A stretch of DNA of 64,000 nt from Pontibacter liquoris (GTDB taxonomy: Bacteria; Bacteroidota; Bacteroidia; Cytophagales; Hymenobacteraceae): contig NZ_JALEBG010000001.1 of assembly GCF_022758235.1 (NCBI RefSeq), forward strand, positions 2,170,001 to 2,234,000, read 5' to 3'. The notes beneath the pieces are model-generated. The model was not told the DNA's origin. It was given only the letters and a program-made list of their open reading frames with translations, and did not search any database. Made by a program: the position numbers and the translations under genes. This document shows, piece after piece, positions 1 to 64,000 of the stretch; within the stretch, counting starts at the first letter, position 1, and each line of letters opens with the position of its first letter.

Positions 1-795
1 CTGGACAATGTGGTGCAGGGCGTAAACACCAAAATTGCCGATAAAATGGGCCTGCAACAGCAGCGCATCCTGGTAAATAAACCGCAAACCCTGATGCAGC
101 TGGTTACCTTTGTGCCCGTTTCCAGTACCGAACAGGTGCTACAGGCCCTGCACCAGGCGGGCGCAGGCAATATCGGGGAGTACAGCAACTGCAGTTTTCA
201 GGTGCAGGGCACCGGCCGGTTTTTGCCTTCCGAGCAGGCAAACCCCACGATCGGCAAGCCCGGCAAAGCAGAGGAAGTAGCTGAAAACCGACTGGAAGTC
301 ATCTTCCCCGCCCACCGGCAGCATGCTGTGATGGCTGCTCTGAAAAAGGCCCACCCTTACGAGGAAGTGGCCCATTACCTGTATGCGCTCGAAAACCAGA
401 ACCAGGAAGCAGGCATCGGGGTGTTGGGCGAATTGCCGAAAGCTTTATCGGAAGAGGCGTTCTTGGCGTATCTGAAATCGAAAATGCAGCTGCAGGGCAT
501 GCGCTATACTTCGGTGGGTGCCCGTCCGATTAAAAAAATAGCGGTTTGCGGCGGCGCGGGTAGCTTCCTCATCAAAGATGCCATCCGGCAGGGCGCTGAT
601 GCGCTGGTGACGGGTGATGTGAAATACCACGAGTTTTTTGATGCGGACAGCAAAATCATGGTTGCTGACATTGGCCATTATGAGAGCGAGGTATTTACAA
701 AGGAGATATTTTATGACGTTATTTCAAAAAACTTTCCTAATTTTGCAGTCTATTTATCGGAAGTAAATACTAACCCTATCAGATACACCTTTTAA
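1..795 (+). CDS. NIF3-like dinuclear metal center protein (5' partial)
   Basis: C-terminal 264 codons of a NIF3/YqfO-family protein. The frame is open from base 1, so the start lies outside the window; family members in this phylum are about 365 residues, so roughly 100 are missing. The visible part covers the PII/CutA-like inserted domain and the second half of the NIF3 core, with the typical GDVKYH and DIGHYESE motifs near the end that supply metal ligands. The biochemical role of the family is poorly defined; it is often described as a GTP-cyclohydrolase-I-type-2-like or metal-binding protein. The next gene starts 3 nt after the stop, so the two are probably co-transcribed, a pairing common in Bacteroidota. 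Confidence 0.9.
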   Translation: MDNVVQGVNTKIADKMGLQQQRILVNKPQTLMQLVTFVPVSSTEQVLQALHQAGAGNIGEYSNCSFQVQGTGRFLPSEQANPTIGKPGKAEEVAENRLEVIFPAHRQHAVMAALKKAHPYEEVAHYLYALENQNQEAGIGVLGELPKALSEEAFLAYLKSKMQLQGMRYTSVGARPIKKIAVCGGAGSFLIKDAIRQGADALVTGDVKYHEFFDADSKIMVADIGHYESEVFTKEIFYDVISKNFPNFAVYLSEVNTNPIRYTF

Positions 796-798
796 TAC

Positions 799-1530
799 AT
801 GGAAAGTACTGTAGCCAGCAAATTAGAAGCTTTAATGACGCTTCAAAGCATCGATTCGCAGCTTGATGAAATTAGACGCGTTCGGGGAGACTTACCCGAA
901 GAGGTTCAGGACCTGGAAGATGAGATTGAAGGTTATGAAGTAAGGGTTCGTAAATTTGATGACGAGGTTGCCGGGCTCAACGAGTCTATTGCACAACGCA
1001 AGCAGTCTATCAAGGATGCTGAAACGCTGATCCGCAAGTATGAGGACCAGCAGCAGAACGTACGCAATAACCGCGAATACGACGCCATCACCAAAGAGAT
1101 CGAACTTCAGAAACTGGAGATCCAGATAGCAGAGAAAAAGATCAAGGAGGCGCACTACCAGATCGAGCAGAAAATCAACGAGATCGAAGGCACCAAAGGC
1201 CGCCTCGAAGAACGCCGCAAGGACCTGGACAACAAGAAGCACGAACTGGGCCAGATCGTAGCTGAAAGCGAAGAAGAAGAGCAGAAACTGGAGCATGACC
1301 GCGAATCAGCAGCCAGCAACATCGAAGATCGCTTGTTGAGCGCTTATTCAAGAATCCGCAAAAACGTACGCAACGGCCTGGCTGTTGTATCGGTAAAGCG
1401 TGATGCCTGCGGTGGTTGCTTTAACACCGTACCTCCTCAGCGCCAGGCAGATATTGCCGCTCAGAAGAAAGTAATCGTTTGCGAGCACTGTGGCCGTATT
1501 CTGGCTGGTGTGGAGCAGCGCGTTTTCTAG
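799..1530 (+). CDS. C4-type zinc ribbon, coiled-coil protein (zf-RING_7)
   Basis: A 243-residue protein. Residues about 1-180 are highly charged (E/K/R/Q-rich heptads) and should form a long antiparallel coiled coil. The C-terminus carries a CxxC...CxxC zinc ribbon (C204, C207, C228, C231) in the context ACGGCF and CEHCGR. This is the layout of the zf-RING_7 (former DUF164) family, which has been proposed to bind nucleic acids or act in envelope functions but has no settled role. It lies 3 nt downstream of the NIF3 gene and is followed by an intrinsic terminator, so it ends that operon. The family call is secure; the function is unknown. Confidence 0.9.
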   Translation: MESTVASKLEALMTLQSIDSQLDEIRRVRGDLPEEVQDLEDEIEGYEVRVRKFDDEVAGLNESIAQRKQSIKDAETLIRKYEDQQQNVRNNREYDAITKEIELQKLEIQIAEKKIKEAHYQIEQKINEIEGTKGRLEERRKDLDNKKHELGQIVAESEEEEQKLEHDRESAASNIEDRLLSAYSRIRKNVRNGLAVVSVKRDACGGCFNTVPPQRQADIAAQKKVIVCEHCGRILAGVEQRVF

Positions 1531-1566
1531 ATCACCTGCGGCAACACCCGCTGGCAGAACAGATTT

Positions 1567-1597
1567 AAAAGGATGGCTAAACCCCATCCTTTTTTTA
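1567..1597 (+). terminator. Rho-independent terminator after zinc-ribbon gene
   Basis: A 10-bp perfect stem AAAAGGATGG / CCATCCTTTT with a 7-nt loop, followed by a T-run. It sits 36 nt after the zinc-ribbon stop codon. Confidence 0.85.
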
Positions 1598-1748
1598 TGC
1601 CGCTGCCCTGCTCCGGCTACCACGCTGCTGACCGGGAAACATCTAGCCGGACACCATTTTATACTATACGCCCTTACACTAAGTATAAACACGGGGCATA
1701 TGCCGGAAATTGCCTTCCAAAAACATACATCGTTTATTGCGCATACGG

Positions 1749-3038
1749 ATGCATGCTGTAGAAATCACTGCGGATACCTTACCTGTTTCGCTTGCCGAGT
1801 TCCGCCTGCGGGCACTTACCTGGGCCAGCCAGTATACGCTGGTTGCCTATTATAATTCGAATCAGATCGCTTACCCCCATCACGGCTTTGAACACCTTCT
1901 GGCCGTATCAAACAACCGCCCACTGGAGCTGGATAGGGAAAATAGCTTTGAGGCATTGCGCCGGCACCTGCAGCAGCACCCCAGCCTGCTCTGCGGTTAC
2001 CTGGGTTATGATCTGAAAAACCAGCTGGAGAAATTCTCCAGCAGCAACCCGGATGCGCTTGGCTTCCCTCCTGTCTTTTTCTTTCAACCGGAGGTATACT
2101 TATACTTTAACCCAGCAAGCATAACTCTTTATACTACTGATGATAATACGCCGGATATTATCGATGTCATACTTGCCTGCAGCCCTGCCGCCCCTGCTGC
2201 GCCGCAGGGAATCCAAGTAAGACAGCGCGTAGCACCAAACAAGTATAAAGCCCATGTGGAGCAAATAAAAAACCTGATCCTGGAAGGCGACGTGTATGAG
2301 CTTAACTACTGCATGGAATTTTATGCCGAGCAGGTATCGCTCGCACCTCTTCCCTTGTACCTGGCGCTGAACGAGGCCTCGCCTACCCCCTTTTCGGGCT
2401 TCCTGAAGCAGCATGACAAGTACCTGCTTTGCGCCTCTCCGGAGCGCTTCCTGAAAAAAGAAGGTGCCCGGTTGATTTCCCAGCCCATCAAAGGCACGAT
2501 CCGGCGGGGCGCTACGGAGGCTGAGGATACCGCTCTGCAGCAGCAGTTGCGCCACGATGAAAAGGAGCTTGCCGAAAATATGATGATCGTAGATTTGGTG
2601 CGCAATGACCTGAGCCGCTCCTGCGTCATCGGAACCGTGCAGGTAACGGAGATGTTCGGCATTTACCCCTTCCGGCAGGTTTCGCAGATGATCTCCACCA
2701 TTGAAGGCACCCTTCGCCCCGACAAAGATCTGGTGGATGCGCTAACCGGCGCTTTCCCGATGGGAAGTATGACCGGTGCGCCGAAGATCAGCGCCATGCA
2801 GCACATTGAAGCACTGGAAGACACCCGCCGCGGCTTATACTCAGGCGCATTTGGCTACATCACGCCGGCGCAGGATTGCGATTTTAACGTGGTGATCCGC
2901 AGCCTGCAGTATAATGCCACAACCGGCTACCTTTCATTTATGGTGGGCAGCGCCATCACCTCCGATTCCGATCCGGAACGCGAATATGCCGAGTGCCTGC
3001 TGAAAGCCCAGGCTATGCTGCAGGTATTGGGGTGTTGA
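1749..3038 (+). CDS. pabB: Aminodeoxychorismate synthase component I (PabB-like chorismate-binding enzyme)
   Basis: A 429-residue chorismate-utilising enzyme of the anthranilate/aminodeoxychorismate synthase component I family. It converts chorismate plus ammonia to 4-amino-4-deoxychorismate for folate synthesis. Family motifs: ASPERF, QPIKGTIRRG, IVDLVRNDLSR, GSMTGAPKISAM and YSGAFGYI. The length and lack of a clear feedback-binding N-terminus favour PabB over TrpE, but a TrpE-like role is not excluded by sequence alone. An upstream ATG at 1710 would add 13 residues (PSKNIHRLL...) that do not look like the family; the ATG at 1749 (MHAVEITAD) is preferred. No glutamine amidotransferase or pabC gene is adjacent. 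Confidence 0.85.
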   Translation: MHAVEITADTLPVSLAEFRLRALTWASQYTLVAYYNSNQIAYPHHGFEHLLAVSNNRPLELDRENSFEALRRHLQQHPSLLCGYLGYDLKNQLEKFSSSNPDALGFPPVFFFQPEVYLYFNPASITLYTTDDNTPDIIDVILACSPAAPAAPQGIQVRQRVAPNKYKAHVEQIKNLILEGDVYELNYCMEFYAEQVSLAPLPLYLALNEASPTPFSGFLKQHDKYLLCASPERFLKKEGARLISQPIKGTIRRGATEAEDTALQQQLRHDEKELAENMMIVDLVRNDLSRSCVIGTVQVTEMFGIYPFRQVSQMISTIEGTLRPDKDLVDALTGAFPMGSMTGAPKISAMQHIEALEDTRRGLYSGAFGYITPAQDCDFNVVIRSLQYNATTGYLSFMVGSAITSDSDPEREYAECLLKAQAMLQVLGC

Positions 3039-3345
3039 TTGGAAAATTTGAAGTTGTGGAGATTTGGAGATGAAGAAATTTGAAAATGGGAATCGATCCT
3101 TCCGAAATCAAAGGCTTTGTTTGTCACTAGGTATTCGTTAGTACTGCTGCTTTCAACTTATATCAGCTAAACCGATCTTCAAGTCCCTACATCTTCAAAT
3201 TCCCAAATCTCCACCTTTTCTAATTTCCACATTGATCAATCTTCAAATCTCCTAATTTCCAAATCTGCACATTAACTTCCCTGTCATTCTGTCACGGTTT
3301 TAGAAGAGATTATCGTATATTTGCGGCTGTAATAGTAGTAGAAGT
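3039..3345 (+). repeat. Intergenic element of short repeated words in inverted arms
   Basis: No gene in these 307 nt. The left part (about 3037-3090) is built of variations on GAGATTTGGAGATGAAG and AAATTTGAAAATGG. The right part (about 3175-3272) is built of their complements (CTTCAAATTCCCAAATCTCC, CTAATTTCC, CTTCAAATCTCC). The two arms could fold back on each other imperfectly. Related elements lie at 4777-4860 and 25219-25394. The last 50 nt hold the candidate miaB promoter. Confidence 0.6.
3316..3323 (+). promoter_or_regulatory. Candidate -7 promoter element for miaB
   Basis: TATATTTG matches the Bacteroidota housekeeping -7 consensus TAnnTTTG, 23 nt before the miaB ATG. No good TTTG -33 box is found 19-21 nt upstream, so support is moderate. 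Confidence 0.45.
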
Positions 3346-4776
3346 ATGGAGCCTATCGTTGATTTAGATTTTATAGATAACCGCACCCCGGAGCAGGCAG
3401 CGGCTTGTGACACCCACGTTACCACAGAATCCAATACCGGCAAAAGCCGCAAGCTGTACATAGAAAGCTACGGCTGCGCCATGAACTTCTCTGATTCAGA
3501 GATCGTTTCGTCGATCATGTTCGAGCAGGGCTTTGATACGACCGCTGATATTGCGCAGGCCGATGTTGTGTTTCTCAATACATGCTCTATTCGAGAAAAA
3601 GCAGAACAGACGGTGCGGAACCGCCTGGGCCAGATCAACTATTTCAAAAAGAAGAAACCTGATATGCTCGTCGGCGTGCTGGGCTGCATGGCCGAGCGCC
3701 TTAAAAAATCCCTGCTCGACGAAGAAAAGATCGTGGACCTGGTAGTTGGCCCGGATGCATACCGCGACCTGCCCAACCTGATCAACGAAGTGGATGGCGG
3801 CCAGAAGGCCGTGAACGTGCTGCTCTCCCGCGAAGAAACCTATGCCGACATCAGCCCGATCCGCCTGAACAGCAATGGCGTGAGCGCCTTTATCTCCATC
3901 ATGCGCGGCTGCGACAACATGTGCTCGTTCTGCGTGGTGCCCTTTACGCGCGGCCGGGAGCGCTCACGCGATGCCCATTCGATTGTGCGTGAAGCGGAGA
4001 CGTTGGTGGCGCAAGGCTATAAAGAAGTGACGCTGCTGGGCCAGAACGTGGACTCGTATAAGTGGACCTCAGAAGATGGTACTGAAAGCGTTAATTTTGC
4101 GAACCTGCTGGAGAGAGTTGCGCTGCTGTCGCCGGACCTGCGCGTACGCTTCTCTACTTCCCACCCCAAAGATATTACCGACGAGGTGCTGTATACCATG
4201 AAGCAGTATGACAACATCTGCAAGTATATTCACCTGCCGGCCCAAAGCGGCAACTCGCGCGTGCTGGAACTGATGAACCGCACCTATGACCGCGCCTGGT
4301 ACCTGAACCGGGTAGATGCCATCCGAGCCATACTTGGCGAGGACTGCGGCATTTCCAGCGATATGATTGCCGGCTTCTGCTCCGAGACCGAGGAAGAGCA
4401 CCAGGATACGCTCTCGCTCATGGACTATGTGCAGTACGATTACTCTTACATGTTCTTTTATTCGGAAAGACCGGGCACGCTGGCCGCACGCAAACTAGAG
4501 GATGACGTGCCGCTGGAAGTAAAAAAACGCCGCCTCGACGAGATCATCAACAAGCAGCGCGAAACCTCGCTGGCCCGCAACAAGCGCGATATCGGCAAAG
4601 TGCACAAAGTGCTGGTGGAGGGATTTTCCAAAAAGTCGAAAGAGCAGCTGAGCGGCCGCAACGATCAGAACAAAGTCGTTATTTTCGATAAGAAGCATTA
4701 CCAAAAAGGCGACTACGTCAACGTGTTCGTGCACGACTGTAGTGTAGGCTCCCTTTTTGGCGAAGCGGTAGATTAG
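3346..4776 (+). CDS. miaB: tRNA-2-methylthio-N6-dimethylallyladenosine synthase MiaB
   Basis: A 476-residue radical-SAM methylthiotransferase that converts i6A37 to ms2i6A37 in tRNAs reading UNN codons. The N-terminal UPF0004 domain has its three cluster cysteines at C44, C80 and C114. The radical-SAM domain has the CxxxCxxC cluster at C189, C193 and C196 ([10 protein letters not shown]). A TRAM-like C-terminal domain follows (about 410-470). The first ~33 residues are a low-conservation extension. The iron-sulfur ligands are complete, so the enzyme should be active. It is followed at once by a repeated-word hairpin and then the sigma-54 regulator. Confidence 0.96.
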
Positions 4777-4860
4777 ATTTGGAAATTGGAAGATGCGAAA
4801 ATCTGAAAATTATACTTCAGAGCATCTTCCAATCTCCACATTTCCAAATCTTCAAATCTG
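4777..4860 (+). repeat. Repeated-word inverted element between miaB and the sigma-54 regulator
   Basis: Contains a perfect 11-bp inverted repeat, TTGGAAGATGC (4786-4796) and GCATCTTCCAA (4822-4832), with a 25-nt loop. Flanking words repeat the theme (ATTTGGAAA; TTTCCAAATCTTCAAAT). It begins at the miaB stop codon. There is no T-run, so it is not a standard terminator. Confidence 0.6.
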
Positions 4861-4864
4861 ATAA

Positions 4865-6136
4865 ATGCGCAACATAGATATTCAAAGTATAAAACAGCGT
4901 TTCGGGATCATTGGTAACTCGCCCCAGCTCAACTATGCCATTCAGGTGGCTGTGCAGGTGGCGCCAACCGATATGACCGTGCTCATTAGCGGGGAAAGCG
5001 GTAGCGGAAAGGAATCCTTTTCCAAGATCATTCACCAGCTTAGCCCCCGTAAGCACGGCCAGTTCATTGCTATTAACTGCGGCGCTATTCCGGAAGGAAC
5101 GATCGATTCAGAGCTGTTTGGTCATGAAAAAGGCTCTTTTACCGGTGCACAGGAAGCTCGCAAAGGCTATTTTGAAGTAACTGACGGCGGCACAATCTTT
5201 TTAGATGAGATTGGTGAGATGCCGCTGGGCACGCAGGCACGCCTGCTGCGCGTGCTCGAAAATGGCGAATTCATCAAAGTAGGCTCCTCCAAAGTACAGA
5301 AAACGGATGTGCGGGTAGTAGCCGCCAGCAATGTCAACCTGCTGAATGCCGTAGAAAAAGGGCAGTTCCGCGAAGACTTGTACTACCGGTTAAATACGGT
5401 TCCGATCTCGGTGCCTCCGCTCCGCGAGCGGGGCGACGATATTTACCTATTGTTCCGCAAGTTTGCCAGCGATTTTTCTGACAAGTATAAGGTAAAACCC
5501 ATAGAGCTGACACACGAAGCCGTACAGGAGCTGCTTGGCTTCCGCTTTCCAGGCAACATACGCCAGCTTAAGAATATTGTAGAGCAGATCTCGGTGCTCG
5601 AGTATGACCGCGAAGTGGATGCCGACAAGCTGCGGCACTACCTGCCCCGCGAACAAAGCGGACTGCCAGCCATACTTAAGAAAGAGAACCCTTCGGATCA
5701 GCACATTTCGGAACGCGACCTGCTCTATAAAGTGTTGTTCGATATGCGGCGCGATGTGTCGGATCTTAAAAAGCTGGTGTATGAGATGATGGCCCATCAG
5801 CCAAACGATGAGGAACTGCTCAAAGAACACGGGCATTTGTTCGATAACCTGGAGCAGTACAACAGCCGGAGCTTTCAGCCTGCAGAGCCCAAGCACACCG
5901 AGCCATACTACCTGCCGGTAAAGCAGAGCCAGCCGCACGGGTACGAGGACCAGAAAGTAGAAGACATTCCACACGAAACCGAAGAGGAAAGTCTCTCGCT
6001 GGAAGACAAAGAAAAAGAGCTGATCATGAAAGCATTGAAAAAGCACCATAACAAGCGGAAGTATGCCGCGCAGGACCTGGGCATTTCGGAAAGAACCCTT
6101 TACCGCAAATTAAAGCAGTATGATATTGAAGAATAA
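4865..6136 (+). CDS. Sigma-54 interaction domain transcriptional regulator (no receiver domain)
   Basis: A 423-residue enhancer-binding protein. The AAA+ domain begins almost at the N-terminus: Walker A GESGSGKE (43-50), the sigma-54 contact loop GSFTGA (90-95, Ser in place of the more usual Ala), and Walker B IFLDEIGEM (111-119). A charged, probably flexible linker (about 270-370) leads to a C-terminal Fis-type helix-turn-helix (about 380-421, KYAAQDLGISERTLYRKL). There is no N-terminal receiver, PAS or GAF domain, so activity may be set by expression or by a partner. It overlaps lptE by 17 nt, suggesting translational coupling. The regulator-lptE-TPR-secG order recurs in Cytophagales genomes. 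Confidence 0.92.
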   Translation: MRNIDIQSIKQRFGIIGNSPQLNYAIQVAVQVAPTDMTVLISGESGSGKESFSKIIHQLSPRKHGQFIAINCGAIPEGTIDSELFGHEKGSFTGAQEARKGYFEVTDGGTIFLDEIGEMPLGTQARLLRVLENGEFIKVGSSKVQKTDVRVVAASNVNLLNAVEKGQFREDLYYRLNTVPISVPPLRERGDDIYLLFRKFASDFSDKYKVKPIELTHEAVQELLGFRFPGNIRQLKNIVEQISVLEYDREVDADKLRHYLPREQSGLPAILKKENPSDQHISERDLLYKVLFDMRRDVSDLKKLVYEMMAHQPNDEELLKEHGHLFDNLEQYNSRSFQPAEPKHTEPYYLPVKQSQPHGYEDQKVEDIPHETEEESLSLEDKEKELIMKALKKHHNKRKYAAQDLGISERTLYRKLKQYDIEE

Positions 6137-6647
6137 CAACCGTCTGATCCTTTGTATGTGCTCCCTGGTGCTGCTTTTGTGCGGCGGCTGTGGCGTATAC
6201 TCCTTTTCCGGTACCAGCATCAGCCCCGATGTGAAATCTATTTCCATCCAGACCATCGAGAACAGCAGCGGCCAGGGGCCGTCTAACCTGACGCAGATCG
6301 TAACCGATAACTTTAAAAATTATTATCGCCGGAATTCGAATTTGACGGTTTTGCAGTCTAACGGCGATTTGCAATTGGAAGGCCAGATTGTTAGCTTTAC
6401 CATTACACCAGCAGCCATCCAGCGGGAGGGCCTTGAAGATCGTGCGGCCCTGAACCGACTGACCCTTGGCATCCAGGTGCATTACACAAATACCAAGAAC
6501 CCGGATGAAAGCTTTGACCGGCTTTTTTCCATTTCCGAAGACTTTGCCCAGGACGTGGATATTACGCGTATCCCCACCTCAGCTATCGAAAGCCTGTCAG
6601 ATCGCCTGATAGCCGATGTGTTTAATAAAACTGTTGCCAACTGGTAG
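6120..6647 (+). CDS. lptE: LptE-like LPS-assembly lipoprotein
   Basis: A 175-residue lipoprotein. A hydrophobic signal (residues 8-20) runs into LLCGGCGVYSFSG, with C24 the likely lipidated cysteine. The Bacteroidota LptE family (LptE/RlpB-like) typically begins CGVYSFSG after processing and has the mixed alpha/beta body seen here. LptE plugs the LptD barrel that inserts lipopolysaccharide into the outer membrane. Its start lies inside the 3' end of the regulator gene. It probably shares a transcript with the regulator and the TPR-like protein. Confidence 0.85.
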   Translation: MILKNNNRLILCMCSLVLLLCGGCGVYSFSGTSISPDVKSISIQTIENSSGQGPSNLTQIVTDNFKNYYRRNSNLTVLQSNGDLQLEGQIVSFTITPAAIQREGLEDRAALNRLTLGIQVHYTNTKNPDESFDRLFSISEDFAQDVDITRIPTSAIESLSDRLIADVFNKTVANW

Positions 6648-6685
6648 TATACCGTCAGGTTTAATTCGTTACAAATTGTTTTTAC

Positions 6686-7996
6686 ATGAATAAATCGGCT
6701 TTTCTTAAACTAATACAAGAGGTATCGAATATTTCGGACCAGCAGACAGAAGAGCTGGAGAAGGTTGCTGCGACCTTCCCCTACTGCCAGACGGCACACC
6801 TGTTACTAGCCAAATCGGCTTACGACAAAGGCAGTATGCTGTCTACCCAGCGCCTGCGCCGCGCTTCTGCCTATGCCACAGACCGGCAGCTGATGAAGCG
6901 CCTGATCTATACATCTCCTGCCCCCCTTCCCGTATTCGAAGAGCCCGAAGCACAGGAAATTAAACCAGAAGAAACACGCGAACTACAGGCAATTAACAAC
7001 TCTGCTCTAGAGGAGATTACAGAAACAACGGAGGACTTTATTACTGCGCCGGAAGCTGTTATACCAGCCGAAACAGAATATGACACCCCGGCAGAAATAG
7101 CAGAGATAAGTGATGGCAATGCTCAAGAGGAGATAGCGCTGCCGGAAGCATCAAAACCGATTGCAGAACAGCCGCCGGTACGGGTGCCTACCGAGCAGGA
7201 ATTGATGGATGCCGAACTGGCAAAACTGCTGACCATCAACAGCCTGAGTGCCTCTTTTACTGACTTACTGGCCCAGAAACCGGATGTAGTACCACCATTA
7301 GCCAGCAATTCCTTTATAACTGGGGCGCCTGAAGTGACCCATTTGCAGGAAACACGGGAAGCCCTAGAGGAACTACCGCAGGAGGAAGAAGCACCGGAAC
7401 AAGATCCTGCCATTGCGGCAACGGAGGAGTATACTTTTGTGCCGCTTAAAACGCTGCCGGAAGAAGAACTTCTTGCCGCGTTTGCCTTACCTGCCAACCC
7501 GGAAGCAGCCGAAATCAAGTACCGCTACGATGTCATCGATAAGCTATACGACGAAGACGTGCTGGGCTATGGGATGGCCTCCAGCCGCATGGGCGAAGCG
7601 CTGCAGCTGAAAGATGACATTACTCCCCCGCGACCTTTGGGCTTCCACCCGGAGCTTATTCTGGAGTACAGCAAAACACATGAACTGGAAAAAGCCACGC
7701 CGGCTAGTGAAGATGTACTGGTGCAGCAACTTGATATCATTGACCAGTTTCTAAAGCTTAACCCTCGGTTAAAAGCCCTGAATAATATCAAATTACGCTC
7801 CGAGCCGCAAGAAGACCTCTCGCTGCGGAACAGCAAGATAAAGAAAGGCATAGCCTCGGAGAGCCTGGCAAATATCTTTCTGCAACAGGGAAAAATAAAG
7901 AAAGCCATTAAAATATATGAGCAGCTCATTTTGAAAAATCCGGAAAAAAAGAGTTACTTTGCCGAACAGATAGAAAAATTACAAAACTTAACCTAA
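6686..7996 (+). CDS. TPR-like conserved hypothetical protein of the lptE-secG cluster
   Basis: A 436-residue protein with no assigned function. The N-terminus (1-70) is helical, with paired-helix character around FPYCQTAHLLLAKSAYDKG, as in tetratricopeptide repeats. Residues about 80-290 are acidic, Pro/Glu/Ala-rich and probably disordered. The C-terminal 90 residues contain a clear TPR-like helix pair (SLANIFLQQGKIKKAIKIYEQL). It starts 38 nt after lptE and ends 1 nt before secG, so its position is conserved with envelope and secretion genes. No signal peptide is visible, so it is probably cytoplasmic. Confidence 0.75.
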   Translation: MNKSAFLKLIQEVSNISDQQTEELEKVAATFPYCQTAHLLLAKSAYDKGSMLSTQRLRRASAYATDRQLMKRLIYTSPAPLPVFEEPEAQEIKPEETRELQAINNSALEEITETTEDFITAPEAVIPAETEYDTPAEIAEISDGNAQEEIALPEASKPIAEQPPVRVPTEQELMDAELAKLLTINSLSASFTDLLAQKPDVVPPLASNSFITGAPEVTHLQETREALEELPQEEEAPEQDPAIAATEEYTFVPLKTLPEEELLAAFALPANPEAAEIKYRYDVIDKLYDEDVLGYGMASSRMGEALQLKDDITPPRPLGFHPELILEYSKTHELEKATPASEDVLVQQLDIIDQFLKLNPRLKALNNIKLRSEPQEDLSLRNSKIKKGIASESLANIFLQQGKIKKAIKIYEQLILKNPEKKSYFAEQIEKLQNLT

Positions 7997-7997
7997 T

Positions 7998-8390
7998 ATG
8001 TATATCGCCCTTATCAGCATTATTATCTTTGTTTGCGTGCTGCTTATTTTAGTGGTACTTGCCCAAAATCCTAAGGGAGGCGGCCTGTCTGGCCAGTTTG
8101 GAGGCAGCACCAGCCAGCTTGTAGGTGTTAAGCGCACCGGCGATTTACTGGAAAAACTTACCTGGGGATTTGCTATCGCCTTGATCGTAATGTCGTTGGG
8201 CTCACACATGGTTGATTCCTCTTCTGAAGATTCTTCGATCATGAACAGAAGCGTGAACGAAGAGCGCGCGCGCCAGTCGCAGTTACCATCTGCTACACCA
8301 GCTTTGCCAGGAGCTGCTGCCGATTCTACGGCTGTTATCCCCGACCCGGCTGACATTCCGGCCGTAGTAGATACCACAAAGCAAAAATAG
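7998..8390 (+). CDS. secG: Preprotein translocase subunit SecG
   Basis: A 130-residue protein with two membrane helices (about 2-20 and 52-70) joined by the SecG hallmark NPKGGGLSGQFGGS. It is the accessory subunit of SecYEG. The Ser/Ala/Pro-rich C-terminal tail of about 50 residues is longer than in E. coli and typical of this phylum. The start follows the previous stop by 1 nt, indicating tight coupling. Confidence 0.93.
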   Translation: MYIALISIIIFVCVLLILVVLAQNPKGGGLSGQFGGSTSQLVGVKRTGDLLEKLTWGFAIALIVMSLGSHMVDSSSEDSSIMNRSVNEERARQSQLPSATPALPGAAADSTAVIPDPADIPAVVDTTKQK

Positions 8391-8414
8391 GCATCGCCCT
8401 TATAACAATACCTG

Positions 8415-8450
8415 AAAGCCAGCTGAACCCTCAGCTGGCTTTTCTTTTTT
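8415..8450 (+). terminator. Terminator after secG
   Basis: A perfect 12-bp stem AAAGCCAGCTGA / TCAGCTGGCTTT with an ACCC loop and a T-rich tail. It ends the operon running from the sigma-54 regulator (or miaB) to secG. Confidence 0.9.
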
Positions 8451-8660
8451 AGCCCTTGCCCGCCTGGGCTGCCAAACCTGACAGACCGCTTGCTCTCCGC
8501 AACCGCCGGCTGCCAAATATGTCAAACCTGTCAGGCAGGTGGCCGTTATTAACTGAAAATTTGACTTAATGTGGCAGTTAGGCCAGCGTGGCACAAGAAA
8601 TGATAATACACCTGTGGTTTCAATGTTTAATATCAACCATAAAATTATAACTCACAAACT

Positions 8661-8951
8661 ATGTCAATCAGTATTAAACCATTAGCAGACAGAGTAATTG
8701 TAGCTCCTGCTGCAGCAGAAGAAAAAACCAAATCAGGTATCATTATTCCTGATACTGCTAAAGAGAAACCTCAACGTGGTGAGGTAGTAGCCGTAGGCGA
8801 AGGAAAAGTATCAGAGCAGGGCGCTTTGATGAAGCCTCAGGTGAAAGTAGGTGACCAGGTATTGTACGGCAAATATGCCGGCTCTGAGATCTCCGTAGAT
8901 GGTAGCGACTACCTGATCATGCGCGAGTCAGACATCCTGGCTATCCTTTAA
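8661..8951 (+). CDS. groES: Co-chaperonin GroES
   Basis: A 96-residue Cpn10. It shows the family start (KPLADRVIV), a mobile-loop region ([18 protein letters not shown]) and the C-terminal strand [12 protein letters not shown]. It forms the heptameric lid for GroEL. The 210 nt upstream carry no TAnnTTTG element and no CIRCE-like repeat that I can see, so the heat-shock control site is not identified. It is followed by groEL after 37 nt. Confidence 0.98.
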
Positions 8952-8970
8952 TCTTATCTCATTAACGTAA

Positions 8971-10623
<1,653 letters not shown>

Positions 10624-10642
10624 TCTGCCATTCTTATTTAAT

Positions 10643-10690
10643 CATACAAAAACACCCTGCGTCAGTTTTGGCGCAGGGTGTTTTTGTATG
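10643..10690 (+). terminator. Strong terminator after groEL
   Basis: A perfect 19-bp inverted repeat (10643-10661 with 10672-10690) with a 10-nt loop. The core is ACACCCTGCG / CGCAGGGTGT, ending in a T-run inside the right arm. The A- and T-rich outer parts mean it could work in both directions. Confidence 0.92.
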
Positions 10691-10699
10691 TGATGCCTT

Positions 10700-11360
10700 T
10701 ATACTTGGTAGTTGCTGGTAAATGCTTCGGTTTATACTTGAGGCTATACTTGCTGGCCGCTGTATTGCTGTGTTTTATACTTGTGCCTATACTTAGTTGC
10801 AGCTATTTCACTGATTATATATTTCCAGCTATACTTCTTAGCTAGCCTTTGATGCTCCTTTATACTTTGGTTATACTTGCTAGCTGCCTTTCTTCCGTAG
10901 TTTTATACTTCCGGTTATACTTGGTAGCTGCCTTAATTTCAGTTTAAACTGTAGCTATACTTGCTAGCAAGCTGTATTCCTCAGTCTTATACCTGCCTCG
11001 TTTCATTTCTTATTTTGGAGCGCACCAAGCCCGCGGGGGCTCGTCCTTTCGTTTCGCGCTGTGGCGTGAAGCTGCTCCTCGCTCGCGCTGCGGGCTGACC
11101 TGACGGGCACCGCAACACACCAAGGCGCTCAACCCGAGGACTGAGACCTGTTCGCTAGCTACTGTATTTTGCAATCAGCCCCTTGTAGGGACAGGTCGCG
11201 ACCTGTCCGCCCAATAGCATTCGCAATGAAAGTATAGCCTAAGTATAAGTATGAACCTTCTCTCCTGACTTCTTTATTTTTGTCATCCTGAAAGGATCTT
11301 GGTGGAAAGTTTATTAGGCCAAAACTACAGCGTTTATACTTCAACATAAGCAATGACAGG
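10700..11360 (+). repeat. Dispersed non-coding repeat, copy 1 (TATACTT array plus structured core)
   Basis: No gene between 10624 and 11479. The segment has three parts. First, a degenerate tandem array (10700-10962) with 11 exact TATACTT heptamers in pairs 11-12 nt apart, the pairs recurring every ~42-43 nt. Second, a GC-rich core (about 11018-11145) able to form a hairpin. Third, a tail with the perfect palindrome GGACAGGTCGCGACCTGTCC (11189-11208), a TCATCCTGAAAGGATC motif (about 11283) and a final TTTATACTTCAAC. The whole order recurs in inverse orientation at about 26990-27750, with the same landmarks. The remaining ~120 nt up to 11479 show nothing recognisable. Confidence 0.85.
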
Positions 11361-11479
11361 CCTGCCTCCTTAGCCAAGCGGGGTCAGGAGCGGTTGGACC
11401 CGGTACTACTTCTCTAATTCTATAGCAAGAACCCTCAGCCGAGCTCTCTCCTATATTAGTAAAAGCAAAAATAAAAAGG

Positions 11480-12073
11480 CTACTTCATTTCCCGGATCAA
11501 GATGGTGATATCGTGCGGCGCGGGTTCGTCGCCACCAAAGTAAGGATATAACTGGTAGCCTGCTGCTACTCCTGCGCAGGAACGGGGAAGCGTCACCTGT
11601 TTGTCATGCAAGAAGAAGGTATAGGAGCGCTCGCCCATCGTCAGTGTGCAAGCTGTCTTCTGCCCGATCACCATATTCCCGATGTAAGCCGACTGCCGTT
11701 TGCCGTCCACATAAGTATAAGCATGCAGTTCGAGCTGGTTGTTATACCAACGCCAGCCAAACCTGGCGCTGTTCTGCTGGTGTGCTTGGCCGCAATCAGC
11801 TACCCCGTAAAGCTTATTGATATCGCCTTGATTGGCAGGATCTGCTGTGGTATAAATGGCCGAGCTATCAAACGTCACTTCAAAGCGGATTTCTAAAACC
11901 GCTGTTTTCCGGAAAGGATTGGATGTGGCATAATGTTGTCCTTTTTTGATCAGGTAGGTTACTGCGACAGGTGCGGGCTCCGGTGAGGCGGTAGCCTCCT
12001 CCTCGTCGCCCTGGCAGGCGCCAAGCAGCAGGCAAATCAGCGCCGGCACGTACCATGTTTGGAGTCTCTGCAT
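11480..12073 (-). CDS. Putative lipoprotein of unknown function
   Basis: A 197-residue protein. The signal peptide (residues 8-19, ALICLLLGA) ends in a lipobox with C20 (LLGAC), followed by an acidic linker (QGDEEEATASPEPAP). The mature domain appears beta-rich and contains two or more cysteines that could pair (ADCGQ, KTACTL, RSCAG). I do not recognise a family. It is transcribed alone: the repeat lies downstream, and the terminator of the peptide transporter lies upstream. Confidence 0.7.
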   Translation of the reverse strand: MQRLQTWYVPALICLLLGACQGDEEEATASPEPAPVAVTYLIKKGQHYATSNPFRKTAVLEIRFEVTFDSSAIYTTADPANQGDINKLYGVADCGQAHQQNSARFGWRWYNNQLELHAYTYVDGKRQSAYIGNMVIGQKTACTLTMGERSYTFFLHDKQVTLPRSCAGVAAGYQLYPYFGGDEPAPHDITILIREMK

Positions 12074-12173
12074 CCGGAATACAGCTATACTTGTCCTTGT
12101 TCTTTCCTTCAGCTGTCGTTAATTTTATCTGAAGGAGCCGAATTTTAAAACGATGCGTGCGCATTTTGGTTCA

Positions 12174-12212
12174 TAAAAAAAGCTCCTGCCGTTACCACGA
12201 CAGGAGCTTTTG
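12174..12212 (-). terminator. Terminator of the POT transporter gene
   Basis: A stem of AAAAGCTCCTG / CAGGAGCTTTT with a 12-nt loop. Read on the minus strand it is followed by a run of seven T, 22 nt after the transporter stop. Confidence 0.85.
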
Positions 12213-12233
12213 AATTTATACTAAAGCCAGAGA

Positions 12234-13676
12234 TTATCCGCGGCCGTGCATCATATACATCAGCTTGCGGGTAAGGGCCACCAGTATCAAACCAGCTACA
12301 ATCACAAATACGCCGATAGTAGAGAAAATGGTGAATGCACCAAGCTCTTCTACATAAGAAGCGATGTAACCACCGGCGATCTGGGCCACAAACGGCGCCA
12401 GGAACCACACACCCATCAGCATCGATACCAGCGTAACCGGCGCCAGGCGTGTTACCATCGACAGTCCGATTGGGGACAGGCAAAGCTCACCGATTGTATG
12501 AAAGAAGTATGTGGCGATCAACCACATGATGCTTGCTTTCACCGCTTCATCCTCTACGCCGCCACGCTGCATCACAGCGCCCACCATAAAGAAGAAACCA
12601 ATTCCGAGCAGAATCATACCAACGCCCATTTTGGTTGGAATGCTTAGGTCTTTGCCGCGCTTGGATAAGTAGATCCAAAGGTTGGCTGTAAGCGGAGCAA
12701 ACGCTACAATAAACAGCGGGTTAACAGACTGGAACCAGGAAGTCGGGATCAGGAAGCCAAACACTTCACGGTCAATATACTTGTCGGTATAAAGCGTCAG
12801 GGAGCTGCCCGCCTGCTCAAAACCGGCCCAGAAGAAAATCACAAACACGGTAATGATAAAGATAACCGATACACGGTCCACTTCTTCTTTGGTAAGCTTG
12901 GTTTTGGTGGGTTTCCCTGTCAGAGCATCATTCTCCACTTTTACAGGCTTCAGACCAATATCCCCCAGGTATTTCTGGCCAAGTGTGTTAAATACGATCT
13001 GGCCGATAACCATGCCTATACCGGCTGCCAGGAAACCAAACTGGAATCCGTAATGCGTTACGCGCTCTACGCCATTCACAATGGCTTTGGTGGCAAACAG
13101 GTCTTCGGCAAGATAACCACAGATAAGCGGAGCAAAGAACGCGCCCACGTTAATACCCATATAGAAGATGGTGAATGCCGAATCGCGGCGCGGGTCGCCC
13201 TGTGCATACAGGTTACCCACAATAGATGAAATGTTAGGTTTAAAGAAACCGTTCCCCAGAATCAGCAAAGCAAGCCCCAGATACGTCATCTCCACGCCTA
13301 TGTAAGGCGTCGAAAATAAGCTGAACTGGCCCAGGGCCATGGTAACACCCCCGATGAGGATCGCGCGCCGATGGCCTAAGTACTTATCGGCTAACCATCC
13401 GCCGGCGATAGGCGTAAGATATACCAGGCCGGTGAACCAGCCGTAGATCAGGGTGGCGTTAGCTTCGCTAAAACCCAACCCGCCTTCGATGACTGTTTTA
13501 GAGAGGTAAAGCGTTAACAGACCACGCATACCGTAGTAACTGAAGCGCTCCCAAAGCTCCGTGAAAAACAAAAGGTACAGCCCTTTCGGATGCTTTTGCT
13601 TTCCCTTTGCCACTGCATCATCTTGGATGTAGCTGTCATTTACCTCTTCGGTAAGGGAATTTTGATTTCCAGACAT
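12234..13676 (-). CDS. POT/PTR family proton-dependent oligopeptide transporter
   Basis: A 480-residue inner-membrane transporter of the proton-coupled di/tripeptide family (MFS fold). The signature ExxERFxYY is intact (E40, E43, R44, F45, Y47, Y48 in TELWERFSYYGM); these residues couple proton and peptide. About 12-13 hydrophobic helices follow, with the usual cytoplasmic loop between the N and C bundles (about residues 220-260, Lys/Thr-rich). It has its own promoter and terminator, so it is monocistronic. The substrate (di/tripeptide) is inferred from the family. Confidence 0.92.
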   Translation of the reverse strand: MSGNQNSLTEEVNDSYIQDDAVAKGKQKHPKGLYLLFFTELWERFSYYGMRGLLTLYLSKTVIEGGLGFSEANATLIYGWFTGLVYLTPIAGGWLADKYLGHRRAILIGGVTMALGQFSLFSTPYIGVEMTYLGLALLILGNGFFKPNISSIVGNLYAQGDPRRDSAFTIFYMGINVGAFFAPLICGYLAEDLFATKAIVNGVERVTHYGFQFGFLAAGIGMVIGQIVFNTLGQKYLGDIGLKPVKVENDALTGKPTKTKLTKEEVDRVSVIFIITVFVIFFWAGFEQAGSSLTLYTDKYIDREVFGFLIPTSWFQSVNPLFIVAFAPLTANLWIYLSKRGKDLSIPTKMGVGMILLGIGFFFMVGAVMQRGGVEDEAVKASIMWLIATYFFHTIGELCLSPIGLSMVTRLAPVTLVSMLMGVWFLAPFVAQIAGGYIASYVEELGAFTIFSTIGVFVIVAGLILVALTRKLMYMMHGRG

Positions 13677-13726
13677 AAATGTTTATAAAAGTTGGTTAGT
13701 GTGATTCGTTAACCTTAAATAAAAAG

Positions 13727-13758
13727 TAAATATATCTTTTTTGACGCATCCCGGCAAA
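13727..13758 (-). promoter_or_regulatory. Bacteroidota-type promoter of the POT transporter
   Basis: On the minus strand: TTTG (13758-13755), a 20-nt spacer, then TATATTTA (13734-13727). This fits the TTTG-N19/21-TAnnTTTG promoter pattern, with one mismatch in the last base of the -7 box. It lies about 50 nt before the start codon. Confidence 0.65.
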
Positions 13759-13802
13759 TATTTTCTGAATCCTACCTTATCAAAACGCAGTAAAATGATT
13801 GA

Positions 13803-13822
13803 ATGAGTATGTACTTACTCAT
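13803..13822. promoter_or_regulatory. Palindromic operator candidate upstream of pckA
   Basis: ATGAGTATGTACTTACTCAT is an almost perfect 20-bp palindrome: only the symmetric pair at positions 8/13 breaks it. It ends 12 nt before the TACTTTTG element, about where a -33 box would be, so a bound dimeric repressor would block RNA polymerase. The shape suggests a TetR- or GntR-type dimer site; the regulator is unknown. Confidence 0.6.
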
Positions 13823-13833
13823 ATTAATTTTTA

Positions 13834-13841
13834 TACTTTTG
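13834..13841 (+). promoter_or_regulatory. Candidate -7 promoter element for pckA
   Basis: TACTTTTG matches TAnnTTTG and lies 51 nt before the pckA ATG, just downstream of the 20-bp palindrome. It overlaps a TATACTT heptamer. Confidence 0.55.
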
Positions 13842-13891
13842 TGCTAAAATTCTGAAACATCCACTTCGCTATTAAAACCTAAAAACATCAC

Positions 13892-15505
13892 ATGAAAGAA
13901 ACTGGCGTAAAATCAAATGCAGTTGGTCTGGAAACCCTAGGCATTCTGGAAGCAAAAGAAGTACTCTGGAACCTGCCTCCTGCAGCTTTGGTGGAAGAAG
14001 CCATTAAAAATGCAGAAGGCTATTTAACGGATACCGGCGCGCTGATGTGCGATACGGGTAAGTTTACCGGCCGTTCTCCCAAAGACCGTTTCATTGTCAA
14101 AGACGAGCGAACGGCGGATACTGTCTGGTGGGGCGACATCAACATTGGGTTTGACCCGGAAAAGTTCGACCTGCTGCAAAAGAAAATGGTGGATTTCCTG
14201 AAAGACCGCAAACTATATGTGCGCGATGCCTATGCCGGCGCCCACCCGGATTACCGCTTAAACCTGCGCATTGTGAACACGCAAGCCTGGCAAAACCTTT
14301 TCTGCCATAACATGTTCCTGCGCCTTACGCCGGAGGAGCTTGCCAGCCATGTGCCCGATTTCACCATCATCTGCGTGCCAGAGTTTTTAGCGGATCCGGA
14401 AGTAGATGGAACGCGGCAGTCCAATTTTGCCATCATTAACTTTACCTTGAACACCATCCTGATCGGCGGCACCGGGTATGCCGGCGAAATTAAGAAAGGG
14501 ATCTTTAGCGTACTCAATTACATGCTGCCACAGGAAAAGAATACCCTGTCGATGCACTGCTCGGCCAACGTAGGCCAAGATGGCGATACAGCCATTTTCT
14601 TTGGCTTATCCGGTACCGGTAAAACTACTTTATCTGCTGACCCGAACCGCGGCCTGATCGGCGATGATGAACATGGCTGGACAGACGATAGCGTGTTTAA
14701 CTTTGAAGGCGGTTGTTATGCCAAGGTAATCGACCTGACCCAGGAAAAAGAACCGCAGATCTGGGATGCCATCACGTTTCCGGCCATTGTAGAAAACACC
14801 CGCTTTGTGCCTGGCACCCGCACCGTAGATTATACCAACAAGTCTGTTACGGAAAATACCCGCACAGCCTACCCGATCGATCATATTGCCAATGCTGTGG
14901 AGCCCTCCCGGGCAGGTATCCCGCAGAACATCTTTTTCCTGACAGCCGATGCCTTTGGGGTTTTGCCTCCTGTTTCGAAGCTGAACACCAGCCAGGCCAT
15001 GTACCATTTCATTTCGGGCTACACGGCTAAGGTAGCCGGTACCGAAGTAGGCATCACCGAGCCTCAAACCACTTTCTCGGCTTGTTTTGGCGCCGCCTTC
15101 CTGCCGCTGCACCCCACCCGCTATGCCGAAATGCTCGGCCGCAAAATGCAGGAAAGCAATGTGAATGTATGGCTGATCAATACCGGCTGGACGGGTGGTC
15201 CTTATGGCATCGGCCACCGCATGAAACTCTCCTATACCCGCGCCATGATCACGGCCGCCCTGCAAGGTGACCTGGAGCAGGTGGCGTATACCATGCATCC
15301 GATCTTCCAGGTTGCCATTCCGGACAGCTGCCCAAACGTGCCAGCCGATATCCTGAACCCGCGCAATACATGGGCCGACAAAGACGCTTATGATGCAAAG
15401 GCATTGGAACTTGCAGCTTCCTTTATCAAGAACTTCTCTAAGTATGCCGATTATGCCAGTGAGGAGATCCTGGCAGGCGCGCCGCACGCTGCCGCAATCG
15501 CATAA
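13892..15505 (+). CDS. pckA: Phosphoenolpyruvate carboxykinase (ATP)
   Basis: A 537-residue ATP-dependent PEPCK that converts oxaloacetate and ATP to PEP, CO2 and ADP in gluconeogenesis. The kinase P-loop GLSGTGKTTLSADP lies near residue 240. The metal- and substrate-binding DDEHGW follows, and the N-terminal FTGRSPKDRF motif is present. Length and motifs are normal for the ATP-type enzyme. The gene is flanked by a candidate operator/promoter and a terminator, so it is probably monocistronic and regulated, plausibly by carbon source. Confidence 0.97.
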   Translation: MKETGVKSNAVGLETLGILEAKEVLWNLPPAALVEEAIKNAEGYLTDTGALMCDTGKFTGRSPKDRFIVKDERTADTVWWGDINIGFDPEKFDLLQKKMVDFLKDRKLYVRDAYAGAHPDYRLNLRIVNTQAWQNLFCHNMFLRLTPEELASHVPDFTIICVPEFLADPEVDGTRQSNFAIINFTLNTILIGGTGYAGEIKKGIFSVLNYMLPQEKNTLSMHCSANVGQDGDTAIFFGLSGTGKTTLSADPNRGLIGDDEHGWTDDSVFNFEGGCYAKVIDLTQEKEPQIWDAITFPAIVENTRFVPGTRTVDYTNKSVTENTRTAYPIDHIANAVEPSRAGIPQNIFFLTADAFGVLPPVSKLNTSQAMYHFISGYTAKVAGTEVGITEPQTTFSACFGAAFLPLHPTRYAEMLGRKMQESNVNVWLINTGWTGGPYGIGHRMKLSYTRAMITAALQGDLEQVAYTMHPIFQVAIPDSCPNVPADILNPRNTWADKDAYDAKALELAASFIKNFSKYADYASEEILAGAPHAAAIA

Positions 15506-15524
15506 CTCCGCAATCTTATCTTTG

Positions 15525-15558
15525 AAGCCTCTCCGCAACCTGCGGGGAGGCTTTTTTT
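15525..15558 (+). terminator. Terminator after pckA
   Basis: A 13-bp stem AAGCCTCTCCGCA / TGCGGGGAGGCTT (one G-T pair) with a 3-nt loop and a T-run, about 20 nt past the stop. Confidence 0.9.
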
Positions 15559-15645
15559 GTTTAAGGCTTTTCCATAGGCGCAAATTCTATACCTTCGTAT
15601 ATTATATAGCCACTTGCCCCTAACGCCCTTAAGCCCCGACTGCCC

Positions 15646-16362
15646 GTGCACATCTTCTATACACCCGACCTGAAAACCGATACCTATACCTTGAATGAGG
15701 AAGAATCGAAGCATTGCACCCGTGTGCTGCGGCTGCAACAGGGCGACATGGTGTCGCTGGTAGATGGCGTTGGCGGGCTTTATACCGCCATCATCCAGGA
15801 TGCGCACCCTAAAAAATGCAGCCTGCAGATCATTGAAAAACAGCTGGAGTATAACAAGCTGCCACACGAAATTCATATTGCCGTGGCGCCAACCAAGAAC
15901 CTGGACCGGATGGAGTGGTTTGTGGAGAAAGCCGTGGAGATAGGTATAAACGAGATCACTTTTCTGTTGTGTGAGCATTCGGAACGCCGGCAACTGCGCC
16001 TGGACCGGCTGGAAAAGATAGCGGTAAGCGCCATGAAGCAGTCGCAGAAAGGCTACCTCCCGCTCTTGCATGAGTTGGTGCCCTTTCAGCATTTTGTGCA
16101 GACCTGCCAGCCCGAGCAGACATTCATCGCTCATTTAGAAGATGATGCCACCAAAGGTATAAAGGAATTTTATAAGCCCGGGCAGCCGCACTGCATCCTC
16201 ATCGGGCCCGAAGGAGACTTCTCTCCGCAGGAGATCGCCCTAGCTTATAATGCCGGCATCCGGCCGGTTACGCTGGGCAAAAGCAGGCTGCGTACCGAAA
16301 CGGCCGCTTTGGTGGCCTGCCACACGCTACATGTACTGCACGATGTGCTGGCCCCGTTATAA
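15646..16362 (+). CDS. rsmE: 16S rRNA (uracil(1498)-N(3))-methyltransferase RsmE
   Basis: A 238-residue SPOUT-class methyltransferase that methylates U1498 of 16S rRNA. An N-terminal PUA-like domain (1-70, ESKHCTRVLRLQQGD) is followed by the SPOUT domain with the knot motifs ILIGPEGDFS and LGKSRLRTETA. The start codon is GTG at 15646, which gives the usual family N-terminus (HIFYTPDL); no in-frame ATG fits. A downstream DUF4159 gene follows after 29 nt. Confidence 0.95.
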   Translation: MHIFYTPDLKTDTYTLNEEESKHCTRVLRLQQGDMVSLVDGVGGLYTAIIQDAHPKKCSLQIIEKQLEYNKLPHEIHIAVAPTKNLDRMEWFVEKAVEIGINEITFLLCEHSERRQLRLDRLEKIAVSAMKQSQKGYLPLLHELVPFQHFVQTCQPEQTFIAHLEDDATKGIKEFYKPGQPHCILIGPEGDFSPQEIALAYNAGIRPVTLGKSRLRTETAALVACHTLHVLHDVLAPL

Positions 16363-16391
16363 AGTATGGCGAACGTTTAAAGCACCGGATT

Positions 16392-17060
16392 ATGAAAAAA
16401 AGCATCCTCCTGTTTCTGCTCTTTGCCGTTGTGGCAGCGCCTGAATTGCTGGCCCAGAACCCGGGCTTTAAAATTGCCAAGCTCAAGTATAACGGCGGCG
16501 GCGACTGGTATGCCAATAAAACTTCGTTGCCCAACCTGATCCAATTTTGTAACCGGAACCTGAACATGAACATCGCCCCCGAAGATGAGGTGGTGGAGGT
16601 CGGAAGCCCGGAATTGTTCAGCTACCCGTTCGTGCATATGACGGGGCACGGGAACGTTGTTTTTTCGGATGCAGAAGCGCAGAACCTGCGCAAATACCTG
16701 CTAAGCGGCGGCTTTCTGCACATCGACGATAACTATGGCTTAGATAAATTTATCAGGCGGGAGATGAAGAAGGTCTTCCCCGAACACGAGTTTGTAGAAT
16801 TGCCTTTTGATCACCCGATCTACAAGCAGAAATTTACGTTTGCGCACGGCCTGCCCAAAATACACGAGCACGATAACAAGCCGCCTCAGGGCTTTGGCAT
16901 CATTCACGAAGGCAGGCTGGTGTGCTTTTATACCTATGAAACGGACCTGGGCAATGGCTGGGAAGACCAGGAAGTATACAACGATCCGGAAGCCAAAAGG
17001 CAGCAGGCCCTGCAAATGGGAGCCAACCTGTTAACCTATGTGCTCACCCATTATCAATAA
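16392..17060 (+). CDS. DUF4159 domain protein, exported
   Basis: A 222-residue protein with a cleavable signal peptide (residues 1 to about 22, ending LLAQN). The rest is a DUF4159 domain, recognisable by FSYPFVHMTGHGNV, LLSGGFLHIDDNYG and HPIY...FAHGLPKIHEHD. It looks like a glutamine-amidotransferase-like Rossmann domain without an obvious catalytic Cys. The function is not established. In this phylum it often lies near MoxR/BatA-type genes, but here it follows rsmE and is probably co-transcribed with it. Confidence 0.88.
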   Translation: MKKSILLFLLFAVVAAPELLAQNPGFKIAKLKYNGGGDWYANKTSLPNLIQFCNRNLNMNIAPEDEVVEVGSPELFSYPFVHMTGHGNVVFSDAEAQNLRKYLLSGGFLHIDDNYGLDKFIRREMKKVFPEHEFVELPFDHPIYKQKFTFAHGLPKIHEHDNKPPQGFGIIHEGRLVCFYTYETDLGNGWEDQEVYNDPEAKRQQALQMGANLLTYVLTHYQ

Positions 17061-17102
17061 GAAGATTTTACCCAGTTTACCGTAATTTATACCTGCTCCG
17101 GC

Positions 17103-17612
17103 TCACTCATACTTGCGCTTAAATATCTCCGATAGTATAAAAGCATCTTTGGCTGTGGTCGGGTTTCGCAAAAGCTCTTTGTAGGGCTGCTGCTTGGCCT
17201 GGACTTTATCGTAAGCATTGAAAGCTACCTGCCGGCGCTGCTGCGACTGCCGTAACACTTGCCGGGCCTCTGCCGGCTTCTCCCACGATAACTCTCTAAC
17301 AGGCATTTCCTCGTAATTTATCACTACGGGCTGCGGCCTGGGTGTAAGTTCCTGCCGCACCTTTTCTTTGGCCGATTGTACCAGCACCTCTCCTTTTGCC
17401 AGCGGCTTTTGCGCTTTTGGCTGTAGCTCCCGCAACATGTCTTCCAGCGAAGTAGCTGGCCTGGGAGGCTGCAGCGGTTTGCCTTTGGAAGTATAGCGGG
17501 TGTCCTCGGGTAGATGGGCGTCGTCGGGTCCTTTAAACGCTTTCAGCCACTTGGTAAAGATCAGATAGGCAACCCCGAGTAAAATATAAAGTATGATTTT
17601 GAAATCTTCCAT
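17103..17612 (-). CDS. Small membrane-anchored hypothetical protein
   Basis: A 169-residue protein of unknown function. A single N-terminal membrane helix (about 4-20, IILYILLGVAYLIFTKW) leads to a basic, Pro/Gln-rich cytoplasmic tail ending in a conserved-looking block (NPTTAKDAFILSEIFKRKY). The longer frame would begin at 17699, but the ATG at 17612 places the helix at the N-terminus, as in similar short Bacteroidota proteins, and is preferred. Convergent with the DUF4159 gene, 42 nt apart. Confidence 0.7.
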   Translation of the reverse strand: MEDFKIILYILLGVAYLIFTKWLKAFKGPDDAHLPEDTRYTSKGKPLQPPRPATSLEDMLRELQPKAQKPLAKGEVLVQSAKEKVRQELTPRPQPVVINYEEMPVRELSWEKPAEARQVLRQSQQRRQVAFNAYDKVQAKQQPYKELLRNPTTAKDAFILSEIFKRKYE

Positions 17613-17975
17613 AGCGTATTTTTCTATTCCAAGATAAGCAATAAAGCAGCCCGATACAAATGGTGGGTCCGGCTTAGTTAGGCGCTCCATATACCACACA
17701 TTAAACGCCTTTTACTGTGCAGCGGGTTCTTCCCGCACCGGGCAGCTCTGGCGCTGAGGTTATACTTTGCTCTTCCAAAAACAGCCCCTGCAAAATGCCA
17801 GCAGCAGAAAGATACAAACTGCGCCATAGCGCTGTATTTGAAGGATTCCATTCTATAACAGGGGCCAAAGTATAAATTTCTTTGCACCACTTCTCAGAAA
17901 TCAGGCGTTCGGTTCATGCAGGTAACTAAAATACCCTTATTTTTGAGTTAGGTTTATAGATTTCCGCTAACGCGA
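17613..17975. other. Gene-free divergent region before smc
   Basis: 363 nt between the divergent small membrane protein and smc. It holds a small GCGGG-TTCTT-CCCGC hairpin (17722-17736), AAGTATA/TATACTT words (about 17761 and 17868) and a TATTTTTG -7-like element at 17938-17945 that could drive smc. No coding potential is apparent. Confidence 0.5.
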
Positions 17976-20900
17976 ATGCAAGTATCAAGATTAGAAATCA
18001 AAGGATTTAAAAGTTTCGGGGACAAGGTTGTTATCAATTTTGATAACGGCATAACCGGGATTGTAGGGCCAAACGGCTGTGGCAAGTCTAACATTGTGGA
18101 TGCCATCCGCTGGGTGCTGGGCGAGCAGAAAACCCGCAACCTGCGCTCTGATAAAATGGAGAACGTGATCTTTAACGGCTCCAAAACCCGTAAACCGGTG
18201 CAGCTGGCCGAGGTGTCGATCACGTTCGACAACAACCGTGGCGTGCTGCCCACCGAGTACTCGCAGGTAACGGTAACCCGCAAATACTACCGCAACGGCG
18301 ACAGCGAGTATATGCTCAACGGCGTCACCTGCCGCCTCAAAGACATCAACGAGCTTTTCCTGGATACGGGCATCGGCTCGGACAGCTACGCCATCATCGA
18401 GCTGAAAATGGTGGATGAGATCCTGAACGATAAGGAAAACTCCCGCCGCCTTTTGTTCGAGGAAGCCGCCGGCATTTCGAAGTTCAAGGTGCGCAAAAAG
18501 CAAACCCTCAAAAAGCTGGAAGAAACCGACGCTGACCTGGAACGCGTGGAAGATGTGCTTTTCGAGATCGGCAAGAACATGAAAACGCTGGAACGGCAGG
18601 CAAAGCAGGCCATCCGGTATTTCCAGTTGAAAGAAGATTACAAGAAACACAGCCTGGAATATGCGCGGCGCAATGTATCCCAGTTTCAACAAACGCTGGA
18701 GCGCCTGGAACAGGATGTGCAGCAGGAAAGCACGTTAAAGGAAAACTATATTGCGGCTGTTACCGAAGCGGAAGAAGCTATTGCAGACCAGAAGCAGGAA
18801 CTGAACCAGACCCAGGAGCAACTGGCCGAGATGCAGAAATCCATGCAGGTGCAAACGGCAAAACTGCGCCAGCTGGAAAATGATATCAAGCTACGTTCCG
18901 AGCGCAGCCTGTTTCTGAAAGAGCGCGTGCAGCAGCTGCGCATGCAGATAAGCCAGGATACGGCTACCCTCGACCATACCCAGCAAAGTATAGCTGACCT
19001 ACGCGAGGAACTGGAAACCGTGCAGGAGCAGTTTGCAGACGCCGAGGAACAGGTTGGCGAGCTGAAAGAGCAGGTGCAGGAAGCAAACGAGCAAAAGATG
19101 ACGCTGCAGGATGCCTTCCAGGAACTGACGCAGCAGCAGAAAGCAAAGCAGAACGAAGTATACCAGCTCAACAAATCACTGGAGATCAGCCAGGTGCAGA
19201 TCCAAAGTATAAACCTGGAGCTGGAGCGTATGCAGCAGCAGCAGCTCACCGCCGACGAAGATGCCCGTTTATTTATGGAGCAACTGCAGGAGGCGCAGCT
19301 TAACCTGGAAGAGCGCACCACCTTGCTTGTGCAATTGCAGGCCCGGGAAGAGTCGCTGCTGGAGAGCATCGAAAAAACAGAGCATGATATTGAAGCGCTT
19401 AAAACGCAACTGGTAGACCTGAACCGGATGCTGGACGCCCGCCAGAATCAGTATACCCTGACCCGCTCGCTGGTCGAGAACATGGAAGGTTTTCCGGAAG
19501 CGATCAAGTTTTTGTGCCAGGCAGAAGGCTGGTCCAAGCGGGCTCCTCTCCTTTCTGATATCATCTCCAGCAAGCCTGATTATAAGCCGCTTATCGAGAG
19601 TTACCTCGAGCCCTACATGAACTTCTTTGTGGTAGATTCGCTAGCTGATGCGCTGGAAGCAACCAGCCTGCTGAAGCAGGAAAACAAAGGGCGCGCCAAC
19701 TTCATCATCCTCTCCGAAGTGGAAGAGCTGGAGCCAACGGCCACTTTCAGCGAAGGCAAACTGGTAGCGGCCTACGAGGTGGTTTCGGCAGATAAGAAGT
19801 ATGGCAGCCTGCTGAAGTATATGCTCAACAACGTATACATCAGCGAGGATACGGAAGACGATTTCTCTTCTGAAGATTACCGCACGATTATTCTTAAAGA
19901 TGGCTCGGCCATCAAAAAGCCGCTGAGCTTATCCGGCGGTACTGTGGGCTTGTTCGATGGTAACCGGTTAGGCCGCAAGCAAAACCTGGCGCAACTGGAA
20001 GAGGAAGTAGCCGCGCTCACCAAACAGGTAGACCTGCTGCAGAGCCGCATTAACACGCAAAACCAGATCCTGCTTAACTATAAAGGAGAGTCGCAGAAAG
20101 AGCCCATCAAACTGATCGAAAAAGAAGTAGCCCGTTTGCAGCAGGACCTGCTCACTGTGCGCATCAAGCATGAGCAGCACCAGCAAAACCAGCGCAACTT
20201 CGATCAGAAGCAGGACGAGCTGCAGGAGCGCCTCTACGCCCTGCGGGAACAAACGCAGGAAGTGTCGCCGCAGGCAGCGGCAGACCAGCAGGAATTGCAG
20301 CGCCTGGAAGAAGAACTGGCCGTTTACACCAACCAGCTCAATCAGCAGCAGGAACAGATCGCGGTGATTTCGGGCAGGTATAACCAGGAAAACATTACGT
20401 TCCATCACCTGAAGAACCGCCTGGCCAGTTTGCAGCAGGAGATCAGCTACAAGCAGAAAACGGTAGAAACAAACCAGGAGCGCATCACCGGTTTTAAACA
20501 GGAATTGGTAAAATCGGAAGAGGAAATTGCCGGAGCAGATAGCTTTATTTTCGAAAATCAGGCCGTGGTGGAAACAATGGTGGAAGCCCGCCGCGAGTAT
20601 GGCTATGAACTGGAGGAGATCGAGAAGCAATACTTTAGCCTGCGCGGCGAGCTGGACGAGAAAGAGAAAGTGATCCGGGAGCTGCAACGCAAACGCCAGA
20701 ATGCCGATGAGTTGCTGATGCGCATGCAGCAGGCCAAAAACGATACGCAGCTCAAGCTGGTGGCTATAAAAGAGCGCCTGGCAGCAGAATTCAATATTTC
20801 GGACGAAGACTTTGCCAGCCCGGCACCGGAAGCCGAACTGCTGATACCCCTCTCGAATGATGAGTTGAGCAAGCACATAGCAGAAACCAAAAGTGCGCTC

Positions 20901-21512
20901 GATAAAATGGGACCGGTAAACGCCATGGCGGCCGAAGCCTATACCGAGATCGAGGAGCGGAACACCTTTATTACTGAGCAACGCAACGACCTGGTTAATG
21001 CCAAGAACATCCTCATCGACACCATCAACGAAATTGACTCGGTGGCCAAAGAGAAGTTCATGGATGCCTTTAACCAGATAAAGCAGAACTTTATACTTGT
21101 GTTCCGCAGCCTGTTCACCGAAGAGGATAACTGCGACCTTGTGATCTCCGACCCGAGCAACCCGCTTGAATCCAAGATCGAGATCATGGCCCAGCCAAAA
21201 GGCAAGCGCCCGCTTACGATCAACCAGCTATCTGGAGGCGAGAAAACGCTGACAGCTATCTCGCTGCTATTCTCGATTTACCTGCTCAAGCCGGCACCAT
21301 TCTGTATTTTTGACGAAGTGGATGCCCCGCTCGACGATGCCAATATCGACAAGTTCAACAACATTATCCGCAAATTCTCGCAGGACTCGCAGTTTATTGT
21401 GGTAACGCACAACAAGCGCACCATGGCCTCGACCGATGTAATGTATGGCATCACCATGATCGAAGCCGGTATCTCCCGCGTTATACCTGTAGACTTAAGG
21501 CAGATCGCTTAG
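17976..21512 (+). CDS. smc: Chromosome segregation ATPase SMC
   Basis: A 1178-residue full-length SMC. The ABC-type head is split: Walker A GPNGCGKSN (31-39) at the N-terminus, and the signature LSGGEKTLTA (about 1084) plus Walker B CIFDEVDAPLDD (about 1110) at the C-terminus. Between them lie two long coiled-coil arms (about 170-500 and 680-1000) and a globular hinge (about 510-660). It loads on the chromosome to compact and segregate it; no scpA or scpB is in the window. A long perfect-stem terminator follows, so it is transcribed alone. Confidence 0.98.
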   Translation: MQVSRLEIKGFKSFGDKVVINFDNGITGIVGPNGCGKSNIVDAIRWVLGEQKTRNLRSDKMENVIFNGSKTRKPVQLAEVSITFDNNRGVLPTEYSQVTVTRKYYRNGDSEYMLNGVTCRLKDINELFLDTGIGSDSYAIIELKMVDEILNDKENSRRLLFEEAAGISKFKVRKKQTLKKLEETDADLERVEDVLFEIGKNMKTLERQAKQAIRYFQLKEDYKKHSLEYARRNVSQFQQTLERLEQDVQQESTLKENYIAAVTEAEEAIADQKQELNQTQEQLAEMQKSMQVQTAKLRQLENDIKLRSERSLFLKERVQQLRMQISQDTATLDHTQQSIADLREELETVQEQFADAEEQVGELKEQVQEANEQKMTLQDAFQELTQQQKAKQNEVYQLNKSLEISQVQIQSINLELERMQQQQLTADEDARLFMEQLQEAQLNLEERTTLLVQLQAREESLLESIEKTEHDIEALKTQLVDLNRMLDARQNQYTLTRSLVENMEGFPEAIKFLCQAEGWSKRAPLLSDIISSKPDYKPLIESYLEPYMNFFVVDSLADALEATSLLKQENKGRANFIILSEVEELEPTATFSEGKLVAAYEVVSADKKYGSLLKYMLNNVYISEDTEDDFSSEDYRTIILKDGSAIKKPLSLSGGTVGLFDGNRLGRKQNLAQLEEEVAALTKQVDLLQSRINTQNQILLNYKGESQKEPIKLIEKEVARLQQDLLTVRIKHEQHQQNQRNFDQKQDELQERLYALREQTQEVSPQAAADQQELQRLEEELAVYTNQLNQQQEQIAVISGRYNQENITFHHLKNRLASLQQEISYKQKTVETNQERITGFKQELVKSEEEIAGADSFIFENQAVVETMVEARREYGYELEEIEKQYFSLRGELDEKEKVIRELQRKRQNADELLMRMQQAKNDTQLKLVAIKERLAAEFNISDEDFASPAPEAELLIPLSNDELSKHIAETKSALDKMGPVNAMAAEAYTEIEERNTFITEQRNDLVNAKNILIDTINEIDSVAKEKFMDAFNQIKQNFILVFRSLFTEEDNCDLVISDPSNPLESKIEIMAQPKGKRPLTINQLSGGEKTLTAISLLFSIYLLKPAPFCIFDEVDAPLDDANIDKFNNIIRKFSQDSQFIVVTHNKRTMASTDVMYGITMIEAGISRVIPVDLRQIA

Positions 21513-21528
21513 TATAATCTTTCGATAA

Positions 21529-21566
21529 AAAAGAGCCGCAGCTAAAACGTTAGCTGCGGCTCTTTT
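21529..21566 (+). terminator. Terminator after smc
   Basis: A perfect 16-bp stem AAAAGAGCCGCAGCTA / TAGCTGCGGCTCTTTT with a 6-nt loop. The A/T flanks make it potentially bidirectional. The rest of the gap (21567-21819) shows no gene or clear repeat. Confidence 0.92.
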
Positions 21567-21819
21567 CATTTATACTTATTTCTATTTTTTACCTCAGGTA
21601 GCAATTTACAAATGCTCTGTAAGTATAAACCCACCCTAATCCGTCCATGAAGGTGAATCACCTACTATCCTGGGGCATGTGTCAACTTGTGCTTACTACC
21701 CTGATTAGAGTATACTTGTAAAAAAAAGATCAAGCAAAGGTTTATCACTTCTAATCTTGTTTTACCTGGCAACACAAGCTAATTCTTGGGCTAGTGAATC
21801 AGGTAATTAGTTGATGTCA

Positions 21820-22179
21820 CTAACGATCTTGCTCTGTCAAAAACAGTTGATGCTGTATTTTTTTCGGGAGTTTGGATCGTACCAATTCATACGACTGCTT
21901 AACATAAGATTCCCACTCCTGCATAGATAACCGCCCCCACTCCTGCACCTGCACCCATTTGTTCCGCGCCATGTAGGGTGCCGGAATCACTTGCGGTGAG
22001 CTGGAAAGCTCGTCAAACTCTTCCTCTCTTACTTTAAACGATACCGCATGGGGTGCTTCCAGCGAAGTGACACAAAACATCTTGCCTGCTACCGAAAAGC
22101 AAAGATCAGCGCCCCACTTGATGTCTTCGCTTACGCCGGGTAATTGCAAGCAGCATTCGCGCAGCTTTTCTATGTCCAT
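21820..22179 (-). CDS. MmcQ/YjbR family protein
   Basis: A 119-residue protein of the MmcQ/YjbR fold. Features: the N-terminal LRECCLQLPGVSEDIKWG, a central strand pair with MFCVTSLE, and the typical APYMARNKWVQV stretch. Members are small cytoplasmic proteins with a CyaY-like, possibly DNA-binding fold and no firm function. It lies 57 nt downstream of the acyltransferase gene and may share its transcript. Confidence 0.88.
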   Translation of the reverse strand: MDIEKLRECCLQLPGVSEDIKWGADLCFSVAGKMFCVTSLEAPHAVSFKVREEEFDELSSSPQVIPAPYMARNKWVQVQEWGRLSMQEWESYVKQSYELVRSKLPKKIQHQLFLTEQDR

Positions 22180-22236
22180 TGATTTATATTAAGTATAAAA
22201 AGAATAGCTTATTGTGAAAGAAACTTGAGTCTATAC

Positions 22237-22791
22237 CTAGCGAACGCCGTTTTCAGGAAAGCGCCCAGACTTAGTACGGTAAAAGGCTTGGATCTTCTCC
22301 AGGTCAGCATCAAAATCACCTGAAGGATAAATGGTTGGTCCGATACCTGCTTCTTTTTTAGCATAATCCAGGTAGCCCAACACGATCGGAACGCCTGCCC
22401 CCTCGGCCACATAATAAAACCCACGGCGCCAGCGGGGCTGGTATTTTCGGGTGCCTTCCGGGGTTACCATCACGCACATGTCCTGGCCAGGTCGCTCATC
22501 GAAAATCCTGATCATGGCATCTACCATGCGCGTGTTTTTGGAACGGTCGATGGGCAGTGCGCCCATGCGCCGGAGCAAGCCGCCGAAAGGGAAGCCCATG
22601 AACTCCTTTTTGATTGTGAACCGAATCGGAGCATCCATCAGGTAAAAGGCAGCGCGGGCATAGATAAAATCCCAGTTACTGGTATGTGGGGCAGCCACCA
22701 TCACACAGCGTCTGTTCTCGGGAGTAAGCCCCCCGTGTAATGTCCAGCCCGATACTTTAAAGATGAGCTTGGATAGATATTTTGCAAACAT
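22237..22791 (-). CDS. PlsC-like lysophospholipid/1-acylglycerol-3-phosphate acyltransferase
   Basis: A 184-residue acyltransferase. The catalytic HX4D motif is HTSNWD (H36-D41) and the glycerophosphate-binding motif is TPEGTR (110-115). It lacks the long N-terminal membrane region of classical PlsC and belongs to the short acyltransferase family common in Bacteroidota. It probably acylates a lysophospholipid or related acceptor at the inner membrane; the substrate cannot be deduced. Confidence 0.85.
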   Translation of the reverse strand: MFAKYLSKLIFKVSGWTLHGGLTPENRRCVMVAAPHTSNWDFIYARAAFYLMDAPIRFTIKKEFMGFPFGGLLRRMGALPIDRSKNTRMVDAMIRIFDERPGQDMCVMVTPEGTRKYQPRWRRGFYYVAEGAGVPIVLGYLDYAKKEAGIGPTIYPSGDFDADLEKIQAFYRTKSGRFPENGVR

Positions 22792-22889
22792 GGTTTATGT
22801 AGGTATAAGCGCCTGTCACCGTTACCGCTCCTCAGCAGCAGGGTCAATGGCAGCTTAAATATAAGGTATAAATTCCTACATACCCCTAT

Positions 22890-23516
22890 TTACAAGGCCT
22901 GCTTGATAACATTTGCTCTTTTGCGAAGCAAATAAGCCTGTACGCCAAAGCCCAGCATAGGTCCATAAGTGATGTAAGACTTTCCGTTTTCGATCTGTTT
23001 GAAATAACGCACGGAAAGGAGGGGCTCGAGCGAGAACTTTTCATTAAAAAAGTAAGCATAGCCTACGCCCAGCGCACCCGCGTACAGGTTGTTCTTCTCG
23101 CCTGTCGAAAAGTTTAGCAAGCCCATCTCAAGCGAGAGCTCACCAAATACCCCGTTATCCAGGTAATAGCGCGTAAAGGGCCCTGCCAGCAGCATGGTTT
23201 TCCGGAAAGGTTTGTTTTGCTCGGCATTGGAGGTAATTTTCAGGCTTTCATGATTCATGGTGATGTTGAGTCCAACGGCGAAATCATGGAGCAGAAAATA
23301 GCCGTTTTTAGCCTGCAGCATGGCCTGTATCTTGGTGCCCTCTACCGTCTGGCCGGGGAGGCTCAACTCATCAGTCATTTTATCAGCCGTGGCATTCAGG
23401 GTACCCCCAATCAGGATGGAACCCTGCTTTATCTTGGCATTCATGATGAAACTTTTGTTTTCCTGCGCCAAAAGGGTGATGGGCAGAAAAAAGAGCAGGA
23501 ATAAAAATGAACGCAT
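22890..23516 (-). CDS. Outer-membrane beta-barrel protein, exported
   Basis: A 208-residue protein with a signal peptide (1-17, FLFLLFFLPITLLAQ). Alternating-hydrophobicity strands follow, with aromatic girdle residues (FTRYYLDNGVFGELSLEMG, GVGYAYFFNEKFSLEPLLSVRYF). This is the pattern of small 8-strand outer-membrane barrels. No enzyme motif is seen; it may be a structural or pore protein. It stands between the acyltransferase and patatin genes with gaps of about 90 nt on each side. Confidence 0.75.
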   Translation of the reverse strand: MRSFLFLLFFLPITLLAQENKSFIMNAKIKQGSILIGGTLNATADKMTDELSLPGQTVEGTKIQAMLQAKNGYFLLHDFAVGLNITMNHESLKITSNAEQNKPFRKTMLLAGPFTRYYLDNGVFGELSLEMGLLNFSTGEKNNLYAGALGVGYAYFFNEKFSLEPLLSVRYFKQIENGKSYITYGPMLGFGVQAYLLRKRANVIKQAL

Positions 23517-23607
23517 AAGTCAGGATTGGTTTTGAGCTTATACGTAAATCAGCAAAGGTTATGTTCTATAAATTACAGATTTTTATAGCAAAAATTATAA
23601 TTTAGGA

Positions 23608-24372
23608 TTATTTATATAGTAGCTGCTTAATATGCCGTTCCATTTGCATGGTATAGCGGTAGCCGATATCAAAAATCTCATCTGCTTTCCGGTAATTGAC
23701 CAGCCTGTAGTATTTCAGCTCCTGCGGCTCCAGCAACATATCACACATAGGAATCCGTAGTTTCACATTGTTGTTGATGGCAAGCAGCACGGTCCGTTCC
23801 AGCATACTCCGGAAAGAAGTAACCTGCGCCTGATGGTTAACAGGATTCACATGCACGCCAATCTTAACATCGCAGTTATTATAAAGCGGATCAACGGGAA
23901 GGTTGTTGAGCAGCCCGCCATCGTTGAGCAGCTTGCCGTTAAAGGAAACAGGCTGATAAAGGATAGGCACGGCAGCGGAGGCCATCAGTGGCCGGATGAG
24001 CTCACCGGAAGAAAAGTAGGCGGTCACGCCTTCGTTCATCTCGGTAGCACTCACCACTACAGGAAGCTTTAGATCTTCGAAAGTAGCATTTTCGCCCAGG
24101 TGTTGCTTATACAGCTTTTCCACTTCAGCCAGGTGCATCAGCCCGATCTTGCCAAAAGTAGGCCGGACGATCTTAAAGATGCTCAGTTCTTTGATCAGCT
24201 TCAGGATTTCATCAGGCGTAAAGCCGGCGGCGTAAAAAACACCCGCAATAGCCCCCGAGCTAACCCCGGAAATCATGCTAATCTTTAGCCCCAGTTCATC
24301 AAATGCTTTTAATACACCCAGGTGTGCAATGCCTCTGGCGCCACCGCCAGACAAGGCTAGTCCTATCCGCAT
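23608..24372 (-). CDS. Patatin-like phospholipase
   Basis: A 254-residue patatin-family lipid acyl hydrolase. The oxyanion hole is GGGARG (9-14), the nucleophile elbow GVSSG (36-40, Ser38) and the catalytic Asp lies in DGG (D151). All three are present, so the enzyme should be active. The ATG at 24372 (MRIGLALSGGGARG) is the family start; a longer frame to 24444 overlaps the upstream gene and adds an unrelated basic segment. There are 2 nt between the upstream hydrolase stop and this start, so the two are one operon. No signal peptide, so probably cytoplasmic. Confidence 0.93.
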   Translation of the reverse strand: MRIGLALSGGGARGIAHLGVLKAFDELGLKISMISGVSSGAIAGVFYAAGFTPDEILKLIKELSIFKIVRPTFGKIGLMHLAEVEKLYKQHLGENATFEDLKLPVVVSATEMNEGVTAYFSSGELIRPLMASAAVPILYQPVSFNGKLLNDGGLLNNLPVDPLYNNCDVKIGVHVNPVNHQAQVTSFRSMLERTVLLAINNNVKLRIPMCDMLLEPQELKYYRLVNYRKADEIFDIGYRYTMQMERHIKQLLYK

Positions 24373-24374
24373 GC

Positions 24375-25217
24375 TTATACTTCGTTCAGGGGAAAGGTGC
24401 TGCCCAGGCGGATTCCTTTTTCGGTTTGCTGCACAGTACAGCATTCATTCACCGCATCGTGCTCCAGGTACAGCACATATTCTTCCCGGGCGGCCTGCTC
24501 CAGGAAAGCAGCTTTCTCATCCAAGGTTAACAGCGGGCGGGTATCATAGCCCATTACATAAGGCAGCGGAATATGCCCTGTGGAAGGCAGCAGATCGGCC
24601 ATAAACGCCACCTTCTTGCCTTTATAAGGTATGATAGGCACCATCATTTTGTCCGTGTGCCCATCGGCATAGAAAATATCGAATTGCGGAAAAGGAGATG
24701 GTGCTGCCGGATCTATAAACTGCAATTGGCCGCTCTCCTGCATCGGCAAAATATTTTCTCTCAGGAACGAGGCTTTTTCACGGGCATTGGGTTTTGTAGC
24801 CCACTCCCAATGCGCGGCATTAGACCAGTAGGTGGCATTCGGGAAAGCGAGCTCCGGAGCTCCCGTGCTTGCGTTATACTTCACGCCGCCACCGCAATGA
24901 TCAAAATGCAGATGCGACAGAAACATATCGGTTACATCTTCCGGCGCAAAGCCAGCCTGCTTGATCGATTTCTCCAGCGAAGCATCGCCGTGAAGGTAAT
25001 AATGGCTGAAGAACTTGGCATCCTGTTTGGTGCCAATGCCATTATCTATGAGGATCAGCCGGTCGCCATCTTCAATCAGCAGGCAGCGCATGGCCCAGGT
25101 ACATAGGTTATTCTCATCAGCAGGGTTTGTGCGCTGCCACAGTGTTTTAGGCACCACGCCAAACATGGCCCCACCATCCAACTTAAAAAACCCTGTATCT
25201 ATTACATGTAACTGCAT
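24375..25217 (-). CDS. MBL-fold metallo-hydrolase
   Basis: A 280-residue metallo-beta-lactamase-fold hydrolase. The metal motif HLHFDH (H102, H104, D106, H107) is intact, and downstream GHTDKM and LEHDA supply further ligands. It resembles the lactonase/AttM-like branch (N-terminal IDTG, LIDNGIGTK), but the substrate is not determinable. It is the first gene of a tight pair with the patatin phospholipase. Its 5' flank is the repeated-word inverted element at 25219-25394. Confidence 0.9.
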   Translation of the reverse strand: MQLHVIDTGFFKLDGGAMFGVVPKTLWQRTNPADENNLCTWAMRCLLIEDGDRLILIDNGIGTKQDAKFFSHYYLHGDASLEKSIKQAGFAPEDVTDMFLSHLHFDHCGGGVKYNASTGAPELAFPNATYWSNAAHWEWATKPNAREKASFLRENILPMQESGQLQFIDPAAPSPFPQFDIFYADGHTDKMMVPIIPYKGKKVAFMADLLPSTGHIPLPYVMGYDTRPLLTLDEKAAFLEQAAREEYVLYLEHDAVNECCTVQQTEKGIRLGSTFPLNEV

Positions 25218-25218
25218 T

Positions 25219-25394
25219 GGTAGAAGTTAGAAAGTTAAAAGGTTAGAGAGTTAGAAAGTTATAATGTTTCGGTATTTGCTGGTGGCTTATACTTTGATTA
25301 GGCCGTGCGAGTTGAAGAAAAGTTAGATTCGCCAAAGATTATGATAAACTACCCCTTTGGCTTTCTAACTTTCTAACCTATACCTTTCTAACTT
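25219..25394 (-). repeat. Repeated-word inverted element between accA and the MBL hydrolase gene
   Basis: The left arm (25224-25262) is made of GTTAGAAAGTT-type words (GTTAGAAAGTTAAAAGGTTA then GAGAGTTAGAAAGTT). The right arm (25350-25396) is made of the complements (CTTTCTAACTTTCTAACC, CTTTCTAACTTTTAG). They enclose ~90 nt with one TATACTT. The right arm runs into the accA stop codon. It belongs to the same class as 3039-3272 and 4777-4860 but uses different words. Confidence 0.65.
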
Positions 25395-26345
25395 TTAGCT
25401 TTCCAGCACCACGCCCATATTCGAGAACTTATCGATGCGTTGCATAATGCGGTCGCCGGAATCTATGGTTTCCAACTCGTCCAGCAGTTTAATGAGCTCT
25501 TTTTTGAACATGCGCATCATCTTCTCAGGCTCCAGGTGAGCGCCACCGAGGGGCTCTTTGATGATGCCGTCGATAAGCTTATGCTGCAACATGTCTTTAG
25601 CTGTAAGTTTGAGGGCTTCTGCTGCCTGTTCTTTGTAGTTCCAGCTGCGCCATAAAATAGACGAGCATGATTCAGGCGAGATCACCGAATACCAGGTATT
25701 CTCCAGCATCATCACGCGGTCGCCAATGGCAATGCCCAGCGCGCCACCAGAGGCTCCCTCTCCTATGATGATACAGATTACCGGCACTTTGAGCATGAAC
25801 ATCTCTTTCAGGTTACGGGCAATGGCTTCGCCCTGTCCGCGTTCTTCTGCTTCCAGGCCGGGGAAAGCACCGGGCGTGTCGATAAGCGTGACGATGGGAC
25901 GGTTGAATTTCTCGGCCATTTTCATCAGCCGGAGTGCTTTGCGGTAACCCTCGGGGTTTGCCATCCCGAAATTGCGCATCTGGCGCTGCTTGGTGTTGCG
26001 CCCTTTTTGCTGACCGATAAACATGATGCTGCGGCCATCCACTTCACCGAAACCACCCACCATAGCTTTGTCGTCGCTTACAGTGCGATCGCCGTGCAGC
26101 TCGATAAACTTATCGGTAATGCCGTTAATATAATCTAAGGTATAGGGCCTGTCGGGGTGGCGCGAGAGCTGCACACGCTGCCAGCGGGTCAGGTTGGCAT
26201 AGGTTTCCTTCTTCAGGGTCTTGATCTTCTCCTCCAGGGCCTTTACTGCCTCCGACACATCGACCTGGCTTTCGGAAGCCAGTTTTTTCATGTCCTGCAG
26301 TTTGCCCTCCAAGGCAGCAATGGGCTGTTCGAAATCTAAAAGCAT
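25395..26345 (-). CDS. accA: Acetyl-CoA carboxylase carboxyltransferase subunit alpha
   Basis: A 316-residue AccA that transfers the carboxyl group from biotin to acetyl-CoA, the first step of fatty-acid synthesis, in complex with AccD (not in the window). It shows the conserved [28 protein letters not shown] and the C-terminal EPLGGAH. The N-terminal helical segment ([16 protein letters not shown]) marks the true start. A TAAATTTG -7-like box lies 24 nt upstream. Confidence 0.97.
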
Positions 26346-26368
26346 AGTTCTTTCGCTAGTTTCAGTTA

Positions 26369-26376
26369 CAAATTTA
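26369..26376 (-). promoter_or_regulatory. Candidate -7 promoter element for accA
   Basis: Minus-strand TAAATTTG matches TAnnTTTG, 24 nt before the accA start codon. No clear TTTG -33 box is seen at 19-21 nt. Confidence 0.45.
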
Positions 26377-26499
26377 AGAGTTTCCTGAAATGGTGACAGA
26401 GAAGATTACGATTTCTGCCAGATAAAAAAATAATGAGCGTGTGAATGAAGCATTTACACCTTTTAAGGCAAAATATAGCCTGAAAAAGATGCTTTGCTC

Positions 26500-26530
26500 T
26501 TGCAGAATTAAAATCAAGAATATACCTTTG
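26500..26530 (+). promoter_or_regulatory. Promoter of the tRNA-Asp pair
   Basis: TTG (26500-26502), a 20-nt spacer, then TACCTTTG (26523-26530), matching the Bacteroidota -33/-7 pattern. It lies 37 nt before the first tRNA. Confidence 0.7.
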
Positions 26531-26567
26531 CATCACTCTAACGAAAAGCGCTGGAGAAAAACAAAAC

Positions 26568-26641
26568 GGTCTGGTAGTTCAGTTGGTTAGAATGCCGCCC
26601 TGTCACGGCGGAGGTCGCGGGTTCGAGTCCCGTCCAGACCG
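26568..26641 (+). tRNA. tRNA-Asp (GTC), copy 1
   Basis: A 74-nt cloverleaf. The acceptor GGTCTGG pairs with CCAGACC, the anticodon stem CCGCC/GGCGG holds loop CTGTCAC (anticodon GTC), and the T-arm is GCGGG-TTCGAGT-CCCGT. The 3' CCA is not encoded. Confidence 0.98.
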
Positions 26642-26695
26642 CAGGTAATACTGCGGTAACGCACACAGCGCACCAAGCGCTTAGTTTAAAATCTT

Positions 26696-26769
26696 GGTCT
26701 GGTAGTTCAGTTGGTTAGAATGCCGCCCTGTCACGGCGGAGGTCGCGGGTTCGAGTCCCGTCCAGACCG
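26696..26769 (+). tRNA. tRNA-Asp (GTC), copy 2
   Basis: Identical in sequence to copy 1, 54 nt downstream, presumably on the same transcript. The 3' CCA is not encoded. Confidence 0.98.
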
Positions 26770-26771
26770 CG

Positions 26772-26801
26772 AAAGCCTGAAGAGAAATCTTCAGGCTTTT
26801 T
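26772..26801 (+). terminator. Terminator after the tRNA-Asp pair
   Basis: A perfect 12-bp stem AAAGCCTGAAGA / TCTTCAGGCTTT closed by a GAAA tetraloop, with a T-run. Confidence 0.93.
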
Positions 26802-27054
26802 TGGTTTTATGGGTGTTCGTAACCTCAGTTCTGCCCTCTCCATTTACTAATGAGCCTCTTACACGGGAAAGTGAGATCTGTAGTTGGTTCTTATTCATGT
26901 ATAGGCATTGCAATATCGTGTCCAACCACCCCTGCCCTCCTTGACTTTCAAAGGGGGGCCCCTTTACCCCCAGGAGAGGAGCATGTTGTTACTATTGTTG
27001 AAGTATAAGCGGTGTAGTTCGGAATGTTGTGTAAAGAGTTACTCTTTTCCATGT

Positions 27055-27135
27055 TGTCATCTCGACGCAAGGAGAGATCTGTTTGAAATATTTTCAGGAT
27101 TCAGTATCAGATTTCTCACGTTGTTCGAAATGACA
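27055..27135. repeat. 81-bp imperfect terminal inverted repeat nested in repeat copy 2
   Basis: Ends are TGTCAT...TGACA. The left arm TGTCATCTCGACGCAAGGAG continues GAGATCTG; the right arm (27108-27135) complements it at most positions. It resembles the palindromic TGTCAT...GAGAAATCT intergenic repeats widespread in Bacteroidota. It is absent from copy 1. Confidence 0.65.
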
Positions 27136-27424
27136 GTTTTCTGAAATATGAACAGTATAGTTTAAGTGAAAAAAGAACATTTCCCTCCTCCCTTCAAAGG
27201 GGGACTTTTGGCTGATGGAGGGAGACAGTATACTTGCATAGTGAAAGCTTCATCTCCCTTCCACCATGATCCTTTCAGGATGACAAAGAAGAAAGAGACA
27301 AGGAGGAGAGGTTTATACTCAAGCTAAACTTTCAAAGCGGCTGCCATTGCGCGGACAGGTTGCGACCTGTCTCTACAGGATTTAAGTTGCATAGTATAAG
27401 CCGTAGCTATCAAAACTAATCCCA

Positions 27425-27512
27425 GTCCTTGGGTAGAGCGCCTTGGTGTGTTGCGGTGCCTGAAAGGCAGCCCGCTAGGGCAGCTTCACGCCACAGCGCG
27501 ATACCCAAGGAC
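27425..27512 (+). ncRNA. Candidate structured RNA or DNA hairpin in repeat core
   Basis: A long hairpin can be drawn by hand. An 11-bp stem GTCCTTGGGTA/TACCCAAGGAC is followed by a GA/GA internal loop, GCGC/GCGC, a 2x2 loop, and TGGTGTG/CACGCCA (one G-U). The apical part has two small hairpins, GCC-TGAAA-GGC and GCCC-GCTA-GGGC. Copy 1 (11043-11141, minus strand) keeps the GCGC and TGGTGTG/CACGCCA stems and part of the outer stem. Transcription is not shown, so this may be only a DNA repeat. Confidence 0.35.
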
Positions 27513-27822
27513 GAGCCCGCGCGGGCTTGGAGCGCTCCAAAGCTAAAAGTGAAACAAGACAAGTATAAGACTGAGGAATATAGTTAGCTAATAAGTATAG
27601 CCGGAAGCAATTAGCTGAGGAAGAAAGGCAGCTATCAAGTATAGCAAAAGCATAAAGTAGCCTCAAACAGCCACTACCAAGTATAACCGGAATATCTTAC
27701 TTGTAGATCAGCCGCTAGCAAGTATAGCCGAGAAGTATAAAACAAAGTATGAGAACATCACGACGTTCTTAAAACTTATGCCGATAAAGGCAAAAAATAA
27801 TTTAGTGTCCTGCTATAAAACG

Positions 27823-27853
27823 AAAAGCCTGAAGAAATCATCTCCAGGCTTTT
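27823..27853 (-). terminator. Terminator of the polysaccharide locus
   Basis: A minus-strand hairpin AAAAGCCTGGAGA / TCTTCAGGCTTTT with one mismatch, about 30 nt past the last gene of the locus. It resembles the tRNA-Asp terminator at 26772. Confidence 0.75.
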
Positions 27854-27881
27854 TGATAAAATCTTTGCGCTAATTTATTCC

Positions 27882-29201
27882 TTACAGCCTAGCATCTACC
27901 AGGCTTCGGTCCAGGCAGGCTTTGGTATCGAAAATAACCGCGTTGTTGCGCTTATACTTCAGGTAATCGAAGTTTAGGAACTCGTTGTGCGCTACAGCCA
28001 CTACAATGGCATCGTATACCACGTGCTCGTCCAGCTTATTTAAGATCTGCATGTTATACTCATGTGCCACTTCTGCCACATCCGCCCAAGGGTCATAAAC
28101 GTCTACCTGCAGACCAAACTGCGTCAGCTCGTGGTAAATGTCCACCACGCGGGTATTGCGTACGTCCGGGCAGTTTTCTTTGAAAGTAAAGCCCATGATC
28201 AATGCGCGCGAGCCTTTGATCTTGTGATCTTTGTTGATCATCAGCTTCACCACTTTATCAGCTACAAACTGTCCCATGTTGTCGTTTACCCGGCGGCCGG
28301 ATAAAATAACTTCCGGATGGTAGCCCAGCGATTCGGCCTTATGCGCCAGGTAATAGGGGTCCACGCCAATGCAGTGCCCGCCTACCAGGCCCGGCTTATA
28401 CTTCAGGAAGTTCCACTTGGTGCCTGCCGCCTCGATCACATCATTCGTATCGATGCCGATCTTATCAAAAATGAGAGCCAGCTCGTTCACAAACGAAATG
28501 TTCACGTCGCGCTGGGCATTTTCGATGGCTTTGGAAGCTTCGGCTACTTTTATACTAGGCGCTTTGTGCGTGCCGGCATCAATAATAGAGCGATACAGAT
28601 CATCTACACGCGAGGCGATTTCTGGGGTGGAGCCGCTGGTCACTTTCTTGATCTTGGTCAGGGTATTGATCTTATCACCTGGGTTAATCCGCTCCGGCGA
28701 GTAGCCGGCAAAGAAATCCTTATTAAACTTCAAACCCGATACGCGCTCCAGTACCGGTACACAATCTTCTTCGGTACAGCCCGGGTAAACGGTTGATTCA
28801 TAGATCACCACGTCACCGGTTTTCAGCACGCTGCCTAGCATTTGCGAGGCTTTGATCAAAGGCTGCAGATCAGGCGCTTTAAACTGATCGATAGGCGTTG
28901 GCACTGTTACAATATAGGTATTGTAGTTTCGGAGGTCTTCTTTGTCGGACGAAAAATGAAGTCCGATCTTTTTCTTTCCCTCCTTTTTCAAGCCGATCAC
29001 TTTTTCCAGATCCGCCATGTTGGCTTCCTGCGTTCTGTCCCGTGCTTCGCTTAATTCCTGCACGCGCTCGGCATTGATATCAAAGCCCAGCACATCATAC
29101 TTCTTTCCAAATTCGATGGCAAGTGGCAGGCCCACGTACCCTAATCCAATGATGGCAATCTTAGCATTATCGACAATGCCATTGTTTCCGTTGTTGCTCA
29201 T
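27882..29201 (-). CDS. Nucleotide-sugar dehydrogenase (UDP-GalNAc/UDP-GlcNAc dehydrogenase, TviB/WbpO-like)
   Basis: A 439-residue NAD-dependent UDP-sugar 6-dehydrogenase that makes a UDP-uronic acid for the polysaccharide. The Rossmann motif is GLGYVG (19-24). The catalytic cysteine is C277 in GGHCIGVDPYY. The substrate-binding YESTVYPGCTEE motif is typical of the TviB/VipA/WbpO group acting on UDP-N-acetylhexosamines rather than UDP-glucose. The last gene of the locus in transcription order, 220 nt downstream of a glycosyltransferase gene, with its own possible promoter in that gap. Confidence 0.9.
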   Translation of the reverse strand: MSNNGNNGIVDNAKIAIIGLGYVGLPLAIEFGKKYDVLGFDINAERVQELSEARDRTQEANMADLEKVIGLKKEGKKKIGLHFSSDKEDLRNYNTYIVTVPTPIDQFKAPDLQPLIKASQMLGSVLKTGDVVIYESTVYPGCTEEDCVPVLERVSGLKFNKDFFAGYSPERINPGDKINTLTKIKKVTSGSTPEIASRVDDLYRSIIDAGTHKAPSIKVAEASKAIENAQRDVNISFVNELALIFDKIGIDTNDVIEAAGTKWNFLKYKPGLVGGHCIGVDPYYLAHKAESLGYHPEVILSGRRVNDNMGQFVADKVVKLMINKDHKIKGSRALIMGFTFKENCPDVRNTRVVDIYHELTQFGLQVDVYDPWADVAEVAHEYNMQILNKLDEHVVYDAIVVAVAHNEFLNFDYLKYKRNNAVIFDTKACLDRSLVDARL

Positions 29202-29421
29202 TTTAAAGTTGACAGATGAAACATATGCCTTACAGGCAGATATTAATATACACGAATATACTATTATAGCTAAATTTAGTTGAGCTTACGGACGCTTTTA
29301 TTGCACCTTTTTCTTTCCACTGTTTCCTGGATATCCTACTGCTAACGCATAAACCTGCCGAAATACTATATCTTACGGCCAGGAGGCACAACAATACTGC
29401 ATAAAGCGGCAGGCGTTTATT

Positions 29422-30165
29422 TCAGAGGTACTGCATCAGCTTTCGCAGGGGTTTAAGGAAACGCGTGTAAAAGTGTGGTTTCAGTCCGTTCAGGTGCCAG
29501 GCAGCCTGATCTTCCCGGTTTGCCCGTATCCTGTTCCTCCACGTAGCATTACTTTTCCCGCCCACACGCATTTTAACCAACTTCTCCGGAATATAACGGG
29601 TGGTGATCTGGTGCTTGTACAAAAAGCGAAGCATTAATTCATAGTCGGCAGCACTTTTAAGCCGGGTATTATAAAGGCCATAATTCTCAAAGCAGGCTTT
29701 CTTTACGTAAAAAGTCGGGTGAGGTGGCATCCAGCCGTAAATAAATTTTTCCCGCCTATAGCTTCCAGAAACCCAGTTACGGACAATGTTATTGGTATTC
29801 TCCTTCCGTACATACAGTAGGTCGCCGTACACGCTGTCGGTCTCCTGTTTTAAAAACGTTTGCGCCACGGTAGCAACCGCCTCTGCATTGAAAAAAATAT
29901 CGTCGGCATGCAGCAGCCCAATCACCTCCCCTGTTGCCAGTAGTATACCTTTGTTGATGGCATCATACAGCCCCTGATCAGGCTCCGAGACGAACTGGCT
30001 GATACGGGCGCCATAGCTTTTCACCACGGCCACGGTACCGTCGGTAGAATTCCCATCCACCACAATGTACTCGATATGCGGGTACGTCTGGCCCAACACC
30101 GATTCAATTGCCTCCGCAATGGTTTCGCAGTTGTTGTATACAATGGTGATCAGTGAAATTTTCAC
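29422..30165 (-). CDS. Glycosyltransferase family 2
   Basis: A GT-A fold transferase of 247 residues, starting at the GTG at 30165 (VKISLITIVYNN). Motifs: VDGNSTDGT, a DxD-like LHADD, and the acceptor-side PPHPTFYVKK. The frame stays open to an ATG at 30261, but the extra 32 residues include KYKYTL, encoded by a TATACTT repeat, and do not look like family sequence, so the GTG is preferred. It is similar to the WcaA-like transferases of EPS loci. The sugar is unknown. Confidence 0.85.
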   Translation of the reverse strand: MKISLITIVYNNCETIAEAIESVLGQTYPHIEYIVVDGNSTDGTVAVVKSYGARISQFVSEPDQGLYDAINKGILLATGEVIGLLHADDIFFNAEAVATVAQTFLKQETDSVYGDLLYVRKENTNNIVRNWVSGSYRREKFIYGWMPPHPTFYVKKACFENYGLYNTRLKSAADYELMLRFLYKHQITTRYIPEKLVKMRVGGKSNATWRNRIRANREDQAAWHLNGLKPHFYTRFLKPLRKLMQYL

Positions 30166-30310
30166 GGAAGCCGAAGGATTAGTATGAATGTGTCTGGTTA
30201 AAGTATACTTATACTTTTGATGTAATGGCATGAGGCTACAAGTATAGCGCACATGCTTCAATTCTAATTAGCCCGAAAGTCACTCCCTGGCTATTTCCAG
30301 CCTGTTTCTC

Positions 30311-30886
30311 TTAATGCAAAAAAGTAATCTCCCGCTTGCGCTTCTCGGTAGCTGGGTTTCCCTGGTAGATCCCGAAGGGCTGCAAGGCCGTGGTCGCAAC
30401 TGAGCCAGAGGCCAGCACGCTGTGAGAGCCGCAGGTTACGCCCGGACACACCATGGCTTTCGCCCCGATCCAGACGCCTTCTTCCAGCGTAATGCCCGCT
30501 ACTAGCAGATCAAAAGCAGGCTTCCTGTAATCATGACTCCCAGTCAGTAGCATGGCTCCCTGGGAGAGCGTTACGTTAGCGTGCAGCACCACATGGGTTA
30601 GGTTATCGATCCATACCTTCTCCCCGATCCAGACATGATCTCCCACGGTAAGTAACCACGGGTATTTAATATTCACCCCCGGCTTAATGTCCACTCCCAT
30701 GCCTACTTCAGCGCCAAATGCCCGCAGGAGAAACACTTTTAGTTTGCGGAACGGGTTGAGCGGATTGATAAAGAAAAGCGCGTTTACCACAAACCAGAGG
30801 GAGCGTTTCAGCGGACCGGCGCCTGTGTCGTACCAGGCATTGTTGTAGCAGGCTTTGTTCACTTTTAGCTGTTCGTCGGTTAGCAT
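30311..30886 (-). CDS. wcaF: WcaF-like hexapeptide acetyltransferase
   Basis: A 191-residue acyltransferase with a left-handed beta-helix built from hexapeptide repeats (for example VWIGEKVWIDN, GVWIGAKAMVCPGVTCGSHSVLASGSV). The N-terminal YNNAWYDTGAGPLKRSLW is characteristic of the colanic-acid WcaF family, which acetylates the repeat unit. It lies 3 nt downstream of the preceding glycosyltransferase gene. Confidence 0.88.
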   Translation of the reverse strand: MLTDEQLKVNKACYNNAWYDTGAGPLKRSLWFVVNALFFINPLNPFRKLKVFLLRAFGAEVGMGVDIKPGVNIKYPWLLTVGDHVWIGEKVWIDNLTHVVLHANVTLSQGAMLLTGSHDYRKPAFDLLVAGITLEEGVWIGAKAMVCPGVTCGSHSVLASGSVATTALQPFGIYQGNPATEKRKREITFLH

Positions 30887-30889
30887 AAT

Positions 30890-32038
30890 TTATCGGAACA
30901 TTAACTGGTTTAACGCTACGGCATCCTTATCGTTTATTACCTGCTGCCCGTAATGATATGCATTTTCAGACCAACGGTCATAGGCTTCCTGCCCCATATG
31001 CACAAAGGTTTCCAGGGCATTTACAAAAGCCGCCGGAGTGCTTAAGGGCAGATCAAAGCCAACTTGCCGGTGCGCCAGGTCCTGCCAGGGTGTCTGGTCG
31101 CTGATGAGCACAGGGCAGCCGCTGGTAAAACTTTCCAGGATGATATGCCCAAAATTTTCTCCCCGCGTAGGCATCCACAAGGCATGATTTTGATTTAAAG
31201 TTGCAACCACTTCATTAGTCTTTAAACTGCCTTTATAGGTTGCGTTGATAGTTGAGGGTAAGCGTTTCATCAGTTCCTGGCAAGCTTCCCAATATGCGAC
31301 ATCGTATACAGGACCATAGATATCAAAACTGATCCTGCCGCTATGCTGCCAGCCTGCCAGCACTTCTAAGGCATAAAGTAAGTTCTTTTCAGGTGAAATG
31401 CGCGCAATGTTGACAAGCTTCAACTCACCTGCTGTTTTGGCACGTCTGCTGTTTGCGTGTGCATCGGTTACTTTCGGCAGGTTTGGCGCTACTAAAACTG
31501 TAGCTTCGGAATCGATCGCCTGAAGTATAGCCTGCTTCTCTCCTTCATGGGTGGCATGAAATATGATACCCTTGTACAGCCTCAGACGCTTGGCTATACT
31601 TAAGAACAACTTTTTCCGGTGGCGTTTTACGTTAATGGCGCTCGAGGCCAGCATGCCCCTAGCCGAAACAATGATATGCGGGTGTTGCTGACGCTTTAGA
31701 ATATAAAGGGGCAGGATCGAAAAGTAAAGCGAATAAATGCCATTGATATAGGCAATATCCGGCGCTACCGACCGGATCACCTGATGTAGGTTCCGGAATG
31801 TCAGCTTACCTGCCGAGAAGTAGTATACTTGGATATGGGCATCCAGTGTATTCCAGGCGTCTGAGGTGATGCCCTGGTATGGCAGCGTTTCACAATAATC
31901 CGTGTCACGGGTGATAATATAAAAGTCGATTTCCTCCTTCAGATGGGCTACCAAGTTGGCACACGATTGTACAGGCCCGCCTGCTTTATAGCCGGGTACA
32001 AACCAATCGACTGTCAGGAGCACCTTTTTCTTCATCAT
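30890..32038 (-). CDS. Glycosyltransferase family 4
   Basis: A 382-residue GT-B transferase. The N-terminal VDWFVPGYKAGGPVQS is typical of acceptor-side domains in EPS-locus GT4 enzymes. The C-terminal nucleotide-sugar domain has the E-x7-E motif ENFGHIILE. It overlaps the upstream transferase gene by 4 nt (ATGA-type coupling). The donor sugar is unknown. Confidence 0.88.
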   Translation of the reverse strand: MMKKKVLLTVDWFVPGYKAGGPVQSCANLVAHLKEEIDFYIITRDTDYCETLPYQGITSDAWNTLDAHIQVYYFSAGKLTFRNLHQVIRSVAPDIAYINGIYSLYFSILPLYILKRQQHPHIIVSARGMLASSAINVKRHRKKLFLSIAKRLRLYKGIIFHATHEGEKQAILQAIDSEATVLVAPNLPKVTDAHANSRRAKTAGELKLVNIARISPEKNLLYALEVLAGWQHSGRISFDIYGPVYDVAYWEACQELMKRLPSTINATYKGSLKTNEVVATLNQNHALWMPTRGENFGHIILESFTSGCPVLISDQTPWQDLAHRQVGFDLPLSTPAAFVNALETFVHMGQEAYDRWSENAYHYGQQVINDKDAVALNQLMFR

Positions 32039-33027
32039 GTTAACATCCTTTCGTACAGGGCCAGATACTGTCGGGCAATCAACTCGGGCTGATACTTTTT
32101 AGCATTCTGCAGCCCATTCGCGATCAGTGTTTCCCGAAGCGCATCATTTCGGATCAGTTCCAAAAAACCTTCCCGGATGGCGGCTATACTATGCGGATCA
32201 ACCAACAAGGCCGCGTTGCCTGCCACTTCAGGCATGGCGCTCACATTGCTCGTCAGCACCACCCTTCCGGTCGCATTGGCCTCCACGATCGGCATTCCGA
32301 ATCCTTCAAATATAGAAACAAAACTGACAATATCAGCCTTTCTATATTCGGCTGCCAGCTCCTCATTCGTCAGACCTGCCTTGTTTTCAAAATCGATGCG
32401 ACATTCCTGTAAAAGCTCTTGTTGCGCAGGGGTTAACATCCCGATTATGGTGAGTTTACAAGGTATGCCTGCCAGGGCTTTGATCGTTCGTTCTAGGTTT
32501 TTGTTTTGCTTCGTTCCGATCTGCAGAATCGCCGGCATTTCTTTCTGAAAGAGCTTCGGTACGTACTGAAACAACTCAGAAACAGGGTTCGGAATCACGA
32601 TCACTTTCCCGGGGTTTACCGGCACCTGTTCCAGCAGTCTGGCTTTGGTCTGGTGCGATACCACCGTTACAAAGCGGGCCCGCGAGACCGGCCATTTGAG
32701 CCAAAGCAGTTGCAGCGCCCATGCGGCCAGCACATTCTGCCGTTCCAGCGATTCCACATCGTGGATGGTGAGAACGATCGAGCGCCTGCTCAGAAAGAGC
32801 GCAGTATAGGTAATGTCGCCCGTAATATGATTCACATGCCTGCTCCTGTTTTCCCGTAGCTCGCGCACGAGTTTCCACCTGTTAAACAAGCCAGCATTTT
32901 TGCTTTTTAAAGTATAAAGCCTTGCCTCCGTGCCTTTCCGTATATGAGGGTAAAGGGCCAGAAACAGGTTTTCAATGCTGTAAGCACCTGCGCGGTTTGG
33001 ACGTAAAAAAAGCGTGATCGTAGGCAA
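32035..33027 (-). CDS. Glycosyltransferase family 4
   Basis: A 330-residue GT-B transferase with SIFEGFGMPIVEANATG, the E-x7-E signature, and a nucleotide-binding IGTKQNKNLERTIKAL segment. At ~330 residues it is slightly short for the family but contains both domains. It overlaps the next gene by 4 nt and starts about 60 nt after the polymerase-like gene. Confidence 0.87.
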   Translation of the reverse strand: MPTITLFLRPNRAGAYSIENLFLALYPHIRKGTEARLYTLKSKNAGLFNRWKLVRELRENRSRHVNHITGDITYTALFLSRRSIVLTIHDVESLERQNVLAAWALQLLWLKWPVSRARFVTVVSHQTKARLLEQVPVNPGKVIVIPNPVSELFQYVPKLFQKEMPAILQIGTKQNKNLERTIKALAGIPCKLTIIGMLTPAQQELLQECRIDFENKAGLTNEELAAEYRKADIVSFVSIFEGFGMPIVEANATGRVVLTSNVSAMPEVAGNAALLVDPHSIAAIREGFLELIRNDALRETLIANGLQNAKKYQPELIARQYLALYERMLT

Positions 33028-33087
33028 GGCAGGTACTTGGTAATGTTTGAGTATAATGACTGAAGTTAAGGGTTTAAGTTAGATTTC

Positions 33088-34470
33088 CTATATCTCCACT
33101 TTAAGAACTTTCCGGAAAGAATAAAAAACCAGCAGCATCACAATTGTCGCCTTTACCAGGTAGTTCAGGGTCGTAGCCAGATCTGTTTCCGCCTTCACAA
33201 CCTGCAAAAAAAGAAATGGGATCCATAAGACGTACGTGGGGTGCTGCCTGCTTTTTAAGATGATGACCCGCAGGATGAAGCTGAAGACAATCCCAATCAG
33301 GAACATAAACCAGATGGCTCCCGTTCTTCCGTAGTTGCCATATCCTTCTCCTAGCAGGCTGATGTTCATGCTGGTACCATCCTGCAGGATGATGCCCGTG
33401 AAGCGTTGCATGTTTCCCCGACCTCCGGCTATTGCCTTATTCTCTGATATAAAACGAGGCAGAAGGGCTGCACTGAATGCCGCATTTATGGTTTCTCCTT
33501 CAGCGAACGGCTGGTTATAAGGTATGTAACGCATCACCCTCGTGATAATCCAACCCTGATTTAGCCTCGTGATGGTATTTTCACTTCTTTGGATATCAAG
33601 TAACTGTTCAGGCGCATACAAAGTTTTCATTACCATGCTCATAAATAGTTCAGTTCTATTGAAAGAGCTTAAGGAGGCGTTTGACCAGGCTATGTTTCTA
33701 TACTGGTACTTTACAGCCTGTAGAACAAGTAGCATAAAAAAACCAACAAAAACAGCAAACAACTTTTTTTTAAGACTAACCTTGTTCTTGATGGTATAGA
33801 TGAAAAGAAAGAACATCGCCCATAACACAAGATCGTGGAAGACAGCAGAAGCAAGTACTTCCAGCAAAAGTGCGGCAAACACGATATAGAGAATGGTATT
33901 GTTTCTGGAAGGACTTATGTACAGATAAAAGGCTCCTACAAATTTTAACAAAGACAGGAGATATAAAAAAAAGAAAAGCGAAGGTGGAACAAAGCTACTG
34001 CTAATAGAAGCAAGAAAGCCAAGAACTATCAGGTAATAGGCACCTTTTATCTTGTGAGATGACGCTTCCTCCAGTTCCTGAACTGCGGTTCTGGAAATAT
34101 GTCGTACACGAGCCACAGGTAAAAGCAGCCCTAAATGATAGAGAATAACCCCTGGTACAGCAAAACTAAAATATTCTTCTTCCGGTACTTGCATGCCATA
34201 AAATGGATGATTTACACCTGTATAGTAACTTAAAATGGGACCGACAATCCATTGTAGACAGGCCAGAAAAATAATTATAAGATTTACCGGGATTCCCTGC
34301 CCAAATCCGAAAAGAAGTTCAGTGAAAACATAAAGTGAAAAAAGAGCGCCAACCAGAGCAAGAAATGTCATGGAAGTAAATGCCAACAGTAGAATGGATA
34401 CAATTGCAATAGAGGCTATATGAAAAATAGCTTTAGATGTACCGGCCTCATTGTTTAACGCTTCTACCAT
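33088..34470 (-). CDS. Wzy-like O-antigen/oligosaccharide repeat-unit polymerase
   Basis: A 460-residue integral membrane protein with about 11-12 hydrophobic helices, a large extracytoplasmic segment (about 250-350, with SLSSFNRTELFMSMV and MQRFTGIILQDGTSMNISLLGEGYGNYG) and no ATPase or transferase motif. The GEGYGNYGxxG block and topology fit the O-antigen polymerase (Wzy-like) families. A flippase (Wzx) would normally have 12-14 evenly spaced helices without the long loop. Identification rests on topology and context, since Wzy sequences diverge strongly. Confidence 0.7.
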   Translation of the reverse strand: MVEALNNEAGTSKAIFHIASIAIVSILLLAFTSMTFLALVGALFSLYVFTELLFGFGQGIPVNLIIIFLACLQWIVGPILSYYTGVNHPFYGMQVPEEEYFSFAVPGVILYHLGLLLPVARVRHISRTAVQELEEASSHKIKGAYYLIVLGFLASISSSFVPPSLFFFLYLLSLLKFVGAFYLYISPSRNNTILYIVFAALLLEVLASAVFHDLVLWAMFFLFIYTIKNKVSLKKKLFAVFVGFFMLLVLQAVKYQYRNIAWSNASLSSFNRTELFMSMVMKTLYAPEQLLDIQRSENTITRLNQGWIITRVMRYIPYNQPFAEGETINAAFSAALLPRFISENKAIAGGRGNMQRFTGIILQDGTSMNISLLGEGYGNYGRTGAIWFMFLIGIVFSFILRVIILKSRQHPTYVLWIPFLFLQVVKAETDLATTLNYLVKATIVMLLVFYSFRKVLKVEI

Positions 34471-34485
34471 TTACTCAAAATTTAC

Positions 34486-35643
34486 TTACCCTTTTAACAG
34501 TTCCTCGACGGCAACACATATTTTATCGTAATTCCAATCCTGGATTTTGAGGGCAGAAGCCTTCCCCATGTAACTTAGCTCCGCTTTAGTCATACTGCTC
34601 AACAAGTGCAGTTTCTCCTGTAGGCTGTCTATACTCCCTGCCTCGAAGATAAACCCGTTTACACCAGGCTGTACCAGATCAATTGCGCAACCTACTTTGT
34701 CGCTCACAAGTACTGCTTTTCCGCACGCCATTGCTTCGTTCACAGCCAATCCCCATGTTTCGCTGTCAGACCCCAATACAAATACATCGGCCATTCTGTA
34801 AACTGCTGGCATCAATGTCTGATTCTGAAAATCCATATAATGAACCTTTGCGCAATTCTTATACTTACTTTTCAGCTTAAACTCCAGTTGTCCATTACCA
34901 ACCAGAATCAGGTGCGCGTCAATAGCAGGCGCAGCAAAGGCTTTCAGCAAGAGTTCCGGATTTTTAACAGATTCCAGTTTACCGGCATAGAGAAAGACTT
35001 TGGCCGCAGCAGGTATACCTAAGCGAGTTAAATTATTTTTTGCCCACAAGTCAGCTTCACCATCTATGTCAGAGCTAAATCTATTATTTTCTATTGCATG
35101 TGGCGCAAAAATAAGCTGTTCCGGCTTCAAACCGTGTTCTAGATAATAGGCTTTGTTCTGGCTGCCAACAAAAAGGGCAAAATCAACATAACGATAGATC
35201 TGCCTTAACACCAATCGTCGCAGCTGCTTTTTTATACCCTTTTTGTCATTCAGCAAAGTGGAGTCACCTCTGAACAAGACGGGCACTTTTCCGTTGAAAT
35301 GACGCATTACCTGTAAATGCGAATAATAATTCCAACCTATAACCAGAATAGCGTCCGGGTTATAATCTTCTATTTCCTTGATCAATTCAGGATTTTGTAT
35401 GCTCCAGAACGTTTTGGGTCCTATCGTAGCAGTTTTATTTCTTGTAAACAGATAGGAATATCCCTCCAGTAAAGGTATATCCCATGTAATTACTTTTCCG
35501 AATCCCGGATCAAAAACTTGTTCTTTCGCCTGGAACCAGGTATAGAATACTTTTAAATCAAGTTTTCCTATTGCAGAAAGCATTCTAAATATAGGTGCAT
35601 TGTATTGCACCGGGTGCGTTGCAACTACAGCTAAGCGTTTCAT
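34486..35643 (-). CDS. Glycosyltransferase family 4
   Basis: A 385-residue GT-B enzyme. N-terminal THPVQYNAPIFRML and C-terminal ETWGLAVNEAMACGKAV (E-x7-E) mark a GT4 of the kind found next to Wzy genes. The first codon overlaps the stop of the upstream transferase (ATGA). No signal peptide; acts on lipid-linked sugars at the inner face of the membrane. Sugar unknown. Confidence 0.88.
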   Translation of the reverse strand: MKRLAVVATHPVQYNAPIFRMLSAIGKLDLKVFYTWFQAKEQVFDPGFGKVITWDIPLLEGYSYLFTRNKTATIGPKTFWSIQNPELIKEIEDYNPDAILVIGWNYYSHLQVMRHFNGKVPVLFRGDSTLLNDKKGIKKQLRRLVLRQIYRYVDFALFVGSQNKAYYLEHGLKPEQLIFAPHAIENNRFSSDIDGEADLWAKNNLTRLGIPAAAKVFLYAGKLESVKNPELLLKAFAAPAIDAHLILVGNGQLEFKLKSKYKNCAKVHYMDFQNQTLMPAVYRMADVFVLGSDSETWGLAVNEAMACGKAVLVSDKVGCAIDLVQPGVNGFIFEAGSIDSLQEKLHLLSSMTKAELSYMGKASALKIQDWNYDKICVAVEELLKG

Positions 35644-36881
35644 GTTAGCTCCTCTAACTTTTGCACTAATGCTTGAGCAGAAGCCTTCGCAGAATATTTG
35701 TATAGCACCTGTAACTGAGGGCTCCAGGAAATCTCATCGTGAAGTAGAGTATCCAGCTTACTTACTATATCCTCTAATAATTGCTGTTCAGCTACTTCCT
35801 CCCTGTACTCAACCAGTAGGTCTTCTGCTCCACTCTCCTTCATTACCGTAACGGCGCTGCTCTCGCCATGCAATATCCCGAATACCGGCCTGTTGCTTAA
35901 TAAGGCCTGGAAAGTTTTGGACGCGGTATAATGCTTTTCAGTACTGCCGATGATCATAACAGCAAAAGAAGCTGAAAGAAAATGAAGCACATGCAAAAAA
36001 GGAAACCGCTCCCGCACCTCATGCACAACAGTCTCGATTCCATAATGCCGGGCATAATCAGCGATCGTATTGCCCGCATAAGCGCCTGTTCCTAAAAAAA
36101 ACAGTTGCTTCCGGTTATCCCATGCGCCCTGCTCTACTTTCTGCTTTATAGACTGGAACAATAGTTTAATAAACAAATGGGAATTGGGCAGAAAGGCACC
36201 TGCATAAACTAATGGCTGGCAATCCATGTTTGCCCACGGTAAGGTAATCTTGTCCACTTTAACCTGGTGGTCTCGGGGGTCGAAGCCATATGGCATGCCT
36301 ACATGCGCCACGTGCCTTTTATTGAAATTACGATCCAGTACAGGGGCATAATACGCCGAAGACACACCGGAAATCAACGCAGCTTTTTTTACTGCAATGG
36401 GTTCCAGCCACCTGGCTACCAACAGGCTCAACTTCGATCGCCAGTCGCGGCGGTTGCTGATATCGCGCACCCAGGGGTCAATGTAATCAATACCATACTG
36501 GACACCCGTTTTGGCGTGCAGCAGCCTTCCTAACAAAGCGGTATAAAAGGATGGTATGGGGATCCAAATAAAATCAATGGGACGGCTTTGCAGCAGCTCA
36601 AGGGCTTTCCGGTACAGGAAAGGAAAAGCCCGCAGGCCAATATCCCCTACCAGTCGCGGATTTGTGATGCCAAAAGCTTTTGTATACACTACTTCCACAT
36701 CAGGAGAAACTGTTTTAGCGATATCCAGGTCCGGCACTTCCTCATAATAGGCGGCCTTTACTGTCAGCACTACTGGTTGCCAACCAAATTCTTTGAGAAA
36801 GTTGGCGATCAGCCGGGGCCGGTGTACCCCAGCCAGGTTGGAGGGCACCCAATGCGGATAGATGATCAGGAGGTTCTTCAT
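35640..36881 (-). CDS. Putative glycosyltransferase (GT4-like)
   Basis: A 413-residue protein with GT-B character. The N-terminus (LIIYPHWVPSNLAGVHRPRLIANFL) is the pattern of GT4-like acceptor domains. The C-terminal half has a Rossmann-like segment but no clean E-x7-E motif (it reads GILHGESSAVTVMKESGA). The family assignment is weaker than for its neighbours. It lies 4 nt from the upstream transferase and overlaps the downstream one by 4 nt. Confidence 0.75.
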   Translation of the reverse strand: MKNLLIIYPHWVPSNLAGVHRPRLIANFLKEFGWQPVVLTVKAAYYEEVPDLDIAKTVSPDVEVVYTKAFGITNPRLVGDIGLRAFPFLYRKALELLQSRPIDFIWIPIPSFYTALLGRLLHAKTGVQYGIDYIDPWVRDISNRRDWRSKLSLLVARWLEPIAVKKAALISGVSSAYYAPVLDRNFNKRHVAHVGMPYGFDPRDHQVKVDKITLPWANMDCQPLVYAGAFLPNSHLFIKLLFQSIKQKVEQGAWDNRKQLFFLGTGAYAGNTIADYARHYGIETVVHEVRERFPFLHVLHFLSASFAVMIIGSTEKHYTASKTFQALLSNRPVFGILHGESSAVTVMKESGAEDLLVEYREEVAEQQLLEDIVSKLDTLLHDEISWSPQLQVLYKYSAKASAQALVQKLEELT

Positions 36882-36885
36882 TACG

Positions 36886-38106
36886 TTAAAATGTCTGCCA
36901 GATTTCTGTCAACTTTTCGGCTTCTTTCTCCCAGGCAAGCTCTCTTGCTGCTGCAAATCGTGTTTGCTTCGCCTCCCGGATCGGTTGTAATTTCGCCAAC
37001 ACCTGTCTGAAAGCTGTTTCAAACCCCTCTGTACTCTGCTGAAAAACACTTCCTATCTGCGGGTGTTCATCTATAAATAATGCTTGTCCCCGGGTGTCTG
37101 TCGCTAAAACAAATAATCCCGCCTGTGCATAGGCAATAAGTTTGTTGGAGAGGGCTATATCCTTATTTATATCACTCCTGCTTATTTCAATTGCTAGGCC
37201 TATATCATAATTTGCAAGTTGTAAATGAAGTTCTGACTGAGGTAAAGGTTCTCTATATTCGATCACATCATCATATTGCTTTAAGAAAGCTTCATAAAAT
37301 TCCGGTATTAAATTTCCTATCAACGTCAATTTCACACGATCTCTAAAACTATAAAGTACCGGTATAACCAACTCAAGCCCTCTGCCTGCTGCAATATTTT
37401 GAGAAAACCACACTAACTTAGTTCTAGAATTCGACAAGGATTTCGGCTGCTGGAATTCAAGCAAAGAAAATGCATTATTCAATAAAAAACGTTTCTGTTC
37501 AGACACATCATGTATGAAGCTAAATGTAGCTTCACCAATGAGCGGGCTTGCATAACTAACATAGGCCGCGGTAGGCAGTAACTTTTTCAGTATGAATTCC
37601 CTTCTTTCTTTTTCATTTCCGGCATCCCGTGATACCATTTCGCCAGGATGATAATCTTCAATGTCAAAAGCAAAGGGTATAGTGTATTTTTCAGCAAAAT
37701 TATAGGCCGGGTAAAGGGACCCTAAATTATGGCTTATGATGAAGTCGTATGAAGAAGGTAAGCTTTCTAGGCTGCGATTCAGTAAATAACTTCTTTTATC
37801 AGAAGCAAAAGCATTTACTCTTCGGGAAAATTTTAAAAATTTATAAACCTTCCTGCAGCCGTATTGCACGCCAGAAGAAAATAGCCAGCTTAATAAATTT
37901 TTTCTTGTAGCAGGTATAGTTATAAACTTTACCCCTTCAAGAGATTCTCTTAAACTATGCTCAATATTATTAGTCCAGTTGTCAAAATCGAAAAGAACAA
38001 CAGTGGGAAGGTAACCGGCTTCCACAGCAACCTTTACTTCCTTTAACAAGCGAGGGTTTGTAGTAAGATTGTTAGTGGTCAGAAAAAGTATATTCTTTGA
38101 CTTCAT
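36886..38106 (-). CDS. Putative glycosyltransferase (GT4-like)
   Basis: 406 residues from the ATG at 38106, which overlaps the upstream stop (ATGA). A longer frame to 38151 would run 49 nt into the upstream gene. N-terminal ILFLTTNNLTTNPRLLKEV and the C-terminal NKLIAYAQAGLFVLATDTRG segment are typical of GT-B enzymes in which the usual E-x7-E glutamates are less obvious. Codon and base use are intermediate between the GC-richer flank and the AT-rich cassette. Confidence 0.78.
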   Translation of the reverse strand: MKSKNILFLTTNNLTTNPRLLKEVKVAVEAGYLPTVVLFDFDNWTNNIEHSLRESLEGVKFITIPATRKNLLSWLFSSGVQYGCRKVYKFLKFSRRVNAFASDKRSYLLNRSLESLPSSYDFIISHNLGSLYPAYNFAEKYTIPFAFDIEDYHPGEMVSRDAGNEKERREFILKKLLPTAAYVSYASPLIGEATFSFIHDVSEQKRFLLNNAFSLLEFQQPKSLSNSRTKLVWFSQNIAAGRGLELVIPVLYSFRDRVKLTLIGNLIPEFYEAFLKQYDDVIEYREPLPQSELHLQLANYDIGLAIEISRSDINKDIALSNKLIAYAQAGLFVLATDTRGQALFIDEHPQIGSVFQQSTEGFETAFRQVLAKLQPIREAKQTRFAAARELAWEKEAEKLTEIWQTF

Positions 38107-39101
38107 CTTTCTTCCCTCAAATAATATTTCACCAAGCGTGCAGCTTTCCACCCTAAAGTATGCTTGATTACTTCTATCAATCCTCCACCAAGCGTTGGTA
38201 AAGCGGCATTAGTGTCCAGGGCATTGTATCTCCTTAAGGCTATTTTAGAAAGTACCCTGTGTTTTGGATAGGATGAAACGGCAAAATTCAGGTATTGCGT
38301 AGCGATAGCTTTTCTTAACTCTGACGTGTTTGTCTTTTTAAGCAAATAAGAATGCTTCAGATCAATTGTTAACAAGGTATTCTGAAGATAATTTTTACCA
38401 GTTTTCTGGCTTAAGCTAGCCTCCCTTAATGACCTTCGGTAATAATTATAAACCCCCGGTACATGCAAGACACCTTCGCTGGCCAGAACAACACGGGTAA
38501 AAAATTCGCCGTCATCATCGGGGCATCTATAGTTACGCCAACCGCCTGCTTTATCTATCAAATGACGCGGAACCAGCCAGGAGTTTGTCTGTATAAAATG
38601 AGGTTTGCCGTACCCTCCGTACAGGTTTATTAAAAAGTTTGCAGGGTAATCCGTGGAATAAATGTAGGATGACTGATCTACTTTCCTGCTCTTATTCAAT
38701 AACTCTTCCTCATTGAAAAAATCAATATGATCACAAACGGCGACTTTATTTGGCTGCCTCTTTAAGGCTTCAACTTGTTTTTCAATCTTATCTTCCGAAA
38801 GAAAGTCATCTACATCCAGGAATTGAATATATTTTCCTGTTGCATTTGCCAGCCCCGTATTACGGGCTGCAGCTGCCCCAGCGTTCTTTTGCCTGATAAT
38901 TCTGCATCTATCTGATTCAAAAGCTTTAGCTATAGCGTAACTCTGATCTGTTGAAGAATCATCTACAATAATCAGCTCAATATTCGAATAAGTTTGCGAT
39001 AAAACTGATTTGATAGAATCCGACAATATATGCTGACTGTTGTAAACTGGGATTATAACAGACACTATGGGAAAATAAGCCGATTCTGGAGCTGCAGACA
39101 T
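38103..39101 (-). CDS. Glycosyltransferase family 2
   Basis: A 332-residue GT-A enzyme: VSVIIPVYNSQHILSDSIKSV, VDDSSTDQS, NAGAAAARNTGL and the metal-binding LDVDD are all present in order. The C-terminal ~90 residues are helical and basic. It lies near the left edge of the AT-rich cassette. Confidence 0.9.
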   Translation of the reverse strand: MSAAPESAYFPIVSVIIPVYNSQHILSDSIKSVLSQTYSNIELIIVDDSSTDQSYAIAKAFESDRCRIIRQKNAGAAAARNTGLANATGKYIQFLDVDDFLSEDKIEKQVEALKRQPNKVAVCDHIDFFNEEELLNKSRKVDQSSYIYSTDYPANFLINLYGGYGKPHFIQTNSWLVPRHLIDKAGGWRNYRCPDDDGEFFTRVVLASEGVLHVPGVYNYYRRSLREASLSQKTGKNYLQNTLLTIDLKHSYLLKKTNTSELRKAIATQYLNFAVSSYPKHRVLSKIALRRYNALDTNAALPTLGGGLIEVIKHTLGWKAARLVKYYLREER

Positions 39102-39128
39102 TATCTTTATGAGCTTTATACCACAATC

Positions 39129-40040
39129 CTATAAAACTGTAGCTATGATTTGTAAATTATATGTTACATCAGACACATGCTCCGGCGCTTTATTATCAAG
39201 TGCTTCATTTGTATGCTTATCGGGAACATTAATTGTCCAATTTGCTTTCATCTTATACCATTCATACTCAATGTCTATATGCCCTATATCAATAGCCTGA
39301 TATCCTTCTTGGTGAAGATCATAGGCTAAAACAGTAGCTGTGGGCCCAAGAGCTATTAAAATAACATTATCTTTCCTTATCTTCTTAGCTTCTTCTAGAA
39401 TATCATTGTATTTACTAAAGGCATTTACTGTCGGGCATAATATCCTTTTAATTGATTTAGTATTATCGAAAAGATCATTACCTAGCCCTAAACGGCTTTT
39501 GCTACCCTCAATTATAATAATATTCTTTTCATGCCATACTGATTTTATAGAATTAAACCTTTCATTAGCGAGTGTAATACTCTTGTAAATTATATATGGC
39601 CTTGTAATAAATGCATTATAATAAATAGTATCAGAATTTAACGATTTAGCCCAATAACCATAATATTTTGCCAGATGTTTAATCCAAATATACTTTGCCT
39701 TGTCTTTATACTGATTGAGATTACTAAAAACATCAGGGATACAGATAATGATTCCTTTTTCATTGGATCTAAGAACCTCCTGAAGTCTAAGGGATAGCTC
39801 TTTGGAAGCATTTTGAAATTCAATATCCTCCCCTCTCATCAGCCTGATCTCCCCATCTCCAAATCTCGCAACAGAGCTCTTACTAACTATTATCTTTTTT
39901 ACCGTAGACTCTACTGATAGCACATTAGGTGTTAAATTTTTATATCTCAGGTAGGATTTAACAGCCACGTACCTCGCATTTGCTTTGTAGAACGAACCCT
40001 TAAATCTTATCTTCTCTATCAAATTGCCCATATAACTCAA
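39129..40040 (-). CDS. GT-D fold (DUF1792/SP_1767-like) putative glycosyltransferase
   Basis: A 303-residue protein. The motif ARFGDGEIRLMRGEDIEFQ (about residues 58-76) is the signature of the GT-D glucosyltransferase family, first described from a streptococcal enzyme, where the DxE is catalytic and metal-free. The C-terminal half has the expected LIALGPTATVLAYDLHQEGYQAIDIGHIDIEYEW. Strongly AT-rich, unlike the flanks of the locus. The 130 nt before it contain no gene. An alternative start at 40031 is possible. Confidence 0.85.
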   Translation of the reverse strand: MSYMGNLIEKIRFKGSFYKANARYVAVKSYLRYKNLTPNVLSVESTVKKIIVSKSSVARFGDGEIRLMRGEDIEFQNASKELSLRLQEVLRSNEKGIIICIPDVFSNLNQYKDKAKYIWIKHLAKYYGYWAKSLNSDTIYYNAFITRPYIIYKSITLANERFNSIKSVWHEKNIIIIEGSKSRLGLGNDLFDNTKSIKRILCPTVNAFSKYNDILEEAKKIRKDNVILIALGPTATVLAYDLHQEGYQAIDIGHIDIEYEWYKMKANWTINVPDKHTNEALDNKAPEHVSDVTYNLQIIATVL

Positions 40041-40170
40041 AACAATGTCTCTACTTGTGTAAAGGCAAGTAAGTTTTAAATTAAATATATTTAAATCATA
40101 TATATTTTAACCATTCTTATTTATAATTCTAAGTTTAAGCTATACTTGAATCTGAAAGCTGACTAGTTTT

Positions 40171-41028
40171 TCATAAATGAAAGATACCTTCAAAAGCATC
40201 TCTTATACTAAAATTAGCTGATCGCAAGGACTGCTTAGAGCGTTTTAAGTCATTGGACTTAGCATAAAAAGCGAAAACGTTAACGATAAACCGCCTTTTG
40301 TTTTTCTTTTGAAGGTATTGAATATCTTTCTGATCTAAATGTAAGTTAAGTTCGTCCAAAGCATCTCTTAAGTAGCAATAAGAGTTATGTAAGTAAGCAT
40401 ATTTATTATTAACCTCCTGTCCCTCATGTCTTCTATAGTATGATATGGGAAATGGAAAAACCAAAACGTGTGCTTCAGATGCTGCTTTAAGGTTGAAATA
40501 ACCATCATTGGCAGGTCCATATTTGGTTGGAAACCCCTCTAAGTATTCAAAGAATTTTCTTTTTATGATCATTCCTCCCGGCCCTATCTGCAGGAATGGC
40601 TTTGTGAAAAAGTGTTTCTTTATAGCAGACTCCGGATCCAAAGCAAATGGCTCCAAGTGGCCCTCTGGACTAAAAACTCCAAATTGTGCCTTCTTATTAA
40701 GAGAAAAGGCTGTGGTGCATTTTACTAGAGAATCTTCATGAAGTAGATCATCAGAATCCAAGTATGTCAGTAAGTCTCCCTTTGCATAACTGGCGGCACG
40801 GTTCCTGTTTGGATAATCACCCAGGTTTCTCTCATTCTTGTATACAGCGATTCTGCTATCGGAGCTTTCATATTCCTTTGCAATTTCTAAAGTTCTGTCT
40901 GAAGAGCAGTCATCAGTTATGATCAATTCCCAATTAGTATAGCTGGATTTTAAGACGCTATCTATCGCCTCACTGATGTAGGATTCACGATTAAAGGCCG
41001 TCATTAAAATACTAATCAGCGGCTGCAT
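40171..41028 (-). CDS. Glycosyltransferase family 2
   Basis: About 285 residues from the ATG at 41028 (MQPLISILMTAFN). A longer frame from 41049 would overlap the upstream gene by 14 nt. GT-A motifs: ITDDCSSDRT, NLGDYPNRNRAA and the metal-binding LDSDD. PFLQIGPGGMIIKRKF fits the acceptor loop of the family. The gene is AT-rich. The donor is unknown. Confidence 0.88.
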   Translation of the reverse strand: MQPLISILMTAFNRESYISEAIDSVLKSSYTNWELIITDDCSSDRTLEIAKEYESSDSRIAVYKNERNLGDYPNRNRAASYAKGDLLTYLDSDDLLHEDSLVKCTTAFSLNKKAQFGVFSPEGHLEPFALDPESAIKKHFFTKPFLQIGPGGMIIKRKFFEYLEGFPTKYGPANDGYFNLKAASEAHVLVFPFPISYYRRHEGQEVNNKYAYLHNSYCYLRDALDELNLHLDQKDIQYLQKKNKRRFIVNVFAFYAKSNDLKRSKQSLRSANFSIRDAFEGIFHL

Positions 41029-41035
41029 TAAATCT

Positions 41036-42283
41036 TTATCGCCCTCCATCTTTCTCTTTTAATAAACTCTTGATTTGAGTATTTATACTTTCCCCAATCA
41101 CTTGCCAATCGTATTGTTGCTTTACCAACTTCCGTGCATTTCGTCTTATCGAATCAAACTTCTGTCCATTTGTGAGCAACGCTAAGATCTGAGCGACAAA
41201 AGCTTGCGGATGATCAGCGATCAGCAGATGTTTTCCATCTTCATACCTTATACCCTCTGCACCTATTGTCGTTGAAACTACAGGATTGCCAAGGCTCATG
41301 GCTTCAAGTATCTTTAGTCGCGTACCGCTTCCACTTAGCAAGGGTACAATGGCAACTGACGCTCTGTAATAATATGGATTTACATCAGGGACAGTACCAA
41401 CAAAGTTTACATTTTTGTCTTCAATAAAGGCTTTATAATAATCCACAGAAGCGTTCTGGCCAACTACAGTAAGCACCAAACCAGGTAGTTCCGATTTGAG
41501 TGTAGGAAATACATCACTATAAAACCATTGCAAGCCTTCCATATTTGGCTGGTAATTCAGGCTGCCACAGAATATAATTTCCTTTTTGCTATACTTCAAA
41601 GCATCCTCATCATAAGGCTTCTTTGAAGTGTCAACTCCATTGGATACAACTATTCCCGGTATATTAGCCTTATTTAGTCCAATAAGTTTTTCTCTGTCTT
41701 CTTTGCTACAGCAAAAGAAGCAATCTACACTTTTATGTAGTTGCTTTTCCTGTTGCAGTGCGCAATTAGCATAGCTCAATAATCTATTATCCTGCAGTGC
41801 TTTTGCCTGTTGTGCCCAGAGGTCTGAATCTACATTATGAGCATCATATAAATGGACAGAACCAGGACTTAGCCGTTTAATAAGTGCTGATAGTTCCCCA
41901 ACTGCTTCAAGATTTTCATAATATACTATATCAAATTTTAACTCCCTTATTAAGGATGTTATAATGGGATATGATGCCAGAAAGTAACTGTTGGCTTGCC
42001 CCCTAATTATCCGCTTCTTTACCCTATAACTAATCGCATTCATAGTCTTCATATAGATACCGGAAGCAGAGTCGGGTATATGTATTCTGGAGGTACTCTT
42101 AATAACTACATTCTCTGGCAGAGTATAGCCATTAACTGAAGTAAAGGAGCCTTCCGGTTGGGTCGTAACAACATAAACTGTATGCATACGAGCCATTTCT
42201 TTTAAAATGTTAAAGCAACGCAAAGCACCACCTCCAACCGGTGGGTAAAAATTATAGGGTATGATTGAAAGAATGGTGGCCAT
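41036..42283 (-). CDS. Glycosyltransferase family 4
   Basis: A 415-residue GT-B enzyme. N-terminal IPYNFYPPVGGGALRCFNILKEM is the glycine-rich acceptor loop. The C-terminal LLSGSGTRLKILEAMSLGNPVV includes the phosphate-binding segment and the first conserved Glu. The stop of the upstream gene overlaps this start by one base. AT-rich. Function: transfer of an undetermined sugar during repeat-unit synthesis. Confidence 0.9.
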   Translation of the reverse strand: MATILSIIPYNFYPPVGGGALRCFNILKEMARMHTVYVVTTQPEGSFTSVNGYTLPENVVIKSTSRIHIPDSASGIYMKTMNAISYRVKKRIIRGQANSYFLASYPIITSLIRELKFDIVYYENLEAVGELSALIKRLSPGSVHLYDAHNVDSDLWAQQAKALQDNRLLSYANCALQQEKQLHKSVDCFFCCSKEDREKLIGLNKANIPGIVVSNGVDTSKKPYDEDALKYSKKEIIFCGSLNYQPNMEGLQWFYSDVFPTLKSELPGLVLTVVGQNASVDYYKAFIEDKNVNFVGTVPDVNPYYYRASVAIVPLLSGSGTRLKILEAMSLGNPVVSTTIGAEGIRYEDGKHLLIADHPQAFVAQILALLTNGQKFDSIRRNARKLVKQQYDWQVIGESINTQIKSLLKEKDGGR

Positions 42284-43311
42284 TACTTAATACTCTTTCT
42301 TTCAATAAGTTCTAAAACTTTCATCAATTCAACTTTATTCCCTTCATAAAAATGAGGATAATAATCTATAAACTTTTCAAATACCTCTTTAGGAGTATTT
42401 AAAAGATCATAGTTTGTCTGAAAAGCTATTAGTTTATTAATCAAATCATTTCTAGAATGATAAACTGTAAAGATATCCGGCAATTTACCTTCCTGATGTA
42501 TTTGCGGATTTTCATCTAATCGCCAAGACATTGGCCAAGATGAGCTTGAAGTAAATATTTGCACCCCTGCAGTCAGGCATTCAGCTATCGGCAAGCCAAA
42601 CGCTTCTGGGAACTGTAATAAAATTACACTGGATTTGTTATAAATTGCTCTAATCTCTGTAGTAGTATATTCCCCTGATAAAGCGATATACTTAATTCCT
42701 AATTCATTTAGAACTTCTAGTTGATCTTCCCTATGAGATTCGTATCCAGCCTGTGCAAAATCAACTAAAACGATAAACTCATCTTTTGTATTTGGTATAA
42801 GGCCTGTATTGCGAAGATCTAAGCCTATACATGACCAAGGACCTTTAGCATTATTGATTTCAGTTGTGTCAGTTACAGCCAGATGGTAATCGTATCTCTC
42901 AATGGTAGGATCACTTTTAGCTAAAAGCTGGTCAATTTGTGTAGGAGCATTACCTAAATAATATACCTCGTAATAGAGTACGGGCTTACCAGTAATATTC
43001 TTTAATTTTTCAATATTATAATGATCTTTCCAAAAACCATTTGGTGTACATTCGCAAATAACAATAGCATCATATTGCTTTAGTTTTTTTAAAAATAAAT
43101 GGTCTTGAAAAAAGCTTTGAAACTTTTTTCGAAGCCAAAAATGGTATTTGTACCTGTGAGCTTGCTCCTGATAAGAGTATAGCCTTGCTAAAACATCTAT
43201 ATTATGGAAGATATCAGCATTTATTCCAACATTTTTTAGCTGATATTTTAATGACTCAGCTAAAATTCTGGGACTTCGATAATCCGGCCGGCTAAGGATT
43301 GCTATTTTCAA
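42283..43311 (-). CDS. GT-B-like putative glycosyltransferase, atypical
   Basis: A 342-residue protein with no clear GT4 acceptor loop. The C-terminal part (about 230-300) has FPEAFGLPIAECLTAGVQIF, which fits the E-x7-E region of GT-B enzymes, so a transferase role is likely. The N-terminal half (ILSRPDYRSPRILAESLKYQL) is unlike its neighbours and I cannot place it in a family. AT-rich; overlaps the next gene by one base. Confidence 0.65.
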   Translation of the reverse strand: MKIAILSRPDYRSPRILAESLKYQLKNVGINADIFHNIDVLARLYSYQEQAHRYKYHFWLRKKFQSFFQDHLFLKKLKQYDAIVICECTPNGFWKDHYNIEKLKNITGKPVLYYEVYYLGNAPTQIDQLLAKSDPTIERYDYHLAVTDTTEINNAKGPWSCIGLDLRNTGLIPNTKDEFIVLVDFAQAGYESHREDQLEVLNELGIKYIALSGEYTTTEIRAIYNKSSVILLQFPEAFGLPIAECLTAGVQIFTSSSSWPMSWRLDENPQIHQEGKLPDIFTVYHSRNDLINKLIAFQTNYDLLNTPKEVFEKFIDYYPHFYEGNKVELMKVLELIERKSIK

Positions 43312-43364
43312 AAATTGACTAAGCGAATAAGATGCATGATATAAAAACAGTTAATATCTGACTT

Positions 43365-44306
43365 TTATTTAAGATTAATTAACCTTTTGAAAAATCTTAC
43401 CGGAGATAATATAGCTTTACCAAGACGATATCTAAAGCTTGTTTCAAAACTTATCCTTAGTTTGTGGTAATTTTTAATCTGTTCAACTAAAGCTTCTTCA
43501 CAAGCCTGAAGCTCTATAGATTGGAGTAACTCACAGTTATTAGAAGACAATATATCCAATTTAGATGTCTGTTCTATCTGAATTATCCTGGCTAGTAGTG
43601 GCCAGGTATAAGCAGCTTTAGCGTTTACTCCTGTTAATTGATTATGTGTTAATGAATACAGACGTTGTTGAATAGTGTACAAAGGTTCTGCGATAGACAC
43701 TCCCTTATAGACTTTCAGAATATTATAAACCCAATAAATATCCTCAGCAACTCTCCCCGCAAAGTACTGATGATATCCTGGATAGATCGATAGTACTTCC
43801 CTTCTTATCATCATGGTTGCACACATAGTTGGTGCAAAGTTTGTAAACTTTCGATTTCCAAAGGAAAGAAATTCGTCTTTTAAATGCTCATCTGTCAGGG
43901 ATATCAAATTAACCTGCTTTTTAGGGCTATTAACATATCTGTAATTGGTAAAGCAAATTCTTAGATCAGCGTCATCTAAGAAAACCTTGACTTGTTTCTC
44001 TATTCTATCGGGCTCAGACCAATCATCTGCATCCTGAAAGGCAATTAAATCACCTCTAACTGTTTGTAAAGCTGTATTAACAGCACCAATTTTAAGTGTG
44101 TTTTTTTCTAATGCGATGATCTTGATTCTATTATCATTTATATTTCTAATTATTTTTAAGGTGTTATCTGTAGACGCATCATCAACTAGAATTATTTCAA
44201 TGTTTTTATAAGTTTGGTTGACTATTGAAAGGATAGACTTCTTAACATATTTATCTACATTATAACAAGGTATAATTACAGAAGCAAGGGGCAATTCATT
44301 AGACAT
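43365..44306 (-). CDS. Glycosyltransferase family 2
   Basis: About 313 residues from the ATG at 44306 (MSNELPLASVIIPCYN), 1 nt after the upstream stop; the longer frame from 44327 overlaps that gene. GT-A motifs: VDDASTDNT, the DxD-like FQDADDW and NFAPTMCATMMIRREVL. The C-terminus is basic and helical. AT-rich. Confidence 0.9.
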   Translation of the reverse strand: MSNELPLASVIIPCYNVDKYVKKSILSIVNQTYKNIEIILVDDASTDNTLKIIRNINDNRIKIIALEKNTLKIGAVNTALQTVRGDLIAFQDADDWSEPDRIEKQVKVFLDDADLRICFTNYRYVNSPKKQVNLISLTDEHLKDEFLSFGNRKFTNFAPTMCATMMIRREVLSIYPGYHQYFAGRVAEDIYWVYNILKVYKGVSIAEPLYTIQQRLYSLTHNQLTGVNAKAAYTWPLLARIIQIEQTSKLDILSSNNCELLQSIELQACEEALVEQIKNYHKLRISFETSFRYRLGKAILSPVRFFKRLINLK

Positions 44307-44307
44307 T

Positions 44308-45372
44308 TTAAAATAGCTTTGATACAAGAAGTTTGCAGAAGTGTTTTAACAAAAAGGTATCAAATTTCCCTATTTTCATTAGCTCATAAATTCCGCTTTT
44401 TGCATTGGCAAAGTCCTTTTTAATAAAGCATAAATTAATAAATTTTTTTATAAAATATATTTTTAGTTGTTTTTGGTTAATTGAACAACCAAATTTCCAA
44501 TCCCTATTTAACTGCCTAACATCTGCGTCTGAATAAATATACTTTTCCCAGAAGCTTCTAATAAATTCGGGTACCATTATAAAACGCTGCAGATCTAAAA
44601 TAATACTGCTACGCTCATTTAAAAAATTATCTTTTACTTGATTAGACACAGTTTTAGAATTTTCATGGAATCTGAAATTCACTACAGGGTCTTTGAGTTT
44701 ATAAAAGTTTTGTTGACCATATAATAAAAGGAACCGTACCCAAAGCTCTCCATCCATGATAAAGTGCATGTCTTCCGGTACAGGACTAATTTGTTTGAAC
44801 TCTCTTAATCTAAAGAAGGTAGATGGTTGAGCAATCTGGCAAAATTCAATAGTTTCTTCAAGAGACTCTTTAAGTACAGTTCCTTCTCTAAGAATAGTTT
44901 TTCCATTGTTCCAAACATGATTCTCATAACCTGATACAACTAAAATCTCTGGATTAACCTTGAAAATTTCTGCTACTTTAAATAAGGCACCAGGTTCTAA
45001 CCAATCATCACTGTTCAGCCAATTTACTATATCACCTGTACAACGTTCAAGTCCCTTATTTATCGCATGGCTCTGCCCTTTATCAGGTTCACTTATCCAA
45101 TAAGTTATGTACGACTCATATTTTCTTATCACCTCAAGAGTATTGTCTGTACTTCCCCCATCAATGATAATTATTTCAAGATTTGGATAATTCTGTTCTA
45201 TAGTTGATACTATAGTTTGCTCTATAAATTGTCCTTGATTAAATGAGGGGGTTATAATTGAAATTTTAGGAAAATAAATAGGCTTATTGCAATTAGTAAG
45301 TTCTTTGCTACTTCCCTTTGACAATTCTAAACTCCCGGAGAGAGATTTGTATATACTATTTTGAATGTTCAT
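44308..45372 (-). CDS. Glycosyltransferase family 2
   Basis: A 354-residue GT-A enzyme with a ~35-residue N-terminal extension before SIITPSFNQGQFIEQTI. Motifs: IDGGSTDNTLEV, SEPDKGQSHAINKGL and LNSDDWLEPG, matching the PGS/WcaA-like branch. One of the most AT-rich genes in the window: 44401-44460 has 10 G/C of 60. Confidence 0.9.
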   Translation of the reverse strand: MNIQNSIYKSLSGSLELSKGSSKELTNCNKPIYFPKISIITPSFNQGQFIEQTIVSTIEQNYPNLEIIIIDGGSTDNTLEVIRKYESYITYWISEPDKGQSHAINKGLERCTGDIVNWLNSDDWLEPGALFKVAEIFKVNPEILVVSGYENHVWNNGKTILREGTVLKESLEETIEFCQIAQPSTFFRLREFKQISPVPEDMHFIMDGELWVRFLLLYGQQNFYKLKDPVVNFRFHENSKTVSNQVKDNFLNERSSIILDLQRFIMVPEFIRSFWEKYIYSDADVRQLNRDWKFGCSINQKQLKIYFIKKFINLCFIKKDFANAKSGIYELMKIGKFDTFLLKHFCKLLVSKLF

Positions 45373-45390
45373 TTCCTATAATTTTTTGGA

Positions 45391-46092
45391 TTAGGCATTA
45401 AGCCATTTTACGACATCAAAGTAATTTCTATACAGCCAACGATTATCATAAATATTACCAATGCTTGGTTTGCCGTCAAATGATTTTAAATGAACTAGTG
45501 ATTTAATAGAAGGTATATCTTTAGCGCTAAAAAAGACTTTTTGATAAGGTAAATTATCAAAAACTGTGATTTCATTAATATTACATTCCTCATTATCAGA
45601 AAAAGATAAATACAGATTATCAAAGTTCACTCTTTCAGCTCTCTTAGTCCATTTCTCTTTGGCTTCCTGCTCACTTTTATAATGCAAAAAGTGAATTTCA
45701 ATCTCCCCATTTATTAAACCGATTGGATAATAACTCATCTCACGTAATCGGTTTCCCTTTTTGTATTTCGATTGATTAATAAAGGTTATCTCCTCCTGAA
45801 GATTACTCCTGAGATCTATCAAAAACTTTATATAGCAGGGAGCGAAAAAGAAAAGACCTACTGTTGGCGTTTTATAAGAAAGCTGAAGGTCCTCATACAC
45901 GCTTCCTCCCCAGCAGTTATTAGAAATTATAGTAAAGTCTTTATTGCGATTTGATTTCCGTATATAATATAAGTAAACCTTCTCTCTTATTTCGTTTAAC
46001 CTATAGTTCACATACCTTCTATAGAAACTTGATTTTATTCTTAATAAGTTAACCATAGATCCTTGATATAATTTTCCATAGTTAATCTGCAA
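45391..46092 (-). CDS. DUF1919 family protein (exopolysaccharide-associated)
   Basis: A 233-residue protein of the DUF1919 family, recognised by IISNNCWGGSVYEDLQLSYKTPTVGLFF, a YPIGLINGEIEIHFLHYKS segment and FFSAKDIP near the end. Members are found in polysaccharide loci and are presumed transferases, but no activity has been established to my knowledge. The Cys in NNCWGG and the His pair are candidate active-site residues. AT-rich. Confidence 0.85.
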   Translation of the reverse strand: MQINYGKLYQGSMVNLLRIKSSFYRRYVNYRLNEIREKVYLYYIRKSNRNKDFTIISNNCWGGSVYEDLQLSYKTPTVGLFFFAPCYIKFLIDLRSNLQEEITFINQSKYKKGNRLREMSYYPIGLINGEIEIHFLHYKSEQEAKEKWTKRAERVNFDNLYLSFSDNEECNINEITVFDNLPYQKVFFSAKDIPSIKSLVHLKSFDGKPSIGNIYDNRWLYRNYFDVVKWLNA

Positions 46093-46127
46093 ATAATAAA
46101 GACTTAACAGATACTTAATTAAAATTA

Positions 46128-46844
46128 TTAATAAATACGCTCTCTTTTCCAGTCAATATTAGTACGAACAACTCTCGATGGTATTCCCGCAACTACAGAA
46201 TGAGGAGGTACACTCTTAGTTACAATTGAGGCAGTTCCAATAACACTATTATGGCCAACAGTTACTCCCTTTAAGATTTTAGCATGTGCTCCTACCCAAA
46301 CATGCTCTTCCAAGGTAACATTTGCTGCCCTATTTATTCTCTTACCAGTTTCTAAATCCAAAATACTATGTGAATCACCGGTCCTGATTTCAACATGCCT
46401 TGCTAACATACAATCTTTTTTAATTTCTAGCTTTGAATAAGGTTCTGTTACAGCTAAATGTCCTCTCTCTATAGTTGTGTTCTCATGTATCAGAAGCGAA
46501 CCATATCTATCTTCCATCCATAATTCACCCTCACCAAAATAACAGTTTTGGCCAAGATAAAGACGATGATTATCTCCTCGTAAATAAATAAGTGTATTTC
46601 TTATAATTGTATTAGAACCAATAATTATTTCATTGTTATTCCCTATTACATCAACTAAAACATTGGTTAATAGGCCCTTGTTGGAAAAATAATTATTAAT
46701 GCCCTTAAGCTTGACGGATTTAGCTCTCTTTTTTTCTAAAAAAGATTTCTTAAGGTATGTAAACGGTACCTTTAAGTATCTAAGAACTTTTAACAAATGA
46801 CTAATAGTTAGAATGATTATACAACAGGAATACTTTAAGAACAA
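46128..46844 (-). CDS. Hexapeptide-repeat acyltransferase (LbH)
   Basis: A 238-residue protein. The N-terminus (1-40) is hydrophobic then basic. The C-terminal half contains hexapeptide repeats typical of O-acetyltransferases (VTLEEHVWVGAHAKILKGV, then TVGHNSVIGTASIV and SVPPHSVVAGIPSRVV). Such enzymes add acetyl groups to sugars of the repeat unit. The early repeats (LYLRGDNHRLYLGQNC) are degenerate, as in serine-acetyltransferase-like members. AT-rich. Confidence 0.87.
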   Translation of the reverse strand: MFLKYSCCIIILTISHLLKVLRYLKVPFTYLKKSFLEKKRAKSVKLKGINNYFSNKGLLTNVLVDVIGNNNEIIIGSNTIIRNTLIYLRGDNHRLYLGQNCYFGEGELWMEDRYGSLLIHENTTIERGHLAVTEPYSKLEIKKDCMLARHVEIRTGDSHSILDLETGKRINRAANVTLEEHVWVGAHAKILKGVTVGHNSVIGTASIVTKSVPPHSVVAGIPSRVVRTNIDWKRERIY

Positions 46845-46879
46845 TATCTAATAATTAATTATGTATTCCTTTTCAAAAA

Positions 46880-47731
46880 TTAAATTTGAGAGGGTATAAA
46901 TTGTTTCCAAAAATCGTAATGATATTTAGTCCAGGCATGACAGCCAAAAGGCAGCTCTTCTCCATTTAGCAAAAATAAATATTGAGGGTTTACTTCAAAG
47001 CTAAATTTTGAAGCATGTTCTACATCTGCAACCTTAAATTCCTTTGATATTTTTGAGGCCAATACCCCCCAAAAGAAATCTTCATTAATATTTATATCTT
47101 TATACTTCAATATAAGGTTAGCCTCTTTGATATCAGTTTTAAACAGAAGCCTTATAATAATATTACACCATTTGTTTGTACTACTTTTTAAACTAAGCAA
47201 CCCTAATAATACTACTACTATATTCAAAACCTTATGAAGCCTTTCAACTTTTTGAAGGACTCCTAATGCTGACCTAATAGTATGCAGTGAAAAGCCGCCA
47301 TTACCTACTCCTGCTATTTTTAAAGATGTAGATTCACTCCAATCTTCAAACCACGGTGCACCAATAAAATCAAAGTCTGTCATACACCATTTAAAAAGAT
47401 CATCCTTAAAAACGTATGCATCAAGTTGATATATAAGAATGTGGCTATAAAGAGTGAATTTACTATAAAAAAAATAGCTTTTTAGTAATTGATTATATCC
47501 ATCTATATCAGAAAAGTAAAAATTCGAGAAGACATGACATTGTGCCCTAATATTAAATTCTACAGCTTTCTTATTATAACTGGTAAAGTTTAGTCTTTCA
47601 GGGCCAATAAAACAAATATCATGTGCATTCAAGATTTTAAAGCTCTGTTCTAATGAAATTATTTCGTAAATAGAAAGCTCATTAAAATCTTTGTAAACTG
47701 GGATTATTATACATGCTTGCACCTTCTTCAT
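46880..47731 (-). CDS. DUF5672-like putative glycosyltransferase
   Basis: A 283-residue protein. It starts CIIIPVYKDFNELSIYEIISLEQ and contains IYQLDAYVFKDDLFKWCMTDFDFIGAPW and VGNGGFSLHTIRS. This matches the DUF5672 family, a predicted GT-A-like group whose LDAYVF acts as a DxD-like motif. It overlaps the upstream gene by 4 nt. AT-rich. Biochemical role is inferred from context. Confidence 0.8.
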   Translation of the reverse strand: MKKVQACIIIPVYKDFNELSIYEIISLEQSFKILNAHDICFIGPERLNFTSYNKKAVEFNIRAQCHVFSNFYFSDIDGYNQLLKSYFFYSKFTLYSHILIYQLDAYVFKDDLFKWCMTDFDFIGAPWFEDWSESTSLKIAGVGNGGFSLHTIRSALGVLQKVERLHKVLNIVVVLLGLLSLKSSTNKWCNIIIRLLFKTDIKEANLILKYKDININEDFFWGVLASKISKEFKVADVEHASKFSFEVNPQYLFLLNGEELPFGCHAWTKYHYDFWKQFIPSQI

Positions 47732-48696
47732 ATTCTACATAGACAAGATTTAACCCACTTCAGAATTTTAGTTTCAAAAACCTTATGAAAAGCATGGGCA
47801 ATTACCCCTTTTTTATTTTTTTTGTTTATTGTAGAAGATGAATAATACTCACTGATACATTGTATTACATAATCAGACTCAACTAGTGGAATAGACTTAA
47901 TTGCTACACTATCAGTAACTTCTTGGTATAAGTACCGTTTATCCATCCCACAATGTTCACCAGAACCATCGAAGCCAATGTTCCTAACTAATGATTTACC
48001 AGGATGCAAGCAAAATCCATTGTGTAAAAAAATACTTGCATGCCACCTTATAGCCCAAGTGTGGAGATCTCCAGTTACATTCGCCTCAAGCTGTTCAGAA
48101 AAAGCTGTTCCTTGTCCTTTATTAAAATTTCTTTTAGTAAAATTTTTACTAGTCTTTAACTTTTCATTAAGAGTATATATATCCCAGATAAAATTATCCC
48201 AAGCTCTTTTCCATGTTGCCCAACCCCAACAAGAATTAACATTGTAGAAGAAAAGCTCAGGAAGAGAACATGGTACAGGATGAAAGTGTCCTGCAATATG
48301 GTACACTTGTTCTTCAGATTCATATTGACTTAACGCCTTGTTCATATAATTTAGGAAGCCAGTACTTGTTACAATATCATCTTCAAGTACTATAACTCTT
48401 CCATGATCATTAATAACTTTTGTAATGCCATCCACAATTGAATCTGCTAAACCTTTATTAGTTTTAGATTCAATTATAACAACCTCTTTGCACCACTGTT
48501 TTTTTCTAAGTACTTTTCTTGTTAAATTTATTTCTTCTAAAGCTTCTACAGTAATATCTGCCTTAGGCCCATCCGCAAAAATATATAAAACCGATTCGTC
48601 AGCTAAATAATTATTAGATAAGGCTTCCAATGTCTTTAGTGTATGATCTGGCCTATTATAAACAAATAGAACTATTGGTGCCATTAGAGTTTTCAA
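47728..48696 (-). CDS. GT-A fold glycosyltransferase with GNT-I-like motif
   Basis: A 322-residue protein. N-terminal APIVLFVYNRPDHTLKTLEAL, then the VLEDDIVTSTGFLNYMNKAL motif with an EDD metal-binding triad, and NSCWGWATWKRAWDNF. It resembles the N-acetylglucosaminyltransferase I-like bacterial family. The start may be the internal ATG at 48684 (MAPIVLF). AT-rich. The donor is unknown. Confidence 0.85.
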   Translation of the reverse strand: MKTLMAPIVLFVYNRPDHTLKTLEALSNNYLADESVLYIFADGPKADITVEALEEINLTRKVLRKKQWCKEVVIIESKTNKGLADSIVDGITKVINDHGRVIVLEDDIVTSTGFLNYMNKALSQYESEEQVYHIAGHFHPVPCSLPELFFYNVNSCWGWATWKRAWDNFIWDIYTLNEKLKTSKNFTKRNFNKGQGTAFSEQLEANVTGDLHTWAIRWHASIFLHNGFCLHPGKSLVRNIGFDGSGEHCGMDKRYLYQEVTDSVAIKSIPLVESDYVIQCISEYYSSSTINKKNKKGVIAHAFHKVFETKILKWVKSCLCRI

Positions 48697-48756
48697 TGGT
48701 TAGACTAGCAATTAATCAGCATCAATAACAGTTGCCTATTAAAGTTGCGCATTTTT

Positions 48757-49668
48757 TTATTTTATAACTTTTAAGAGGTACCTTCTAAAGACTTGAGATT
48801 CAAACAAAGCAAACTTAGGATTAATTAAAAATATTTTAATAAAAATTATAAATTTATTCATTCCATGAAAATTTTTATAAGGAAAATAAAGAACGTGATA
48901 AAATAACCTATTCAACACCATTTCTTTTCTACTTCTACTAACACTTTCAATATTACACCATTTATATAAATTTATGAGCATTAATAAATAATCCTTATCT
49001 ACTTGAACTTTGTTACTTGTTAAACTTGTGGGGCTTCTTCGTTTAATTGATACAAAACCTTCAACAAAACCAGATATTAGTTTACATTTAGCTGCTAACT
49101 TAAACCACATGAAAGTATCTTCGGAGGTCTTAAGTGACTCATCAAATAGACCGCACCTTTGGAAAACTTTTTTCCTAACAGTCAAGCCATTGATGTGAAA
49201 CCAAATTGAATTTCCAACTGGCTGTAGATTCTCGAATAGCTCATGTGGTTTTACATTATTATTTATTGTGTAAGAACGTATATCTTTCTCATCATTGGAA
49301 TAAATACCTACATTATCATAGACTCCATCAATGTCATTCCGGCTGCCTAGTATTTTGATAGCACTCGCAAATCGATTTGATAAGTAAATATCATCAGCAT
49401 CTAAGAATGCCACATAATCAAATTTAGCTTTTTGTAAGCCGAGATTCCTAGTGGCTGCTACTCCTTTATTTTTATTATTAGTGTGGTATAAAACAATAAT
49501 TCTATTATCTATATCAGCTAGCTGGTAGCAAATAGCTAAACTATTATCATTAGATCCATCTTCAACTAAAATTATTTCTGCAACTTCTGATAGAACTAAC
49601 ACAGATTTTACAGCTTCTATTATAGAATTTTCAGCGTTGTAAACAGGAATAATTACTGATATGTACAT
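48757..49668 (-). CDS. Glycosyltransferase family 2
   Basis: A 303-residue GT-A enzyme: VIIPVYNAENSIIEAV, VEDGSNDNS, GVAATRNLGL and the metal-binding FLDADDIYL. The start overlaps the upstream gene by 38 nt, an unusually long overlap, but MYISVIIPVYN is the natural family start. AT-rich. Confidence 0.9.
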   Translation of the reverse strand: MYISVIIPVYNAENSIIEAVKSVLVLSEVAEIILVEDGSNDNSLAICYQLADIDNRIIVLYHTNNKNKGVAATRNLGLQKAKFDYVAFLDADDIYLSNRFASAIKILGSRNDIDGVYDNVGIYSNDEKDIRSYTINNNVKPHELFENLQPVGNSIWFHINGLTVRKKVFQRCGLFDESLKTSEDTFMWFKLAAKCKLISGFVEGFVSIKRRSPTSLTSNKVQVDKDYLLMLINLYKWCNIESVSRSRKEMVLNRLFYHVLYFPYKNFHGMNKFIIFIKIFLINPKFALFESQVFRRYLLKVIK

Positions 49669-50584
49669 TTCTTAATACCCTCCTACTTAATCTTCTGAGT
49701 ATAAGGAAAGCCCTACCATACTCCTTTGTTTGCATTAGAAAAAAAAAATACATAAAATTATACTTTCTCCAGTACTTTTCTGCTTTATAATAATCTGCAT
49801 CCCAAGCAGCCATCTCAAAAGCATTTACTACATTATTAAATATATATTTTTTTAATTCATTATTAAGTAAACCATATATAGTCAAGGCTGTTTTGAGATT
49901 CCAGCACCATTTATCTAAGTAACTTTTTGAAGTCCAAATTCCTCCGTTATGTATTCTTATACAAGATTTATCAATGTTATCAAAGTATTTGGCTTTGCCC
50001 CTTTGTGTTAAAATTGCTTGTAATAACTTATCTCCATTTAATGTCTTTTCAAATGCTGTTAAATATGTTGAAATGCAAAAGTTTCTGAAGAGAATTGTAG
50101 GGGTAGGCAGGTACTGTCCTAGTAATAATTCGTTAACATTATAATCCCTTTTATTCGCATCAGGTAGTCTATTATCATTTACTGGTTCACCTTCATCATT
50201 AATCATAGTAATACCATGAAATGACATCACGTATTCTGGGTTATTATCAAGAAAGGAAACCTGCTTTTGAAGCTTTAAAGGATCCAGCCAAAAGTCATCT
50301 CCTTCCAGCATAGCCACATAAGTACCACTGCAATTCCTGAACGTGCGGATGAAGTTCTTTTGTGCGCCAATATTTCTATTATTATGAGGTAGAAGTTTAA
50401 CTTTATAAGGGAACTTATTACCATATTCTTCACAAATTGCTCTTGTCGAATCTGATGAATAATCTTCCCCTATTACTAATTCAATAGGAAAATCTGTAAT
50501 TTGTTTTAATACGCTTTCAATTGCTTCCCTAATATAACTCTGATGATTATAAGTAAGCATACATACTGATACTATTGGCTTCAT
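49631..50584 (-). CDS. Glycosyltransferase family 2
   Basis: A 317-residue GT-A enzyme: VSVCMLTYNHQSYIREAIESVL, GEDYSSDST and LEGDDFWLDP. This last motif defines a GT2 subgroup common in Bacteroidota capsule loci. Its 3' end runs 38 nt into the next gene and its 5' end overlaps the GNAT gene by 4 nt. AT-rich. Confidence 0.9.
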   Translation of the reverse strand: MKPIVSVCMLTYNHQSYIREAIESVLKQITDFPIELVIGEDYSSDSTRAICEEYGNKFPYKVKLLPHNNRNIGAQKNFIRTFRNCSGTYVAMLEGDDFWLDPLKLQKQVSFLDNNPEYVMSFHGITMINDEGEPVNDNRLPDANKRDYNVNELLLGQYLPTPTILFRNFCISTYLTAFEKTLNGDKLLQAILTQRGKAKYFDNIDKSCIRIHNGGIWTSKSYLDKWCWNLKTALTIYGLLNNELKKYIFNNVVNAFEMAAWDADYYKAEKYWRKYNFMYFFFLMQTKEYGRAFLILRRLSRRVLRNVHISNYSCLQR

Positions 50585-51024
50585 AGCTTCATCTTCATCA
50601 ATGTACGATCATTTGATTCAATAAAAGCCTCAAAACCTAAACTCTTATACAAATGAATTGCTCTAATATTATTTGAAATTACCTCAAGCCTTAACTCTTG
50701 AAAACCTTTTTCTTTTACCACATCCTTCATGTTATTTAATAGACACATGCCTATGCCTTGGCTACGGTATTCTAAATCTACATAAAAAAGTGATAGAAAC
50801 GCCTCCTGCCGTGAGGGATCGTTATCATAAAATGCACAGAGACCCACAAGCACATTCGCTTCAATTGCTGTAATAAAATGAGCCTTATTGTATAATTTAT
50901 ACGCATAATCAGTGAGTTTAATAAAATCAGAAAGAGGTGGGTTAAACATCTGATTAATGTCTACAATAGTTTTTAATAACTTTTGTTCCTCAATAATTTG
51001 ATATCCTCTCCTGTAAATGATCAC
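50581..51024 (-). CDS. GNAT family N-acetyltransferase
   Basis: A 147-residue GNAT. The acetyl-CoA-binding segment is YRSQGIGMCLLNNM (Q/RxxGxG/A motif, about 93-106), followed by NNIRAIHLYKSLGFE. It could acetylate an amino-sugar of the repeat unit, for example the product of the DegT aminotransferase encoded 1.7 kb upstream. That pairing is inference. AT-rich. Confidence 0.87.
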   Translation of the reverse strand: MIIYRRGYQIIEEQKLLKTIVDINQMFNPPLSDFIKLTDYAYKLYNKAHFITAIEANVLVGLCAFYDNDPSRQEAFLSLFYVDLEYRSQGIGMCLLNNMKDVVKEKGFQELRLEVISNNIRAIHLYKSLGFEAFIESNDRTLMKMKL

Positions 51025-51039
51025 TTGGCTTGCTGTAGG

Positions 51040-51873
51040 TTATTTCCCAATAATTTGAAGAGGTACCTGCCCTAACTCAGATGCAATAAAGCTAAATGAA
51101 CTCCACCAAGAGCCAAGAATTTTATCTGTTTTAGAAAGAGTGTACAGATCAACAAGAGCATCTTGAATTCCTTTTTCGGTGTCACGGGCTAGATTCTTAT
51201 TCTCATTCACAATTATTCTTTCACCAAATAGTTTCTTAAAATACTCTTCTGTATCAATATCATCAGTTGAAAGATAAAAAGTATAATTTGGATCTTTAGC
51301 TAATAACTCCCAGATTGCTTCTACAAAAAGATCTGTTTTACTTATTTCAATGGACTCGTTATTATCTGTTCTTCTGATATGTATACCAACTGTTCTCTTG
51401 CCAAAACCTCTAGTAAGTGAATCTATCCTTAGCTGTAAGCTATCTACAGGCTTAAAGTTATGATAAAAGTTATTTTTACCTTCCTGAGTAAAAAAATCAT
51501 GGCAAGTATCTATAACAAGACAATTCTTCAGATTTAGCCAATATTCATCCTCAAATCTGTGCTGCTGCACCCGATTATCATCATAGTAGTTATGTTTTAA
51601 ATTTATAATAGCATGCTTCAGTTTTTTCACTCTTCCCTTTATTGTTGGGCTGTGGTCTGGTTTATAGTTAGAATAATAATTTAATACTTCATTTTCAAAA
51701 ACAATATCAAAATAAACTATAGGTTGAAATAGCTTATGGAAATCACAGTTTAAACTTGAATCTTTTTGCCATACAATTTTAAAGCTCCTGCTCCTATTAT
51801 TGTTTAGTACCAAGCAGGAATTCAGAACTCTCATTCTATTAGCAAGCCCTAAATTTGGTCGAACTATGATCAT
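51040..51873 (-). CDS. Fucosyltransferase-like glycosyltransferase (GT11/GT23-type motif)
   Basis: A 277-residue protein. VGIHIRRTD (162-170) matches the GDP-binding HxRxTD peptide of alpha-1,2/alpha-1,6 fucosyltransferases, and the N-terminal RPNLGLANRMRVLNS resembles the GLGNxLF-type start. A GDP-fucose or GDP-deoxyhexose donor would fit the gmd gene of the same locus. The ending LGSWWSSFSFIASELG is also family-like. AT-rich. Confidence 0.8.
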   Translation of the reverse strand: MIIVRPNLGLANRMRVLNSCLVLNNNRSRSFKIVWQKDSSLNCDFHKLFQPIVYFDIVFENEVLNYYSNYKPDHSPTIKGRVKKLKHAIINLKHNYYDDNRVQQHRFEDEYWLNLKNCLVIDTCHDFFTQEGKNNFYHNFKPVDSLQLRIDSLTRGFGKRTVGIHIRRTDNNESIEISKTDLFVEAIWELLAKDPNYTFYLSTDDIDTEEYFKKLFGERIIVNENKNLARDTEKGIQDALVDLYTLSKTDKILGSWWSSFSFIASELGQVPLQIIGK

Positions 51874-51967
51874 ATTATTTTATAACCGTTTGCGGTAGTA
51901 TATAAATTGAGAATGCTACATATAAATATGCTTTACTAAATATAAAAAATAGCTTAGGGCAAATGCA

Positions 51968-52672
51968 TTAAACGAGTCTGTAATGCGTAAGTATATTTTT
52001 AATTTCCTCTGGCGGGCAAAACATTAATGTATCAATAATAGAAAGTCCTGGAATAGGATCATTCTTAAACTGTTTATAAGGTTTTAATTCACCTTCAAGA
52101 AAAAATAAATTAACTCCAATCGTCGCGAAATCCGCTTTATCATAAAGTTTTTTACCTCCTATCGCATTGATGTAAATTTTTGCATTTTCCCGTTTGCAAA
52201 TATCTTTTATACGGTCTTCTCCATTAAGTTCATGATTGTTATAAACACTTGATGATTCAATTATTTGTGTCTTAAGCTGAATATATTCTGAGATTTTAGA
52301 AATACTCTTAAGTGCAACCTCAGAAATTGGTACACCTTGCTGTTTTAAGATAACACTTTCAATTAAAGGTAAAATTTTATCGTAAAAAGGGGCTTTCCTA
52401 TAAGCTTGATTTAAAGTTTTGAAAAATTTCGTTTCCCAATTAAGAGGGTTGTAGGAAACATATATTTCATTTATTCTCCTAAAAGAGCTAGCTCCATCTA
52501 AAGGAATATGGAACATATGTTTATTTTTATTCAGAAGTATTTGATTTCGATTAATCCATCCCTGCTTTATGAATGCTACATCATCATACACAACAAACTT
52601 ATCTACAGCTTGAATAAGTTGAAAATAGCCTATGTAAGGGAACAAATAAGGTTGCATTATCGCTAGCTTCAT
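51968..52672 (-). CDS. WbqC family protein
   Basis: A 234-residue WbqC-like protein: it starts LAIMQPYLFPYIGYFQLIQAVDKFVVYDDVAFIKQGWINRN and continues with FHIPL. WbqC homologues lie beside sugar aminotransferases in O-antigen loci and are thought to modify an amino-sugar nucleotide, with no proven reaction. Here it directly follows the DegT aminotransferase gene (2 nt). AT-rich. Confidence 0.9.
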   Translation of the reverse strand: MKLAIMQPYLFPYIGYFQLIQAVDKFVVYDDVAFIKQGWINRNQILLNKNKHMFHIPLDGASSFRRINEIYVSYNPLNWETKFFKTLNQAYRKAPFYDKILPLIESVILKQQGVPISEVALKSISKISEYIQLKTQIIESSSVYNNHELNGEDRIKDICKRENAKIYINAIGGKKLYDKADFATIGVNLFFLEGELKPYKQFKNDPIPGLSIIDTLMFCPPEEIKNILTHYRLV

Positions 52673-52674
52673 AC

Positions 52675-53757
52675 CTAATAGTTTTGTGCTCTTAGTAAAG
52701 CCCGTCCTATCATATCCACTTCTTCAAAAGACAAATCATGATATAGGGGGAGACATAAAATCCGGCTCGAAAAGTCAGATGATACTGCAACCTGCTGCTC
52801 AGGGATAACATAATTCAAGGTATGCAATGATGGATAAAAGTATCTACGAGGATATACATAAATCCCATGTAAAGCTTCAACTGATTTTAATAGTTGTTCC
52901 TCCGTTTCAAAGGCTAATGCATAGTATGCATGATTAAAGTCTATATCGGGATATATAAAAGGCTTTTGTGCTTTTAATGGCTTTAGAATTTGATCATATC
53001 TAATTGATAGCAACTTTCTTTTTTCTAATACTTCACTTATATAGTTAAGATTACACAGCCCCATGGCTGCATGAAACTCACAGTTTTTTCCGTTAATACC
53101 TATTCCATAGAATTTTTCGGTTCCATCATGTCCAAAATTACGCATATGCGCAATTTCCTTGGCAATCTTAGCATCATGTGTAATGATAGCACCACCCTCA
53201 ATGGTATGAAATAACTTGGTAGCATGGAAACTTATGGTGCTCACATCCCCATATTTAAAAACTGACTGCCCCTTGTACTTGGAACCAAAGGCGTGAGCAC
53301 CATCATATACTACTCTTAGTTTGTATTTATCGGCTACTTGTTGTATCGCCTCTATATCACATGGATTTCCATAAACATGGGTAGCAAGTATAGCGGATGT
53401 CTTTGGAGTAATGGCTTTCTCAATTAACGCAGGATTCAAGTTTAATGTATTAGGGCAAATATCAATGAAAACGGGATTACAATTCTCCCATACAATGCTG
53501 CTGGTAGTTGCTACATATGAAAATGGTGTAGTTATAATATCACCAGTTAACCCAAGTGCCCTGATAGCAAGTTGTATGGCTATTGTGCCATTGCTTACGA
53601 AAAAAAGATGTGGCACATCAAAGTAACCCTTTAGTCTAAGTTCAAGCTCATTAACTAACGGGCCATTATTCGTGAGCCACTCTCGCTTCCAGATACCATC
53701 GACATAGTTATCATATTCCTCTCTTGGAGGTAAAAATGGTTTTGTAACATTTATCAT
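52675..53757 (-). CDS. DegT/DnrJ/EryC1/StrS sugar aminotransferase
   Basis: A 360-residue PLP-dependent sugar aminotransferase from the ATG at 53757, which overlaps the Wzt stop (ATGA); a longer frame to 53808 runs into wzt. The PLP lysine is K181 in SFHATKLFHTIEGGA, and YDGAHAFGS is the PLP-phosphate/Asp motif. It aminates a keto-sugar nucleotide, possibly the 4-keto product made by Gmd (as in perosamine synthesis) or another keto-sugar. AT-rich. Confidence 0.92.
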   Translation of the reverse strand: MINVTKPFLPPREEYDNYVDGIWKREWLTNNGPLVNELELRLKGYFDVPHLFFVSNGTIAIQLAIRALGLTGDIITTPFSYVATTSSIVWENCNPVFIDICPNTLNLNPALIEKAITPKTSAILATHVYGNPCDIEAIQQVADKYKLRVVYDGAHAFGSKYKGQSVFKYGDVSTISFHATKLFHTIEGGAIITHDAKIAKEIAHMRNFGHDGTEKFYGIGINGKNCEFHAAMGLCNLNYISEVLEKRKLLSIRYDQILKPLKAQKPFIYPDIDFNHAYYALAFETEEQLLKSVEALHGIYVYPRRYFYPSLHTLNYVIPEQQVAVSSDFSSRILCLPLYHDLSFEEVDMIGRALLRAQNY

Positions 53758-55025
53758 GAAATGGTAGCTATAGGGAAGTTCAACATAGGTCTTACATAAC
53801 CTGGCCATTTGCCATGCCAGTCGGATTCTTTTCTATCTTCGTGAATTTCAAGATTTATCGCATCCAGATGTTTATATAGCATTACTGATCTATCGGCAAC
53901 AAAAAGAACCCTAATTGTAAACATACCATCATTAAGAAAATCTCCTGGTATTTGACAAGTTGCTTTGTAAAGGCCTTTTCTTAATTGCTGTGCTTTGGTT
54001 CCTACATTAAAGACACATTCATAATTCATGGTATCAAAATGTAAACTAACATTGATTTCCCTCCCCTCTATATAATTCCAAAACTCAATATCGATATTGA
54101 TCGGAGTATGGACGGTGAATGCTTCTCCCTCTCTTAACACAGGAGAAACAGCTTCAACGCGTCGAATCCTAATAAACTCATTTCCAGGAGCGAATTTTTC
54201 ATCAGAAAAGAACTGTTTAGTCTGTGGAGAAGTATTATAGCTTAAATAATGTCGTACTACCTCCTCTGTATCCCCCTGTAACTCAATTCTTCCTTGATGC
54301 ATAAAAATAGAGGAACCACAGATATTCTTAACAGCAGTTAGATTATGGCTTACGAATAGTATAGTTTTTCCATCTTTTGTACTAACATCTTTCATCTTCC
54401 CCAGGCATTTCTTCTGGAATTCAACATCGCCTACAGCCAAAACTTCATCAATAATTAAGATATCCGGGTCTAAGTGTGCTGCAACAGCAAAGGCTAGCCT
54501 TACATACATACCAGAGGAATAGCGTTTTACGGGTGTATCTAAGTAGCGTTCAACCCCGGAGAAATCAACTATTTCATCGAACTTCCTCTGTATCTCACTT
54601 TTATTCATTCCTAAAATAGCACCGTTCAGGTAAACATTATCTCTACCGCTTAGCTCTGGGTGAAAACCAGTACCAACCTCAAGCAAACTAGATATTCTAC
54701 CTTTTAATTTGATACATCCGGTAGTTGCGCCTGTTGTTCGAGATAATATTTTCAACAGTGTAGATTTACCCGCCCCATTCTTTCCAATAACACCAACTAC
54801 TTCTCCCTGTTTTACTTCAAAGTTGATATCCTTTAATGCCCATACATAGTCGCTGCTCCCTTTGATGCTGCGGTTGTTTTCTTCGCCTATTTTAAGGTAT
54901 GGGTCTTCCTTGCCGCGTACCTGATGCCACCAGCGGTTCAGGTCGTGGGTAAGCGTGCCGGTGCCTACTTCGCCCAAACGGTACTGCTTGCTCAGGTTCT
55001 CTACTTTTATTACGGTATTAGCCAT
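53754..55025 (-). CDS. wzt: ABC transporter ATP-binding protein Wzt with C-terminal carbohydrate-binding domain
   Basis: A 423-residue polysaccharide ABC exporter ATPase. Residues 1-245 hold the ATPase: Walker A GKNGAGKST (81-89), the signature YSSGMYVRLAFA, and Walker B ILIIDEVLAVGD. Residues about 255-423 form the Wzt C-terminal beta-sandwich, which in O-antigen ABC systems reads the chain-terminal modification. Base composition changes inside the gene: 54901-54960 has 39 G/C of 60, but 54781-54840 has 21, and 54001-54060 has 18. The first ~60 codons look native and the rest foreign. Confidence 0.93.
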   Translation of the reverse strand: MANTVIKVENLSKQYRLGEVGTGTLTHDLNRWWHQVRGKEDPYLKIGEENNRSIKGSSDYVWALKDINFEVKQGEVVGVIGKNGAGKSTLLKILSRTTGATTGCIKLKGRISSLLEVGTGFHPELSGRDNVYLNGAILGMNKSEIQRKFDEIVDFSGVERYLDTPVKRYSSGMYVRLAFAVAAHLDPDILIIDEVLAVGDVEFQKKCLGKMKDVSTKDGKTILFVSHNLTAVKNICGSSIFMHQGRIELQGDTEEVVRHYLSYNTSPQTKQFFSDEKFAPGNEFIRIRRVEAVSPVLREGEAFTVHTPINIDIEFWNYIEGREINVSLHFDTMNYECVFNVGTKAQQLRKGLYKATCQIPGDFLNDGMFTIRVLFVADRSVMLYKHLDAINLEIHEDRKESDWHGKWPGYVRPMLNFPIATIS

Positions 55026-55207
55026 TTGCTATTTAATATCTTATAGGAGTATCAAACCACCTCTAGTCCTTCCCCCGAAACAAGCCCGGTATCTGCGACT
55101 TATCTAAGGCGGGGAATTTTACCTGAATTACTTGCCTAATCAGATAATCCTCTCTACTTCTAATCTATAAAAATCCTGGGTCTTGTGTCCTGGTACTTGT
55201 GTCCATT
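55026..55207 (-). other. Non-coding gap between wzm and wzt
   Basis: 182 nt separating two genes whose products form one exporter and which are usually adjacent or overlapping. A CTTGTGTCC word occurs twice (about 55173 and 55192) and nothing else stands out. The gap could hold a promoter, but no clear TAnnTTTG was found. Confidence 0.4.
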
Positions 55208-56080
55208 TTAAACAGTATCCATAAAGGTCCGCTCTACTTTGCTGAAGGTTAACAGGCCGATGAGTAAAATCACCAGCATGAATGCGAAGCTATAAAGTAT
55301 AGCAGACGCTGTAAAGGTACCCTGCCCGAACAAAGCGAAGCGAAAGGCTTCAACTAATGGCGTGAGCGGATTCCAGTTGATAAACCAGCGGTAACTTTTG
55401 TTAGCTAAAAAAGAAAGCGGGTATACTACTGGCGTGGCATACATCAGGAGCTGCACGGCAAAGCCGATCAGCACCGTAAAATCCCGGTACTTGGTGGTGA
55501 GGGAAGAAATGATAATTCCTAGTCCCAAACCTAAACCAGCCAGCAGCACTAAGAGCAAAGGGAGGATCAATAATCCGCCACCTATATGAAAAGTATAGCC
55601 CTGCAAGGTATAATAGAACAGCAGGCCCAGCAGTAGCAGGAACTGAATGCCAAATTTAACCAGGTTAGATAGCACCGTGGCTAACGGGATGATCAGCCTG
55701 GGGAAGTATACTTTGCCAAAGATGCCGGCATTGGCCACAAAGGTGTTGGAAGTAGCGGTCAGACAGCTGGCAAAGTAGTTCCAGATGGTAATGCCGCTCA
55801 GGTAAAAAAGGATAGGTGGTATGCCATCGGTAGGAATATTGGCAATGTTGCTGAACACCACCAGGAACACCACCGTGGTAAAGATAGGTTGTATAAAATG
55901 CCAGAGCGGGCCCAGGATCGTTTGCTTGTACTGCGCTTTAAAATCCCGTTTTACAAACAGCACCAGCAAGTCCCGATAGTTCCAGACTTCTTTCAGCTTT
56001 AGGTCAAAAAGATGGGCCCTGGGTTCTATCACTAAATCCCAGTTTTCTTCCTCTGATACGGCAGATTGCGTGGATGCCAT
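55208..56080 (-). CDS. wzm: ABC-2 type polysaccharide transporter permease Wzm
   Basis: About 290 residues from the ATG at 56080 (MASTQSAVSEEENWDLV), just after the gmd stop. An ATG 9 nt earlier (56089) is possible; a still longer frame overlaps gmd and is unlikely. The permease has six hydrophobic helices (for example WHFIQPIFTTVVFLVVFSNI, GGGLLILPLLLVLLAGLGLGLG) and the N-terminal cytoplasmic LKLKEVWNYRDLL characteristic of Wzm. Together with Wzt it exports the lipid-linked polysaccharide across the inner membrane. Confidence 0.92.
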   Translation of the reverse strand: MASTQSAVSEEENWDLVIEPRAHLFDLKLKEVWNYRDLLVLFVKRDFKAQYKQTILGPLWHFIQPIFTTVVFLVVFSNIANIPTDGIPPILFYLSGITIWNYFASCLTATSNTFVANAGIFGKVYFPRLIIPLATVLSNLVKFGIQFLLLLGLLFYYTLQGYTFHIGGGLLILPLLLVLLAGLGLGLGIIISSLTTKYRDFTVLIGFAVQLLMYATPVVYPLSFLANKSYRWFINWNPLTPLVEAFRFALFGQGTFTASAILYSFAFMLVILLIGLLTFSKVERTFMDTV

Positions 56081-56081
56081 A

Positions 56082-57194
56082 CTATTCATTATAATTGAGT
56101 ACTTTATGGCCGCCATTGAGCAGGTAGGTATCGCGCTTGAAGAGTTCCACATCGGCCTGCATCATGTCCTGCACCAGGGCTTTTAAGTCATACTTAGGCA
56201 CCCAGCCCAGCTTCTCTTTGGACTTGGTGGCGTCGCCTATGAGCAGGTCCACTTCGGTGGGTCGGAAGTAGTTCTCGTCCACGCAAACCACCTCTTTGCC
56301 GATCTCCAACTGGTACTCGGGGTTGGTACAAGCAGCAACATAGCCCTTCTCCTCAGCGCCCTCTCCCTTGAACTCGATGGTGATGCCCACTTCGGCAAAG
56401 GCCATCTTCACAAAGTCCCGCACAGTGGTGGTTACGCCCGTAGCGATCACGAAGTCTTCCGGAGTGTCCTGCTGCAGGATGCGCCACATGGCTTCCACAT
56501 AGTCTTTAGCATGGCCCCAGTCGCGCTTGGATTCCAGATTGCCCAGGTATACTTTCTCCTGCAAACCCATGGCAATGCGGGCAGCCGCGCGGGTGATTTT
56601 GCGCGTCACAAAGGTCTCGCCCCTGAGCGGCGACTCGTGATTGAAGAGAATGCCGTTGGTGGCAAACATGCCGTACGCTTCCCTGTAGTTGACCGTGATC
56701 CAGTAGGCATACAGCTTGGCTACCGCATAAGGCGAGCGCGGGTAAAAGGGTGTGGTCTCCGACTGCGGCACCGCCTGTACCAGCCCGTAGAGCTCGGAAG
56801 TAGAGGCCTGGTAAATTCTTGTTTTCTCTGTAAGTCCCAGGATGCGGATCGCCTCCAATATTCTAAGCGTGCCGATGCCATCGGCATTGGCGGTGTACTC
56901 GGGCGTATCGAAGCTCACCTTCACATGGCTCATGGCCGCCAGGTTGTAGATCTCGTCAGGCTGCGTTTCCTGGATGACACGGATGATGTTCGTGGAATCG
57001 GTCAGATCGCCGTAGTGGAGCTTGAAGTTGATGTGCTTCTCGTGCGGGTCCTGGTAGAGGTGATCGATGCGGTCGGTGTTGAACAAGGAGCTGCGGCGTT
57101 TGAGGCCATGCACTTTGTAGCCTTTCTCTAAAAGTAGTTCGGCCAGGTAAGCACCATCCTGCCCGGTGATGCCAGTGATAAGAGCTGTTTTCAT
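56082..57194 (-). CDS. gmd: GDP-mannose 4,6-dehydratase
   Basis: A 370-residue short-chain dehydrogenase. The NADP-binding [12 protein letters not shown] and the catalytic triad region (ASTSELYG and SPYAVAK with Tyr-x3-Lys) are intact, and [18 protein letters not shown] is typical of Gmd. It makes GDP-4-keto-6-deoxymannose, the precursor of GDP-fucose, GDP-rhamnose or GDP-perosamine. No fcl/wcaG is seen in the window, so the next step is either elsewhere or an amination. GC-rich and native in composition. Confidence 0.95.
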
Positions 57195-57542
57195 GATAAC
57201 TTAAGTTCTGAGTTCTGAATTCTGAGTCAGGAGTAAAGACACAAATATCAGAAAATGGTAAAGGTACTCGTGTAATGGTTTTGCTATGACCTGCCACTCG
57301 GCTCACATCGCTACTTTCAGATTAAAGCTACTATATTGATATCCTGTTTTTAAACAGGATCAACTAATAACCTTTACAGGCCCGGCAAATGTCTGACATT
57401 AAATATAAATAGAATGTTCAAAATGTTTATAAATAATATGAATTAAGCTGATATTAATAGTTCAATAACGATGCTTTGGCCAGTCCCACTCCTGCTTGCC
57501 TTTAAATGCTTCAGGTCAAGTATGAGCACCTTGTAGGGTTTG
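57195..57542 (-). other. Intergenic region between wzc and gmd
   Basis: 348 nt without a gene. It holds a 9-bp perfect inverted repeat ATCCTGTTT-TT-AAACAGGAT (57341-57360), which could be an operator or weak terminator. Next to gmd there is a GTTCTGAGTTCTGAATTC word repeat (about 57203-57225). The gap suggests a separate transcript or a processing point. Confidence 0.5.
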
Positions 57543-59930
57543 TTAAAACATGCTCGTCACTTTGCTCCACCAGGATTTCTCCTGCACATCTTCGGCGTAA
57601 TAGCCATACCCGTAACCATAGCCATACCCGTACCCATAGTTCAGTTTTTTATAATCCACGTCGTTAAACAAAATAGCGGTATTTCGGATCTTTCCGCTTT
57701 CATACTGTTGCTGCATACTTGTCAGAAAGCTTTTGAGCGAGTAGTTCTGCCGCACCATAAAGATGTTCACATCGGCCAACTGCATCAGTTCCAAACCATC
57801 CGAAATGATGCCTACCGGTGGCGTATCCAGGATGATGTAATCGTAGGCGCTCTTTAGTTCTGTGATCAGTTGCTCCATCCGCTTGTTCAGCAGCAATTCC
57901 GACGGATTTGGCGGAATATCGCCGGAAGGCAGGATATGCAGGTGTTCCTGAATTGTGGGGTGTATGATGTCCTCAAGGGGTGCATAGCCTGCCAGGTAAT
58001 TACTCAGCCCCACCCGGTTGCGTACGCCAAAATCTGAGTTGTTATTAGGCTTGCGCATGTCAGCATTTACCAGCAGCGTGCGTTCCCCGGAGATCGCAAA
58101 AATATAGGCCAGGTTCTTTGCCGAGAAGGTTTTTCCTTCCCCACTGATGGAAGAAGTAACCACAAAGATCTTTCCTTCGTCTGTTTCAGAGCCAGCCATA
58201 AACCGCAAATTGGAGCGTACAGTCCGGAAGGTTTCAGCCAGGGCGGATTTGGGGCTCTGATCCACCAGATTCACCTGTTCTTTTTTGTTATGCCCGATCA
58301 GCCCCAGGAGCGGCAGCGTGGAAAGCGTTTGCAGCTCCTCTACAGTGCTAATCTTCGTGTTAAAGAAATCCTTCAGAAAAATCAAACCTACCGGCACTGC
58401 CAGCCCGAGCAGCAGCGCAGTAAGGTAGTTTTTGGAAGGCGTCGGCGCGATCTGTGCCGACTTGTACGCTTCGCTCAGTATTGTGACGTCCGAGGTATTG
58501 GCGGCTTTTGCAATGCCGGCCTCCGCCCGTTTTTCCATTAAAAAAACGTACAGGTTCTCGCTTAAACTATAAAGCCGCTGGATGTTGATAAGCTGCCTTT
58601 CTGCCGCGGGTAGCTTCTTTAAGGAGGCCGAGGCCGCGGCCGCTCTGCTGTTGAGATCCTGCAGAGCAATTGTATTGGCTCGCTCTATACTTGCCAGATT
58701 CTCGAGCATCACCTCCTTCATTTCCTGCAGTTGCTGCCGCTTCGATTGCAGCTCTTTTGCAACCAATGGGTTGGCTGTGTTGGTGTTCTTGGCAAGTATG
58801 GCAATATCGGCTTGCAACGCGACAAGCTGACCTGTTAAGGTGTTCAGCACCGGATCAGAAATGCCCAGGTTGGCGGGCGCGATCAGCTCCTGCTTTTCGA
58901 TGCCTTTCTGCAGATATCCCCGCAGGTATTGGTAATATTTCTGATTGATGAGGAGCTGCGCTTTGCTTCCTTCAATCTCCTGCAATTTAGAGGCAGTTTG
59001 TCCTCCTTCCTGGCTCACGCCAAGCTCTGCATTCTTCTTTTTAAAATTTTCTAAGTTGCTTTCGATAAACTGGAGCGAGTCGCTGATCTGCTGCAGCTGG
59101 TTATCAATAAAATCGAGTGTGTTGGTTGCGTTGCTGTTCTTAATGGCCAGGTTATTCTCCCGATACGTTTGCATGTGCGCGTTCAGGAACACTACCTCTT
59201 TGTCGGGTGTGGGGCCGGTGAGTTTGAGCACCAGCGCGGAGGCGCCGCCCGGGTAAGGCGACACGTCCAGTGCGCCGGCATACTGGTTGGCCACATCTTT
59301 GAGATTGTTTACTTTAAAGAGGAGCTCGTTCGAGATATCAGATGGCTCCATCGTTTTGGAAGTGATGCGGAAGGTAAAACCATTAACCTGGTACGTTTTG
59401 CCGGAAGTGAATTCCTTGTTTTCCAGGTGGCCTTTCCAGCCGGGGTTTTCAGACGAAAGCTTATACTTGCCCTGCCCTGTAAGGTCCACTTTAAAAAGCA
59501 CGCCGTAAGGAATTGCAGCAGAGGCGGTGTCAAAGGAAACGCTGAACGGCGATGCACCGCCGTACACTTCGGTCAGCTTTACATTGCCCCGCTGGTAGTA
59601 CGATACGCCAAAATCAAGCTTCTGCAGGGTTTTATAGGCTAATCCGGCGGTCTTGAGCAAAATAGACTCATTCGTGAGCCCCCGGGAACCCTGGAAAACT
59701 TCCGTGCCATACAAAAGAGCCGCTGCCGAAGCGCCACTCTCCACCGGCTGGTTGATCATCACAGCGGACCGCACTTCGTACTGCGGAATAGTATAGCGGT
59801 TGACAAGAAACGCGAGCAGCAAGGCCACGGCGACGGAAGCAAACACCCAGTACCAGTAAAGCAGTACTTTATGGAGCAGCTTTTTGATATCCAGACCGGC
59901 GTCCTGCTGTGTTAGCGTATTTTTTTCCAA
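57543..59930 (-). CDS. wzc: Wzc-like polysaccharide co-polymerase / tyrosine autokinase
   Basis: A 795-residue inner-membrane protein. A Wzz-like periplasmic region lies between two membrane helices (about 30-50 and 505-525), with a coiled coil around 260-480. The cytoplasmic BY-kinase domain (about 530-770) has SSISGEGKTFSAKNLAYI (Walker A), NADMRKP (Walker A') and YIILDTPPVG (Walker B). The tail has six Tyr-Gly pairs followed by Tyr-Tyr, a phospho-acceptor cluster encoded by a repeated DNA word. Such kinases control chain length and export by cycling tail phosphorylation. No matching phosphatase is in the window. Confidence 0.94.
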   Translation of the reverse strand: MEKNTLTQQDAGLDIKKLLHKVLLYWYWVFASVAVALLLAFLVNRYTIPQYEVRSAVMINQPVESGASAAALLYGTEVFQGSRGLTNESILLKTAGLAYKTLQKLDFGVSYYQRGNVKLTEVYGGASPFSVSFDTASAAIPYGVLFKVDLTGQGKYKLSSENPGWKGHLENKEFTSGKTYQVNGFTFRITSKTMEPSDISNELLFKVNNLKDVANQYAGALDVSPYPGGASALVLKLTGPTPDKEVVFLNAHMQTYRENNLAIKNSNATNTLDFIDNQLQQISDSLQFIESNLENFKKKNAELGVSQEGGQTASKLQEIEGSKAQLLINQKYYQYLRGYLQKGIEKQELIAPANLGISDPVLNTLTGQLVALQADIAILAKNTNTANPLVAKELQSKRQQLQEMKEVMLENLASIERANTIALQDLNSRAAAASASLKKLPAAERQLINIQRLYSLSENLYVFLMEKRAEAGIAKAANTSDVTILSEAYKSAQIAPTPSKNYLTALLLGLAVPVGLIFLKDFFNTKISTVEELQTLSTLPLLGLIGHNKKEQVNLVDQSPKSALAETFRTVRSNLRFMAGSETDEGKIFVVTSSISGEGKTFSAKNLAYIFAISGERTLLVNADMRKPNNNSDFGVRNRVGLSNYLAGYAPLEDIIHPTIQEHLHILPSGDIPPNPSELLLNKRMEQLITELKSAYDYIILDTPPVGIISDGLELMQLADVNIFMVRQNYSLKSFLTSMQQQYESGKIRNTAILFNDVDYKKLNYGYGYGYGYGYGYYAEDVQEKSWWSKVTSMF
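57601..57639 (-). repeat. Tandem coding repeat for the Wzc Tyr-Gly tail
   Basis: Thirteen codons spell (YG)x6 then Y; the 15-nt word TACGGGTATGGCTAT occurs twice, 18 nt apart. Slippage in steps of 6 or 18 nt would change the number of tyrosines without a frameshift. Confidence 0.75.
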
Positions 59931-59969
59931 GGGTTTGCGAGCAAGGATTTAGAAAACGGTATTCAGAAA

Positions 59970-60749
59970 TTACAGAAAACGGGTCACTAACAGAATGAGC
60001 GTGGTTGCAATCGAGATCGTCAGGCTCACATTGGCCAGCAGGTTCTCTTTCACATACTTGGCCGGCAAGGGGTCTATCACGATCATGTCGTTGGGCTGCA
60101 GGTAGAAATTCTTCATGGCGATAATGTCATCATCGAGCAGACTGAACTTATAGAGCTTTGCTTGCCCGTTCTCATAGCGGATCAGCTTGATGTTTTCGCG
60201 GTTCGAATAAGGCCCGAAACCGCCGGCCGAAGCAATGGCTTCCAGCACATTGATGTTGTCCTGGTAAGTGGTGTACTGCCCCTGCCCGCCTACTTCGCCC
60301 AGCACAGTATAACGAAACGTTAACAGGCGTATATTAACGGTTGGATCAGAAAGGTAAGGTTTTAAGGTAGCGGTAACTTTTGCACGGGCCTCTGGCATGG
60401 TCAGGCCATTCAGGTCTACTTTGCCTACCACCGGCAGCAGGATGTTACCTGTCGCATCCAGGGTATAGCCACTAAGCACCGGGTCTTCGGCACCGGCTAC
60501 CACGGCAGGCGAGCCCAGGAAGTTATACTCGGCAGGCGTGGTGCTTTGCACTTTCAGCGAGAGCACATCACCAGGCTTCAGGGTATAAACCTGCGGCTGC
60601 AGGTCAAAGGTTTTCAGTAACGCATCCGCCTTCCCCTGGTTCGCTACCTGGGGATTTTCTTGCAGTAAGAGCAACTTTTTCTGGGGCACACAGGAGGCAA
60701 AAAAAACCACTCCCAGCAGGATCCAGTAAGCTTTCAGGGTGTTATGCAT
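59970..60749 (-). CDS. wza: Polysaccharide export lipoprotein Wza-like (SLBB)
   Basis: A 259-residue outer-membrane export protein. The signal peptide ends in a lipobox with C20 (VVFFASC). A Poly_export domain (about 50-140, VYTLKPGDVLSLKV) is followed by an SLBB domain (about 145-225, VLGEVGGQGQYTTYQDNINVLEAI). A C-terminal hydrophobic segment (about 235-257) may cross the membrane. It is shorter than E. coli Wza (379 aa), as usual in Bacteroidota. It forms the outer-membrane channel with Wzc. Confidence 0.92.
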   Translation of the reverse strand: MHNTLKAYWILLGVVFFASCVPQKKLLLLQENPQVANQGKADALLKTFDLQPQVYTLKPGDVLSLKVQSTTPAEYNFLGSPAVVAGAEDPVLSGYTLDATGNILLPVVGKVDLNGLTMPEARAKVTATLKPYLSDPTVNIRLLTFRYTVLGEVGGQGQYTTYQDNINVLEAIASAGGFGPYSNRENIKLIRYENGQAKLYKFSLLDDDIIAMKNFYLQPNDMIVIDPLPAKYVKENLLANVSLTISIATTLILLVTRFL

Positions 60750-60881
60750 GCAGGTTATGCGCCAGTTCGTTTCGGACCAAAGTATACAGGAGGTTTGTAG
60801 CCTGAATATACGTTTTAATTGGTGAAATTATGAAATTCCAGCATCATTTAAAGTTCTGGCCCCATTATTTTCGGCCTGAAT

Positions 60882-61730
60882 TTAAAACTGTACCTGCAGC
60901 CCGTTGGTAAGAGCATATACAAACTTTGTCACCGGCACGATCGGCCTGTCTTCGAAGGTACAGTTAAAGTTTGTAAGGAAAGATAGCCGGCTGTTGAGCT
61001 TGACGTTCAGCGACACGTCGCCACTGACACGGTTACGCATGCGCCTGATGCCAGGGTCATACCCAAACTGGTAATACACAATGCTTTCGGTGCTCAGCTG
61101 GTCATTAAATTTTACCCTGGTGCTCACGTAGTTGGTGCTTTTCAGCAGGTCGGCGATCTGCAAATTGGTTCCCTCCTGCTCCAGGTCCTCCCATTCTTCG
61201 TGTTCGTGCATCAGCCCGGTGCCGGCAAACAGGCTCACATCATTTTCGCGGAGCAGCGCCAGCCGCAAGCCGCCACCGGCCAGCGTTCGCAGTTCCAGGC
61301 CCCGGGCCTTATCTGTTTGCACCTGCGTAAATACCTCGTACGACAGCTTGCGCTTCCTTAAAAAGTTGATGCGAAAGTGCGAGTAACCGGTACTGGCCAC
61401 CGTATTGCGCTGCTCTTTCGAATCATAGTTCACCAGCAGGTAATTGTAATCGTTTAAAAGCAGGTAGCTGTTTTGTGATGAGACGTAGGCCAGGTTGCCA
61501 TGAAAAGTTAGCTGCAGATAGTTGTTGGGGTTGCTTTTACCGGCATTGCGGTTAAACATCGAAAAGTTAACGCCCAGTTTGCCGGTCAGGTAATTGGCAG
61601 AATCCTGCTCTACACGGGCGCGTTCGATATTCAGAATTTGGGCCTGAGCGGGCTGAAAGAAGGTAAAAGAGAAACAAAGAATCAGAAAACAAAAAACGTG
61701 GGAAAATAATCGCTGCATTAACAAGGTCAT
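60882..61730 (-). CDS. DUF481 outer-membrane beta-barrel protein
   Basis: A 282-residue protein with a signal peptide (FCFLILCFSFTFFQPAQAQ). Alternating strands follow, ending in Phe (LQVQF), as in outer-membrane barrels. The pattern matches DUF481-type proteins. It is the first gene of the locus on this strand and may help anchor or pass the polysaccharide, but this is inference. The true start could be the ATG at 61718, which places the signal peptide closer to the N-terminus. Confidence 0.8.
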   Translation of the reverse strand: MTLLMQRLFSHVFCFLILCFSFTFFQPAQAQILNIERARVEQDSANYLTGKLGVNFSMFNRNAGKSNPNNYLQLTFHGNLAYVSSQNSYLLLNDYNYLLVNYDSKEQRNTVASTGYSHFRINFLRKRKLSYEVFTQVQTDKARGLELRTLAGGGLRLALLRENDVSLFAGTGLMHEHEEWEDLEQEGTNLQIADLLKSTNYVSTRVKFNDQLSTESIVYYQFGYDPGIRRMRNRVSGDVSLNVKLNSRLSFLTNFNCTFEDRPIVPVTKFVYALTNGLQVQF

Positions 61731-62068
61731 TTCAAAATGGAATCAAACTAGCCAGCCTCAGGCAGCCAAATGCCTCAGGCAGAGACCAAAATTAAAACAA
61801 ATATCCCTGACCTGCACCTCCGGGGTGCAAATTGCTGCCCCCTTCTTCTGCAAAATCGGTGTGGTCGGCACCTGGTTCAGACCGCATTTTGCTGCTATTG
61901 TCTATTCATTTAGTTGCCTGAGCAAGTATGCAGGAGCGCGCACGCTGACGTTGGTTTACCAACCAACCCTGCCGACACCAATACTTTATAAGTAAGATTT
62001 CTATCGATAGATTCTCTTTTTATAACTTTATTATTTTCTAGCTTTGGCCAAAACAGCTGCATTACCTT
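61731..62068. promoter_or_regulatory. Divergent regulatory gap between the polysaccharide locus and the HD gene
   Basis: 338 nt without a gene. It contains TTGGT-TT-ACCAA (61951-61962), the perfect 12-bp palindrome TCTATCGATAGA (62000-62011) and TAGCTTTG (62039-62046), which matches TAnnTTTG 23 nt before the HD gene. The promoter of the polysaccharide locus should lie at its left side but no clear element was identified. Confidence 0.5.
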
Positions 62069-62725
62069 ATGAGTAACACTCAGGATATTATTAACGCAAC
62101 AGAAGACTATGTAAAAGCCTTACTAACAGGCGAAGGATCAGGGCACGATTGGTGGCACATTTATCGCGTCTGGCACAATGCCAAAGCCATTGCAGCCCAC
62201 GAGCAGGCCGATCTATTCGTTGTTGAACTGGCCGCTCTGCTGCATGACGTGGGCGATCATAAATTCCATAACGGGGATGAAACAGTGGGGCCGCGCATGG
62301 CGCAACAGTGGCTCGAAAGCCTTAAAGTGGCGCCTGAAAATATTGCATCTATCTGCCTTATCATAAAAGAACTATCTTATAAAGGTGCCGGCACTTCTTC
62401 GGCCATGAGCAGCCTGGAAGGCTGCATTGTGCAAGATGCCGACAGGCTGGATGCGATTGGGGCGATCGGTATTGCGCGCACATTTGCCTATGGCGGCCAC
62501 AAGAACCGGGAGATGTATAATCCTGAAATCATGCCCGAACTGCACGACACGTTTGAAGCCTATAAAGCTAGTACGGCGCCTACTATAAACCATTTCTACG
62601 AGAAGCTTTTACTGCTCAAAGACCGCATGCATACCCGCACAGCCAAAGAAATCGCACAGCAGCGGCACCAGTTCATGGAAAGCTTTCTGGCGCAGTTTTA
62701 TGCTGAGTGGGACGCATTGCGTTGA
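62069..62725 (+). CDS. HD domain metal-dependent phosphohydrolase
   Basis: A 218-residue single-domain HD protein. The metal ligands H(28)DWWH, LLHDVGDHKF (HD at about 60-61) and the later D in VQDADRLDAIGAIGIAR are in the order of the YedJ/YpgQ-like HD family. These hydrolyse nucleotides or related phosphates. No partner gene is adjacent. A TAGCTTTG element and a 12-bp palindrome lie upstream. Confidence 0.92.
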   Translation: MSNTQDIINATEDYVKALLTGEGSGHDWWHIYRVWHNAKAIAAHEQADLFVVELAALLHDVGDHKFHNGDETVGPRMAQQWLESLKVAPENIASICLIIKELSYKGAGTSSAMSSLEGCIVQDADRLDAIGAIGIARTFAYGGHKNREMYNPEIMPELHDTFEAYKASTAPTINHFYEKLLLLKDRMHTRTAKEIAQQRHQFMESFLAQFYAEWDALR

Positions 62726-63469
62726 TCTTAGTTGAAGCAATAGTTTACAAGAACTACTTTATACTATAGCTTTAAACTGACCAATGGTTCTCTGCCCCTT
62801 TTAAGTGTCGGACCAGTGCCTGCTGTTTCTCTGATGGCGCCAATCTTTGGATTGGTACCTTTTATCATAATAGGTCTCTGACTGCATGAGCTCGCAGAGA
62901 CCTTATATGGCGTATGGAGGGGCTTTTACACCAAGCTATGCTTTGGCCTTTGGACCAGCGGGTTACAAATTCGACACTATTCTAAAACACTGGTTTCAAA
63001 ACTGCGCCAGAGAAAGTATGAATCAGCCATGCCGCAAGTTTAGCAAGAGCGCAACTTGTGGCTGTACAGGAAGCCAGTTTGCAACTGGCGGATCATCAAA
63101 CCTTATTTTGAAAATTATTCCGCGTCCCTAATGGTAATCTTTGGACAGGACGACATATTCTCGAAGTATACTTGTGCCAGTTACAAACTGGCCTACATGC
63201 TTAACTACCAGTTCCGCTGCGCTTAAACTGGCGGCATATGCGAGCAGCAAGCAACTATTAAATAAGCTTTCAAATTCTTACTCGCAGCAGTTCTTCATCT
63301 TCTATAAAAAATTTCTGCCTCATTCTTATAGCTGCAGTGTATACTATATAAAGGTGATGCCAGAACAAGTATAAAGCGTCGCGCTGCATTCCATTGGTTG
63401 CTGATTTAGCTGTTCAGAAAATAGCTGCGTAATTTAGAGCGTATACTTCATCTGCCTCAACCGCCAGCT
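62726..63469. repeat. Gene-free region with short hairpin repeats
   Basis: 744 nt with no convincing gene. Features: an inverted repeat AGGTCTCTG...CAGAGACCT (62872-62903), and two copies of the hairpin GCCAGTT-NNN-AACTGGC (63073-63089 with loop TGC; 63176-63192 with loop ACA). A third, looser ACCAGTT...AACTGG pair lies at 63207-63231, with one TATACTT heptamer (about 63167) nearby. An open frame at 62886-63131 runs through these hairpins and is probably not a gene. Confidence 0.6.
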
Positions 63470-64000
63470 ATGGAAAATAATTTACTCTCTGATGTGGTCA
63501 TCATATTGGGCCTGGCGGTGGTGGTGATCCTGCTATTTCAGCGTTTCCGCCTTCCCACCATCCTGGGTTTCCTGGCAACTGGGGTCATTGCAGGTCCGCA
63601 TGGTTTAAGCCTGATCACCGAAACAGAAGATATCGAGATTCTGGCAGATATCGGCGTTATACTACTGCTCTTTATTATTGGGATGGAGTTTTCGCTCCGC
63701 AACCTGGCCCTCATCAAGCGCACGGTACTGCTCGGCGGAACTGTACAGGTGCTGGTTACCATCGGGCTGGTGGCCCTCATTATGCTCCTTTGGGACTTTA
63801 GCCCGGGCGAGGCTATCTTTATGGGGTTTCTAATTTCGCTGAGCAGTACGGCCATTGTACTGAAACTGCTCCAGGACAAGGGCGAGATTAACAGCCCGCA
63901 AGGGCGTGTAGTGCTGGGTGTGCTTATTTTCCAGGATATTGTGGTAGTGCCGATGATGCTGCTCACGCCGCTGATGGCCGGCGGATCGCAGAATATTGGC
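63470..64000 (+). CDS. CPA2-family cation:proton antiporter (3' partial)
   Basis: The first 177 codons of a monovalent cation:proton antiporter (KefB/GerN-like), cut off by the window end. From the ATG at 63470 (MENNLLSDVVIILGLA), about five to six membrane helices follow. Typical CPA2 motifs are FRLPTILGFLATGVIAGPHGL, LLLFIIGMEFS, LSSTAIVLKLL and the conserved VLIFQDIVVVPMM, whose Asp takes part in ion exchange. The TrkA-N domain common in the family would lie beyond the end. Confidence 0.93.
   Translation, partial: MENNLLSDVVIILGLAVVVILLFQRFRLPTILGFLATGVIAGPHGLSLITETEDIEILADIGVILLLFIIGMEFSLRNLALIKRTVLLGGTVQVLVTIGLVALIMLLWDFSPGEAIFMGFLISLSSTAIVLKLLQDKGEINSPQGRVVLGVLIFQDIVVVPMMLLTPLMAGGSQNIG

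Follow-up and report, generated by a model that had tools for sequence, protein, structure and literature searches.

The heptamer TATACTT, of which eleven exact copies stand within 263 bp in a non-coding part of the Pontibacter liquoris genome, belongs to a genus-wide, dialect-forming, hyper-abundant DNA word. That Pontibacter possesses such a word, with dialects built around a TATA core, is regarded as near certain. The window, i.e. the whole stretch of 64 kb that was analysed, had been the subject of a preliminary description in which the eleven heptamers were read as a local protein-binding array. Its numbers were right and its interpretation was too local.

All eleven heptamers of the array lie on the forward strand, starting at 10700, 10733, 10745, 10776, 10788, 10830, 10861, 10872, 10904, 10916 and 10956, and the six of a second array were found on the reverse strand (starts 27561, 27593, 27637, 27679, 27720 and 27733). 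Every start given for the eleven proved exact, and the heptamer steps quoted for both arrays were correct. Eleven TATACTT in 263 bp are far beyond chance: 1,000 dinucleotide-preserving shuffles of positions 10690-10970 yielded a mean of 0.29 and a maximum of 3 copies, and 0.37 forward copies are expected in 263 bp from the genome's own intergenic density. The array sits in the space downstream of a gene that we take, from its protein family, to be groEL, and is overlapped by no ORF of 80 residues or more. It forms the 5' part of a dispersed non-coding repeat, for which at least 47 matches at at least 40 places were obtained in the P. liquoris genome when 40 of 137 candidates were scored.

The spacing of the heptamers was compared in 33 non-duplicate copies of the repeat from P. 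liquoris, those for which the retrieved loci include sufficient flank. The array zone covers about 200 bp 5' of the repeat body and its heptamers are mostly forward. Dominant heptamer steps are 11-12, 30-33 and 41-44 bp, and the copies vary in heptamer number and spacing. It had been proposed that all sites lie on one face of the DNA. A helical phase is real but only moderate, with a mean cosine of 0.41-0.47 at 10.5-10.7 bp (331 pairs at most 200 bp apart), a score that arises because the units measure about 43 bp and the sub-steps about 32 and 11 bp. The spacers, described as diverged, have indeed diverged but are not unrelated: among the long spacers, identity over the first 20 bases is 46%, compared with 28% (maximum 37%) after shuffling. 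This indicates that the array consists of diverged tandem units of about 43 bp. Since such units lie inside a dispersed repeat, the period of the array needs no selection for helical phase. The observation that heptamers outlast their spacers held over the 33 aligned copies, with consensus base frequencies of 0.85 in heptamer columns, 0.74 in spacer columns and 0.90 from the body onward; conservation is uneven among the four heptamer slots of this zone (0.91, 0.60, 0.93 and 0.94). That selection acts on the array or its phase as a unit is nevertheless not supported: the period is one that tandem duplication would give, and the word is selected or driven singly, genome-wide.

The GC-rich body of the repeat (Table 1) shows a mean column identity of 87% in an alignment of 12 copies. 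A single long, branched hairpin with 42 pairs is predicted for it; only 2 of these pairs changed on both sides, so that covariation lends the prediction little support. A palindrome adjoins the body, and a similar imperfect palindrome adjoins the second repeat copy. Palindromic modules of two types, GACAGGTCGCGACCTGTC and ATCCTGAAAGGAT, are thus found next to both repeat copies (11189-11208, 11285-11297 and 27260-27380). A scan of the window against Rfam at gathering thresholds returned nothing but two tRNAs, the repeat being without an Rfam match, and the plasmid records searched with the repeat gave no match either. The two tRNA genes stand in tandem with equal scores (26568-26641 and 26696-26769).

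Table 1. Features of the window, with positions counted from its first letter.
Feature	Position	Strand	Basis
groEL (presumed), upstream neighbour of array	8989..10623	+	ORF translation
TATACTT array, 11 exact copies, diverged ~43-bp units	10700..10962	+	sequence, alignment of copies
TATACCT, one mismatch, at last heptamer slot	10989..10995	+	slot consensus TATACTT, mean 0.94, 33 copies
Repeat body, GC-rich, ends approximate	11016..11150	+	conserved among 12 aligned copies
Palindrome GGACAGGTCGCGACCTGTCC adjoining body	11189..11208		sequence
GC-rich body of second repeat copy, ends approximate	27395..27539	-	alignment of copies
Second array, 6 TATACTT	27561..27739	-	sequence
71 TATACTT outside both arrays, scattered	1..64000	both strands	word count

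Counted over both strands, the window has 88 TATACTT where 9.7 are expected, and most of them lie outside the two arrays (Table 1). This implies that the array is merely the densest spot of a genome-wide pattern. In a sample of 464 kb, consisting of the window and 20 stretches of the P. liquoris genome, no 7-mer was more strongly over-represented than TATACTT under an order-1 model (651 versus 41.8 expected, 15.6 times expectation). Under a maximal-order Markov model, which lets sub-words of TATACTT explain TATACTT, the words TTATACT and the 6-mer TATACT stand out and TATACTT falls outside the 20 7-mers listed. The whole genome contains 7,148 TATACTT (3,606 + 3,542) versus 441 copies of the reversed word (223 + 218), at a density of 0.96/kb in coding and 2.85/kb in intergenic DNA. 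Within genes the word occurs in all six frames (51, 42 and 47 on the same strand; 109, 39 and 55 on the opposite one). Codon usage or promoters were rejected as the cause of its abundance, because both strands and all allowed frames are used. The TATAC core is strict, and the enrichment of one-mismatch forms is largely confined to positions 1 (T to C), 6 (T to C) and 7; a sharp word with a strict core suggests a recognised site. The preference in the flanks reaches only one to two bases out (mostly T before the word, hardly ever A) with little beyond, which shows that the words are not fragments of one repeat. Oriented by GC skew, 297 words are leading-like and 354 lagging-like, a slight excess opposite to that of Chi. 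Overlapping inverted words form AAGTATACTT at 30201-30210, 55704-55713 and 63164-63173, and there are 9 such overlaps in the 464 kb.

The word was then followed through the genus, by way of the top words in 40 Pontibacter loci of about 21 kb from named relatives and of whole-genome counts in 50 Pontibacter genomes, two collections that overlap in species. The top words of the loci group as TATACTT, TATAGTT, TATACCT or none. TATACTT exceeds 4,000 copies (both strands summed) in 23 of the 50 genomes and TATACCT exceeds 5,000 in 12. TATAGTT exceeds 3,000 in eight, four of which (G058, G018, G033 and G043) are also high in TATACTT, while in the other four TATAGTT alone is high; the highest count, 13,168 TATAGTT, belongs to a genome of about 4.3 Mb. 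TATACC and TATATA characterize one genome each, as judged from samples, and nine genomes have none of these words, which leaves 41 word-bearing genomes. TATA is common to all dialect words; what varies is the bases after it and the base preferred before it. The apparent fourth dialect, TATACC, has a free next base in genome G113 (L208-L215), where its palindrome GGTATACC reaches 20.6 times expectation. Strain E15-1 (L063) shows TATACC like G113, and the basis for this dialect is thus 160 kb of G113 and 21 kb of E15-1, possibly the same or a near genome. An apparent fifth dialect, the palindromic TATATA, is known from 240 kb of a single genome, G002, in which TATATA is found at 24.5 times and TATATATA at 133 times expectation, with the word present in all 12 sampled stretches (L206, L207, L228-L237). 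The nine wordless genomes were sampled at 20-80 kb each for other words, a depth at which a weaker dialect could escape. One of them, G105 (87% complete), has TATACTT weakly raised (2,905 versus 723). Outside Pontibacter the genome-wide count covered TATACTT alone, which stayed at or below about 2.5 times the count of the reversed word both in 66 genomes from five further genera of the family and in 246 genomes from the rest of the order. A literature search, subscription journals not covered, found no description of the Pontibacter word or its dialects.

Dialects follow the species tree, which was built from 11 proteins of one locus (48 rows, with E15-1 coded as none). The TATACCT group is one clade (support 100) and so is the TATAGTT group (support 94), to which the mixed species (isolate 903) is sister with support 100. 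TATACTT occurs on several deep branches, and the wordless species are likewise found at several points of the tree. Seven dialect changes are needed, compared with 24.9 when the labels are shuffled. On the simplest reading, in which the direction of change is the one we infer, TATACTT dates from early in the genus, changed its spelling on two or more occasions and disappeared several times.

Maintenance of the word was examined in codon alignments of 14 genes around one locus, with 60 letter permutations as control; the comparisons share ancestry and are not independent events. Between relatives that share a dialect, the word is retained at about double the rate of its permuted controls. Among TATACTT species, TATACTT was kept in 1,586 of 3,552 comparisons (0.447 versus 0.229 permuted), and among TATACCT species the figures for TATACCT were 0.579 versus 0.280; for TATAGTT among TATAGTT species the ratio was 1.4 (0.518 versus 0.368). 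TATACTT sites were kept at 0.118 in wordless species (control 0.153) and at 0.110 in TATACCT species (control 0.115), and this contrast between dialect groups lies within one gene set. Retention above control only in species of the same dialect indicates that a word is maintained at its sites only in species that use it as their dialect. Aligned word sites change by substitution, gaps making up 4.3% of 3,970 comparisons. Within the TATACCT clade, TATACTT sites read TATACCT in 7.8% of 3,229 comparisons, the base rate being about 0.06% per position and strand.

The arrays of related genomes were examined as well. With at most 12 candidates scored per genome, the repeat was found in 39 of the 50 Pontibacter genomes, and nine of the 11 without a scored match belong to the TATACCT group. 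Words were counted forward in the 300 bp before the body of 35 copies (L204, which is the same place as L147, was omitted). The 19 copies from TATACTT genomes contain 46 TATACTT, 2 TATAGTT and 2 TATACCT, and the eight from TATAGTT genomes contain 25 TATAGTT, 1 TATACTT and 0 TATACCT. This shows that the repeat carries its host's word in these two groups. Three copies from mixed genomes hold 4 TATACTT and 5 TATAGTT. The three from TATACCT genomes (2 TATACTT, 1 TATACCT), in which the local dialect is not shown, and the two from wordless genomes (0 words) are too few to judge. The preliminary description had looked to related genomes for a retained phase; homologous arrays in the local dialect are a stronger result than conserved phase would be. 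REP/BIME-type elements are dispersed, non-coding, hairpin-forming repeats, and the Pontibacter repeat resembles them in its dispersed, non-coding body with a predicted hairpin. Unlike them, it bears tandem copies of the host genome's word, spelled in the local dialect.

Where the words lie relative to genes was determined with gene calls and gene starts from a simple script. Words inside genes fall in codons of less conserved amino acids (0.713 versus an average of 0.796 in TATACTT species). Convergent gene ends are richest in words in this genome (6.3/kb), in other TATACTT genomes (8.4/kb) and, slightly, in the TATACCT set (4.7/kb), whereas the TATAGTT set has its lowest density there (3.5/kb). 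All four sets show a modest rise in the first tenth of genes (46, 62, 51 and 62 versus means of about 34, 51, 44 and 42) and none in the last tenth. Two word-poor stretches were encountered, and gene content was read for one of them, the island L043 (G000:C1:2600001-2620000), which has 7 TATACTT in 20 kb versus about 28 on average. It encodes a serine resolvase, a DEAD-box helicase, a BrxC/D ATPase, a TerB-C protein, a HerA-type helicase and a SIR2 protein. The other, L197, has 5 TATACCT in 20 kb and a GC content of 0.40, compared with 30-52 TATACCT in five other stretches of TATACCT genomes. The P. actiniarum plasmid NZ_CP021236 (L184-L187) contains 80 TATACTT in 200 kb, about 4 times expectation and a lower density than those of the chromosomes in TATACTT genomes. 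A word-poor defence island agrees with a role of the word in DNA uptake, yet this one checked example is predicted by any slow drive.

Machinery for uptake and methylation was searched for in the 50 genomes. The type IV pilin signature PF07963 was found in none of them at E 0.001. The pilus/T2SS ATPase family PF00437 gave short matches only (at most about 66 of 370 positions), which exceeded the cut-off in three genomes and may represent the P-loop of another ATPase. ComEC is present in all 50 genomes, the wordless ones included, and as it therefore does not track the word it was rejected as a marker. Its reading frame contains one in-frame stop in two of the 50, G046 and G087, in both of which the word is abundant. 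The Dam-type family PF02086, the only methyltransferase family covered, occurs in 13 of the 50 genomes and not in that of P. liquoris. Riemerella belongs to the Bacteroidota. It is described as naturally transformable by means of ComEC, DprA, ComF, RecA and four proteins unlike known machinery, and DUF5689 occurs in a protein that is essential for this transformation (PMC8459023). Transformation by such unlike proteins makes uptake without type IV pili plausible in Bacteroidota. A Riemerella-type DUF5689 was rejected as the driver, since it does not track the word: it was found in 17 of the 41 word-bearing and five of the nine wordless genomes (22 of 50), and not in P. liquoris.

A word that is kept through substitution, inside and outside genes, with clade spellings and a fixed core, points to drive by a DNA-recognising factor. 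The explanation that we favour, tentatively and at a little under an even chance, is that TATACTT is a self-DNA word analogous to DNA uptake sequences and read by a putative recognising factor. The missing pilin, the short ATPase matches and the failure of DUF5689 to track the word are what keep an uptake-type mechanism from being rated higher. TATACTT would be the P. liquoris dialect of a hyper-abundant Pontibacter recognition word with a TATA core, and a sequence-specific DNA-recognising factor that differs between clades would keep it at about 0.8 to 3 copies per kb. DNA carrying the word would be preferentially taken up or recombined, whereby words would spread and be repaired from related cells, and the receptor would be other than a known type IV pilin. 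In the array at 10700-10962, words would have been multiplied by tandem duplication within the dispersed repeat and would keep the local dialect through the process that also maintains single words. We infer a single recognising factor that acts in uptake or recombination. Every positive test, from hyperabundance on both strands and in all frames to dialects, their fit to the tree, maintenance and the local-dialect arrays of two groups, would turn out the same if some other drive acted on the word.

Among uptake sequences, HIP words and Chi, uptake sequences provide the best fit, by analogy. The DUS of Neisseriaceae is described as occurring in thousands of copies per genome (e.g. 5,918 in 2.4 Mb), in clade dialects that match phylogeny around a conserved core, and one genome as carrying two dialects in near-equal numbers (PMC3630211). 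The Pontibacter word resembles DUS, which is read by the minor pilin ComP, in its thousands of copies, its clade dialects, its shared core and its two-dialect genomes. It differs in having 7 bp and a TATA core instead of 10-12 bp and a CTG core, and in belonging to the phylum Bacteroidota; the 50 Pontibacter genomes show neither a type IV pilin signature nor a convincing pilus ATPase. As a genome-wide self word it may also be likened to the USS of Pasteurellaceae, a naturally transformable group. The receptor for USS has been sought among type IV minor pilins (PMC12616744) and USS is reported to be biased to both gene ends (PMC2346458), whereas Pontibacter words are modestly raised at the beginning of genes and not at the end. 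For uptake sequences in general, biased uptake drive has been argued to be sufficient for their build-up (PMC1939737).

Other drives on the same word were weighed against this explanation. A HIP1-like origin, in which the word would be generated and preserved by a DNA methyltransferase and an associated repair bias and would have no role in uptake, is unlikely. The HIP words of cyanobacteria are hyper-abundant, have alternates in some lineages and are low in others (PMC4390886), a pattern of replacement and loss that the Pontibacter word shares; its one-mismatch forms are likewise biased to outer positions, and the TATATA dialect is palindromic. HIPs are, however, palindromes tied to methyltransferases, whereas TATACTT, TATAGTT and TATACCT are not palindromes and PF02086, the one family covered, shows no apparent link to the word and is absent from P. 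liquoris. We consider it just as unlikely that the word is bound by an abundant chromosome-organising protein, or serves as a self mark for a defence or repair nuclease, with the specificity of the clade's protein setting the dialect. A strict core with tolerant edges, as for protein recognition, the intergenic enrichment and the word-poor island L043 would all suit such a role, and the absence of the word from nine of the 50 genomes, in several lineages, argues against an essential architectural one.

The remaining explanations are much less probable. That the heptamers beside groEL form a local binding array with a function of its own and a selected helical phase, as originally supposed, draws on the persistence of the heptamers and on the phase score. 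We regard it as improbable, given that the array belongs to a repeat at 40 or more places, differs in heptamer number and spacing from copy to copy and owes its period to tandem units, and that TATACTT is maintained singly elsewhere. Chi sites show strand polarity, i.e. an orientation bias with replication, and enrichment in coding DNA. A polar recombination word of this kind would, like TATACTT, be short, over-represented and non-palindromic, but the Pontibacter word lacks Chi-like polarity and is enriched between genes, so this identity is very improbable. Least probable of all is that the words are numerous merely as passengers of multiplied repeats. The repeat is dispersed and does bear arrays, but words stand in coding genes in all frames with a flank preference of only two bases, aligned sites change by substitution, and in nine of the 12 TATACCT genomes, for which 12 candidates each gave no scored match to the repeat, the word is still abundant.

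Only a few kinds of hyper-abundant DNA word are known, and they point to processes by which entire genomes are shaped. With slightly greater reserve than for the self-DNA word as such, it is proposed that Pontibacter has a self-recognition word system, comprising at least five TATA-core dialects, up to 13,168 copies per genome, a putative pilus-independent receptor, dialect switching, losses and a repeat that multiplies the word in arrays. The four two-word genomes may then be in the middle of a dialect switch, and by multiplying the word in arrays the repeat may promote its own spread. To our knowledge such a system would be the first outside groups with type IV pili. A word restricted to one genus, with several dialects, mixed genomes and repeated absence, offers natural experiments for finding the factor that reads it. 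Transformation genes of Bacteroidota are only partly known. If the word guides DNA exchange, Bacteroidota would have a sequence-specific uptake that does not depend on type IV pili, and one could directly test how dialects evolve as barriers to gene flow.
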